Positions 1 to 44,641 of a DNA stretch of 44,641 nt are shown piece by piece. The notes below the pieces were generated by a model. That model worked only from the letters and a program-made list of their open reading frames with translations, was not told the DNA's origin and did not search any database. Every line of letters starts with the position of its first letter. Position 1 is the stretch's first letter. The translations under genes and the position numbers were made by a program. The stretch comes from Deltaproteobacteria bacterium (GTDB lineage: Bacteria; Desulfobacterota; WTBG01; CAIYCZ01; CAIRTM01), in NCBI GenBank assembly GCA_024276465.1, contig JAJRXD010000143.1, positions 1 through 44,641 on the forward strand. Direction: 5' to 3'.

Positions 1-152
1 AACTCTTTCTTAATACCCCGGGTAATGCCAAAAGGTCCTCCTGGACCGCCTACGTCTTCGCCAACTATAAACACATCAGGATCTCTTCTCATCTCTTCCG
101 CGATACCGTGATTTATTGCCCACTGAAAATTCAAGGCTTTTCTCTCAGACAT
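1..152 (-). CDS. 2-oxoacid dehydrogenase E1 component, beta subunit (N-terminal part, runs off the window)
   Basis: Only the first 50 residues lie in the window. They begin MSERKALNFQWAINHGIAEE and contain VFIVGEDVGG followed by a Gly/Pro-rich turn, which is the N-terminal signature of the beta subunit of thiamine-diphosphate E1 enzymes (pyruvate, branched-chain or acetoin type). The ATG at 150-152 is preceded by GGAGG at 161-165. The gene starts 67 bases after the stop of the E1 alpha gene on the same strand. The two subunits form the alpha2beta2 decarboxylase, with the beta chain completing the active site. The exact oxoacid substrate cannot be told from this fragment. Confidence 0.88.
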   Translation of the reverse strand, partial: MSERKALNFQWAINHGIAEEMRRDPDVFIVGEDVGGPGGPFGITRGIKKE

Positions 153-219
153 TTATATTTCCTCCAGTTAACAAATATTAATTTACAGCACTTATGTTTT
201 TATTTCACGAGTAAACAAA

Positions 220-1179
220 TTAAGCAAAAATGTCCTTATAAAGTTCCTCAACATCAGGCTGGGGGCTCTTTCTTGCGAATGCAACTGCTTCATCAATCTC
301 TTTTTGAGTTGCTTCTCTTATGGTCTGCATTGCCTTTACATCAAGAACACCCTCTTTTTTAAGCTTTTTTTCATACAGAACAATGGGGTCCTTTTTTAAC
401 CATTTTTCAAGCTCACCCTCTGGTCTGTAGTTGCAGGGGTCTCCCTCAAAGTGACCGTGGTGGCGGTAGGTCTTGCATTCAATCAAGTACGGCCCTTTCC
501 CGTCACGTGCATGTTTCACCGCTTTTGCCACTTCTGAATAGACAAGCTCCACATCATTTCCGTCAATGGTTACACCGGGGGCACCATATCCAGCTGCCCG
601 GTCAGCAACATTTTCAACAGCAATATGCACGGATTTGTGGGTCATCTGGGCATAGAGGTTAATGCTGCAGACAAAAATAACCGGGAGCTTCAAAGTTGCC
701 GCCATATTAAAAGACTCATGGAATGCTCCTGTTCCGGTTGCACCTTCACCGAAGAAGACGGCTGTAACATTCTTTGTTTTTTTGTATTTCTGTGCAAAAG
801 CAGTCCCGATGGCAAGCCTCATACCTTCCCCTACGATACCGTTAGACCCCATACACCCTGTTTTCACATCAGCAAAGTGCATAGACCCTGCCCTTCCCTT
901 GCAGCATCCGTCAATTCGACCGAAAAGTTCTGCCATCATGGGCTTCAGGTTGGCTCCTTTTGCTATAATGCAGCCGTGACCCCGGTGTGTTGTATAGATT
1001 GCATCTTCAAGGTCAAGGTTTGCGCATGTTCCTGCAGCTACCGCATCCTCGCCCTGTGACAGATGCAGAAAGCCGGGCATTTCTCCACCTGCAAAGATTT
1101 TTGTGGTTTCGTCCTCAAAGGTTCTTTGACGAACCATTCGTTTGTACAAGTCAGTTTTCAGATCTTTGCTAATTTTCAT
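220..1179 (-). CDS. Thiamine-diphosphate-dependent 2-oxoacid (acetoin-like) dehydrogenase E1, alpha subunit
   Basis: The 319-residue protein has the full length and motifs of a short E1 alpha chain: THRGHG near residue 65, the family segment GRAGSMHFAD, a GEGATGTGAFHE diphosphate/Mg-binding segment near 143, and YRHHGHFEGDPCNYR near 240. The last motif resembles acetoin dehydrogenase alpha chains more than pyruvate E1, but this is a judgement by eye. The usual ENN at the end of the ThDP motif reads SIN (VCSINLYAQ), so one family-typical Asn is missing. The start at 1177-1179 follows GGAGG with normal spacing. It sits last but one in a minus-strand operon with acyl-CoA dehydrogenase and MaoC-type genes. 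E2 and E3 are not in the window. Confidence 0.9.
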   Translation of the reverse strand: MKISKDLKTDLYKRMVRQRTFEDETTKIFAGGEMPGFLHLSQGEDAVAAGTCANLDLEDAIYTTHRGHGCIIAKGANLKPMMAELFGRIDGCCKGRAGSMHFADVKTGCMGSNGIVGEGMRLAIGTAFAQKYKKTKNVTAVFFGEGATGTGAFHESFNMAATLKLPVIFVCSINLYAQMTHKSVHIAVENVADRAAGYGAPGVTIDGNDVELVYSEVAKAVKHARDGKGPYLIECKTYRHHGHFEGDPCNYRPEGELEKWLKKDPIVLYEKKLKKEGVLDVKAMQTIREATQKEIDEAVAFARKSPQPDVEELYKDIFA

Positions 1180-1293
1180 TTAATATCCTCCAGATACTGT
1201 AAGAATAAAAATATTTAAAACCGGAACCTAAGAAAATTTACATAGATCCCGGCTTTGAGTAGAGCAGGTTCTTTTTTGTTTCTCATTTACAGG

Positions 1294-1494
1294 TTATGGA
1301 ACTGCTATTTCAGCTGTCCCTTTAACACAGGGGGCACCATCCTGATCCTGTATCTGCATATCACAGACAAGGATGTTTTTTTCACCATCGGTTTTCTTTT
1401 CTTTTACAACCAGGCTGCTTGAAATGGTCATGCCGGGCTTTACCGGCGCTCTGAACTGAAGGTCAATGGTGGTGCCTTCAACTGGCCAGCTTGT
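1294..1494 (-). pseudogene. Remainder of the MaoC-type gene, in frame after the ochre codon
   Basis: Reading straight through the TAA at 1495-1497 gives TSWPVEGTTIDLQF, RAPVKPGMTISSSLVVKEKK and so on to GTAEIAVP, ending at a TAA at 1294-1296. RAPVKPGMTI and VVKEKK...G are typical of the C-terminal half of MaoC domains, so this belongs to the upstream gene. No frameshift is needed, since both parts share one frame over 141 sense codons from the ATG at 1716. No convincing restart signal exists inside this piece. A single base change (for example CAA to TAA) or a base-calling error would explain it. Confidence 0.75.
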
Positions 1495-1716
1495 TTACTG
1501 TATCGTACATACAGCCTGAAGAACAGGCTCAACGTTGATGGTTCCGTGAGCTATAGTTCCCTTGAAAACAGGGTGATCTTTCATGCCCTCAACATCAACG
1601 TGAAGCGTATTGTAGTCACCACAAATGTCAGCATACTCGTTTATGAGATCCTGAGTAACCGACAGGCTTTTTGATGGTAGAACATCTCCTGTGTTTAAAC
1701 TTGCAAAATCAGCCAT
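1495..1716 (-). CDS. MaoC-type (R)-specific enoyl-CoA hydratase, catalytic hot-dog subunit, interrupted by an in-frame TAA
   Basis: The reading frame from the ATG at 1714-1716 (MADFASLNTG, RBS GGAGGA at 1721-1726) encodes a hot-dog fold with the hydratase motif CGDYNTLHVD and, downstream, FKGTIAHGTIN, which supply the expected Asp/His active site. The frame stops at a TAA (1495-1497) after VLQAVCTIQ, giving only about 73 residues. The rest of the domain is encoded in the same frame immediately downstream (see the next entry). An upstream ATG at 1740 is possible but has no ribosome binding site. The gene lies 32 bases after a non-catalytic hot-dog partner, so the pair probably formed a heterodimeric hydratase like mycobacterial HadAB/HadBC. 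As it stands the product would be truncated. Confidence 0.8.
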   Translation of the reverse strand: MADFASLNTGDVLPSKSLSVTQDLINEYADICGDYNTLHVDVEGMKDHPVFKGTIAHGTINVEPVLQAVCTIQ

Positions 1717-1748
1717 TTTTTCCTCCTTTATATATAACAAAGTAAAGT

Positions 1749-2225
1749 TTACTTCATGGTTTTCGGCAACAGGAAACTCATCTGAATATCTGTAATCTTT
1801 TCATTGTTCTGGTTCGTTGCATTCATATTAATATAGAGAAATTTATTAATTCTGACTTTGCCGTCTTTTTCCTTTTTGACCTCTTTTTTATCCGCAATGG
1901 AAAGCCCTGTTGTAATCGTATCACCAGTTTTTGCAGGTTTGTAAAAAGTAATCCTGTCCCCTGCTCTTATAGCCTGGTCAATAAAGACTTTACGGTCCCA
2001 GCATATCCTAAGCCCAAAAATATAGATCATGCCTACCGGAACGTTAACCTCACCTGTATTGGGGTCACCCATAAGCTTTGCAAATTTTTCAACCTCTTGT
2101 TTTGTAATTTTGTACGTTCCACCCCCACAGTCCGAGCCTGGTTCCATTTCAGCAAACGTCAAATCAGCAAGCATCTTATCAGGTCCAAAGCCTGAAATTA
2201 AATCCGTATTAAACTTCTGCTCCAT
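1749..2225 (-). CDS. FAS1-like dehydratase domain / MaoC N-terminal-type hot-dog protein
   Basis: A 158-residue single hot-dog protein. The segment KLMGDPNTGEVNVPVGMIY occupies the place of the hydratase motif but lacks the catalytic Asp...His pair, as in the structural (HadA/HadC-like) half of heterodimeric (R)-enoyl-CoA hydratases. The pattern of AGDRITFYKPAKTGDTITT followed by a basic strand is typical of the family. Its start at 2223-2225 has a GGGAGG ribosome binding site. It precedes the catalytic MaoC gene by 32 bases, which fits an obligate heterodimer acting on the product of the adjacent acyl-CoA dehydrogenase. The substrate chain length is unknown. Confidence 0.8.
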   Translation of the reverse strand: MEQKFNTDLISGFGPDKMLADLTFAEMEPGSDCGGGTYKITKQEVEKFAKLMGDPNTGEVNVPVGMIYIFGLRICWDRKVFIDQAIRAGDRITFYKPAKTGDTITTGLSIADKKEVKKEKDGKVRINKFLYINMNATNQNNEKITDIQMSFLLPKTMK

Positions 2226-2393
2226 TCTCTTACCTCCCTTTTATAGATTAAGTAAAGTCTATGTTTTTCATCCTGCTTGCACCAGAGCAGGCTGTGATTT
2301 TCATCTTGTTGGGCTAATAACCGGCAGGTTCTTTCAAAATGCCTGGCACAGAATGGAAAAACGCAGAGCGGGACATAAACTTTCTGAAAACGA

Positions 2394-2430
2394 AACCAGG
2401 CTCCTGCTTAATTTCTGCAGGAGCCTGGTT
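2394..2430 (-). terminator. Strong intercistronic hairpin (14-bp perfect stem) just after the acyl-CoA dehydrogenase stop
   Basis: AACCAGGCTCCTGC and GCAGGAGCCTGGTT are perfect inverted repeats with a 9-base loop, lying 10 bases past the acyl-CoA dehydrogenase stop codon (minus strand). The 3' side on the minus strand reads TTTCGTTTTC, an interrupted T tract, so it may be a partial terminator or a hairpin that protects the upstream message. Either would make expression of the dehydrogenase differ from that of the hydratase/E1 genes downstream. Confidence 0.6.
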
Positions 2431-2440
2431 GCCGCAACAA

Positions 2441-3685
2441 TCAATAAGATTTTTTCTGGCCTAACATTACCTGCCCGATATAGTTTTTGCTCATTTCATT
2501 GGTGATAGGTGCAAAGACAAGTTGTCTGATATCCCTGTAATAGCGCTGTATATGATATTCCATGGTAAACCCGTACCCGGCAAGAATTCTCATTGCCTTG
2601 TCAGTGCATCTGAATGCTGCATCAGAAGTATACATCTTTGCCATGCTTGCAATAACTCCCACATTGGGATCTGTAGGATTATTGGCCTGCATCCATGCAG
2701 CTTTATAGGTAATAAGGCGAGAAAGCTCGATCTCTGTAGCCATTTCAACAAGCTGATGCTGAATTGCCTGAAACTGACCGATCGGTTTACCAAAGGCCTC
2801 ACGTTCGAGTGCATACTGGTTTGCCTCCTCAAGACATCCCTGTGCAAGTCCCACACAGATAGCTGAACAAACAATGCGTTCATTATTCAGGGTTGTCAGT
2901 AAATTATAAAAGCCCTTACCCCTTTCCCCTAACATCTGATCCTGAGTCAGTTTAACATCTTCAAAAGAAACTTCAAAAGATGCCAGGATGTGGCTTCCGA
3001 GCTTTTTAATCTTGTGATAGGTTATCCCTTGAGAGAACGGCTGATTCAGCAGATCACCATCAGTTTCCTGCCGGCCAATATTATCTCTGTCGATCAGGAA
3101 AATAGTCAGGCCCCGGGCAGGTTTGCCTTCCACATCGTCAGTACGGCAGATCAAAATATCAGTATTTGCAACATGGATACCTGTAGTAAAGATCTTTGCA
3201 CCATTGGCAAGGAATGTACCATCAGGCTGCTCAACTGCCCGTGTCTTTAATGCGCCTAAAACGTCTGTTCCACCGCCCGGCTCAGTGAGTGAAAGTGCAA
3301 AATTCCAGTCACCTGCGATAAGCTTGGGCAGGTAATTCTGTTTTTGTTCGTCAGTACCGTAATGCAGAATAGACATGCCTCCAAAACAAACACCTGTCAG
3401 ATAAGCAAGACCCATGGCTGAAAAGCTGTTTGAAATCTCCTCAGTGATAAGTGTTTCGTCAATTATGTTTCCACCTGTTCCACCATATTCCTCGGGGAAA
3501 CAGGCGCCAAGAATCCCCTCATTGCCTAATTTTTTCCATACTTCAACAGGAAAATGGTTTGCTTCATCCCATTCGCCTATTTTGTCCTTGGGGCACTCTT
3601 TTTCCTTGAATTTTTTCAGCATGTCTATCATCATTTTCTGCTCTTCTGAAAGCCCGAAATCTGTTGGAATCATAAAATCTGCCAT
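2441..3685 (-). CDS. Acyl-CoA dehydrogenase (isovaleryl/long-chain-type active site)
   Basis: A 414-residue flavoprotein of normal acyl-CoA dehydrogenase length. It shows the N-terminal helical domain with EEYGGTGG (about 65-72), the FAD-contacting LTEPGGGTDV (133-142), the middle beta domain, and the C-terminal EREAFGKPIGQFQAIQH and RILAGYGFTMEYHIQRYYRD. The usual catalytic Glu of the C-terminal EGT motif is replaced: the segment reads FAPITNEM, with Pro393 at that position. Instead Glu269 in NNERIV aligns with the alternative base used by isovaleryl- and long-chain acyl-CoA dehydrogenases. This assignment is inferred by alignment from memory. The ATG has a GAGGAGA ribosome binding site. It is the first gene of the minus-strand operon leading to E1 beta; the oxidised enoyl-CoA would be hydrated by the hot-dog pair downstream. 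Confidence 0.92.
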   Translation of the reverse strand: MADFMIPTDFGLSEEQKMMIDMLKKFKEKECPKDKIGEWDEANHFPVEVWKKLGNEGILGACFPEEYGGTGGNIIDETLITEEISNSFSAMGLAYLTGVCFGGMSILHYGTDEQKQNYLPKLIAGDWNFALSLTEPGGGTDVLGALKTRAVEQPDGTFLANGAKIFTTGIHVANTDILICRTDDVEGKPARGLTIFLIDRDNIGRQETDGDLLNQPFSQGITYHKIKKLGSHILASFEVSFEDVKLTQDQMLGERGKGFYNLLTTLNNERIVCSAICVGLAQGCLEEANQYALEREAFGKPIGQFQAIQHQLVEMATEIELSRLITYKAAWMQANNPTDPNVGVIASMAKMYTSDAAFRCTDKAMRILAGYGFTMEYHIQRYYRDIRQLVFAPITNEMSKNYIGQVMLGQKKSY

Positions 3686-3840
3686 TTGTGATTCTCCTCT
3701 CTTGCAAAGGTTATAAATTTTAAAATATTTATTCTAAGGGCACAATACATGCCAAAAAAGCATCTCTCAGAATTCAATAATTCAGCGGTATTTCAATATA
3801 TTACACATAACAAACATTTTTTCTTCTGTCCTGTTGAAAT

Positions 3841-3905
3841 ATCAGCTGTCAATTTGACAATTCAGCCTGTTTAATACAACACTAATTGACATGTTGACAA
3901 CAAAT
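3841..3905 (-). promoter_or_regulatory. Probable promoter/operator cluster for the acyl-CoA dehydrogenase operon
   Basis: Two operator-like sites lie about 155-215 bases upstream of the dehydrogenase start. One is the perfect palindrome TGTCAATTTGACA (3848-3860); the other is a TTGACA direct pair, TTGACATGTTGACA (3886-3899). Both neighbour the word ATCAGCTG. On the minus strand TTGTCA with GTATTA 17 bases downstream could be a promoter overlapped by these sites. A TetR-type fatty-acid regulator would be a natural partner, but no regulator gene is adjacent, so that is inference. Confidence 0.35.
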
Positions 3906-3988
3906 CAGCTGGTGTTTTTGTGCTTCAGCCAGGAGATTTTGATATCACCCATCTCCATCTTTGTCAAGAAAATTAAGAGTTTCTAATC

Positions 3989-4072
3989 TTTTAACCCAGA
4001 TATTCCAACAGACATCTGCTGCGGAACAAAACCCCCTGCTGTCCCGCACAGCGGGATTTAACGATTTTGCTC
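3989..4072 (-). repeat. Dispersed intergenic repeat, copy 1
   Basis: Read on the minus strand this stretch closely matches 12367-12449 on the plus strand: an AGCAAAATCGT start, a TCCCGC-nnn-GCGGGA hairpin, a GGGTTTTGT block, a CCGCAG-AGATG block and a final TCTGGGTTAAA. The hairpin stem is identical in both copies and only its 3-base loop varies. The middle 15-20 bases differ. No coding potential is seen. Confidence 0.75.
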
Positions 4073-4191
4073 TTTAACATATCTATTGATATGCCTGCAT
4101 ATCAAAACCGTTCCAACAGCGCGTTCCGGTGAGGGTTTTTGCCCCTCGTTATGATCTCTACTGCAATATATGGGTTTAACTTCAGCTTAAC

Positions 4192-4515
4192 TCAGACAGT
4201 TTTTGTAACCTCAGTTATCCAGTTAAGATATTCCTTTGACCCATCCTGTATGGGAGTAAAAACAATTTCAGGAACTTCATAGCTGTGCAGTTTTTTTACT
4301 TCCCTGACCAGTTCAGGGAAAATCCGTGCCGTGGTTTTTGCTGTTAACAATACCTCTTCATCATTGCAGATTTTTCCCTCCCACCAGTAAAGGGATTTAA
4401 TCTGAGAGATAATGTTCACACAAGCTGCAAGCCTTTTTTCCACCAGGCGATTTGCAATCAGATCAGCCTCCTGGCTGGAGGATGCTGTCATGAACACAAT
4501 TCCTTTATCTGTCAT
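4192..4515 (-). CDS. cutA: Divalent-cation tolerance protein CutA
   Basis: A 107-residue protein with the family hallmarks: AACVNII near residue 30, LYWWEGKI near 42-49, EEVLLTAKT, and HSYEVPEIVFTPI near 82-94. The length is normal for this trimeric, ferredoxin-fold cytoplasmic protein, which binds divalent metals; its physiological role is uncertain in bacteria generally. The start at 4513-4515 has AGGAGA upstream. It is the last gene of the argS-SPOR-cutA group on the minus strand, 33 bases after the SPOR gene. Confidence 0.93.
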   Translation of the reverse strand: MTDKGIVFMTASSSQEADLIANRLVEKRLAACVNIISQIKSLYWWEGKICNDEEVLLTAKTTARIFPELVREVKKLHSYEVPEIVFTPIQDGSKEYLNWITEVTKTV

Positions 4516-4548
4516 AATTGGATGTCTCCTGCTCTTATCAGGGGTTAA

Positions 4549-5193
4549 CTACCTGGATGTTATAAAGGCTGACAGGTTTTCCTTTTTCTGGAGCATTTCT
4601 GCAATTTCCTGTGCTTTGCCAAGTTCTTTATATCTGCCTATTCTTACTCTGTAGACAGTGCCCCTGCCTGAGATATGCACCTCTGAGATATGGGGCTCAT
4701 ATCCCTTCTCAGCCAGTTTTTCAGCAAAACCCCTTGCTCTTTCTGATTTTTTAAACGATCCTACCTGAATCCGGTAAGTAAGCCCGGCAGGGGAAGAACC
4801 GGTAATTTCCCCTGAAATTTTTATCTTATCTCTTTTTTCAGCACTTTCTTTGTTTTTGTTTCTTGTCCGTTTAATTGACAACAGCTTCTTTTCCCTCTGT
4901 CTGTCAATAGATCTGTTTTCCTGTTCTGTTTTTTTCAGGGTTTCAAAAAAACTCTGGTATGATTCAAGGGAGAATTTTTCAAGCCGGGCGCTGTTAATAC
5001 CAGCAGCCGGCTTTTCACTGCTGTCAAAAAGGAAGAATTTTTTCAGCGAAGGCTTTTGGGAATATTTTTTAGCAAAAAAATCAACAGCATAGCCGGCTAA
5101 AAAAAGCACACTGACAGTCAGTGTCACCCCGAATATGATTTTTGCTGACCTTTTTATTTTGCTGACCTTTTTATTTTGCTTTTTTTTAGCCAT
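4549..5193 (-). CDS. SPOR-domain membrane protein
   Basis: A 214-residue bitopic protein. A lysine-rich cytoplasmic N-terminus (about 1-17) is followed by one transmembrane segment (about 18-40), a basic/charged linker, and a C-terminal SPOR domain (about 138-214). The SPOR domain is visible from YRIQVGSFKK and from the second repeat YRVRIGRYKELGKAQEIAEM. SPOR domains bind septal peptidoglycan lacking stem peptides, so a role in division or the cell wall is likely. It starts 12 bases after argS with no strong ribosome binding site, suggesting translational coupling to argS. Confidence 0.88.
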   Translation of the reverse strand: MAKKKQNKKVSKIKRSAKIIFGVTLTVSVLFLAGYAVDFFAKKYSQKPSLKKFFLFDSSEKPAAGINSARLEKFSLESYQSFFETLKKTEQENRSIDRQREKKLLSIKRTRNKNKESAEKRDKIKISGEITGSSPAGLTYRIQVGSFKKSERARGFAEKLAEKGYEPHISEVHISGRGTVYRVRIGRYKELGKAQEIAEMLQKKENLSAFITSR

Positions 5194-5205
5194 AAAAAAA
5201 CAATA

Positions 5206-6870
5206 CTACATTTTTTGCGGAGAACTTACTCCTAAAAGAGACAATCCGTTTTTCAGCACTGTTTTGATGGAGTTCATCAGGTAAAGGCGCGCACTGCTTA
5301 AATCCTGCTGGTCTGTTATTACCCTGTGCTTATTATAATAACTGTGAAACTGCCCTACGAGTTCAAGCAGGTATGTGGCTATGCGGTGGGGTTCACAAGT
5401 CCTGGCACTGCCTTCAACAACCCATGGAAACTGTGAAAGTTTTTTTATCAGACCGGTTTCTTCCGGAGTTGAAAGCTGTTCAGTCTTAATAGCTGAAAAT
5501 GCAGGAAGATCCAAACCTTTTTCCTCTGCAAATGATATTATGCTGCAGATGCGTGCATGTGCATATTGAACATAATAGACAGGATTTTCATCGCTTTGCT
5601 TTTTAGCAACCCCAAGGTCAAAATCAAGCTGAGCATCAGAGCGCCTTGTGAGGAAAATAAACCTGGCAGCATCTTTGCCGACCTCATCAATAACTTCCTT
5701 CAAGGTTACAAACTCACCTGACCGTGTTGACATTGCAACAGGATGACCGTCACGAAGGAGGCTTACAAGCTGAACCAGAATCACATGTAATGCATCTTCG
5801 GGAAGCTCAAGAGCTTTAAGAACCGATCTGATACGGGGCACGTATCCGTGGTGGTCTGCTCCCCATATGTCAATAACTTTTTTAAATCCCCTTTTAAACT
5901 TGTTCATGTGATAGGCAATATCAGAAGCAAAATATGTTGTGTTTCCGTTATCTTTTACAATGACGCGGTCCTTGTCATCACCAAATGAGGTGGATTGAAA
6001 CCAGAGTGCATTATCTTTATCATAAAACAGCCCTTTTTTTTTGAAATGTTCAATTGATTCCCCGACCTCACCATTATCAAAAAGCTCTTTCTCGGAAAAC
6101 CAGTTTTCAAAATGTACTCCAAAGGCCTCCAAATCACCGGCTATGCCATTCAGGATATGTTTCGATGCAAACCCGGTAAGGAAAGTAACTGCTTCATCCT
6201 CATCAGCATCCAAAAACCGTTTGCCATGTTTTAGAATAACTTCTTTTGCTATATCAAAAATATAGTCTCCCCTGTAAAGGTCGTCAGGAAAAACAATATC
6301 CTGTTTCAGAAGCTGAAGATATCTTATGTACACGGATTTTCCAAGATTTTGCATCTGGTTGCCAACATCATTAATGTAATATTCCTTCTCCACGCTGTAT
6401 CCTGCAAACCCCAGGATGTTTGCGACTGCATCTCCTACAGCAGCACCCCTGCCATGTCCGATATGGAGGGGCCCTGTTGGATTTGCACTCACAAATTCCA
6501 CCATTATTTTTTCACCTTTTCCGATATCCGAAGCCCCATAAGAAGCGCCTGCCTTTTCAATATCTTTAAGAACATTGTGCCAGACATTGCTTTTCAGATA
6601 AAAGTTTATAAATCCCGGGCCTGCAATCTCTGTTTTCTCTACAATATTTCTGTCGTGGGTTAACCTGGAAATAAGTGCTTTTGCAATCTCTTTTGGCGGT
6701 TTTTTCTCCTGCTTTGCCAATAGCATTGCCAGGTTTGCGGCCAAATCGCCATGTCCTCTGTTTCGGGGGACCTCAACTGCAAACTCAGGCATGTTTTTGC
6801 TCTGCAGGATTCCCTCCTTCCGGCATTCCAGAAATGCTTCCCCCAGCTTTTTTTTAACAAGTTCTTTCAT
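5206..6870 (-). CDS. argS: Arginyl-tRNA synthetase
   Basis: A complete 554-residue class I synthetase that charges tRNA-Arg. The N-terminal additional domain (about 1-115) contains RNRGHGDLAANLAM. The Rossmann core carries SANPTGPLHIGHGRG, with HIGH at 136-139, and the conserved IWGADHHGYVPR. The KMSKS loop is the degenerate MSTRSGEF form usual for ArgRS. The anticodon-binding alpha domain has YAHARICSI and ends GLSLLGVSSPQKM, the expected C-terminus. The ATG at 6868-6870 is preceded by a modest AAGGGA. It heads the argS-SPOR-cutA unit. Confidence 0.97.
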   Translation of the reverse strand: MKELVKKKLGEAFLECRKEGILQSKNMPEFAVEVPRNRGHGDLAANLAMLLAKQEKKPPKEIAKALISRLTHDRNIVEKTEIAGPGFINFYLKSNVWHNVLKDIEKAGASYGASDIGKGEKIMVEFVSANPTGPLHIGHGRGAAVGDAVANILGFAGYSVEKEYYINDVGNQMQNLGKSVYIRYLQLLKQDIVFPDDLYRGDYIFDIAKEVILKHGKRFLDADEDEAVTFLTGFASKHILNGIAGDLEAFGVHFENWFSEKELFDNGEVGESIEHFKKKGLFYDKDNALWFQSTSFGDDKDRVIVKDNGNTTYFASDIAYHMNKFKRGFKKVIDIWGADHHGYVPRIRSVLKALELPEDALHVILVQLVSLLRDGHPVAMSTRSGEFVTLKEVIDEVGKDAARFIFLTRRSDAQLDFDLGVAKKQSDENPVYYVQYAHARICSIISFAEEKGLDLPAFSAIKTEQLSTPEETGLIKKLSQFPWVVEGSARTCEPHRIATYLLELVGQFHSYYNKHRVITDQQDLSSARLYLMNSIKTVLKNGLSLLGVSSPQKM

Positions 6871-6890
6871 TTTTGTTGTTTTTCCCTTAG

Positions 6891-6906
6891 CCCCGGTCTG
6901 TCGGGG
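6891..6906. repeat. Short GC hairpin in the argS leader
   Basis: CCCCG-gtctgt-CGGGG, a 5-bp stem 21 bases upstream of the argS start codon. A similar CCCCGG-tttg-CCGGGG hairpin occurs at 9741-9756 after the GH13 gene, so it may be a tiny repeated unit. Confidence 0.4.
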
Positions 6907-6939
6907 TGGTTGTCCAATTTCCTGTTACGACAAAATATA

Positions 6940-6968
6940 TTTTTATCTCCATCATCAACTTTAGTCAA
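6940..6968 (-). promoter_or_regulatory. Candidate sigma-70 promoter of argS
   Basis: On the minus strand TTGACT (6963-6968), a 17-base spacer and TAAAAA (6940-6945) form a plausible -35/-10 pair, about 65-70 bases upstream of the argS start codon. The rest of the 330-base gap to the divergent DUF763 gene shows no gene. Confidence 0.4.
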
Positions 6969-7202
6969 GTTCATAAATGCAGTTACAAATAAGTTGACAG
7001 TTATTAAAAATCCCACTAATGATTTCAGTAGAAAGAATTATTGTCTCCTTCGTGGTATAGAGCAGCATTCCTGCCTGGTTTAAAACCCCGGCTTTCCCTG
7101 CTATAGACGGTGTCCTGGACAGGCGGAGAGTGTTTGCTGAATCGGGGGGTGGCAGTTCAAGTCAAGCGCTAATCAAATCCCTGGTTTAAGATAAAAACTC
7201 AA

Positions 7203-8279
7203 ATGAGAACAGGAACATCTTCTCTCCCCCTTCACTGGGGCAAAGCACCTTCCTGGCTTTTCAGCAGAATGAAAAGGCTTGCCAGAGAAATTGTCCTGAT
7301 TATTATTCGCGACTATGGTTCGGATGAAATCATAAAACGCCTTTCCGATCCTTTCTGGTTTCAGGCTCTTGGATCTGTTTTAGGGTTTGACTGGCATTCA
7401 AGCGGCCTTACCACTACCGTATGCGGGGCATTGAAGGAGGGTATGAAGGGAATGGAAGCTGAAACCGGTTTTTTTATTGCCGGAGGGAAAGGGCGGGTTT
7501 CACGAAAAACCCCTGATGAAATCAGTGGTTTTGGAAAATTACTGAATGTGTCTCCTGAGCAGCTTATATATAACAGCCGCATGGTGGCAAAGGTTGACAG
7601 CGCAGCTGTCCAGGACAGTTACCAGCTGTATCACCACGTGTTTTTCTTTAATCGTAATGGCAAATGGTCAGTTGTACAGCAGGGATTAAACTATGAAACC
7701 CGCTATGCCCGCAGGTATCACTGGCTCAGCGATGGAGAATTAAATTTTGTATGCGAACCGCATAAGGCTATATGCTGTGATGTGCGCGGGGAAACTCTGA
7801 ATTTAGTGGCCAGGGAGGGGGAATGCAATAGAAGGGCATCCTGTGAACTTGCCTCAGAACATCCTGACAGAATTATAAAAGAGGTGGAAAAAATCAAATC
7901 CCTGGATCTTCCTGCGCGGCATCAGGTTTTAGCAGAGGACATAAACACTAAAAGACTCAACTCAATTTTAATTAAAACCTATGAATCCCAGCCAGAGGGA
8001 TTTGAATCCCTGCTGAGCATCAGGGGTGTGGGGGCAAAAACTCTCCGTTCCCTTTCGCTTCTTTCTGAACTTATTTACGGTGCAAGCCCGTCATTTGAAG
8101 ACCCTGTCCGTTATACTTATGCACACGGCGGCAAAGACGGGCATCCCTACCCTGTAAACAGGGAAGTATATGATAACTCCATAAGCTTTCTTAAAGAGGT
8201 TGTCAGTGAAAGCAAAATCAGTGAATCAGACAAAAAAAAGGCTTTCAGGCAGCTTTCGGTTTTCTGTAAAGAGTCTTAA
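7203..8279 (+). CDS. DUF763 protein with helix-hairpin-helix motif
   Basis: A 358-residue protein with the DUF763 opening MRTGTSSLPLHWGKAPSWLF and the conserved GFDWHSSGLTTT segment (61-72). DUF763 is known mainly from archaea and scattered anaerobic bacteria and has no settled function. Residues 271-290 (SIRGVGAKTLRSLSLLSEL) look like a helix-hairpin-helix, so non-sequence-specific DNA binding is plausible. No signal peptide or membrane segment is seen. The ribosome binding site is weak. It is divergent from argS and 100 bases before the GH13 gene. Confidence 0.8.
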   Translation: MRTGTSSLPLHWGKAPSWLFSRMKRLAREIVLIIIRDYGSDEIIKRLSDPFWFQALGSVLGFDWHSSGLTTTVCGALKEGMKGMEAETGFFIAGGKGRVSRKTPDEISGFGKLLNVSPEQLIYNSRMVAKVDSAAVQDSYQLYHHVFFFNRNGKWSVVQQGLNYETRYARRYHWLSDGELNFVCEPHKAICCDVRGETLNLVAREGECNRRASCELASEHPDRIIKEVEKIKSLDLPARHQVLAEDINTKRLNSILIKTYESQPEGFESLLSIRGVGAKTLRSLSLLSELIYGASPSFEDPVRYTYAHGGKDGHPYPVNREVYDNSISFLKEVVSESKISESDKKKAFRQLSVFCKES

Positions 8280-8379
8280 GGCATTGCATGCGGCATAGAT
8301 ATGTCTCAGGAAATAATTGATAATCAATGTTAAACAATAAACAGAGCGAAAAAACAGACAAACATTATTATCCAAAACC

Positions 8380-9666
8380 ATGAATACTGTACCGATTATA
8401 TATAATCTTTTCCCCCGTTATTTTAACTGCATTGAAGAATGGACAGAGTTGCTTGCTTATGTTTCCCGCATGGGATTTAATCATGTGTTTGTAAACCCCT
8501 TTCACGCCACTGGTTTTTCAGGAAGTCTCTATGCAGTAAAGGATTACTTCATGCTTAATCCCATCTTTTTAAAGTTTGATCAGGACCCTTCAGACTGGTC
8601 CCCTCTGAGGGCGTTTGTTGATGAATGTGATAAACGTGGAATGCGTGTTGTTATGGACCTTGTCATTAACCACACGGCGATTGATTCTTTCCTGGTGGAG
8701 ATGCATCCCGAGTGGTACACATGGGATAAAAAGGGTAAGATTGTCAGTCCCTTTGCCATTGACCCTGCTGATGACAGCAAAGTTACTGTCTGGAGGGACC
8801 TGGCAAAAATAGACTATGAAGGAACAACGGACAAAAAGGGCTTATGGAAATACATTGATGATATTGTAAGATTTTTCCAGGAAATGAATATCCGGTGTTT
8901 TCGCTGCGATGCTGCCTATCAGGTGCCGGCTGATCTCTGGGAAAATCTGGTTTTGTCAGCCAAGAGGCGTTATCCGGAAACAGCATTTTTTGCAGAGACA
9001 CTTGGGTGTTGTATGGAACAAATTGCCAGGCTTAAAGATGCCGGGTTTGACTATCTGTTTAACTCGTCAAAGTGGTGGCATTTTGATGCTCCATGGTGTC
9101 TGGAACAGCATGAGAAGAACGGGAAAATAGCCCCTTCCATCAGTTTTCCTGAGTCACATGACACTGAGAGACTGGCAAAGGAAAGCCCGGGAACAATATA
9201 CGCACAGAAGAGAAGATATGTGCTGTCTGCTGTTTTTTCTGAAGGTCTTCTTATGCCTATGGGCTATGAATATGGTGCCAGAATAAAGATGGATGTGGTA
9301 AGAGGTTCCCCGGAGGATGCCGGCGAAAAACCTTTGTGGGATATCAGCAAATGGATTGCTGACATGCACAGTCTGAAACTTTCAATACCGGTAATGTGCG
9401 AGGAAGGGCACTGGCAGGCTCTGTGCAGATACGATGAAGATCTTTTTTTCATGGAAAAACAATCAGGCAATGGAAACGATCCTGTCCTTGTATGCATAAA
9501 CAAACAAACCAAGGCAACAGGACATGAGGTGGGTATCCAGGGTTTGCGGGATAAAATCAGTGGCTATTCAAAACTTATACACCCGTGTGAGGACCCCTGC
9601 AAACAAAAAAAAATCTCAGAGACTGTATCCCTGAAACCAGGAGAAATAGTCATTTTCACTGTTTGA
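8380..9666 (+). CDS. GH13 (alpha-amylase family) glycoside hydrolase or transferase
   Basis: A 428-residue protein with a (beta/alpha)8 barrel and all GH13 landmarks: DLVINH (93-98), FRCDAAY with the nucleophile Asp177, FFAETLG with the acid/base Glu206, and SFPESHDTE with the transition-state stabiliser Asp261. The region before the first motif is short and the enzyme is small for an amylase, with only a short C-terminal beta domain ending GEIVIFTV. The early NTVPIIYNLFPRYF recalls GlgE/maltosyltransferase-like barrels, but the substrate cannot be assigned. No signal peptide is seen, so it is probably cytoplasmic and may act on glycogen or other storage glucan. Confidence 0.85.
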   Translation: MNTVPIIYNLFPRYFNCIEEWTELLAYVSRMGFNHVFVNPFHATGFSGSLYAVKDYFMLNPIFLKFDQDPSDWSPLRAFVDECDKRGMRVVMDLVINHTAIDSFLVEMHPEWYTWDKKGKIVSPFAIDPADDSKVTVWRDLAKIDYEGTTDKKGLWKYIDDIVRFFQEMNIRCFRCDAAYQVPADLWENLVLSAKRRYPETAFFAETLGCCMEQIARLKDAGFDYLFNSSKWWHFDAPWCLEQHEKNGKIAPSISFPESHDTERLAKESPGTIYAQKRRYVLSAVFSEGLLMPMGYEYGARIKMDVVRGSPEDAGEKPLWDISKWIADMHSLKLSIPVMCEEGHWQALCRYDEDLFFMEKQSGNGNDPVLVCINKQTKATGHEVGIQGLRDKISGYSKLIHPCEDPCKQKKISETVSLKPGEIVIFTV

Positions 9667-9740
9667 CCGGCTTTGCAGTCAGGATAAACCCCGGGAAAAA
9701 TATTATGTTTAACAGGAAAATTTCTCAATTCCAGCCTGTC

Positions 9741-9756
9741 CCCCGGTTTGCCGGGG
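9741..9756 (+). terminator. Short GC hairpin downstream of the GH13 gene
   Basis: CCCCGG-tttg-CCGGGG, a 6-bp perfect stem 75 bases after the GH13 stop, followed by CTTATTT. The weak T tract makes it a poor but possible terminator. Confidence 0.35.
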
Positions 9757-9837
9757 CTTATTTGAAATGACAAATGGATGTTCACATGACATTAGAACCA
9801 TAAGCTGACGGGCATTAACTTGCAGGAGGTTTTTGAA

Positions 9838-11976
9838 ATGCACAAAAAAGACAACAGGCCAGGAGAGCAGAAAAAAAACAGTTTAGAAATGCCTGAATCA
9901 GATGCAGGCTCTGAGAAATCAGGAATCACAGAAAACTTGCATCTTAATCCACTGAAACAAAAGGGTTTTGTTGCTGGTTCCACAAGTGATTTTATAGTCT
10001 CGGGAGTCTTTATCTTTCAGGGCGAGAAAATGATCCATGTTAATGATGCAGCATTGTCTATTTGCGGGTATAGCCGTGAAGAAGCTCTTTCAATGTCTTT
10101 CCTGGACTTTATTCATCCTGAAATGAGGGAAGCAATAAAAGAGTTAGGTCTAAAGCTGCAAAACAAAGAGGTAAGCGAACTTGCCAGGTATGAGGTAAAA
10201 TTCATTACAAAACAAGGTAAAACAAAGTGGGTAAATTATGGATCCGGCATTATTGAGTATGAGGGCAAGCCAGCTATAATAGGAAGTGCAATTGATATAA
10301 CCGGCCACAAGCAGATCGGGGATGCCTTAAGGGAATCCGAGCAGAGGTTTAGAATAATTTTTGACAATGCAAGTGACGGAATACTCATAGCTGATATCAG
10401 AACAAAAAAGTTTTTAACAGGAAATAAAAAGATCTGCCAAATGCTTGGTTACAGCCTTGAAGAGTTGGAGAAGATGGGAGTTCAGGATATACATCTTAAA
10501 GAAGACCTGCCAATAATAATAAAACGGTTTGAGCAACATCCCTGGAATGAAACAGAATTGGCAAAAGACATCAGGGTTAAGAGCAAAAACGGCAACATTT
10601 TTTATGTAAATATCTCGGCATCGCAAATAATATTAGATAAGAAACCTTATCTTATTGGGATGTTTCGGGATATAACCGCCCGCAAGCAGGTAGAGGAGGA
10701 ACTGAAAAAATTCAAATTCATAAGTGATCATGCAAGTGAGGCTTATTTTTTAGTCGATGATCAAGCCAGATTTTTGTATGTTAATAAAGCCGCCTGTGAA
10801 GAACTGGGTTATAAGGAGCACGAGCTTTTGAATTTAGGGGTTCCTGAAGTAGACATGCTCTATGATAAAGTCAAATATCAAAAATTGTTTGATTTGATTC
10901 ACAAAGAGAAAGTTCCCCCGTTTGAAACCACAAACAGACGAAAAGACGGGAGTACTTTCCTGAGCGAGATTAGTTCAACAGGTCTCAAGATTGATGGCAA
11001 ACCTTATATGTTTGCTGTTCTCCGTAACATAACCGCCCGCAAGCAGGCAGAGGATGAACTCATAAGTTCAAAAGAGAGTTTAGAAAAACTTTTCGAAACA
11101 AGTGCCGACGGGATCATATCTGCCGATTCAATGGGCTATATAAAAAAAGCAAACAGTTCCATGACAGATATTACGGGTTATTCAGTAGAGGAACTTGTGG
11201 GAAAACATATTTTAGAGTTGGTTCATAATCCTGGTCAGAACAGCGGGAGAATGGACACTGTGCGGTCTCTTGTTCGCAAACATGGGGTGGTTTACCAATA
11301 TGAATCTCTGTGGAGGAGAAAAGACGGCAGCACTTACCCGGTGGAAAATCAGTTTGCATATCTCCTGGAAAATGATGGGAATGAATCAGGTGGAATAATA
11401 GTTGTAAGGGATATTACAAACAGAAAAAAACGGGAGGAATCTGTGCGACAGATACAGGAGGAGCTGGAAAAGCGGGTTATAGAGCGTACCTCTGAACTGG
11501 CAAAAATGAACAAACAGTTGCTGGAAAGGGAAAAACAGCTGGAGCTAAAGACATCAAACCTTAAAGAATTAAACACTGCCTTGAGGGTGCTGCTGAACAG
11601 AAGAGGTGAGGATCTGGAGGGAATTGAAGAAAAAATTTTATTAAATGTCAATGAGCTGGTAAAGCCATATATAGAGAAAATTAAAAAATTGAACCTGGAT
11701 TCGAGACAACTAGGTTTTCTGAATATATTAGAATCGAACCTTAACGATATCCTGTCGCCATTTTTACAGAAACTGTCCGCAAAATTTCTGAACCTGACCC
11801 CAGCAGAGATTAAGGTGGCAAACCTTATCAAGCGGGGAAAAAGAACAAAGGAAATAGCAGAATTAATGAGTTTGTCCAAAAGGACAATAGATTTTTACAG
11901 GGACAATATCAGAAAGAAGTTAGGATTGAACAAGGGGAAAACAAACCTCAGAACATATCTTCAAACCGTTAAATAA
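9838..11976 (+). CDS. Multi-PAS sensor regulator with LuxR-type DNA-binding domain
   Basis: A 712-residue protein read from the ATG at 9838, chosen because AGGAGG lies at 9824-9829; a TTG at 9820 is the in-frame alternative but overlaps that site. Four PAS domains follow one another (about 50-160, 170-285, 290-405, 415-535). Three of them end in DITxxK or NITARK motifs, and two adjacent ones share the near-identical tail ITARKQ. A coiled coil (about 535-590) leads to a C-terminal LuxR/GerE helix-turn-helix, with LTPAEIKVANLIKRGKRTKE then LSKRTIDFYRDNIRKKLGL. There is no kinase, receiver or membrane segment, so it is a soluble one-component-style sensor. Its ligand and targets are unknown. Confidence 0.9.
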   Translation: MHKKDNRPGEQKKNSLEMPESDAGSEKSGITENLHLNPLKQKGFVAGSTSDFIVSGVFIFQGEKMIHVNDAALSICGYSREEALSMSFLDFIHPEMREAIKELGLKLQNKEVSELARYEVKFITKQGKTKWVNYGSGIIEYEGKPAIIGSAIDITGHKQIGDALRESEQRFRIIFDNASDGILIADIRTKKFLTGNKKICQMLGYSLEELEKMGVQDIHLKEDLPIIIKRFEQHPWNETELAKDIRVKSKNGNIFYVNISASQIILDKKPYLIGMFRDITARKQVEEELKKFKFISDHASEAYFLVDDQARFLYVNKAACEELGYKEHELLNLGVPEVDMLYDKVKYQKLFDLIHKEKVPPFETTNRRKDGSTFLSEISSTGLKIDGKPYMFAVLRNITARKQAEDELISSKESLEKLFETSADGIISADSMGYIKKANSSMTDITGYSVEELVGKHILELVHNPGQNSGRMDTVRSLVRKHGVVYQYESLWRRKDGSTYPVENQFAYLLENDGNESGGIIVVRDITNRKKREESVRQIQEELEKRVIERTSELAKMNKQLLEREKQLELKTSNLKELNTALRVLLNRRGEDLEGIEEKILLNVNELVKPYIEKIKKLNLDSRQLGFLNILESNLNDILSPFLQKLSAKFLNLTPAEIKVANLIKRGKRTKEIAELMSLSKRTIDFYRDNIRKKLGLNKGKTNLRTYLQTVK

Positions 11977-11987
11977 TACCTGTTTCA

Positions 11988-12007
11988 ATACAGTATTTAT
12001 ACTGTAT
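11988..12007. promoter_or_regulatory. Perfect palindrome, operator-like
   Basis: ATACAGTAT-TT-ATACTGTAT begins 12 bases after the PAS-LuxR stop and ends 10 bases before the -35 of the next promoter. The position suits a regulator binding site, possibly for the PAS-LuxR protein itself. It could also fold as a weak hairpin at the end of that message. Confidence 0.45.
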
Positions 12008-12017
12008 ATTTTTGGTA

Positions 12018-12046
12018 TTGACTTCGCCTGTCAAATATATTACAAT
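12018..12046 (+). promoter_or_regulatory. Sigma-70-type promoter
   Basis: TTGACT (12018-12023), an exact 17-base spacer and TACAAT (12041-12046). No gene starts within 600 bases downstream, but an intrinsic terminator lies about 200 bases on, so it may drive a small RNA. Confidence 0.55.
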
Positions 12047-12228
12047 TTATATTGTTCTTAATTGATTTTGTTTTCTAATTTATATTTTTTTAGATGTCTT
12101 TTTGGAAATTCCCGTTTGTGATCTATTAAAGCATTGTGGTAAAAAGCAGTGAATCAGGCTAACATGTAAAGAGTGTACACAAGAGGGGGGTTAAATAAAA
12201 TGGGGGGGGTACAGTCAACACTTTTTTT

Positions 12229-12256
12229 AATAAAACCGCCTTCAGGCGGTTTTATT
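12229..12256. terminator. Bidirectional intrinsic terminator
   Basis: AATAAAACCGCC-TTCA-GGCGGTTTTATT is a perfect 12-bp hairpin with a 4-base loop. The A-rich left arm and T-rich right arm give U-tracts in both directions. Confidence 0.8.
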
Positions 12257-12366
12257 ATTTGAGGAAAGATAAAATTAAAAGAAGCGCGAAAGGTTGTTGC
12301 GATCAGGTAAAGCCTTTCGCGTCTTGCTCCTGCACATGCCCGCCCAAACAATAAAGATCTGTTGAG

Positions 12367-12449
12367 GAGCAAAATCGTGAAATCCCGCCGTGCGGGACAG
12401 CAAAGGGTTTTGTCCCGCAGTAGATGCCAACTGCAAATTCTGGGTTAAA
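12367..12449 (+). repeat. Dispersed intergenic repeat, copy 2
   Basis: Opposite-orientation copy of 3989-4072, with the same TCCCGC-nnn-GCGGGA hairpin, GGGTTTTGT block, CCGCAG block and TCTGGGTTAAA end. The central 15-20 bases differ. It is non-coding and is followed about 60 bases on by a MITE-end sequence. Confidence 0.75.
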
Positions 12450-12509
12450 GCGCAAACTGAAGTTTGCGGCTGCCAAAAGTCTATTAATGACAAAGTCTGC
12501 TGCCGGGGA

Positions 12510-12533
12510 GTTGAACTTTTTACGAAGCCATCA
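12510..12533 (+). repeat. MITE-end sequence (solitary right end)
   Basis: The 24 bases ending TTTTTACGAAGCCATCA match 24202-24225 with one mismatch. Here no left-end partner is visible, so it may be a decayed or partial element. Confidence 0.6.
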
Positions 12534-12655
12534 AATATTGGGAAAACAGATGAAAGGAGGGTGGTTTTCCCCGGACTGATTTTCTTTGTTCTTTGATGTT
12601 CAGCTAATAAAAATAAAAACTTTTGACATAACGAAATTTTTTAAAAGGGGGAAAA

Positions 12656-15600
12656 ATGAAAAAGATTCGACAAATACTACTGACGGTTAACTGTGTTCTG
12701 GCTGTAATAGTGCTTTTGCCTTTGACAGCAGGAGCAAACAATATCGCCTCCTCAACAATGCATTTTTATGGTGCGTTGACTGATGATGGCGGGGGCGTTT
12801 ACACCGGGACTATTGCTGCGACTTCAGGTGAATACTATGTTCCAGGCGGAGGAGGGGAAGTAATCTCAACGGGGGGTGGTTTTGATGTTTATGCAAAGGA
12901 CAGCGGGTGTGCTTTTGTTGAGGGTTATTATGCAACGGGTGCCTGGAACTGTTCCGGAATAGATACCTATCTATTAGGTTCAGACCATGACGCTTATCCG
13001 TACGGTGGACCCTGGGGCTCATTTTATGATCCGGATGTTGCTGACTATTACAATTACGAGCTTACATTAACAGCAAGCAGCTGGTATCTGCGCTATAATG
13101 GAACTGTTCTGGGAAATGGCAATGCCACGCCCATGTCAGGACCGATGGACTGGGTGAATCTGTATGCTAGAGAGGGTGATGTCGGCGCCTATATTTCGCC
13201 TCCGGCAGATCCTGATGCGAACGATGGAGATGCAGCAGCCTTTGGTGCGGGTGCAGGCTACTGGGATATGGACTGGACGTGGGGCAGCGAAGCTATTCCC
13301 CTTGAGTTGTCGGGTTTCAGTGTGGTTGTAACCGACAATGGCAGTGGGCAGTATGAAGTGACTTTGACCCCGGCTGCTCAGGATCTGTCATATACGGTAG
13401 CCCCGAATAATCTGGCTGATGGTCCCACTTTTGACAATGGACAGGGCGGTAAACCGTTTGGCTATGACCCGGACATGCCACCTCCAGTCGCCTCCCTGCA
13501 GGCAGGCCCTCCAGGCTTTGGCGAAAGCTGCTTCTGGTCAGATGTTCAGGGAAGCGCTGCTGGTGGTGGCCGTGACTACACATCTCTGAGATTGTCACCA
13601 AAAGACATTTTCGATCGATCGGAAGTGACTATCGGTGAGTTGGCAAATATCTCATATTTTACTAAAAATATGGATATAAATTTGATTGACTGGCAACTGA
13701 AGATTTACACTGAAAGTAGCGTGAAATGGTATGGATATCGAATTAATTACAACCGTCCCAGCAATCCAGACAACGACTGGCACCAGTCAAGCACAACCGG
13801 CCTTGGCATCAGCGATATCTATGACAAAGTAGCCGGTACCTCTGTTCCGACTTCCACGGACTTAGACGCTGAAAAGATCCTGTTTGTAGATATTATTGCC
13901 GGATATGCCACCAACAGCCCGGCCGTTGACAGCTATCTTGACGGTGTTCGGATAGAACTGAGCAATGGAGATAATGCCACCCTGAATCTTGCTGCTCGAT
14001 CAACTGTCTGGGTTGATGACGATTATTGTTATAATTGTGCTAATGACGGACACACCTGGGGCTTTGATGCATTCGATAATATCCAGGACGGTGTAAATGC
14101 AGTTGACGGATCTGTTGTCAATGTCGCGGCAGGGACGTATGAAGAGCAGGTTGTTATTAATAAAAATCTGACTCTGACAGGGGCAGGCAAGGATGTTACT
14201 GTGATTCAGTCACCTGTCGCTCTGACAGAATACTTTACAACAAGCAGCAATAATTATCCTGTTGTTTATATTCACGACACAGATAACGTGGCTGTTGAAA
14301 ATCTAACAGTAGATGGTTTGGGACGTGGGAACGGCAACTACCGCTTTCAGGGGATCGGTTTCTGGAATGCAGGTGGTTCTGTGAACAATGTCCGGCTGAC
14401 TGCTGTGCGTGATACGCCGTTCAGTGGATCACAGCATGGTGTAAGTATTTATGCTTATAACAATACGGGAGGTCCCTATAACATAGAAATCAGCGGTGTT
14501 GATATTGATGATATGCAAAAGGGGGGTATTGCACTGAATGGAAGCGGGTTGACTGCAAATGTTTCCAACTGTACTGTGACAGGCAATGGACCCACAACAG
14601 TTACGGCACAAAATGGTATTCAATTCTATGGACCCACCGGATCTATTACTAATTGTGAAGTTTCAGGCATGTCTTACATTGGTCCTGACTGGTCTGCTTC
14701 CGGTATACTGCTATACTATCCAGCATCCGGCATGATCTTAAGCAATAACAGTGTTCATGATTGTGAAGGAGCGTTGAATGCTTACTTTGCCGACAATATG
14801 ACCATGAACAATAACAATACATTCAGCCAGAACGAGTTTGTATACATCTGGGGCGGTGATGGGATAGCTGTTGACAATAATACATTTTCCAACAACGGAG
14901 AAGCCCTTTATATCTCGGATTCTACAAATCTTACAGTCAGCAGCAACACCTTTAACAGTGACAATAATTCCGTTATAATTGACGGTCTTGCTGACGGTAT
15001 TGCGTTCACCGAAAACGATATTACAAACAGCACTTACACTGCTGTTACCATACAGCCATATAATGCTGACGAGCCATCTAATATTTCATTCAGTAACAAT
15101 AATATATATAATAATGGCTTTGGCATGGAAAATACCACCAGCAATATGGTAAATGCTGAAAATAACTGGTGGGGTGATGCCATGGGGCCTAAACATGTCA
15201 TGACCAATCCATGTGCCGGAGGAGATGAAGTGAGTGATAACATTGACTACTCACCATGGCTTGACGGGGCTTACCCTGGAGGGAGCCTGCGGAGCCATAA
15301 TGTTGAAAACATCACCCAGGCAACAACATATAACTGCATACAGGAGGCAATTGATGCTGCTAATAATGGAGATGCCATAAGTGTATTGGCCGGGACATAT
15401 AATGAAACCGTTAACGTGGATGGTTTCAGCGGACTTACAATCTCAGGTACAGACAAGACAGGAGTAATCGTTCAGCCCACCTCCACCCTTGATTTTAATG
15501 TAGGAGGATATGGCTCAGCCCGAACAGTTGTATTCCGTGTTGTAAACTCGACTAATATAGTGCTGGAGAATATGACCATGGACCTTGATCTTGTTAAGGC

Positions 15601-17149
15601 TAACTTAGTGCATGGAATCCTTTACTGGGACAGCACAGGAACAGTAAACAACAATATACTGAAGAACCTGGCCATCCCTGACGCTTCAGGGGGCTATTAC
15701 GAAATTGGAGGCGACTACAGAGCGCCTGGATACTCAGATTTGAACCGTGCAGAAATAACTATTTCAGACAATACCTTCATTGACACCGGCAGGTTAGGAG
15801 TAGTCACTCACGATTATGTTAATGCAACTATTACAGGCAATACCTTTTACAAAACAACGGATGATTTCGGTTATGCAATTGAGATTGGCGGGCCGTCTAC
15901 CGCTACTATCAGCGGTAATACTATTTACGGCTTTGACACACCGGCAGCTTCAGACGGAAGTGAATCTGCAGGAATTTACATAGAGAATGCGTTTACATCA
16001 TCCATAACAACTGGTATTGCCAAGAATGTTTTAGTGGACAACAATGAAGTTTATGATTCGCAGTATGGTATGTGGATTGGTAATGGGTACAACGGGTTTG
16101 CCGGTGACGTTGATATCAGTGTTACATTGACAAACAACAGCTTTCACAACAACGTGGACGCAGCTGCCATTATCCAGGATGAGGATAAGGAAAACGGATC
16201 ATCGGTAAGCGTAAGCGGTGGTGGTAACATACTCATGAACAATGGATTCTCAGGGTATTACATCTACAGCCAGGGTGATGGTGATATAACAGTTACCCTG
16301 TCCGGAGAGACGATTACAGGCCATGACAATGGTATTTATGTGGAAGACAATGCTACCGGGTTGAGCAACAGTTCTTACAGCATATCAATTGACCATACCA
16401 GTTTCAGCGGTAATTCTTCCCATGGAATTAACAATACTGTTGGCAGTTTTATTGTAAATGCAGAAATGAACTGGTGGGGAGATGCCAGCGGCCCGTATGA
16501 CGGCAGTGGTGCAAATGAGGTGCCTCCGTGCACCGGCGATTCAGCGACCGAGGCAAACAATGATGGTACGGGTGATGAGGTTAGTGATAATGTTGACTAC
16601 TGCCCGTGGCTGATTGCCCCTGACACAGATGGTGATGGCTTTTATGATGAAGAGGATAACTGCCCTGCTGTTTATAACCCGGATCAGGCAGATGGAGATG
16701 GGGATGGAGCAGGTGATGTCTGTGACTATTGTGTTGGTAATGGAGCATATGATGTGGATGGTGATGGAACCTGTGATGGAGATGACAACTGTCCTGATGT
16801 ACCAAATGGCCCGGATGCGGGGAGTTGTGTTCAGATTGTAAGTGGTGTGCTGATGAGCACAGGTGTTGTATGCACAAATTATTCGCAGTGCAGTCAGGAA
16901 GATTTGATGTGTGAGCTGGACCATGTGGATCTGAATGGTAATTCCATAGGAGATGCCTGTGAATGCTATGCTGATTGCAATAATGACGGCAGGGTAGATA
17001 TCTTTGACCTCGCTATTATGAAGAATGACTATAACAGAACTGACTGTCCCTGTGATGCAGACTTGAATGATGATGACATGGTAGATGTCTTTGACCTCTT
17101 GATAATTAAAAACCAGTATAATAGAAACGACTGCCCGGTAATTCCCTGA
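12656..17149 (+). CDS. Large secreted beta-helix protein with thrombospondin-type-3 and dockerin-like C-terminus
   Basis: A 1497-residue exported protein. An N-terminal signal peptide (about 1-27, ending TAGA) is followed by a domain of unknown type (to about 450). Two right-handed parallel beta-helix (NosD/pectate-lyase-like) domains follow at about 451-850 and 884-1285. Each opens with a DGV/IDAANNGD-like AGTY segment and ends with an almost identical NWWGDA-GP motif. Thrombospondin-type-3 calcium repeats come next (about 1322-1380, DTDGDG, DNCP, GDGDGAGD). The end is a Cys-rich dockerin-like pair, DCNNDGRVDIFDLAIMK and DLNDDDMVDVFDLLIIK. It probably acts in the extracellular space on polysaccharide or as a structural or adhesive protein. 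No catalytic residues can be assigned. It appears monocistronic, with a strong hairpin after the stop. Confidence 0.88.
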   Translation: MKKIRQILLTVNCVLAVIVLLPLTAGANNIASSTMHFYGALTDDGGGVYTGTIAATSGEYYVPGGGGEVISTGGGFDVYAKDSGCAFVEGYYATGAWNCSGIDTYLLGSDHDAYPYGGPWGSFYDPDVADYYNYELTLTASSWYLRYNGTVLGNGNATPMSGPMDWVNLYAREGDVGAYISPPADPDANDGDAAAFGAGAGYWDMDWTWGSEAIPLELSGFSVVVTDNGSGQYEVTLTPAAQDLSYTVAPNNLADGPTFDNGQGGKPFGYDPDMPPPVASLQAGPPGFGESCFWSDVQGSAAGGGRDYTSLRLSPKDIFDRSEVTIGELANISYFTKNMDINLIDWQLKIYTESSVKWYGYRINYNRPSNPDNDWHQSSTTGLGISDIYDKVAGTSVPTSTDLDAEKILFVDIIAGYATNSPAVDSYLDGVRIELSNGDNATLNLAARSTVWVDDDYCYNCANDGHTWGFDAFDNIQDGVNAVDGSVVNVAAGTYEEQVVINKNLTLTGAGKDVTVIQSPVALTEYFTTSSNNYPVVYIHDTDNVAVENLTVDGLGRGNGNYRFQGIGFWNAGGSVNNVRLTAVRDTPFSGSQHGVSIYAYNNTGGPYNIEISGVDIDDMQKGGIALNGSGLTANVSNCTVTGNGPTTVTAQNGIQFYGPTGSITNCEVSGMSYIGPDWSASGILLYYPASGMILSNNSVHDCEGALNAYFADNMTMNNNNTFSQNEFVYIWGGDGIAVDNNTFSNNGEALYISDSTNLTVSSNTFNSDNNSVIIDGLADGIAFTENDITNSTYTAVTIQPYNADEPSNISFSNNNIYNNGFGMENTTSNMVNAENNWWGDAMGPKHVMTNPCAGGDEVSDNIDYSPWLDGAYPGGSLRSHNVENITQATTYNCIQEAIDAANNGDAISVLAGTYNETVNVDGFSGLTISGTDKTGVIVQPTSTLDFNVGGYGSARTVVFRVVNSTNIVLENMTMDLDLVKANLVHGILYWDSTGTVNNNILKNLAIPDASGGYYEIGGDYRAPGYSDLNRAEITISDNTFIDTGRLGVVTHDYVNATITGNTFYKTTDDFGYAIEIGGPSTATISGNTIYGFDTPAASDGSESAGIYIENAFTSSITTGIAKNVLVDNNEVYDSQYGMWIGNGYNGFAGDVDISVTLTNNSFHNNVDAAAIIQDEDKENGSSVSVSGGGNILMNNGFSGYYIYSQGDGDITVTLSGETITGHDNGIYVEDNATGLSNSSYSISIDHTSFSGNSSHGINNTVGSFIVNAEMNWWGDASGPYDGSGANEVPPCTGDSATEANNDGTGDEVSDNVDYCPWLIAPDTDGDGFYDEEDNCPAVYNPDQADGDGDGAGDVCDYCVGNGAYDVDGDGTCDGDDNCPDVPNGPDAGSCVQIVSGVLMSTGVVCTNYSQCSQEDLMCELDHVDLNGNSIGDACECYADCNNDGRVDIFDLAIMKNDYNRTDCPCDADLNDDDMVDVFDLLIIKNQYNRNDCPVIP

Positions 17150-17166
17150 GCATGATTTTAAGTAAC

Positions 17167-17210
17167 ATTTATCTTATCCTCCCATGCTTTGCATGGGGGA
17201 TAAGATAAAT
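17167..17210. terminator. Long hairpin after the beta-helix gene
   Basis: A roughly 20-bp, nearly perfect stem (ATTTATCTTATCC...CCCATGC with its complement, loop TTT) 18 bases after the stop codon. It lacks a following T tract on the plus strand, so it may stabilise the transcript or end it with help. Confidence 0.65.
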
Positions 17211-17214
17211 AAAA

Positions 17215-17345
17215 GTATTGGTGTTTCATTTTCTTCTTTTGGTTGCGGCCTTTAGCCTAACAACAAAGCCCCCGATATGCGAAAGGTCGTTTGTCTGACA
17301 GGGGCAGGGATCATCATGGTTCCTGCCCCTGTTGTTTGTTTCTTC
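17215..17345 (+). promoter_or_regulatory. Attenuator-like structured region
   Basis: A GCCCCC run (17268-17273) can pair with GGGGC (17301-17305). That same GGGGC is also the left arm of the 11-bp hairpin ACAGGGGCAGG/CCTGCCCCTGT at 17298-17332, which is followed by a T-rich tail. The two pairings exclude each other, as in a terminator/antiterminator switch. Smaller stems, TTTG(G)TTG/CAACAAA and CGA...GCGAAAGG...TCG, lie on the 5' side. No gene follows within 300 bases, so the controlled target is unclear. Confidence 0.35.
17298..17332 (+). terminator. Intrinsic terminator-like hairpin
   Basis: An 11-bp GC-rich perfect stem followed by TGTTTGTTTCTTC. It may be the true end of the beta-helix transcript or of a separate small RNA. 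Confidence 0.6.
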
Positions 17346-17452
17346 AGCGGGCAATCAGTCACTGAAAGATCACTTGTCCTGTATTTTTTCTGAAAATGCA
17401 GTAATTTACATTTTTTTTACATTCTTTTCAGAATTCCTTTACAAAAATTTTA

Positions 17453-17658
17453 TATACTTTAAATAAACCAGGCAAGCAGCTGCAGTAACTCTGTGCGACG
17501 CAGAACTTTTGCCGGTCTGGCACGACTCCTTTTTACGGTTTTGCATCTAACCCATGAGGCCAACGTAAAATGCGGGTTTAGAACAGGCAAGACAATGCCA
17601 AATAGAAATAGAATAAAATAACAAATAATAACAAATCAGTAATGAAACGAGGTGTGCT
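17453..17658 (+). promoter_or_regulatory. Putative promoter -10 and structured leader of the small exported peptide
   Basis: TATACT at 17453-17458 is a good -10 with no recognisable -35. The roughly 190-base leader that follows can form an H-type pseudoknot: TTTTACG (17531-17537) pairs with CGTAAAA (17564-17570), and AACCC in its loop (17549-17553) pairs with GGGTT beyond it (17574-17578). A GACGCAGAAC word near 17495 faintly recalls the GEMM (c-di-GMP-I) core, but the rest of that consensus is absent. Confidence 0.35.
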
Positions 17659-17802
17659 ATGAATAAAACAATAAAATATATAAAATTTATAATGTTTGTG
17701 CTTGTTGTAACAAGCATTATAAATGTGCCGTGCATACTAATTTCTCAATCCAGTGATTTTTTAGGGTCCGGTGTAGATAACAGCATTGTTTACCTCCCAT
17801 AG
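17659..17802 (+). CDS. Small exported peptide (47 residues), unknown function
   Basis: ATG at 17659 with GAGGTG nine bases upstream. The peptide begins MNKTIKYIKFIMFVLVVTSI, a lysine-rich start followed by a hydrophobic stretch typical of a signal peptide or a single membrane anchor. It ends in a short polar tail rich in Ser, Asp and Gly (DFLGSGVDNSIVYLP). The stop is TAG. It sits between a long, possibly structured leader and a strong terminator at 17911-17947, so it looks like its own transcription unit. No family is recognised. It could instead be chance coding in an AT-rich region. Confidence 0.5.
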   Translation: MNKTIKYIKFIMFVLVVTSIINVPCILISQSSDFLGSGVDNSIVYLP

Positions 17803-18139
17803 GAGAAAATAAAAAAATAATTAAAGGTTTAAAATGAACAACCGATATCTGAAATAGAATTTTTAATTTTTCCTCCTTTTTTGGGTGAGATGCAAGTCTC
17901 ATCCACTTTTAATGCCGCCTTATTGTCCCCTCCATTAAGGCGGCATTTTTAATTCCTCCATAGATGCTTTATTTCTCCCTGTTTACTGTTTTTGGAGTTT
18001 ATCCCGGATACTGCAGGAGACATTTACTGCAAACCAGGTGTTTTTTCAGAACTTTTCATGTTGACAATTTACCCCTTAATCTGTTTTTATAAGGTAAAAA
18101 CAGACAACTATAATTTATAACCTGAATATATGCTGAAAC
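17803..18139. other. Intergenic region after the small peptide
   Basis: Contains an imperfect stem, GGTGAGA/TCTCATC, around 17884-17903, the terminator at 17911-17947, and a TATAAT (18109-18114) that may be the -10 for the SnoaL-like gene with a weak TTTATA -35 (18086-18091). A seven-codon ORF at about 17834 is not convincing. Confidence 0.5.
17911..17950. terminator. Intrinsic terminator
   Basis: AATGCCGCCTTA and TAAGGCGGCATT form a perfect 12-bp stem with a 13-base loop, followed by TTTTT on the plus strand; the A-rich left arm also allows minus-strand use. Confidence 0.85.
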
Positions 18140-18508
18140 ATGAAAAAACCTGCTTCCAACAAAGACCTGGCTTTGCTGATATTTTCTGCAATGAACACAC
18201 GCAATCTTTCTTCCCTTGAACCGTATCTTTCCGAAAATACAGTTTTTGATTTTCCGGGGGCAGGATGCATGGAGGGCCGAAAGCGAATACTTCTTTTTTT
18301 TAAAGTATTGTTAAGGAAATACCCGCGGCTTGAGTTTAATGTGAAAGAGATAATTGTGGAGGCAGACAAGGTCTGTGTTGTCTGGACAAATCATGGTAAA
18401 GACAGAAAATCTACCCCCTACAGGAACCATGGAGTTACATTTATACGGCTCTCAGAGGGGAAGATAGTATTTATAAGTGATTATTTCAAGGACACCTCGT
18501 TTGTGTGA
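18140..18508 (+). CDS. SnoaL-like / NTF2-fold small protein
   Basis: A 122-residue protein with the cone-shaped NTF2-like pattern: an N-terminal helix (DLALLIFSAMNTRNLSSLEP), FDFPGAG, a helix with GRKRILLFFKVL, then long beta strands (EFNVKEIIVEADKVCVVWTN, GVTFIRLSEGKIVFISDYF). SnoaL-type proteins include small-molecule isomerases and many uncharacterised members. The YFKDTSF ending is typical of the family. The ribosome binding site is weak. It precedes the flavodoxin-like gene by 40 bases and is probably cotranscribed. Confidence 0.75.
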   Translation: MKKPASNKDLALLIFSAMNTRNLSSLEPYLSENTVFDFPGAGCMEGRKRILLFFKVLLRKYPRLEFNVKEIIVEADKVCVVWTNHGKDRKSTPYRNHGVTFIRLSEGKIVFISDYFKDTSFV

Positions 18509-18548
18509 GGTTTTTTTGTGACCCCATCATTTTTAAAGATAAAATCTT

Positions 18549-19226
18549 ATGAATATCCTGGCATTTAACGGCAGTCCAAGAAGGAGGGGCAATACATCTC
18601 TGTTGCTGCATGAGCTGCTGCGGGGTGCATGTGAAGGCGGGGCTGAGGTTGAAGAAGTAATAGCAGAAGAGATCAATATTAAATCCTGCCGGGGATGCCT
18701 GAGATGCAATGTCCTGAAACGGTGTGCAATAAGAGGAGATGACTGGCCTGCATTGAGCTCCAGGATTCTTAATGCTGATGTGCTTGTTTTTGCATCCCCA
18801 GTCTATTTTCACCATCTTACCTCTTCGCTGAAAAGGATTCTTGACAGGTTCCGTTCTTTTATTAATGTTCAGATCACAGAACACGGATTATCCCACACTC
18901 CCTGGCATATATGGAGTAAAAAATTTATTCTGCTTTTGTGTATGGGCTCATCTGATGAAGCTGATGCTGTTCCGGTAATCGAACTGTTTAAATTTATGAC
19001 TTCAATTCTGGGACAGAACAATAAGCTGGTAACACTTGCCGGAACCCGCCTGGCTGTTACCAATCAGGTTATAATGAGGGAGGAGGAACTGCAAAGTCTT
19101 TATGCCAGGCTGAATCTCCCCTCTTATCTGGCAAAAAATGATTTTCTTGAAAACCAGAAACTTATCAGAAAATGTTATGATATGGGGAAGAACGCAGGGA
19201 GGATGAATTGTCAGTTTCAGGAATAA
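18549..19226 (+). CDS. NADPH-dependent FMN reductase / flavodoxin-fold protein
   Basis: A 225-residue protein with a flavodoxin fold. MNILAFNGSPRRRGNTSLLL carries the FMN-phosphate loop (GSPRRRGNT), and ASPVYFHHLTSSLKRILDRF is the second flavin-contact segment. Between them is a Cys cluster, SCRGCLRCNVLKRCAIRGDD, of the kind seen in iron-sulfur flavoproteins and related reductases. It is likely a cytoplasmic FMN oxidoreductase; the substrate is unknown. It ends at a strong bidirectional terminator. Confidence 0.85.
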   Translation: MNILAFNGSPRRRGNTSLLLHELLRGACEGGAEVEEVIAEEINIKSCRGCLRCNVLKRCAIRGDDWPALSSRILNADVLVFASPVYFHHLTSSLKRILDRFRSFINVQITEHGLSHTPWHIWSKKFILLLCMGSSDEADAVPVIELFKFMTSILGQNNKLVTLAGTRLAVTNQVIMREEELQSLYARLNLPSYLAKNDFLENQKLIRKCYDMGKNAGRMNCQFQE

Positions 19227-19261
19227 AAAAACACCCTGCTCAATGATCAGGGTGTTTTTTT
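19225..19261. terminator. Bidirectional intrinsic terminator between convergent genes
   Basis: AAAAAACACCCTG and CAGGGTGTTTTTT flank a 9-base loop. It serves both the plus-strand flavodoxin gene and the convergent minus-strand gene ending at 19280. Confidence 0.92.
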
Positions 19262-19279
19262 AGTAATACATGAAAGTTG

Positions 19280-19777
19280 TTACTCTTCTTTCCAGTCTCT
19301 GATTCTGAACAGACACTCTTCTTTGCCATCGCCCATTCTGGATTTGATCTCCCATCGACCCCTTTTGTCCCTGTGTGCAACTTCAACATCGTAACTGCAG
19401 ATAAAATCACAGGGAAGATCAGAAATACCCATTTTCTTTGCCATATCAAGGAATGGACATTTTGTCAGGTGTTCATAATACACATCTTCACCATCTTCAA
19501 CCTCATGGTCAATGTGAAGTTCAAATCCCAGCACTGGGAAACTTATCAACTCCCTTTTCATCAGTTCTCCAACAGGAAGCTTGCCTCCCGGAAGATTTTT
19601 TCTGACCCGTTTCATGCCTTCATCATAAAGTTTTTTAAATAATTCCCCGCCCTTTTCTTCTCCTAAGATTTTTTTCAAATCCAGATACAGGTTGATCCTG
19701 TCGCTTGTCAATTGTGTTATAACTTTTGCCAACCTGTCTTCAACTGGTATTGGTTTGTCTGGCTTGGGTATCCGCAT
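19280..19777 (-). CDS. L-2-amino-thiazoline-4-carboxylate hydrolase-like protein
   Basis: 165 residues read from MRIPKPDKPIPVEDRLAK at 19775-19777, chosen because GGAGG lies at 19783-19787; a 20-codon upstream extension has no such site. The C-terminal half shows the family pattern of spaced cysteines and an acidic cluster: TKCPFLDMAKKMGISDLPCD, FICSYDVEVA, then RMGDGKEECLFRI. Family members are often annotated as L-2-amino-thiazoline-4-carboxylic acid hydrolases, but most are uncharacterised, and here the assignment is by pattern only. It is soluble and divergent from the 20156 gene. Confidence 0.65.
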   Translation of the reverse strand: MRIPKPDKPIPVEDRLAKVITQLTSDRINLYLDLKKILGEEKGGELFKKLYDEGMKRVRKNLPGGKLPVGELMKRELISFPVLGFELHIDHEVEDGEDVYYEHLTKCPFLDMAKKMGISDLPCDFICSYDVEVAHRDKRGRWEIKSRMGDGKEECLFRIRDWKEE

Positions 19778-20155
19778 ATTAACCTCCTTCAAGTTTGTTG
19801 GATTTAAACTGTCGGTAAAATTTATGTAGCTCTGCACCTGAACTGAGCGGTTTTTAACATTGTTGGGGTCACAGTAATATCTTTTTGCTCATTCAATGCC
19901 ATTGCTGTGACAGCATTTTGTAAAAAGCATATGTTGTTAGTCGCACAATTCAGTTTACGGATAAATACTATTCAAAAAAAAATTATGTGTCAAACTATAA
20001 ATATACTTTTTTGTTTCAGGGAAATTTGACAGGGGATAAATTTAATGAAACAATAAAAGCACTAACTTTATTTTTTCTCTGTCCCATGTCTGGCAGAAAC
20101 TGTAATAATGATTTATCGTTCAGGCACTGTTTGTAATTTTTTTATGAGGTAAAAT
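19778..20155. other. Divergent intergenic region
   Basis: AT-rich spacer between divergent genes. It contains the palindrome TGCTGT-G-ACAGCA (19903-19915), which could be an operator, and on the plus strand TTGACA (20026-20031) with AACAAT 17 bases later (20049-20054), a fair promoter for the gene starting at 20156. Confidence 0.45.
20026..20054 (+). promoter_or_regulatory. Candidate promoter for the 20156 gene
   Basis: Perfect -35 TTGACA, a 17-base spacer and a weak AACAAT -10, about 100 bases upstream of the GTG start. Confidence 0.4.
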
Positions 20156-20542
20156 GTGGGGAAAAAGCAGAATTATGCGACAAAAAAAAATATTTTAAAA
20201 TCAATTCAGGCATTGGCCGGACTGGATCCTGAGGATTTTAAAAAAGGTGTTGTGGATTTGCTGGAACTGCTTTATGAGCAGGATGTCAGCATGACAAATA
20301 TAATGGCGGAAAAAGTGGATCAGCTTGAGGCGCGCCTGGATATGCTTAAAGGTGTTGTTCTTGGACTTCATATTGCGTCCTTACGCCATATAAAAGGGGA
20401 GGGGATCACCGGGGATGATTTAATGGGCTTAGCAGCCATGTATGAAATCGATTTATATAAGATCAAAGAATTTACAGATGAACAAAGTCAGGCAGAAGTT
20501 TTTAAAAATATAAAAAAATATTTTAATCTTCCAAAAAACTAA
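20156..20542 (+). CDS. Uncharacterised helical/coiled-coil protein
   Basis: 128 residues starting at GTG 20156, chosen because GAGGT lies at 20146-20150; the overlapping ATG at 20153 opens a different, short frame. Residues 20-75 are amphipathic helix (DPEDFKKGVVDLLELLYEQD, then MAEKVDQLEARLDMLKGVV), with no signal peptide or membrane segment. The layout is reminiscent of phasin-like or granule-associated helical proteins, but I recognise no family. It lies 185 bases before an SCP2-like gene and could belong to the same lipid-related group. Confidence 0.65.
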   Translation: MGKKQNYATKKNILKSIQALAGLDPEDFKKGVVDLLELLYEQDVSMTNIMAEKVDQLEARLDMLKGVVLGLHIASLRHIKGEGITGDDLMGLAAMYEIDLYKIKEFTDEQSQAEVFKNIKKYFNLPKN

Positions 20543-20727
20543 TTTTTTGGGACTGAAACCCGGGAACTGTTTTTTTGCTCCGGAGGGTATCGAGGGTATC
20601 GGCCAATGAGGTGTTGCAGACACAATCTGCTCAGGGGCAGTACCATTGATACGACACGCACCTTTTCAGGGTTTCGCCCTGCTTTGGCAATCTTCAGCAC
20701 AGCTTAAAAAAATCCTGTCAGGAAATC

Positions 20728-21132
20728 ATGAAAAAAACAACGGAATTTAACAGCCGGCTTGTCAGCAGATACTTTAAAAAATTCCTTCCGTCAGTGACGG
20801 GAAAGTCAATATTTGCAGAACTTGATAACCTTGATACGGTTTTGAGCTTCTATTTTACTGACAGTGAAGAAACATGGACTGTTTGTTTTGATAATGGCCG
20901 AATTGTGAATGTCCATAATGAGCTGTCATCCGGGAATGAGGTGTTGTTTGAGCTTGATACAGAAACATTTTTTCAGATAGTTTCGGGTCAACTGTCACCT
21001 CAGGAGTCGTTTTTCATGAGTCGCTCTAAAATACAGGGAGATACTCTTAAGGGCCTTAAGTTATCATCGATTTTTGAGAGGTTTATTAAGCAATACCCTT
21101 TTTCGATTCGCAACTCTGAGCCGCAGGAGTGA
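20728..21132 (+). CDS. SCP2 sterol-carrier-like lipid-binding protein
   Basis: A 134-residue single-domain protein with an SCP2-type pattern: an N-terminal helix, paired strands DTVLSFYFTDSEETWTVCFD and GRIVNVHNEL, then FELDTETFFQIVSGQLSPQE and an FFMSRSKIQGDTLKGLKLSS segment matching the G-D-...-L core of SCP2 domains. Such domains bind lipids or acyl-CoAs in the cytoplasm. It is 3 bases upstream of an alpha/beta hydrolase gene, which overlaps an MMPL transporter gene, suggesting one lipid-handling operon. The region 20543-20727 before it shows nothing recognisable. Confidence 0.75.
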   Translation: MKKTTEFNSRLVSRYFKKFLPSVTGKSIFAELDNLDTVLSFYFTDSEETWTVCFDNGRIVNVHNELSSGNEVLFELDTETFFQIVSGQLSPQESFFMSRSKIQGDTLKGLKLSSIFERFIKQYPFSIRNSEPQE

Positions 21133-21135
21133 AAT

Positions 21136-21849
21136 ATGGTTACTGAAGAAAATGTATTTTTCCATGCCGGTAAAGCTGTGATAGAGGGGGAACTGGCATA
21201 CGATGATGGTGTTTCAGGTGCCCCTGCTGTTGTTATTTGTCCTCCCCATCCTCAGTTGGGAGGGGATATGGGAAACAATGTTGTCAGTGCCATACATAAA
21301 TCTGCTGTCTCAAATAAGCTCGTCAGCCTGCGGTTTAATTACAGAGGTGTGGGCAGGAGCCAGGGAAATTACAGAGAACATTCAGACATAGAAGATGTAA
21401 AGTCCTTCTGGGAAGATTCCAGGAGCACTCTGGATGAGTTGAGAGTGCAGGATGTTTTTGCGGCAATTGATTTTTTAAAACGTATCAGTTCTGTTGAACA
21501 AGATTTTATTTTTATGGTGGGATATTCGTTCGGGGCTTACGCTGCCATGCAGGCAGCAGTCAGTGCCCCCCACTTAAGAGCCCTTGTCCTTATAGCGCCA
21601 ACCATCCACTTTCATGATTATTCACCACTTAACAAAAATTCTGTGCCCAAGATGGTAGTAAGCAGTGATAATGACTTTTCCTATTCCATGGAAGAGCTTG
21701 AGACTGCCTACAGCAGGTTCTCTTCTCCAAAATCACTTAAGCTTTTCAGAGGAGCAGATCATTTTTTTATCGGCTGTGAGGCGGAGGTGAGTTTATGTGT
21801 AACAGAATTTATAATAAAGCTGTGCGGTCAAGGGACTTTCAGTGAATAG
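21136..21849 (+). CDS. Alpha/beta hydrolase
   Basis: A 237-residue serine-hydrolase-fold protein. PPHPQLGGDMGNNVVSA forms the oxyanion region, RFNYRGVGRSQG follows, and the nucleophile elbow GYSFGAYAAM places Ser near residue 136. SSDNDFS supplies the probable Asp and GADHFF the His. It resembles the short-chain dienelactone-hydrolase/serine-aminopeptidase-like hydrolases of the CocE/YtfL-type clan. No signal peptide is present. Its stop overlaps the GTG start of the MMPL gene by 8 bases, indicating translational coupling. Confidence 0.85.
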   Translation: MVTEENVFFHAGKAVIEGELAYDDGVSGAPAVVICPPHPQLGGDMGNNVVSAIHKSAVSNKLVSLRFNYRGVGRSQGNYREHSDIEDVKSFWEDSRSTLDELRVQDVFAAIDFLKRISSVEQDFIFMVGYSFGAYAAMQAAVSAPHLRALVLIAPTIHFHDYSPLNKNSVPKMVVSSDNDFSYSMEELETAYSRFSSPKSLKLFRGADHFFIGCEAEVSLCVTEFIIKLCGQGTFSE

Positions 21850-24049
21850 ATTTATTGCCTGGATACTGTCTCACCCGAAGGGAAACATTGTCATAGTCTG
21901 TCTGTTTCTTCTTGTTTCGGCTTATTATGGCATGTCAGTAAGAATGGACAACAGCATGGAGGTCTGGCTTCCAGAGCATAGTCCGGCCATGATCCAATAT
22001 CAGAAATTCCTTAAGGATTTCGGCAGTGAGGAATTTATTCTCATAGCATTTTATATGCCTGAAGGATTGACCCGTGAGTATATCCTTATGACTCAAAGGC
22101 TGGCTCTTCTGCTTGAAAGGGAAAAGGGTGTTGCAAAGGCCTGGAGCCTGGACAGGAATTTTGACCGGCCTCTGAAAAATTTTGAACTATTCAAGGATGT
22201 AATTCTCAACTCGTCCTTTTGCCGCAGTATGTTGATTTCTAAAGATGGAAAGGTTTCAGCCATCATCCTTGTTCCATCCGTTGAAGGGGTGAGAAACCGT
22301 ATTGACCTGGTAGAAGCGGTAAAAAAACTGGTAGCAGATGAAGTTCCGCCTGACATAAAGGTGTTTATTGCAGGACCGCCGGTTATCAATGCAGAGCTTG
22401 ACCGGATGTCACAGGAGGTTTCGGCCATATACTCGCCCATGCTGTTTTTTGTCTGCCTTGTTCTTCTTCTGTTTTTTTTCAGGTCTATAACCGGCATTGC
22501 TGTGCCTGCTTTTATGATGGGCAGCTCCATGCTTATTACCATCGGATGGATGGGAATATTCAACGCTTCACTCAACATCATTACTGTCGCGTGTTTTCCC
22601 CTCATAATGGTCATATCGCTTGCCTATTCGATTTATGTTTACAGTGCATATCAAAACAGCCTGATTCAACAGGGGGACAGGGTCTCCAGCAGTTGTAAAC
22701 AGAGAGCCCTGTTGATTTCATACAGAACTGTTTTTTTGCCGGTTTTTTTAAGTGCTTTTACTACTGCTGCCGGGTTTGGATCATTGATGGTAAGCAACAT
22801 AACACCTGTCAGAAATCTGGGCCTTTTTGTCTCTCTTGGAATACTTTCCACCTTTTTCCTTGCCATGACATTTTTGCCCTCAATGTTTTTTCTGCTTCCT
22901 TCTCCTGCTTTTTCCGGCAATGGGGGGGGGGGAGATAAACTGCTTAATGGATTTATAAAATATGCAGGGATGTTTGCAATTCGCCGTCAAAAAACCACAC
23001 TCTTTTTTGCTTTTTTGTTGTTTGCCCTGTCTGTGTGCGGGATTTTGCGCCTGAGCGTTGAGACCCATATACTGAACTTTTTCAAGAAAAACAGTCCGAT
23101 TGTCCGGGCCTATAATTTTATCGAAGGCAGTCTGACAGGGCTTTCGCCCATAGAGATTGTGATAGAGTCCAAAAAAAAATTTTTTAAAAATGGAACATTT
23201 AAGCCGGAAACATTGAAGAAAATCAAAGAGCTTCAAAAATATTTAGAGCAGAAAAAAAATGTTTTAAGCACACACTCTGCAGCGAATATCATCAGTGACA
23301 GGACAAGAATAGGTTTCCTGGACATGCTTTTTGTTTCAAAGGAGCCGATGTTGTCAGGGCTTGATGCAGCATTAAAGGATTTTATTAATGAGAACAGCAC
23401 TGCAACCCGTGTTTCCGTAAGGGCAAAGACCCTTGCTTCGGAAAAATACAGCGCGCTTATACATGATATTGATCAGTACCTGGCAATACATTTCAGGGAC
23501 GAGCTTCGGGCTTATATAACAGGTGTTGTTCCGATTATTGTTAATATGCAGGACTGCCTGCTTAAAAATCTTATAAAGAGTTTTTGTATCGCCTTTGGGG
23601 TAATCTGTCTCGTTTTTTTTATTTTTCTGCGCTCAGTGAAAAACACGATTATAAGTATGATTCCCAATATAATGCCTGTAATTGCAATATTAGGATTTAT
23701 GGGGTTTTTTGGAATAAATCTGGATGTGGCAACAGTAATGATTGCCAGTATTGCCATGGGTATTGCTGTAGATGATACAATCCATTTCATCTTTCGATAT
23801 AAACGGGAAAAGACTGGTTCTTCAGATTTTGTTCAGCCGGTTTTGGCTACCTTAGAGGCAACCGGCAAACCCATTTTTCACACATCTCTGATCACCTTTT
23901 GCGGTTTTATTGTTCTGTGTTTCTCGGGGTTTAAGCCGATGATTTATTTCGGGCTTTTAACTGCTGTAACCGTATTTGCTGCACTTACAGGTGATATCAT
24001 TGTGCTTCCGGCGTTGCTCGTCAGGTTTAAGGTAAAATTTGACTGGTGA
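21842..24049 (+). CDS. MMPL/RND-superfamily transporter
   Basis: 735 residues from GTG 21842. Two homologous halves each have one transmembrane helix (about 10-30), a periplasmic loop, and a bundle of further helices. RND signatures include GWMGIFNASLNIITVACFPL in half one and GFFGINLDVATVMIASIAMG followed by AVDDTIHFIFRYKRE in half two. It is short for a drug pump and fits the two-repeat MMPL/HpnN group that exports hydrophobic or lipidic molecules. It is translationally coupled to the hydrolase, with SCP2 upstream. Oddity: 11 consecutive G at 22922-22932 (FSGNGGGGDK, about residue 360), a slippage-prone tract. No periplasmic adaptor or outer-membrane factor is adjacent. Confidence 0.9.
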   Translation: MNRFIAWILSHPKGNIVIVCLFLLVSAYYGMSVRMDNSMEVWLPEHSPAMIQYQKFLKDFGSEEFILIAFYMPEGLTREYILMTQRLALLLEREKGVAKAWSLDRNFDRPLKNFELFKDVILNSSFCRSMLISKDGKVSAIILVPSVEGVRNRIDLVEAVKKLVADEVPPDIKVFIAGPPVINAELDRMSQEVSAIYSPMLFFVCLVLLLFFFRSITGIAVPAFMMGSSMLITIGWMGIFNASLNIITVACFPLIMVISLAYSIYVYSAYQNSLIQQGDRVSSSCKQRALLISYRTVFLPVFLSAFTTAAGFGSLMVSNITPVRNLGLFVSLGILSTFFLAMTFLPSMFFLLPSPAFSGNGGGGDKLLNGFIKYAGMFAIRRQKTTLFFAFLLFALSVCGILRLSVETHILNFFKKNSPIVRAYNFIEGSLTGLSPIEIVIESKKKFFKNGTFKPETLKKIKELQKYLEQKKNVLSTHSAANIISDRTRIGFLDMLFVSKEPMLSGLDAALKDFINENSTATRVSVRAKTLASEKYSALIHDIDQYLAIHFRDELRAYITGVVPIIVNMQDCLLKNLIKSFCIAFGVICLVFFIFLRSVKNTIISMIPNIMPVIAILGFMGFFGINLDVATVMIASIAMGIAVDDTIHFIFRYKREKTGSSDFVQPVLATLEATGKPIFHTSLITFCGFIVLCFSGFKPMIYFGLLTAVTVFAALTGDIIVLPALLVRFKVKFDW

Positions 24050-24059
24050 TTTTTATGCG

Positions 24060-24230
24060 TTATAATTGATGAAACCGTAAAAAGTAAAAATTCGATGGCA
24101 AAGTAAAAAGCTTCAAATTCAAGGCGCGCAAATCCTCCAGGAATGAGGCGTACTTACTGTATCCCGGTTAATGTCGGGAAAGGATGCCGCGCAACGCCGA
24201 AGTTGGACTTTTTACGAAGCCATCATAATT
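24060..24230. mobile_element. MITE-like inverted-repeat element, about 170 bp
   Basis: The ends are related inverted repeats: the left end AATTGATG...CGTAAAAAGT (24066 region) and the right end ACTTTTTACGAAGCCATCA plus TAATT (to 24230). Inner arms around GGCGCGCAAATCCT and AGGATGCCGCGC also pair imperfectly, so the whole element can fold on itself. It has no ORF. Similar ends recur at 12510-12533, 33048-33067 and 43300-43320. It lies between the MMPL and ligase genes. I recall similar sequences in other Desulfobacterota intergenic regions, but could not search. Confidence 0.55.
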
Positions 24231-24289
24231 ATTGCAAATAACGAAGCAGAGTGAACAGGAATTTGTTCAGATAGAAAGTGAGAAGAACC

Positions 24290-25408
24290 ATGGATGCAGA
24301 ATGGTTTGGATCTCCTGTAGATGACTGGCTCAGGCATGTGCTTGAAATTCATTTTCATCCTGAAAGAGGCTCCCGGTACTGGATTGAAAGAGCCAGTGAA
24401 CTTGGTATTGCTGTTTTGTCCGATATTAAAGGGCTTGAAGATCTGACAGCCTTTGGACCCATGGACGAGCAGGCACTGGCTTGCCGGCCTGTTGAGGATT
24501 TTATCCCCAAATGTTTTTTTTCTGAAAAAAAACATTTTATACTTGGGGATACGGCCGGTACAACAGGCAACCCAAAGACAACCGCATACAGGGATGACGA
24601 ATTTTATTTGACCTTTGTAGAATATTTCGGCTATGTTGCAGAAGTGCTGAAATTTCCCAAAGGGGTAAACTGGCTGTGGATTGGACCGGGCGGTCCCCAT
24701 ATTATAGGGAAAGCAGCAAGAATGCTGCCCCCGAGGATGGGCAGCATGGATGCGTTTTCAGTGGACTTTGATCCCAGGTGGATCAAGAAAATGGTACCAG
24801 GGTCCCTGGGATGGGAGCGGTATTTTCAGCATATAGAGGATCAGGGACTTCATATTCTGAATACCCAGGAGATCGGTGTGATTTTTTCAACGCCCCCTGT
24901 TATTGAGCGTTTTGCACGGAAGATGGGAACAGGGCTAAGACACGGGATAAAAGGGGTACATTATGGCGGCTTGTCTCTTGACCCGGGACTGTATAAAACC
25001 CTCAAATCTGAACTTTATCCCAATGCTGTTCATATTGCAGGATATGGAAATACATTATTCGGTGTATGCCTGGAAGTTGAGCCTGATCAACAGGGAAGCC
25101 TCAAATACTTTTCTCCTGGTCCCCGCCTTATATTAAGGATTGTTCCCATGGGCAATCCTGATGAGGATGAAAAAACACAACACAAAAGGCTTGAACAGGT
25201 GGTTCAGTATGAAGAGCGGGGGCAGGTGGTTTTTCACCGCCTTGATGAAAGCTTTCTGATTCTTAACATGTTTGAACGCGACTGCGCCGGAAGAATCCCG
25301 CCAAGTAAGGCTGCCATGGGGCTTGGCTTGAATCTGGATGGAATTTCAGATCCGGCTCCCCCTTTGGATTTCCAGAAAGGCAGGGAAATCCCCCAGGGGC
25401 TTTATTAA
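24290..25408 (+). CDS. Adenylate-forming acyl ligase-like protein (LuxE/PaaK type)
   Basis: 372 residues from ATG 24290 (a GTG at 24278 is a less likely start; neither has a strong ribosome binding site). The AMP-binding P-loop is clear: LGDTAGTTGNPKTT near residue 89. It is followed by WLWIGPGGPHIIG and a second core motif around GIKGVHYGGLSLDPGLYK and HIAGYGNTLFG. It lacks the large C-terminal lid of normal AMP-CoA ligases and matches the size of LuxE acyl-protein synthetases and short PaaK relatives. It may activate a fatty or aromatic acid. It follows the SCP2/hydrolase/MMPL group across the MITE-like element. There is no signal peptide. Confidence 0.75.
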   Translation: MDAEWFGSPVDDWLRHVLEIHFHPERGSRYWIERASELGIAVLSDIKGLEDLTAFGPMDEQALACRPVEDFIPKCFFSEKKHFILGDTAGTTGNPKTTAYRDDEFYLTFVEYFGYVAEVLKFPKGVNWLWIGPGGPHIIGKAARMLPPRMGSMDAFSVDFDPRWIKKMVPGSLGWERYFQHIEDQGLHILNTQEIGVIFSTPPVIERFARKMGTGLRHGIKGVHYGGLSLDPGLYKTLKSELYPNAVHIAGYGNTLFGVCLEVEPDQQGSLKYFSPGPRLILRIVPMGNPDEDEKTQHKRLEQVVQYEERGQVVFHRLDESFLILNMFERDCAGRIPPSKAAMGLGLNLDGISDPAPPLDFQKGREIPQGLY

Positions 25409-25720
25409 GTCTGCCCTGATCCAGGCACAGAGGGGCAGAGTTCACAGAGGCAGTTGTGTTGGCTGTCATTGATTCCCAGATATTCATCGGGATCTGGGAC
25501 TGACTGTTATGTCTTGGGGGTTGCGAGTTAAGAAGATATTTCAACATGCAATTAGTGACATTTGGCTAACAAAAGATGATATGAAAAAATACTATCACTT
25601 TTAATATAAAAAGTCTTGACAACAATAAAACAGGCGCAAAGTGTTATAAGAAAATTTGCTGGCAGGGGTATTGTCTGCTGGTACACTAATTTTAATATTT
25701 TCAGGGAGGAAAGCCAATTT
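25409..25720. other. 312-base intergenic region before the cytochrome gene
   Basis: Contains one perfect 8-bp hairpin, TCCCAGAT/ATCTGGGA (25474-25499), without a T tract. A TTGACA at 25616-25621 has its nearest TTATAA 22 bases away, too far for a standard promoter. No gene is seen; GGGAGGA just before 25721 serves the cytochrome gene. Confidence 0.5.
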
Positions 25721-26530
25721 ATGAAAAGAAACATTCTGGTACCAGTAAACACATTAATAATTACGGCAATTTTTTTATCTCCTGTTTTGTTTTCTGGCGA
25801 TACAGCAGTGTTTTCACAGGAGATAGATGAATGTCTTGAGTGCCACATGGACAGGAATCTGACCAAGGCTGATGATTCAGGGAAAGTTCACAGTCTGTAT
25901 GTGGCTAAGGATGCGTTTATGCGTTCTGTTCATGTTGAGTCGGAATACACCTGTGTTGAATGCCATGAAGGTGTGAAAGCCGACAACCATCCCGAGGGGG
26001 GTATCCCTGACGTAAAGTGCGGTGCATGCCATGAAGAAGTGCTTGAAAAATTTAAAAAAAGCAATCACGGCAAGTTGTTAGACTCTGGTGAACCTGAGGC
26101 ACCCCGGTGTTTTGACTGCCACAGCAAGCATGAAGTTTTGCATCCTGATAATCCGGATTCTGCCATTAACCCTGAGAATCAGATAAAAACCTGTGGAAAA
26201 TGCCACGAAAAAGAGACCAGGGGAACTATCCTTGCGCTTATTGCAACCCAGTTTAAAAACAGTGGGAAGGATAGTATGGTACATGACTTTAGTACAAAGC
26301 GATGTACCTACTGCCACTTTGAAGTGGGTCAGCATGGGAATGATGAGCTTATACCAAAGAACTGTATTAAATGCCATGGCTCGGAAAAATTCTCAGCAAT
26401 TTTTGGTAAGGTTCACAAAACAAGCATTTTTCAGAGCCCCTTTCTGGATATTATTCTGATCTGTTTTGTTCTGGCCGGGTTTTTACTTGTTTTCTTTTGC
26501 AGGAAAATATTTATGAAAAAGGGGAAGTGA
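25721..26530 (+). CDS. Membrane-anchored heptaheme c-type cytochrome
   Basis: 269 residues from ATG 25721, chosen because GGGAGGA precedes it and the next residues form a signal peptide (MKRNILVPVNTLIITAIFLS, then a likely cut near residue 31). Seven CxxCH heme sites follow: CLECH (38-42), CVECH, CGACH, CFDCH, CGKCH, CTYCH and CIKCH. Extra His residues (for example in the SNHGK and DCHSKHE segments) could be distal ligands. A C-terminal transmembrane helix (ILICFVLAGFLLVFF) and a basic tail anchor it with the hemes in the periplasm. It probably carries electrons between the quinone pool or a membrane complex and periplasmic acceptors. It stands upstream of a U32 gene but the two need not be functionally linked. 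Confidence 0.9.
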   Translation: MKRNILVPVNTLIITAIFLSPVLFSGDTAVFSQEIDECLECHMDRNLTKADDSGKVHSLYVAKDAFMRSVHVESEYTCVECHEGVKADNHPEGGIPDVKCGACHEEVLEKFKKSNHGKLLDSGEPEAPRCFDCHSKHEVLHPDNPDSAINPENQIKTCGKCHEKETRGTILALIATQFKNSGKDSMVHDFSTKRCTYCHFEVGQHGNDELIPKNCIKCHGSEKFSAIFGKVHKTSIFQSPFLDIILICFVLAGFLLVFFCRKIFMKKGK

Positions 26531-26630
26531 AGTCCACTGCTTTTTCAGAATCCCTTAATTACAGGAGTAAAAAACTAAAAAAGTTTTAGCAAATCATCAA
26601 ATTTGCTGTTATGGAGGCCACTGAATATTA

Positions 26631-28667
26631 ATGGATAAAATCCCGTCACACGTTGAACTGCTGGCTCCGGTGGGCAGATGGAATGCACTTGATGCAGTGC
26701 TGAAAAATGGTGCTGATGCAGTGTATCTTGCCGGCAAGCAGTACAATATGCGCAGACACCGTTCCGACTTTAATTTCGATCAAGGAGAAATTGCACGTGC
26801 GGCTGACAAGGTTCATGCCTGTGGCGCTAAAATTTATGTTACCTTAAACAGTTTGCTCAGTGAAAAAGAGCTGGATGAAATTGAGGACTATCTCGTGTTT
26901 CTTGAATCAACAGGTGTGGATGCTGTTATTGTTCAGGATCTGGGTCTGATTGGACTTATCACAACCCTTGATCTTGACCTCACACTCCATTCCAGTACCA
27001 TGATGAATGTACACAGCCCTGAAGGTGCAAAAGCCTGTGCGCAGTTAGGTATAAAACGGATCATATGTTCCCGGGATATTACCCTGAACCAGCTCAAAGA
27101 GATGAAACGTGAAAGCGGCATTGAGATGGAATATTTTGTTCACGGTGATATGTGCATTGCTCAAGGTGGTCAGTGTTACGCCAGTGGTATTATTTTCGGG
27201 AAGAGCAGTAACAGGGGCAAATGCATGAAACCGTGCAGGTGGCAATATGATCTGGTAGATTTACAGAACGGGTGTTCCATGAAGACAAAAATGGAAGGGC
27301 CGCATCTTCTCGCAGCAAAAGATTTGTGCCTTTTTCAGTTTATCCCAGAGATTGTGGATGCAGGTGTATCATCCCTGAAGATAGAAGGAAGGATGAGGCC
27401 TCCGGAATATTTGTCAAAGGTTGTAAGAATTTACAGAACAGCAATTGACCAGTACCTGAATGATCCCATAGGCTATGTCAATGATCAAGACCTCTTTGAA
27501 GAACTCCGCAGGGAAAGGGTCCGGGAATTTTCAACATGCTGTGCCTTTAAGAAACCTGATGGCAGTTTGATAGGCTCATCAGGAACAAGGGAGCCGCTTT
27601 TTCTGAGTGCCGCCGGCAAAGAGCATGTGATCGATCTGATTAATCCGGTTGTTTTTCCGTTGTTAGGAGGGAAAAATGAGGCTGCCGGAAAGACAATGAC
27701 CAGGCCCGTGCTTGCTGTTCATGCAGGGAGTGCTGATGCTGCGCAAAAGGCTCTGGAACACGGAGCTGACTGGATATATGTGGGAGGCGAAGTGTCACCT
27801 GTCAGGGGGCAGCGATGGGGATTGTCTGAAATCAGGCTGGCAGCACGGATGGCCCATGAAACGGGTAAAAAGGTGGGGTTGTTAACACCGAGAGTAACGC
27901 TGCCCGCACAGTTAAAGGAAATTGTATGGTTCCTTGAACATATGGATTCTGAAAAGCCTGATGCAGTATTGGTTCACAACCTTGGTGCACTTCATGCCCT
28001 GAAAAATCATACAGATATACCGCTTTATGCAGACTTTTCTTTTAATGTTTTGAACTGCATAGCTGCTGAGCTTCTGCAGAAGCAGGGAATAAATCAGGTT
28101 ACCCTGTCTGTTGAGGCATCTTTTCAGGGTGTTAAGGAACTTGCGGAAGAAGCAATCCTTCCTGTTGAGTGTATTGTTCACGGGCCCTTACCGGCAATGT
28201 ATTTGGAACACTGTATTATAAGTATGACGCTTATGAAAACCTCTTCTCAGGACCCCTGCCGTGGAGCCTGCCGCTACATTAAGTATGGTCTTAAAAACAG
28301 ATCCGGAGATGTTTATCCTGTTGAAGCTGATCAGTATTGCCGCAATCATATTTTATTATCAAAAGAACTTGCCTGTCTCAACTACATAAATGATTTCTCC
28401 CGCCTTGGAGTAAGAAGCCTGCGCATTGAAGCCCAGTATTATGGAGAAGACATGGTGGGATTAGTGACCCAATTATATGCGCATGCCATTGGGGAAAACC
28501 AACAGGAAAAACCTGATGGAGAATTAGTGGAACGTCTTATTGCAGCCAGCCCCGGAGGCTTCAGCTTGGGTGCATATCCGGGCGGGATATTTAAGTCTTT
28601 CGGCAGAAAGAAAAAAGCATCGGATCATTTCGAGGCTGATGCAACGGACAAAGTGCAATCAAAATAG
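26631..28667 (+). CDS. U32-family (peptidase/RNA-hydroxylase type) protein
   Basis: 678 residues. The first half has the U32 signature EYFVHGDMCIAQGGQCYASG then NRGKCMKPCRW (about 165-205), with the conserved Cys set that in related proteins binds an iron-sulfur cluster. The second half (from about 360) is a further barrel-like U32 domain with CIVHGPLPAMYLEHCI and DPCRGACRYIKYGL. Family members include RlhA, which hydroxylates 23S rRNA, and TrhP, which acts on tRNA, so a prephenate-dependent RNA hydroxylase is a reasonable guess; the historical peptidase label is doubtful. GGAGG lies 12 bases before the start. The aminotransferase gene begins 11 bases later. Confidence 0.85.
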   Translation: MDKIPSHVELLAPVGRWNALDAVLKNGADAVYLAGKQYNMRRHRSDFNFDQGEIARAADKVHACGAKIYVTLNSLLSEKELDEIEDYLVFLESTGVDAVIVQDLGLIGLITTLDLDLTLHSSTMMNVHSPEGAKACAQLGIKRIICSRDITLNQLKEMKRESGIEMEYFVHGDMCIAQGGQCYASGIIFGKSSNRGKCMKPCRWQYDLVDLQNGCSMKTKMEGPHLLAAKDLCLFQFIPEIVDAGVSSLKIEGRMRPPEYLSKVVRIYRTAIDQYLNDPIGYVNDQDLFEELRRERVREFSTCCAFKKPDGSLIGSSGTREPLFLSAAGKEHVIDLINPVVFPLLGGKNEAAGKTMTRPVLAVHAGSADAAQKALEHGADWIYVGGEVSPVRGQRWGLSEIRLAARMAHETGKKVGLLTPRVTLPAQLKEIVWFLEHMDSEKPDAVLVHNLGALHALKNHTDIPLYADFSFNVLNCIAAELLQKQGINQVTLSVEASFQGVKELAEEAILPVECIVHGPLPAMYLEHCIISMTLMKTSSQDPCRGACRYIKYGLKNRSGDVYPVEADQYCRNHILLSKELACLNYINDFSRLGVRSLRIEAQYYGEDMVGLVTQLYAHAIGENQQEKPDGELVERLIAASPGGFSLGAYPGGIFKSFGRKKKASDHFEADATDKVQSK

Positions 28668-28678
28668 ACATTCAAGCT

Positions 28679-29977
28679 ATGGCAGAAAAGTATTACGGGC
28701 CGTCAGGGATCGTTGAAAAAAAACAAAAGCACCTTATACCATGTGTCTACCATTTTTATAAAAATCCCCCGCAGTTAGTCAGGGGAGAGATGCAGTACCT
28801 GTATGATCACGAGGGGAACAAGTATCTCGACTTTTATGCAGGTGTTTCAGTTGTCAATGCAGGACACTGTAACCCTGCAATAACCGAAAGGACATGCCGT
28901 CAGCTCAAGACCCTCCAGCATACGACGACCATTTATCTTACACAGCCCATTGTTGAACTGGCGGAAAAGCTTTCATCCATTACACCGGGAAATCTGACGA
29001 AAAGCTTTTTCTGCAACAGCGGCTCCGAAGCAAACGAAGGAGCTGTTTTGTTAGCAAAACTTTTTACCGGAAAAACAAAATTTATCAGCCTGTCACAAGC
29101 ACTTCACGGAAGGACATACATGACCATGAGCCTGACGGGGATTCCCATGTGGCGAACCGACAACAGGCTTTCTGATGACGTCATGTTTATACCAAGCCCT
29201 TACTGCTACAGGTGTTTTCTGAACCTGGCGTATCCGGCATGTGACCTTGCATGTGCCCGTGAAATGGTAAAGGTATTACAGGCAGGCTCTTTTAATGATT
29301 TTGCTGCTTTTATAGCAGAGCCTGTTGAGGGAAATGGAGGGATAATTGTTCCACCACCGGATTATTTTTCTGAAATAGCTGCCATAGCAAAAAAACATGG
29401 CATGCTTTTTATCTGTGACGAGATTCAAACCGCTTTTGGCCGAACCGGGAAAATGTTTGCCATTGAGAACTGGGGTGTTACACCTGATATTCTTACTGTA
29501 GCCAAGTCTCTGGCAAATGGGTTGCCGGTGGGTGCTTTCATAACAAATTCTGAAATTTCAGAGTCCTATACACGTCCAGGGGCCTCCACTTTTGGGGGAA
29601 ACCCTGTTACTGCCGAGACAGCTCTTGCAACTCTTGACGAGCACGAGAGTAAAAATCTCAAGGAAAATGCAAGGCAGATTGGAAAATACTTCAGGGAGAA
29701 ACTTCTGGAATTAAAGGATAAATATAATATTATAGGTGATGTTCGTGGGATGGGCTTAATGCTTGGGGCAGAACTTGTTAAAAAGGACAAAGTGCCGGCA
29801 GGGGAGGAGACAGACCAGATACTGGAATATCTGAAAGACCGCAGAATATTTGTCGGAAAAACAGGGGTGGGAAGAAATGTTCTTGCATTCCAGCCACCGC
29901 TTGTTGTAACGCGCGACAACGCAGATGAAGTCATAGCAGTCCTGGATGATGCGCTTGAAAAAATACCGATGGAATAA
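28679..29977 (+). CDS. Class III PLP-dependent aminotransferase
   Basis: 432 residues with the complete class III pattern: DFYAGVSVVNAGHCNP (51-66), FFCNSGSEANEGAV (110-123) for PLP phosphate, ALHGRTY near 141, FICDEIQTAFGRTGKMF with Asp247 under the pyridine ring, and the Schiff-base Lys276 in ILTVAKSLANGLPVGAF. The general features are closest to alanine-glyoxylate aminotransferase 2/beta-amino-acid aminotransferases by eye, but the amino donor is not certain. It is cytoplasmic and cotranscribed with the U32 gene upstream and YceI downstream (10-base gap). Confidence 0.9.
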   Translation: MAEKYYGPSGIVEKKQKHLIPCVYHFYKNPPQLVRGEMQYLYDHEGNKYLDFYAGVSVVNAGHCNPAITERTCRQLKTLQHTTTIYLTQPIVELAEKLSSITPGNLTKSFFCNSGSEANEGAVLLAKLFTGKTKFISLSQALHGRTYMTMSLTGIPMWRTDNRLSDDVMFIPSPYCYRCFLNLAYPACDLACAREMVKVLQAGSFNDFAAFIAEPVEGNGGIIVPPPDYFSEIAAIAKKHGMLFICDEIQTAFGRTGKMFAIENWGVTPDILTVAKSLANGLPVGAFITNSEISESYTRPGASTFGGNPVTAETALATLDEHESKNLKENARQIGKYFREKLLELKDKYNIIGDVRGMGLMLGAELVKKDKVPAGEETDQILEYLKDRRIFVGKTGVGRNVLAFQPPLVVTRDNADEVIAVLDDALEKIPME

Positions 29978-29986
29978 AAGCACACA

Positions 29987-30661
29987 ATGAAAATTTTCAA
30001 CTTGAAACGCTATATATGTTTTTCTCTCTTTTTTGCAGCCTGCTTTCAGAATGCATCTGCTGGTTCTGAACCAATCCAAACAGGTGATAAGATAACCCGC
30101 GGTTTTTCCTCAGCATCTGAATGGCGGTTTGTGCTTGACCAGGGGAAAAGCAGAATCTCCTTCCTGCTGAAGGGAAATACGCATGATACAAAAGGCTCTG
30201 TAACAAAAATGCAGTGCAGTATATCAATGCTTGTATCTCCTGACGGGTTGTTTTCCGTACCGGATGTTCAAATAGTAATAAATCCGGATGATATTGACAC
30301 AAAAAATGGTATTAGAAATCGCAGGATGAAGAAAACATTTCTTGAGATTGATAAATTTCCTGAAATTATTTTTCGTGCTACTGAAATAAAGAAAAAACAG
30401 GGTCAGCCAGAAGTTTATGCAAATTTAAAAGCAACAACCCCTTTCCCCTTTGATTTAGGCGGAGAGCTTACTCTTCACGGAAAAACAAAAAAAATATCAT
30501 TAAAAATCAATGCCAGCTTTTTAGACGACAGGCTTATTGCTGATGGTGAAACAACGCTGGACCTGAGAGATTTTGCCATAAAGAATCCATCACTGCTGTT
30601 TTTTCGAGTAGCCAATGAAGTTTTAATTCAGTTTCATGTTGAGGCTGTTAGGAACTTTTAA
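29987..30661 (+). CDS. YceI-family periplasmic protein
   Basis: 224 residues with a signal peptide (CFSLFFAACFQNASAGSEP, cut near residue 25) and a YceI-type lipocalin-like beta barrel: FVLDQGKSRISFLLKG, then DPDDIDTKNGIRNRRMKKTF-like spacing ending FLEIDKFPEIIFRATE, then FDLGGELTLHGKTKKISL. The ending reads VANEVLIQFHVEAV. YceI proteins bind isoprenoid lipids in the periplasm, which fits a neighbourhood rich in prenyl and lipid functions, though this is only suggestive. No strong ribosome binding site is present, so it is probably coupled to the aminotransferase gene. Confidence 0.85.
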   Translation: MKIFNLKRYICFSLFFAACFQNASAGSEPIQTGDKITRGFSSASEWRFVLDQGKSRISFLLKGNTHDTKGSVTKMQCSISMLVSPDGLFSVPDVQIVINPDDIDTKNGIRNRRMKKTFLEIDKFPEIIFRATEIKKKQGQPEVYANLKATTPFPFDLGGELTLHGKTKKISLKINASFLDDRLIADGETTLDLRDFAIKNPSLLFFRVANEVLIQFHVEAVRNF

Positions 30662-30695
30662 GCAGATGCACATTCATTATTTGCATCCTTACTCC

Positions 30696-30724
30696 TTGAC
30701 ATATAATATTTTTCTTTCTATTAT
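30696..30724 (+). promoter_or_regulatory. Sigma-70 promoter for the redoxin-cytochrome gene
   Basis: TTGACA (30696-30701), an exact 17-base AT-rich spacer and TATTAT (30719-30724). This is the clearest promoter in the window, about 55 bases from the start codon at 30784. Confidence 0.7.
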
Positions 30725-30783
30725 TTCTACTTTTAATAATTTCAACCAAGTAAGGACAGAGCCCCAGGCTTTGTTAAGAGCCC

Positions 30784-32706
30784 ATGACTAAAAAAAACAG
30801 AGTTGCACTGAAATTTGTGATTGTTTTCTACTTGATGGTGCTCCTTGTATCACCTGTTCCTTATATTGCGGGATCTGGTGGTGAGCTAACTTTCAGCCCC
30901 GGTGTTAACAGTCCTTCCTCCATGAAGTTTGACATTAAAAAGTACAATGGGAAGAAACTTGTGCTCTTTTTTTATTCTCTCAACGAACAGCATCTTAATG
31001 AAGCAGTTGACATGATAAAATATTTCTACAAGATCCGGAATGAATACAACTTTAATGTTGCAGGCCTTTCTCTTAATCCTGACTTGGAACAGGAAGTTAT
31101 GAGTTTTAATCAGGACAACAACATCTCCTTTCCTGTTTTTTTTGACCATAACCATGAATTTGCCTCAAGGCATAAAGTCAAGGGCAAAACCGGGTTTTTT
31201 ATTTATAACAAAAAAGGTAAAAGAATAGGGGGGGCTTTAACGTCCAGAAGCCTTAATATTTCGCATGCCTGGCGCGCCATTGCAAGCAGATATTTGAAAA
31301 TCGGCTACATACCTGAAGACGCGCCGGTTTTGGGGATAAAGCCTCCTGTGCCTGTTTTCGAGGGTAAGGCTCTAAACGGTGAAACAATAAAGATTAAAGA
31401 AATTTTTAAAAAAAAACCTGTTATAATTACAATTTTTTCTCCCAAGTGCAAAAATTGCAGAAATGAACTGGGCTTTTTGAACAGCCTTTACAGCTCTGGT
31501 GATCTTAAAGGCAAGTTTGAAATAGTGGCACTAAGTATTCTGAATGAAAAGGTTACCAGTCAGTTTGTAAAAGAAAAAAAATATCTGTTTCCTGTAATTG
31601 TCAGCAATGGAAAAAAAATTGCTTCTCTTTTCCCTTCTTACACAGGCCCGGTCCCCACCAGCTTTGTTGTTGACCGCGATGGACGTATCAATGCCATACA
31701 CACAGGGTTTAATCCCTATCTGAAAGACATATATGTAATGGAACTCAAAAAGCTGGCCGGGCTGCCCAATCCCCCGCTTTTGTTTAATGTGGGGTATTCC
31801 GGTGAACAACGCTGTGGGATTTGTCATGAAAAGGAGCATATCCAGTGGAGTCTGACAAGGCATTCAGATGCTTTCAAATCCCTTGTCAGGAAGGGAAAAG
31901 AGGATGACTTGAAATGTGTGCCATGCCATGTTACAGGTTTCGGGAGGAAAGGCGGATACAGTCTGAAAATTTCAAATAAACGGGCAAGGTACCTGAAAGG
32001 AATACAGTGCGAGGCATGTCATGGGGCTGGAAATGAATCATGTTCAGCCTTTAATAAAGACAAACCCGTTAAAAAAACAGCAGAAGACTGGGAGAATTTT
32101 TGCCGTCATTGCCATACCCAAAAACAGTCCCTTAACTTTGTTTTTGCCAAACGTTTCCCAAAGGTTGTTCATTCCAATGCGCCTGACCTTTCAGCAATGA
32201 ACCGTGAAGAACGCTTGAAATTTGTCAGAAAGTACCGGGAGAAACAGAATGTTTTTGATAATACGGCCAGGTACGTTGGTGCCGAAGCCTGCAAAGAGTG
32301 TCACAGGCAGGAGTATGACCACTGGAAAAAAACCGCGCATGCCGGTGTTCATAAAACCAGCAGGGCAGGGTCAGTGTCGCCTGAGACTGAGTTTCGTTAT
32401 AATACCGGCGTTAACAGTGCCGGAGGCTATCCCGAGCCGGGGCGTGAGGGTGTTCAGTGTGAAGCCTGCCACGGACCTGGAGAAAGGCACATAAACAAGC
32501 CAGAGGCAAAGGGTCAGGATTATATCGTCAGTCTGGGGTCAACATGCTCTAACTGTGTGGTTGAACAGATATGCCGCCGCTGTCATTCACCAAGCGACGA
32601 CCCGGATTTTGATTTTGACAGGCAGATAGAAAAAGTACGGCATAATATCAAATTGCATTCCGGTGAGGATCGGGCAAAGGAAGTATCGATTGATAAGAAG
32701 CCATAA
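30784..32706 (+). CDS. Double thioredoxin-fold / heptaheme c-type cytochrome fusion
   Basis: A 640-residue exported protein. A signal peptide or anchor (about 8-30) precedes two thioredoxin-like (AhpC/TlpA) domains. The first (about 35-175) has no Cys at the active-site position (LFFYSLNEQH); the second (about 182-325) has SPKCKNCRNELG with CKNC at 222-225. The C-terminal half carries seven CxxCH hemes: CGICH (344), CVPCH, CEACH, CRHCH, CKECH, CEACH and CRRCH. The pattern of four hemes then three suggests a duplicated c554-like tetraheme module whose second copy lost one heme. It is probably a periplasmic redox protein linking thiol/disulfide chemistry to heme electron transfer. A well-formed promoter precedes it. 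Confidence 0.88.
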   Translation: MTKKNRVALKFVIVFYLMVLLVSPVPYIAGSGGELTFSPGVNSPSSMKFDIKKYNGKKLVLFFYSLNEQHLNEAVDMIKYFYKIRNEYNFNVAGLSLNPDLEQEVMSFNQDNNISFPVFFDHNHEFASRHKVKGKTGFFIYNKKGKRIGGALTSRSLNISHAWRAIASRYLKIGYIPEDAPVLGIKPPVPVFEGKALNGETIKIKEIFKKKPVIITIFSPKCKNCRNELGFLNSLYSSGDLKGKFEIVALSILNEKVTSQFVKEKKYLFPVIVSNGKKIASLFPSYTGPVPTSFVVDRDGRINAIHTGFNPYLKDIYVMELKKLAGLPNPPLLFNVGYSGEQRCGICHEKEHIQWSLTRHSDAFKSLVRKGKEDDLKCVPCHVTGFGRKGGYSLKISNKRARYLKGIQCEACHGAGNESCSAFNKDKPVKKTAEDWENFCRHCHTQKQSLNFVFAKRFPKVVHSNAPDLSAMNREERLKFVRKYREKQNVFDNTARYVGAEACKECHRQEYDHWKKTAHAGVHKTSRAGSVSPETEFRYNTGVNSAGGYPEPGREGVQCEACHGPGERHINKPEAKGQDYIVSLGSTCSNCVVEQICRRCHSPSDDPDFDFDRQIEKVRHNIKLHSGEDRAKEVSIDKKP

Positions 32707-32765
32707 TGCCTCAAAAAGTTTTTTGAACTGCAGATTACAAAGGATGTTTTTCCGGCAAAACAACT

Positions 32766-33050
32766 ATGAAAGCATGCCATCATTGCAAAAATGTTGTTGA
32801 CGGGGCTGATTCAATCGGCAGAGCTGACACGTGTCCTGCCTGCTGTTCTGACTTGCACTGCTGCCTTAACTGCAGGTTTCATGAAACGGGTGCTTACAAT
32901 GAGTGTCTGGAAAATCAGGCTGAAAGGGTTCTTGAAAAGAGCAAATCCAATTTTTGTGAATATTTTTTTTTCAGGGACGTGCAGGGCAATGCACGTGTGT
33001 GGAAAAAAATGCCTAATCCGTTAGATAATCTTTTTAAAAATAATTCCTGA
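32766..33050 (+). CDS. Small cysteine-rich (zinc-ribbon-like) protein
   Basis: 94 residues. The N-terminal half has CHHC, CPACC, CCLNC, an Asn-rich loop with ECLEN, and a later FCEYFFF, giving at least two potential metal sites. No signal peptide is seen, so it is probably cytoplasmic. It overlaps the M23-like gene by one base (TGATG) and is 59 bases after the redoxin-cytochrome gene. No family is recognised. The Cys spacing suggests zinc or iron-sulfur binding, for example a regulator or an electron carrier. Confidence 0.7.
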   Translation: MKACHHCKNVVDGADSIGRADTCPACCSDLHCCLNCRFHETGAYNECLENQAERVLEKSKSNFCEYFFFRDVQGNARVWKKMPNPLDNLFKNNS

Positions 33051-33067
33051 TGATTTCGCAAAAAGTC
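33048..33067 (+). repeat. MITE-end-like sequence overlapping a gene junction
   Basis: These 20 bases match the inverted MITE end of 24206-24225 at 17 of 20 positions. They include the stop of the Cys-rich gene and the start codon of the M23-like gene, so the first codons of the latter may be repeat-derived. Confidence 0.35.
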
Positions 33068-33760
33068 TTTCTGCCGCGTATCGGTGCAAGCCCCGCCCTG
33101 TTAAGTTTCCGCAGTATTTCAGTGCAGTCAGAATTCAGTAAAAATTTTGTAAAGTGTAATGGACTTAACAGAGCCGGATTTTCTGGCCTGGTTTTCTGTC
33201 CGGGAATGTTGTTCAATTCCATGGAAAAATGGTGGGGTGATGCAGGGCGCCGCTCAAGGCCTCATGAAGGTGTTGATGTTTTGTTGTACATGGATATACA
33301 TGGACAAATTCACACACTTGATACTGCAACCAAAATCCCTGTTATGTACAGCGGGGAGACAGCAGCAGTTCATGATGATTTTCTTGGGAAATCCATGTAC
33401 GTAAGGCATGAAATTTATGATGACAGGGGATGGCAGCTTCATACGGTTTATGGGCATGTTACCCCGGTTAATGGTGTTCAAAAGGGGGGCATTGTGAAAG
33501 GTGGGGATGTGATAGCTGAAATAGCAGATGGGCGCAGGAAAAATGCTCAGGTGCTTTCACACCTGCATATCTCCATGGCATGGATTTCTGAAACAGTGCC
33601 GTGTGAACTTCTGAACTGGGAAACGATGGGCAATTCCGATATGGTAATGCTTTTGAATCCGCTGGAGGTAATGCAACTGAAAAAAGAACAGGTGCAAACC
33701 AGTTCAAAAATAAAAACATCGGGCAGAGGGGTTTGCAGGCCTCATTATTCAAACAAATAA
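33050..33760 (+). CDS. M23 (LytM/lysostaphin-like) family protein
   Basis: 236 residues with an M23 metallopeptidase core: RRSRPHEGVD supplies His72 and Asp76, YGHV sits at 134-137, and SHLHIS supplies His171 and His173, giving the usual Hx3D plus HxH zinc ligands. The segment from about residue 40 (GLNRAGFSGLVFC) to 175 looks authentic. Residues 1-35 are of uncertain quality and the true start could be later, for example near the ATG at 33215. There is no clear signal peptide in the longer form. Peptidoglycan endopeptidase or scaffold activity is likely. It overlaps the Cys-rich gene by one base. Confidence 0.7.
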   Translation: MISQKVFLPRIGASPALLSFRSISVQSEFSKNFVKCNGLNRAGFSGLVFCPGMLFNSMEKWWGDAGRRSRPHEGVDVLLYMDIHGQIHTLDTATKIPVMYSGETAAVHDDFLGKSMYVRHEIYDDRGWQLHTVYGHVTPVNGVQKGGIVKGGDVIAEIADGRRKNAQVLSHLHISMAWISETVPCELLNWETMGNSDMVMLLNPLEVMQLKKEQVQTSSKIKTSGRGVCRPHYSNK

Positions 33761-33807
33761 CTTGACAAACAGCAAAGTTTGTAATACTTCCAGAATATAA
33801 AAGTTTG

Positions 33808-33828
33808 AAGTTCAAAATATTAGAACTT
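33808..33828. promoter_or_regulatory. Inverted repeat upstream of the exported paralogue pair
   Basis: AAGTTC-AAAATATTA-GAACTT, a perfect 6-bp inverted repeat about 95 bases before the first paralogue, in an AT-rich spacer. It is operator-like; no regulator gene is adjacent. Confidence 0.3.
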
Positions 33829-33922
33829 GGTAAAATTTTTGCTTTAATAAAGTACCGTGATAAAATAATCAGTCTTAAATTATCATTTTTGAAACATTAA
33901 CAAAACAGGGGAAACACAACCA

Positions 33923-34372
33923 ATGAAAAAGTCAGTATTAATAATTTGCCTAACATGCTTTTTCTCAGTTACCAGCAGTTTTTGCACTGTTTTTGCTTCT
34001 GAATCCTCTGATTTGCGACTGATTGAACCTGCTATGGATATGGATGTTGTAGTGATGCAAGGCAAGCAGTCTAAAACAGTAGATGCAGAACTAAACTCCA
34101 CATTCGATTTTGGGATTATTCCGGTACTTCTTATAGGAAACGGTGTTTTTTCTGCAAGTATTTCAAAGACCAATACTACAGGCGAACTGGTTTATATTTA
34201 CTTCTATGGTTCTGCAATCCCCCGGTCGGACTTAAGTGTGGCAGTATCGCCGGTACTGGTAAAAGTAAAATCAATGGTGTCTGATGGTTGGGGATTTGGT
34301 TTTGTTGTACATGGAATTTTATTGTCTCCCGAAGACCCGCCTTACGAATACAAGGTAAAACTGGATTTTTAA
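33923..34372 (+). CDS. Small exported protein of unknown family, paralogue 1
   Basis: 149 residues with a clear signal peptide (MKKSVLIICLTCFFSVTSSF, cut after VFA near residue 32). The mature part is beta-rich: MDVVVMQGKQSKTVDAELN, FDFGIIPVLLIGNGVFSASI, TGELVYIYFYGS, and ends HGILLSPEDPPYEYKVKLDF. It shares this order and the HGIL-S-EDPPYEY ending with the next gene, so the two are tandem duplicates. I recognise no known family. The location directly upstream of an RND transporter suggests a periplasmic partner or substrate-binding role. Confidence 0.75.
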   Translation: MKKSVLIICLTCFFSVTSSFCTVFASESSDLRLIEPAMDMDVVVMQGKQSKTVDAELNSTFDFGIIPVLLIGNGVFSASISKTNTTGELVYIYFYGSAIPRSDLSVAVSPVLVKVKSMVSDGWGFGFVVHGILLSPEDPPYEYKVKLDF

Positions 34373-34517
34373 CAAATTTTATTAGAAATCCATGTCCTGT
34401 GTATGCTGTAAGGGACAAGGCTGAGCGTGAACAATATTTGTCGCCGAAATGCAAAGTGTTAAAAGAAAAGATAAAATTCTTATTTTTCCCAGCCAATCAA
34501 ATGAGGAGGATAACATA

Positions 34518-35006
34518 ATGAAAAAAGCACTATTTATGATTTGTATTACAGGCTTTTTTGTAACCTTTAGCAGTGTCAGCAGTGTATGTGCTTTTGAAGC
34601 CGAGGATTTTGCATCGATTATGCCTCAGTCTGATCTTGATTTTATTGTCCTGCAAAACAGCCAGACCAAGACAGTCACGGCGGATCTCAGTTTTCCCATG
34701 GATTTTGGAATTGTTCCCGTGACTCTCATCGGTTTTGGTAACTTTACAGCAAGTCTCACCAGGAGAGATACCAGGGGAGAACTTGTTTATATGTATCTCA
34801 GTGTTATTAAGGGGTTTGGTCGCCCCTCATATGATTTAAAGGTCGGACTTACGCCATTTACCTCTTTAAACTCGCTTTTAACAATTTCTGATGATGATGA
34901 GTTTAACTGGGCGGAAGTATTAATTATTCACGGAATCCTTTTCTCTCTTGAGGATCCCCCTTATGAGTACAGTTTGACTTTAAAGTTTCAGGACAAGCCT
35001 GTTTAG
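34518..35006 (+). CDS. Small exported protein of unknown family, paralogue 2
   Basis: 162 residues read from ATG 34518, selected because AGGAGGA lies at 34504-34510 and it opens a signal peptide (MKKALFMICITGFFVTFSSV, cut after VCA). The mature part parallels paralogue 1: LDFIVLQNSQTKTVTADLSF, MDFGIVPVTLIGFGNFTASL, RGELVYMYLSVI, and HGILFSLEDPPYEYSLTLKF. It has an additional loop of about 10 residues (TISDDDEFNW). It lies 145 bases after paralogue 1 and 44 before the RND gene. Function unknown. Confidence 0.75.
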   Translation: MKKALFMICITGFFVTFSSVSSVCAFEAEDFASIMPQSDLDFIVLQNSQTKTVTADLSFPMDFGIVPVTLIGFGNFTASLTRRDTRGELVYMYLSVIKGFGRPSYDLKVGLTPFTSLNSLLTISDDDEFNWAEVLIIHGILFSLEDPPYEYSLTLKFQDKPV

Positions 35007-35050
35007 TTTGAGATGGAAACAGCCTATAAAATAGTTACGGGAGAAACACA

Positions 35051-37402
35051 TTGAAAAAATTTGCTGAAAATTTAATTAAGTACCGTAGAATAGCCCTGGT
35101 AATAATTGCTGTAATTACAGCCTTTTTTCTCTATGCTTTAAAAGACCTTTCTGTTGAAACCCGTTTTTCTGAACTCATACCCCAGAAACATCCTTTCATA
35201 AAAGTTCATAATAAAATTCGTAATATTTTCGGTGGAGCTAATCAGGTGCTCATCATGGTCCAGGTGCGAAAGGGGGATATATTTAATAAAAAGACCCTGG
35301 AAAAGGTGAAATGGATCACCCGCGAACTGGAAAAAATTCCCGGAGTTGATCCATACAAGATAAGGTCTATCGCTGTGTCAAAAATGAAGGACTTTAAATT
35401 TAAAGCAGGCACCATGTTCATCAGCCCGCTCATGTTTCCTGATGTACCCAAGGATGAAAAGGAGATGGAGGAACTGCGTGATAAAATTTACAGTAACCCA
35501 CGGTATTACGGGGGTTATGTATCCTATGACAGCAAAAAAACCCTTATAATGGTGGATTTTTTTGAAGACAATATTAACTATACAGATGTGTTCAATGCGC
35601 TCAGCAGTATAAGGAAGCATACCGAGGACGAGAATCACATAATAAATATAGCCGGAGAGCCAATGCACCTTGGCTATATCGAAAATCTTATGACGCAGGT
35701 TTTGCTGGTGTTAGGCCTGACCATTGTTGGAATTATTGTGGTTCTGTATTTTTATTACAGAAGCAGGAGGGCAGTGCTTATTCCTGTTGTTACGGCTGCA
35801 ATGAGTGCTGTCTGGGGACTTGGTTTCATGTCCCTGATGGGTTTTAACCTTGATCCGCTGATCCTTGTTCTGCCGTTTCTCATCGCTCTTATGACAGCGC
35901 GTCATTCCATGCAGTGTATAAGCCGTTATCTCGAAGAGTATGCTGTAACAAGAGATATAAAAAAGACAGCAGTGACTACCATTGAAAACATGCTGCTGCC
36001 GGGAATTACCAGTATTATTACTGATGCCATTGGTATTGCACTTGTTTCCATAGCAACAATCCCCGTACTTACTAATATTGCCATAACATGCAGTTTCTGG
36101 TGCGTTGCAACGGTAATCCTCTCGGTCATGCTTACCCCCCTTATCCTTTCATGCCTTCCGGAATCGGAGCGGATGATAAAGTATATGGAAAAAAGTCTGA
36201 GCCAGGGCGACAGGGACTTCAGGGCAAGATTCCTCGGTATGATCGGCAGATGGATACCGAGACGCGGCAAATGGTATGTTGCAGTGATAACGGCTGTTAT
36301 TGTTGTTGTCGGCTGGGATTATGCGGAAAAGATAGAGATAGGGGATTTTATGCCAGGCTCTTCAATCCTGTGGCCTGATCACAGGTACAACAAGGATGCC
36401 TTCAGAATAACATTCAGCATGCCTCTGCTCAACCCTCTTTATGTGATTTTAGAGGGAGAAAAGGGTGGTGATTTTGCCACATCAGGCCCCTCGCTTCGAG
36501 CAATGAACAAGTTTCAGCGATACATAACCAAACACCCGAAGGTGTTTTTTGCAAATTCCATTGCAAGCACTCTTCCGGGTTTTCTGATGGCATCCTATGA
36601 AGATGACCCCCAATGGAATCACCTCCCGAAAACAGACAGGGTGCTGAGCTTTATTGCGAGAAAGTTAGTGTATACCGGTGAACCCGGAACCTGGGACAGG
36701 TATGTTGACCTGCAGGATAAGTATGCAAATGTTGTGATATTCTGCAGTGATAAAATGCCAAAAACGGTTGAGAGTCTGATAGGGGACATTAAGGAATATA
36801 TAGCGAACAACCCTGCTCCGCCCGGGGGCAAGTGGCTGCTGGCCGGAGGTGTTGTAGGGGTTCAGGCCGGGGTGCGTGAAATAATAGCCGAGGCCCAGAT
36901 ATGGAACCTTATTTTTGCATTAGGCGGAATTTTTCTGTTCTGTGCTATTAACTTCAGATCTCTGCTGGCAGGTTTAATTCTTACCATACCGCTTGCTGTC
37001 TCAAATGTTATTACATTTGCCCTGATGGGCGCGTATCAGATAGGGCTTACTGTCAACACCTATCCTGTAGCATCTGTGGGCATAGGTCTTGGAGTTGATT
37101 ATGGAATTTATTTTATCAGCCGCCTTGTGGAAGAACGAAAAACAGGTGCGGACCTGAGTGAGGCTATTTACCAGACCCTGCTGACAAATGGAAAGGCAAT
37201 TATCCAGATAGCCACCACCCTTACTATCGGGCTGCTTATCTGGCTGTTTTCAGCGCTTAAGTTTCAGGCGGAAATGGGGGCTTTATTAGCCATCCTGCTG
37301 TTTCTTAATATGTTGGGCGCGCTGTTTCTTGTTCCAACATTAGTTTGTATTCTTAAACCGAAATTTATAACAGAGATTTCTGTTGATAAAAAGAATGCAT
37401 GA
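35051..37402 (+). CDS. RND-superfamily (MMPL-type) exporter
   Basis: 783 residues from a TTG at 35051 with GGGAG upstream. Two homologous halves contain an N-terminal helix (IALVIIAVITAFFLYAL), a periplasmic loop with RFSELIPQKHPFIKVH, and membrane bundles. The first bundle includes GFMSLMGFNLDPLILVLPFL and RHSMQCISRYLEEY. The second includes YPVASVGIGLGVDYGIYFI and SRLVEERKTGADLSEA. It is the form usually found next to DUF1302 and DUF1329 genes, as here. No adaptor or TolC-like gene is adjacent. It probably moves a hydrophobic substrate through the inner membrane, using the proton gradient. Confidence 0.9.
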   Translation: MKKFAENLIKYRRIALVIIAVITAFFLYALKDLSVETRFSELIPQKHPFIKVHNKIRNIFGGANQVLIMVQVRKGDIFNKKTLEKVKWITRELEKIPGVDPYKIRSIAVSKMKDFKFKAGTMFISPLMFPDVPKDEKEMEELRDKIYSNPRYYGGYVSYDSKKTLIMVDFFEDNINYTDVFNALSSIRKHTEDENHIINIAGEPMHLGYIENLMTQVLLVLGLTIVGIIVVLYFYYRSRRAVLIPVVTAAMSAVWGLGFMSLMGFNLDPLILVLPFLIALMTARHSMQCISRYLEEYAVTRDIKKTAVTTIENMLLPGITSIITDAIGIALVSIATIPVLTNIAITCSFWCVATVILSVMLTPLILSCLPESERMIKYMEKSLSQGDRDFRARFLGMIGRWIPRRGKWYVAVITAVIVVVGWDYAEKIEIGDFMPGSSILWPDHRYNKDAFRITFSMPLLNPLYVILEGEKGGDFATSGPSLRAMNKFQRYITKHPKVFFANSIASTLPGFLMASYEDDPQWNHLPKTDRVLSFIARKLVYTGEPGTWDRYVDLQDKYANVVIFCSDKMPKTVESLIGDIKEYIANNPAPPGGKWLLAGGVVGVQAGVREIIAEAQIWNLIFALGGIFLFCAINFRSLLAGLILTIPLAVSNVITFALMGAYQIGLTVNTYPVASVGIGLGVDYGIYFISRLVEERKTGADLSEAIYQTLLTNGKAIIQIATTLTIGLLIWLFSALKFQAEMGALLAILLFLNMLGALFLVPTLVCILKPKFITEISVDKKNA

Positions 37403-37490
37403 ACGACACATGCTTTTGTCAGGCCTGTTTTGATGGAGGGCAGAAACCGGGTGTCTAAAAACATAATATTTGGGGGAGGAGAGGCTTATA

Positions 37491-39119
37491 ATGCATAAAA
37501 AAAGAGGTTTGTCTTTTATAGCAGCCGTGTTCTTTTTTCTTATTCCGGTATTATTAATGACAACAGAGCAGAGCCATGGGGCCATATACTTTTTTGAGAA
37601 TAAGTTGAGGGTGAAGGGCAGTCTGTATGAATTTGCCATGTACCAGACAAAGATAAAACCTGAGGATAAGAAATTTTCGGACACCAGGTTCGGGCTTATG
37701 AAGGCAAAGGCAACCCTTGAGCTTCTTTATAAGGCAGTGGAAAACGACACGCTTGAGGTAAATCTTTTCGGGTTTTTCCGCTGGTGGCATGACTCTGTTA
37801 TGGATTTTGACGATCAGAGACATGACAGTGTGAGCCGAAGGAACCGGCATTTTTACCAGGGGCCTTATTATGACCAGGATGACTGGATAAATGAACTGTA
37901 TGTGGATATATACAGGGGGCCATGGAACATCCGTCTTGGCAAGCAGATAGTGTTCTGGAGCGAGGTGGAGATGGTGCGAACCATAGACAGGATAAACCCA
38001 CTTGACCTCAGATACACAACACCCGGAATAGATCCCTGGGATGAGATGAAGATAGGCCTCTGGATGATGAGAGGGTTTTACAACTCAGACCTTCCGGGCC
38101 AGCTTGTATTTGAATGGATATGGATACCTGGTGATTTTGAAGGCGTTAGAACACCGAGGGAGGGGACCCCCATGGGAAGTGGTCCTGCCCCGCCTGATCC
38201 CAAAGATCCAAACAGGCCTTTTGGTCAGGGTGGAGCAGTGAACGCAATGTGGCGTTCGTCCCAGCCAGCCTTTAATATGCGAAATTCCTCTTTTGCATTC
38301 AGGCTGCGCGGAAATTCCGAGGTAGAGCTTTTAGGAGAGTTTTTGAACCTTGACTGGACAGTGAGCTGGTATCACGGGATGAATCAAACCCCTGTTCCCA
38401 ACAGGGAAAATATAGGGAAGCCTTCTTTTTCAAACATTAACACAAGTACGATAAACGGGTATTTGAACAATCTGGCTGTAAGCCGTCTAACCAGCAGCCC
38501 CACACCTAATCATCCGCGAGGAGCATGGGAGTATAAATTTTTTGATGCCATAGGTGTGAGCTGCCAGAGCTTTATCCCTCCGATTAAGGGGGTTTTGCGC
38601 GGCGAGATATCCTATGAGATAGGGGTTCCCCAGATAACTGCATTTTCCGACCGTATTGATCCCAGCCCATCATTTGCAAAACTCATGGTCGGCACAACAG
38701 AAAGGGACCAGGTGAACATTGGTATCACATATGATGTTCCCATAATGTATGACTGGCTTCAGGGTCTGTGGGGATCGGGAGGTGTGGTTGACACCTCAAT
38801 AGGTTTTTTCCTGCAGGAGAGGCTTGGGAACGTAAGCAGGATTCGAAGCACTTTTGCCTACCAGGACCGTTCACAGACAAACTTCACTCTGATGATGCGC
38901 TGGCATTTTTGGAATAATGAGCTGACTCAGGTACTTCGTACCCTTTATAACACCGCAAACTTTGGTTATGTGGCAATGACAGTGAACTGGACCCCAGGCT
39001 ATCACATGAGGTATGAGACAGGTTACATGTACTTTTATGCCAAAGATCCCTGGGACTTCAATCAGGCAAATGCAGAGAATAAAGATTTTATATATCTTAA
39101 AATAGGATATGAATTTTAG
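37491..39119 (+). CDS. DUF1302 family outer-membrane-type protein
   Basis: 542 residues from ATG 37491, chosen because GGAGGA lies at 37475-37480 and a signal peptide follows (LSFIAAVFFFLIPVLLMT, cut after SHGA). The mature protein shows the DUF1302 core: KQIVFWSEVEMVRTIDRINP, LDLRYTTPGIDPWDE, and QLVFEWIWIPGDFEG. It has many amphipathic strands and ends IYLKIGYEF with a terminal Phe, the usual outer-membrane barrel signature. DUF1302 proteins are repeatedly found with DUF1329 and RND transporters in lipid- and hydrocarbon-degrading bacteria. It follows the RND gene and precedes DUF1329 by 51 bases. Confidence 0.88.
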   Translation: MHKKRGLSFIAAVFFFLIPVLLMTTEQSHGAIYFFENKLRVKGSLYEFAMYQTKIKPEDKKFSDTRFGLMKAKATLELLYKAVENDTLEVNLFGFFRWWHDSVMDFDDQRHDSVSRRNRHFYQGPYYDQDDWINELYVDIYRGPWNIRLGKQIVFWSEVEMVRTIDRINPLDLRYTTPGIDPWDEMKIGLWMMRGFYNSDLPGQLVFEWIWIPGDFEGVRTPREGTPMGSGPAPPDPKDPNRPFGQGGAVNAMWRSSQPAFNMRNSSFAFRLRGNSEVELLGEFLNLDWTVSWYHGMNQTPVPNRENIGKPSFSNINTSTINGYLNNLAVSRLTSSPTPNHPRGAWEYKFFDAIGVSCQSFIPPIKGVLRGEISYEIGVPQITAFSDRIDPSPSFAKLMVGTTERDQVNIGITYDVPIMYDWLQGLWGSGGVVDTSIGFFLQERLGNVSRIRSTFAYQDRSQTNFTLMMRWHFWNNELTQVLRTLYNTANFGYVAMTVNWTPGYHMRYETGYMYFYAKDPWDFNQANAENKDFIYLKIGYEF

Positions 39120-39170
39120 ATGACATTTCTTTATGGGGACAATTTCAAACTGTTAAAAAAGGAGGATGGG

Positions 39171-40436
39171 ATGAAACGAGTATATACAGTAATTTTATCT
39201 GCTTTAGTGATATTAACATTCAGTTTTGATGCAGTTTTTGCAGCAGGGATAAAATTTCCGGTGCCAAGCTATGAGGGACAAGAGCTTGCCAAACTCAGGC
39301 AGTGGGAAAAGACATGGGCAGGAAAAAAGATAACAAAAGAAAATATAGATCAGATCAAGGAATTTCTGCATGAGGGAGTGTACATTGCCATGACCCAGCC
39401 TGAAAAGTTCGGAGCAGAAACAATCTGGTGTGAGGTTGTTCCGTACAGGCAATACCCGACTTCAAAAGGAAAAATTGCTGCAACAATGAAGTATGCACCT
39501 ACAAGCAAGCTTGAAGAAAACGGAATGATAGCAGGGTACGGCCAGGTTGCCGGTATTCCTTTTCCGCAGCCCAAAACAGGGCTTGAAATGGCATGGAATT
39601 TTGACGGCAATACCAGAGGAGATGCATCAAGAGAAAAGCAGTGGGGGAATGTTATTGACTGCAGAAGCAGAAACGAGCGTGAAACAATCCAATACAGATG
39701 GGAGCTGTACTGGATCGGCAGGTACGATGTGGAGCCAATACCGGCTTTTTCCAAGAAAAAAAACCCGCGGGGAATTGCCCGGTCGTTTTTTCAGCGGCAT
39801 GCAGCACCTGCAGACTTTGTTGATACCACAATGATTGAGATAAAGTATATAAATCCCAAAAGGCTGGAAGACCTGTGGGTCTATACAGCCATGTTCAGGC
39901 GGATCAGACGCTATGCATCGACCCAGAGATCAGACACCATTGACGGAACAGACATGATATATGATGACCATGACGGATGGTACACATCCATTATTCATAA
40001 CACCTACAGCGCAAAGGGCAGGGCAGATCTTCTCGTTGCAAGGCACCAGGACAGGGACAAGCTTGAGAGGATAAAGGGGCAGGGGTTCTGGAGCGGTGTG
40101 CAGAGGGAACGGGTCAACCACTGGGTGGTTGAAGTTAAAAACAAGAACAAGAATTATGTTTACAGCAAACAGATATGGTATTTAGACCCTGAGACATGGC
40201 AGATGAATTTCAAGACAATGTATAACAGGCAGGGAGAGTTCTGGAAGATGTATGAGATGTTTTACAGCGTATATCCCTCAGCTGGCAACCAGAAGACACC
40301 ATCATACAACTCTGAGCACATCATGGACTACATCCGGTCTCACGGCAGCGACAGCAAGCGTGAGATGCTGGAGCTTGGTGCTGAAATACGAACTGATCTG
40401 TTTCAGGTAAAGAGTCTTAAGCAGAAGAGCTATTAA
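39171..40436 (+). CDS. DUF1329 family exported protein
   Basis: 421 residues from ATG 39171, chosen over an upstream ATG at 39120 because GGAGG lies at 39161-39165 and a signal peptide begins at once (MKRVYTVILSALVILTFSFD, cut after VFA). The DUF1329 core is visible in ALGSTENP-type spacing and in WVYTAMFRRIRRYASTQR and DGTDMIYDDHDGWYT (about 245-290), followed by YFY/W-rich strands. The fold has been compared with LolB/LolA-like lipid carriers. It is probably periplasmic and works with DUF1302 and the RND transporter. It is 51 bases after DUF1302. Confidence 0.88.
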   Translation: MKRVYTVILSALVILTFSFDAVFAAGIKFPVPSYEGQELAKLRQWEKTWAGKKITKENIDQIKEFLHEGVYIAMTQPEKFGAETIWCEVVPYRQYPTSKGKIAATMKYAPTSKLEENGMIAGYGQVAGIPFPQPKTGLEMAWNFDGNTRGDASREKQWGNVIDCRSRNERETIQYRWELYWIGRYDVEPIPAFSKKKNPRGIARSFFQRHAAPADFVDTTMIEIKYINPKRLEDLWVYTAMFRRIRRYASTQRSDTIDGTDMIYDDHDGWYTSIIHNTYSAKGRADLLVARHQDRDKLERIKGQGFWSGVQRERVNHWVVEVKNKNKNYVYSKQIWYLDPETWQMNFKTMYNRQGEFWKMYEMFYSVYPSAGNQKTPSYNSEHIMDYIRSHGSDSKREMLELGAEIRTDLFQVKSLKQKSY

Positions 40437-40504
40437 ATTGATTTTAAATGTCAAAACTCAAAGTTTAAAATAACATCCAGGCACAAAGTAAAATGCAAAA
40501 CAGA

Positions 40505-40530
40505 TGTAGGAGCGCATTTATGCGCGAATG
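40505..40530. repeat. REP-like palindrome
   Basis: TGTAGGAGCGCATT then TATGCGCGAAT: the core GCGCAT-TT-ATGCGC flanked by GTAGGAGC and GCGAA. This closely resembles pseudomonad REP sequences, which have the same GTAGGAGCG...GCGAA frame, but I see only one copy and no RAYT transposase gene in the window. Confidence 0.55.
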
Positions 40531-40573
40531 GATTGGGCAAAGGCACAGGGTAAAAAAAGCCAATGTTTCATAA

Positions 40574-40617
40574 AAGGCTTACGCCTTAACTCCGGAAGAG
40601 ATAAAAAGGAGTTTTTT
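40574..40617 (+). terminator. Hairpins upstream of the YCF48 gene
   Basis: AAGGC-TTAC-GCCTT (40574-40587) and AACTCC-loop-GGAGTT followed by a six-base T run (40588-40617) lie directly before the YCF48 gene start, after the REP-like element. The second looks like a weak intrinsic terminator closing the DUF1329 transcript or an attenuator for YCF48. Confidence 0.4.
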
Positions 40618-40648
40618 ACAATACGATTGATGGACTAAGGAGTTTACA

Positions 40649-41704
40649 ATGATAAAGAAATTTCCCAGATGCCTTGTTTTTTCAGGCCTTGTTCTTGTGA
40701 TGGTTGCGGGGTGCGGCAAGTTTGACCAGTCCTCCATAAAGATGCCAAAATTCAAGTTTGTTACCACGGAAAACCTTCACAGTTTAGCATGCGCTGATTC
40801 CGGAGACATATGGGCAAGTGGAAACTACGGGACAATTATTCACAGCTCTGATAGAGGAAAAAAATGGAAGAAACAGAAGACAGGGGTTGAAGAGTTGTTA
40901 TGCTGTATTGAGTTTGCCAGTAAGAACAAGGGGTGGGCAGCAGGAGTAAGAGGCGTGATTATTCATACTTCTGACGGAGGCAAAACATGGACTGCTCAGC
41001 AAAGCGGAACGGAAAACAACTTCATGGATCTTTTTTTTCTTGATGACCGGCATGGCTGGGCTGTTGGAGAATTCGGCACTGTTATCCATACGGACAATGG
41101 AGGCAAAACATGGACTGCCCAGATGGAAGCGCAGGATACGATTTATAATGATGTGTTTTTTGTGGACACCCAAACCGGGTGGATTGTTGGAGAATTCGGC
41201 ACTATTCTTCATACGGGTGATGGTGGAAAAACATGGCAGCCCCAGAAGTGTCAGGATATTGTCCCTGTTATAAAAGAGACAGATTGGGCAATACCTCTTC
41301 CCGCACTGTATGGAATATTTTTCAAGGACAAAAACAAAGGATGGATTGTGGGAATGGAAGGTATTATTATTGAGACGGAAGATGGGGGAAAGACCTGGTC
41401 CAGGGTAGACTCCGGCACGGATAAACCACTGTATAACATCAAATTCAGGGGGTCAAAAGCATGGGTAGTGGGGAACAAGGGAGTCTATTTGATGAGTGAT
41501 GACAACGGGAAGACCTGGACCGTAAAGGATAAGGCAATTAAAACAAAATTCTGGTTGCGGGATGTTTTGTTCTGTGATGATAAAAACGGAGTAATTGTAG
41601 GAGCAAGGGGTACCATTGCCCGGTCAGGTGACGGGGGGGCTACCTGGCAGCTTATTTCCGGTTTCAGTTATGATATGGAGGAGTTTGGTCTGGCTGATTT
41701 TTAA
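40649..41704 (+). CDS. YCF48/BNR beta-propeller lipoprotein
   Basis: 351 residues with a lipoprotein signal: basic N-terminus, LVLVMVAGC with Cys22, so it should be lipid-anchored. Seven Asp-box-like repeats follow, each ending D-GKTW or a close variant (HSSDRGKKW, HTSDGGKTW, HTDNGGKTW, HTGDGGKTW, ETEDGGKTW, MSDDNGKTW, RSGDGGATW), giving a seven-bladed propeller. The fold is that of YCF48/HCF136, and bacterial members commonly accompany DUF1302/DUF1329/RND loci. GGAG (40637) precedes the ATG. It probably assembles or stabilises the envelope complex. Confidence 0.9.
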   Translation: MIKKFPRCLVFSGLVLVMVAGCGKFDQSSIKMPKFKFVTTENLHSLACADSGDIWASGNYGTIIHSSDRGKKWKKQKTGVEELLCCIEFASKNKGWAAGVRGVIIHTSDGGKTWTAQQSGTENNFMDLFFLDDRHGWAVGEFGTVIHTDNGGKTWTAQMEAQDTIYNDVFFVDTQTGWIVGEFGTILHTGDGGKTWQPQKCQDIVPVIKETDWAIPLPALYGIFFKDKNKGWIVGMEGIIIETEDGGKTWSRVDSGTDKPLYNIKFRGSKAWVVGNKGVYLMSDDNGKTWTVKDKAIKTKFWLRDVLFCDDKNGVIVGARGTIARSGDGGATWQLISGFSYDMEEFGLADF

Positions 41705-41964
41705 GGGTTGACGATTGAGTTCAGGCAGGCGCGTCTCATTTTCTCTAATTTGCGTGCCGTGTACAGGAGCTTTTCAGATTGTCGTCTGATCGCTGGCAAT
41801 TTCAAAATTCGCTCTTCGAACCGCAAACAGTTGAGATTGTTTATCTTCCACTTCTCCATGAATTATTCATCAAAAACATTTTTTTAATGGACGCTCAAAG
41901 GGATTTTTGTTTGGGCAACAACCTGATAAGAGTTAATTAATTAATAAATGCCGGGAGTTGGTTA

Positions 41965-43299
41965 ATGGCAAAAAAATATGATTTGGTTATTGTAGGAGGG
42001 GGAACATCAGGCCTTGAGGCAGCAAAGACAGCAGCTGGGAACGGGCTTCGGGTGGCTCTGTTAGAGCGTAAAAGCCGCTCTGACAAGGTGCAGAGGTCAT
42101 GTGCCCAGATGTTTCTCATGAACATGGATTCCTTTTATAATGAAAGAATGCATTTTTCCAGAGAAAAAAAGAAATGGATTTTTCCTGCAAATAATTTTTC
42201 GGTGAATTACAAAGGCGGTTACAGAGAGTTTTACGCATGCCATTTTATTGCCCCAAACTCAGAGGACAGGATTGAAATTGGGGACTATGAGGCAAATTCA
42301 TCAGGAGCCGGGGTTGCAGCAGCTGTTTTTGACAAAACTGCTTTGCTTCAGGGACTTTTCGAAGAGGGTATAGCCGCAGGTGTGGACTATTACATGGAAC
42401 GTAACGTAACGTATGTCAGGAGAGTTTCCGGAGGGGTTGAGGTGAAAACAGCTGAGGGAGACAGGCTTGTCGGGACCTTCTGCATAGCAGCTGATGGCAT
42501 CAACTCAAGGCTGGCAAGGCTGACCGGCCTTAACCGTGACAGGGTATTCCTTTTTACGGCAAGCTCAATAAGTTACTATGTTACTGGTGTGGAATTTGAC
42601 AGGTCTGAAATGATCTGTATGGGCAATGCCTATGACCACAGTCCCGGTGGACTTGGGTCTGTTCATTTCTGTATGCTTCCCAGCGTTTACCGTGAAGATG
42701 AGTACTGGCTCTATGTTAACGGTGATGAAAGACTCGACTTTTTTACCAAAAAGAGTAATTTCAGCAGGTGGTTTAAAAATGTAGAAGTTACCCACAAGCG
42801 GTGTGCTGTTATAGGTGCATGGGGGCCACCAAAAGAGCCTTTTATGGACAATATTATCTTTGTTGGTGATAGCTGCTGGTTTGCTGAAGCAGAGAACACA
42901 GGAGCGCTGCTTTCAGGCCACAGGGCAGCAAATGCTGTTTGTGAAGCACTCCACACGGGGAAGCCGAACAGGGATGGTGTTAAAAACTATATTTCATGGT
43001 GGAAGCGCAACTGGTCTGAAACACATGATTACAGGGATTTTCTCTGTTATGCAGTCTTTTTTAGAATTTTTTCAGAAGATGAGCTTAACTATCTCCATAA
43101 AACCATAACACAGAAACTTTTCTGGTCAATAAACCCGTTTAATCTCTACGGACACATAACGCGCGGGATTAAACCGTATATGGATAAAATAAAGAAGGAG
43201 AGGCCGTCTCTGGCAGAAAAGCTTGAAAATTTTACACCTGCACAGGCTACTGCTATGATGAAACCCGCAACAAGGATAGGTTTTCCTGCATACAGATAA
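41965..43299 (+). CDS. FAD-dependent oxidoreductase, geranylgeranyl-reductase family, copy 1
   Basis: 444 residues. An N-terminal FAD dinucleotide fold, LVIVGGGTSGLEAAKTAA then VALLERK, is followed by CIAADGINSRLARLTGL (about 170-190) and VGDSCWFAEAENTGALLSGH (about 305-325), the two flavin signature segments of the GGR/PHBH-like group. There is no signal peptide or membrane segment. Geranylgeranyl-reductase-like enzymes saturate isoprenoid chains of lipids and quinones or act on related hydrophobic substrates. The next gene is a paralogue 54 bases downstream. It follows the RND/DUF1302/DUF1329/YCF48 module, so it may modify the transported compound. Confidence 0.88.
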   Translation: MAKKYDLVIVGGGTSGLEAAKTAAGNGLRVALLERKSRSDKVQRSCAQMFLMNMDSFYNERMHFSREKKKWIFPANNFSVNYKGGYREFYACHFIAPNSEDRIEIGDYEANSSGAGVAAAVFDKTALLQGLFEEGIAAGVDYYMERNVTYVRRVSGGVEVKTAEGDRLVGTFCIAADGINSRLARLTGLNRDRVFLFTASSISYYVTGVEFDRSEMICMGNAYDHSPGGLGSVHFCMLPSVYREDEYWLYVNGDERLDFFTKKSNFSRWFKNVEVTHKRCAVIGAWGPPKEPFMDNIIFVGDSCWFAEAENTGALLSGHRAANAVCEALHTGKPNRDGVKNYISWWKRNWSETHDYRDFLCYAVFFRIFSEDELNYLHKTITQKLFWSINPFNLYGHITRGIKPYMDKIKKERPSLAEKLENFTPAQATAMMKPATRIGFPAYR

Positions 43300-43320
43300 C
43301 GACTTCATAAAAAAAGTCCT
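43300..43320 (+). repeat. MITE-end-like sequence between the FAD oxidoreductase paralogues
   Basis: CGACTTCATAAAAAAAGTCC begins just after the stop of copy 1 and resembles the inverted MITE end (GGCTTCGTAAAAAGTCC) with one extra base and two changes. It is too short to be sure. Confidence 0.3.
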
Positions 43321-43353
43321 TCTGCTGAGTCGCTAATTTCCAAGGGGAATAGA

Positions 43354-44541
43354 ATGTCAAATAATGTATATGACGTAATAGTTGTAGGAGCCGGGCCTGC
43401 TGGTCTCATGGCAGCAAAAGTAGCTGGTGAAAACGGGTTGAGCGTTGCGCTCCTGGAGCGAAAAGACAGTATCACTGCAATTCAGCGAAGCTGCCAGACA
43501 ATGGTTGCCATAGAAGATGAGTATTACTTTGGCGAACGTATGTATTTTGATGACAAACAGCGCCGTCTGGTATTTCCAGTTAATAATTTTTCCGTGCCTT
43601 ACAGTGGACCGTATAAAAATTTTTATGCCTGGCACATTTATACACCTGATGGAAAGCATTGCATAAAATTAGGCAATTACGAAAAGAACAAAGAGGGGGG
43701 CAGCAAAACCCGCCTTTCGGCTTTTTACAACAAACATGAACTTTTAAAAGGCCTTTTTAAGGATGTTCAGGAAAGCGGAGTAAGGGTTTTTTCCGGAACC
43801 AATGTCATTGCCCACAGACGTGAAGGTGATGTTAACCAGATTGCTACTGCTGAGGGAGGGATATTCAGAGGGGTTTTCACCATTGCTGCTGACGGCATAA
43901 ACTCGCGACTTATGCGCATCCTTAATCTTAACAGGGAACGTATGTTTTACGGAACACTTAAGGGTGCTGGTTATTATATGACAGGTGTCAGACCGCCTTA
44001 TCCTGAATCGATAAATTATCCGCTGGTTTTCCACAAATCAACACAATACCCTATCATGCTGTGGGTTGGGCTGAGCCCGTACGGTGAAGATGAATACTGG
44101 GTTTATGCCGGAGGCCCTGCACACCCTGAAATTGATTATAAAGAGGTGATTGACCATGCCATACAGGACAGTCCCTTTTCACACTGGTTTGCTGATGCAA
44201 CTGTGGTAAGACGGCACGCCCATGTGGCAAACATATGGTCTCCTACCCCGACCCCATTTAAAGATAATGTTCTCATTGTTGGGGATGCCGGGTGGACAGT
44301 CGAAGCAGAATGCACCGGTTCGATGATGTCCGGCCGAAAAGCAGCCAACGCAATTTCTGAGGCTATACGTGAAGGCAAGTTGAACAGAGAAGGGGTCCGG
44401 AAATATATCGACTGGTGGCAGAAGAGTTTCCCTGACTTTATGGACTACAAGGAGTTCCTGGCTCTGCTGAGCGGGGGGCTTTTAGGTGAAGATGCTGTTA
44501 ACTATCTGTATAAACTTGTTACCGGTATTCTCCCCTGTTAA
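43354..44541 (+). CDS. FAD-dependent oxidoreductase, geranylgeranyl-reductase family, copy 2 (interrupted at its C-terminus)
   Basis: 395 residues up to a TAA at 44539-44541, with AGGGGA before the ATG. It is clearly paralogous to copy 1: DVIVVGAGPAGLMAAKVAG, IAADGINSRLMRILNL, and VGDAGWTVEAECTGSMMSGR. At the C-terminus the alignment with copy 1 runs without gaps through NYLYKLVTGILPC and then continues past the TAA as LNPYNLLNSINGSIMRNMDK, matching INPFNLYGHITRGIKPYMDK of copy 1. The stop replaces a Ser in copy 1. The annotated product therefore lacks about 45-50 C-terminal residues, although the flavin-binding core is intact. Confidence 0.88.
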   Translation: MSNNVYDVIVVGAGPAGLMAAKVAGENGLSVALLERKDSITAIQRSCQTMVAIEDEYYFGERMYFDDKQRRLVFPVNNFSVPYSGPYKNFYAWHIYTPDGKHCIKLGNYEKNKEGGSKTRLSAFYNKHELLKGLFKDVQESGVRVFSGTNVIAHRREGDVNQIATAEGGIFRGVFTIAADGINSRLMRILNLNRERMFYGTLKGAGYYMTGVRPPYPESINYPLVFHKSTQYPIMLWVGLSPYGEDEYWVYAGGPAHPEIDYKEVIDHAIQDSPFSHWFADATVVRRHAHVANIWSPTPTPFKDNVLIVGDAGWTVEAECTGSMMSGRKAANAISEAIREGKLNREGVRKYIDWWQKSFPDFMDYKEFLALLSGGLLGEDAVNYLYKLVTGILPC

Positions 44542-44641
44542 CTGAACCCTTATAACCTGTTGAACAGTATAAATGGTTCTATAATGAGAAATATGGATAA
44601 AGTCCAAAAGGAGCGGCCTGATATTGTCCTGAAGCTTCAGT
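44539..44641 (+). pseudogene. In-frame continuation of copy 2 after the ochre codon (runs off the window)
   Basis: The frame after TAA reads LNPYNLLNSINGSIMRNMDK then VQKERPDIVLKL, aligning position by position with copy 1 (INPFNLYGHITRGIKPYMDK then IKKERPSLAEKL). It is therefore authentic coding sequence for the same gene, not a separate ORF. The window ends before the real stop. Confidence 0.7.

Follow-up and report, generated by a model that had tools for sequence, protein, structure and literature searches.

A double redoxin-heptaheme cytochrome c fusion conserved in two families of Desulfobacterota, a putative thiol-disulfide oxidoreductase of the periplasm

The stretch of DNA analysed here (the window, 44,641 nucleotides) belongs to contig C116 of a 4.1-Mb deltaproteobacterial draft genome and contains a single open reading frame that spans exactly positions 30784-32706 of the forward strand and codes for a protein of 640 amino acids. 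Pfam AhpC-TSA matches this protein in two stretches with an E-value of 1.7e-24, far beyond chance, and Pfam Cytochrome_C554 (PF13435) likewise in two stretches (E 1.4e-18; 68 bits, cut-off 20.8). Seven CXXCH motifs start at residues 344, 378, 409, 440, 503, 559, and 597. One frame with Pfam matches in both halves bears out the initial annotation of the gene as two thioredoxin folds joined to seven c-type hemes. The features are as follows:

30696..30724, + strand: candidate sigma-70-like promoter TTGACA-N17-TATTAT (11 of 12 matches to the consensus; consensus only)
30784..32706, + strand: double redoxin-heptaheme cytochrome c fusion, whole gene (open reading frame and Pfam; conserved in 16 genes of 15 genomes)
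30784..30873, + strand: predicted N-terminal signal peptide, residues 1 to about 30 (judged by eye from a basic start and a hydrophobic stretch; no lipobox)
30925..31299, + strand: redoxin domain 1, about residues 48-172, without active-site cysteine (NCBIfam PRK09437, stretch 48-139, E 2.8e-5)
31336..31758, + strand: redoxin domain 2, ResA/TlpA-like, residues 185-325 (AhpC-TSA 188-304)
31447..31458, + strand: active site CKNC, C222 and C225 (invariant pair, 16 of 16 homologues)
31792..32193, + strand: c554-type module 1 with four CXXCH (PF13435, residues 344-414)
31813..31827, + strand: heme 1, CGICH (CXXCH motif)
31915..31929, + strand: heme 2, CVPCH (CXXCH motif)
32008..32022, + strand: heme 3, CEACH (CXXCH motif)
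32041..32043, + strand: C420, adjoining the place of a lost distal histidine, position 419 (invariant in the host's family)
32101..32115, + strand: heme 4, CRHCH (CXXCH motif)
32269..32658, + strand: c554-type module 2 with three CXXCH (BLASTP between the two modules, E 1e-9 for one comparison)
32290..32304, + strand: heme 5, CKECH (CXXCH motif)
32395..32400, + strand: remnant of a lost heme site, R538-Y539, corresponding to the second C and the H of CxxCH in the second family (alignment)
32458..32472, + strand: heme 6, CEACH (CXXCH motif)
32545..32556, + strand: non-heme CxxC (CSNC, C588 and C591), immediately N-terminal to heme 7 (no substitution of either cysteine in the 15 complete homologues)
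32572..32586, + strand: heme 7, CRRCH (CXXCH motif)

Attachment of heme c requires export. The fusion protein looks to be exported to the periplasm, and its CXXCH motifs and signal-like N-terminus are the signs of a putative covalent attachment of heme.

The candidate promoter is located within the 122-bp intergenic gap 5' of the gene. It had been described as the best promoter in the window; it is a good intergenic site, but it ties with another 11/12 site at 14952, which is intragenic and has a 16-nt spacer (the scan covered the window except bases 20001-24999, and consensus matches are no proof of a promoter). The neighbours of the fusion gene are a YceI-family gene (29987-30661) and small genes. 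The YceI gene was not seen beside other homologues, and shared neighbours were found only between pairs of the same genus; between genera, the only recurring neighbours are response-regulator-type matches, whose position varies. An operon partner was sought and rejected, as no adjacent gene is kept across genera, and no dedicated partner gene is evident. The fusion gene thus appears to form a unit by itself, its protein relying on general partners in the periplasm.

The window also contains, about 5 kb upstream, a gene for a multiheme c-type cytochrome that has seven CXXCH and whose C-terminal segment is hydrophobic (25616-26530, +). A run of genes at 35051-40436 (+) codes for an RND/MMPL-like transporter and for two further proteins, both exported, that by eye resemble a DUF1302/DUF1329 pair, and is followed by a repeat protein of YCF48 look (40649-41704). 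A 1497-aa exported repeat protein of beta-helix look, encoded at 12656-17149 (+), ends in a calcium-binding/dockerin-like C-terminus. In one genome of the second family, the fusion gene is followed by more multiheme cytochrome genes with 4 and 10 CXXCH (L034:10809-14443); such further cytochrome genes were not seen beside other homologues.

Near-full-length homologues are present in all nine genomes of the host's family, covering seven genera (one copy, in L016, is cut by a contig end), and in six of the seven genomes that represent a second family of the phylum, where identity is about 32%. A search of 395 genomes sampled across the phylum (E 1e-30) gave matches only in these two families, so that the same architecture, for which the initial annotation had suggested searching other Desulfobacterota, is indeed found there. 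Beyond the phylum, the analysis covered a scan of genome contigs with six short peptides, which returned two close relatives, the MAGs PL23b_bin.63 and Zod_Metabat.1117. Plasmids gave no match to the fusion, and no published description of it was found in open-access full texts. An in-frame TGA of the L015 homologue was considered as a selenocysteine codon and rejected; it is a real stop at the C-terminus.

Joining of two genes by an assembly error or by chance read-through can occur: the frame of the homologue at L013:1495-4056 is continuous with that of a DedA/TVP38-like membrane protein upstream, by a real fusion or the loss of a stop, and totals 853 aa. For the fusion itself, such an origin has practically no probability left, as it is refuted by conservation, the order of the domains being identical in 16 genes from 15 genomes, and by purifying selection on both halves (dN/dS 0.10-0.29). 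Because the halves are fused in every gene found, in two families, and both are under selection, neither of the outcomes named as refuting the initial annotation, halves that are always separate or an assembly join, was observed.

As initially annotated, the first redoxin domain lacks the active-site cysteines, and the second carries CKNC at residues 222-225. None of the 16 homologues has a cysteine at the active-site position of domain 1. In the second family, domains 1 and 2 are similar to each other (BLASTP E 2e-9; this value, like that for modules 1 and 2, applies to one single-subject comparison). An AlphaFold2 model of the whole protein, built from three sequences and informative for the redoxins only, gave pLDDT values of about 70-88 for both redoxins (domain 1, about 75) and of about 30 for the heme half. 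A model of domain 1 by itself was weaker (pLDDT 56), and the fold matches in the PDB obtained from this weak model were Bcp/peroxiredoxin and ResA. Domain 2 is ResA/TlpA-like, a thioredoxin fold with N-terminal CxxC; its closest solved chain is ResA (4nmu, E 2.5e-13), and ResA/TlpA were the best Foldseek matches for the best part of the model (4nmu, TM to target 0.82). A proline placed by alignment opposite the CxxC, the cis-proline P291, is invariant in 16 of 16 homologues. The dipeptide typical of the reductive ResA/TlpA/CcmG enzymes, CxPC, is absent; the homologues have CxHC or CxNC, and CPHC in the second family. Despite this CPHC, the DSBA profile with its helical insertion was not among the Pfam matches.

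AhpC-TSA is the best-scoring Pfam name for the redoxin part, and the initial annotation had included peroxide chemistry among the possible reactions. A peroxidase in which peroxiredoxin-like domains reduce peroxide with electrons from the hemes is nevertheless very improbable. The peroxidatic-cysteine motif P-x-x-x-T/S-x-x-C is absent from both redoxins in the 16 homologues, domain 1 having no peroxidatic cysteine and domain 2 a thioredoxin-type CxxC throughout, and the best solved relatives are ResA/TlpA; this part of the annotation was therefore dropped.

In the heme half, PF13435 is matched in all 16 homologues, and the solved chain nearest to module 1 is cytochrome c554 of Nitrosomonas (1bvb, E 2.1e-8). 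The view of this half as a duplicated tetraheme module that lost one heme agrees with the similarity between modules 1 and 2 and with the second family, in which all six proteins keep eight CXXCH, four per module; a ninth CXXCH-like match in L019, CPHCH, is the active site of its redoxin. In module 2, 10 of 10 genes of the host's family have lost the second heme site, the first C being deleted, the second C replaced by R, and the H by Y or F (this count includes L016, whose sequence ends just past the site). In a tree of single modules, modules 1 of both families group together, as do modules 2, with moderate support. The grouping by module suggests that the duplication probably predates the split of the two families, and that the heme was lost later, in the host's family.

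Two further features of this half are absent from the initial annotation. One is the non-heme CxxC, followed closely by heme 7 (CSNCVVEQICRRCH), whose cysteines C588 and C591 are kept without exception in the 15 complete homologues from the two families. The insertion is absent from the other c554 modules compared, and a degenerate DNA search of the 395 genomes of the phylum for CxxCV[V/I]xQICxxCH matched only the fusion genes. The other feature concerns the distal-type histidine of the 'CHGPGxxH' motif. Second-family proteins have it, as do module 2 and the relatives included in the comparison, but module 1 of the host's family carries S or A in its place (position 419), and the adjoining C420 is invariant (10/10), whereas the second family keeps the histidine and has no C420. 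C420 is a candidate heme ligand, but H352, which is also invariant only within the host's family, could supply the ligand instead.

Relatives of the heme module were collected with residues 185-459 as query at a cut-off of E 1e-14. This query matches 72 of 395 genomes, and outside the two families the heme part alone aligns. Most of the relatives that were read are UshA-like and carry a single tetraheme module, the others being short tetraheme cytochromes and a few further multiheme proteins on the same loci. In all 15 UshA-like relatives checked for it (L058, L060, L064, L074, L075, L077-L085, and L087), the open frame starts right after CG-TGA, which is the selenocysteine position of the UshA-like family NF041198; other relatives have CGC at this position. 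NF041198 is listed as a selenoprotein family (PMC13188914), and its selenocysteine versions appear to be common in the phylum. Compared with NF041198, the heme part of the fusion alone aligns (154.7 bits, cut-off 275), which leaves the fusion outside the UshA-like family. Single redoxin-c554 fusions elsewhere in the phylum were considered and rejected: the candidates with longer alignments that were read turned out to be either UshA-like (seleno)proteins or short cytochromes. In the host genome, L002:587-2182 codes for a third architecture of the same heme module, a UshA-like part and a tetraheme module followed by C-terminal calcium-binding/dockerin-like repeats of the type also seen in the 1497-aa protein of the window. 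One c554-type heme module is thus paired with two different thiol or selenol heads, a redoxin and a UshA-like CGC/CGU head, which is the main reason for reading the fusion as thiol chemistry combined with a wire.

The UshA superfamily also includes SoxB. The fusion of relatives of the module to UshA-like heads, and the invariance of C420 beside the lost distal histidine in the host's family, could fit a dissimilatory sulfur enzyme whose thiol head oxidises or reduces persulfide, polysulfide, or thiosulfate with the hemes, C420 tuning or ligating a heme of module 1. We regard such a function as improbable, because C420 is missing from the second family, in which the histidine is kept, and because the neighbourhood, not being conserved, offers no linked sulfur genes.

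The function which we propose, with about an even chance of being correct, is that of a soluble periplasmic thiol-disulfide oxidoreductase with a built-in heme wire, exchanging electrons with the pool of c-type cytochromes. Domain 2, with its ResA/TlpA fold and C222/C225, would carry out dithiol-disulfide exchange with a client; electrons would move between C222/C225 and the hemes of the two c554-type modules, which in turn would exchange them with other periplasmic cytochromes. Lying six residues ahead of heme 7, C588/C591 would likely act as a two-electron/one-electron relay, and domain 1, without catalytic cysteines, probably serves in client binding or packing. With a pLDDT of about 30 for the heme half, the putative relay is placed by adjacency in the sequence.

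As to direction, there is a slight lean towards thiol oxidation, with electrons leaving via the hemes. CxHC, CxNC, and CPHC are closer to the dipeptides of oxidising or isomerising thiol enzymes, and the lean comes from the dipeptide being CxHC or CxNC and never CxPC, which is a weak argument. Retained as the best reading, then, is the coupling of thiol-disulfide chemistry to periplasmic electron transfer that had been suggested initially, the two halves being fused in 16 of 16 genes; the emphasis on disulfide reduction is not, since the dipeptide leans the other way, if at all. VKOR is absent from all nine genomes of the host's family and DsbB is present in one, so that eight of the nine lack both. 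The absence of VKOR and DsbB was rejected as proof of an oxidase role: across the phylum, VKOR matches 66 of 395 genomes (35 over the cut-off) and is thus absent from most of it, and G174 has both the fusion and VKOR. A CcdA/DsbD-type protein, which normally supplies ResA/TlpA domains with reducing equivalents, occurs in nine of nine genomes of the host's family, and a place for the redoxin in a reductive path is thus conceivable. The rarity of VKOR, its presence in G174, and the CcdA/DsbD-type proteins together leave only a slight preference for thiol oxidation.

The reductive version, in which electrons would pass from the cytochrome network via the hemes and C588/C591 to CKNC and reduce client disulfides, for repair or to keep the cysteines of apocytochromes reduced, is a possibility to which we give limited credence. 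It would suit the ResA/TlpA-like domain 2 and the many c-type cytochromes of these genomes (11 c554-type matches in the host), which create a demand for reduced heme-site cysteines, but the active site is never CxPC, and the host genome already has a CcdA-TlpA-type pair. Somewhat less probable again is the specific form of a quinone-independent thiol oxidase, in which CxHC/CxNC would oxidise client thiols, the CxxC would relay the electrons to heme, and C420 would give a module-1 heme His/Cys ligation in the host's family.

Among known systems, ResA/TlpA/CcmG (PDB 4nmu, 1st9, 1jfu) share with domain 2 the thioredoxin fold, the CxxC, the cis-proline, and the periplasmic type; the fusion differs by CKNC/CxHC/CPHC in place of CxPC, and by a cysteine-less redoxin in front and hemes behind, where those proteins have a membrane anchor. 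With cytochrome c554 of Nitrosomonas europaea (PF13435), module 1 shares the tetraheme layout and the conserved W..T.H and CESCHG, whereas the fusion has tandem modules, one heme less in module 2, the non-heme CxxC, and a replaced distal histidine in module 1; against the CycA equivalog it reaches 56 bits (cut-off 400). The UshA-like (seleno)proteins of NF041198, to which the heme half is most closely related, carry the same tetraheme module behind a thiol/selenol head (CGC/CGU), the fusion having redoxin heads instead of the UshA domain, and two modules. MccSep, a multiheme cytochrome c selenoprotein (PDB 9wt8), likewise combines hemes with a selenol, but its match to residues 492-529 is not significant (E 0.38), and the redoxins are not matched. 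Redoxin and heme c in one chain are known from single-heme cytochromes c fused to SCO or redoxin domains; these have one heme in an ordinary cytochrome c fold, in contrast to the c554-type multiheme wire of the present fusion.

Periplasmic thiol-disulfide chemistry is normally powered via membrane proteins, namely DsbB, VKOR, or DsbD/CcdA. The fusion points to a possible direct connection between the cytochrome network and sulfur-bond chemistry outside the cell membrane, and, by combining a thioredoxin-type CxxC and a multiheme wire in one chain, with a second CxxC by a heme, it makes direct coupling of heme to disulfide testable. The occurrence of one c554 module with at least two thiol/selenol heads helps to assign functions to many orphan multiheme cytochromes. 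If the fusion does act as a thiol oxidase, it would provide anaerobes with disulfide formation, or with a thiol-based respiration, without DsbB or VKOR.
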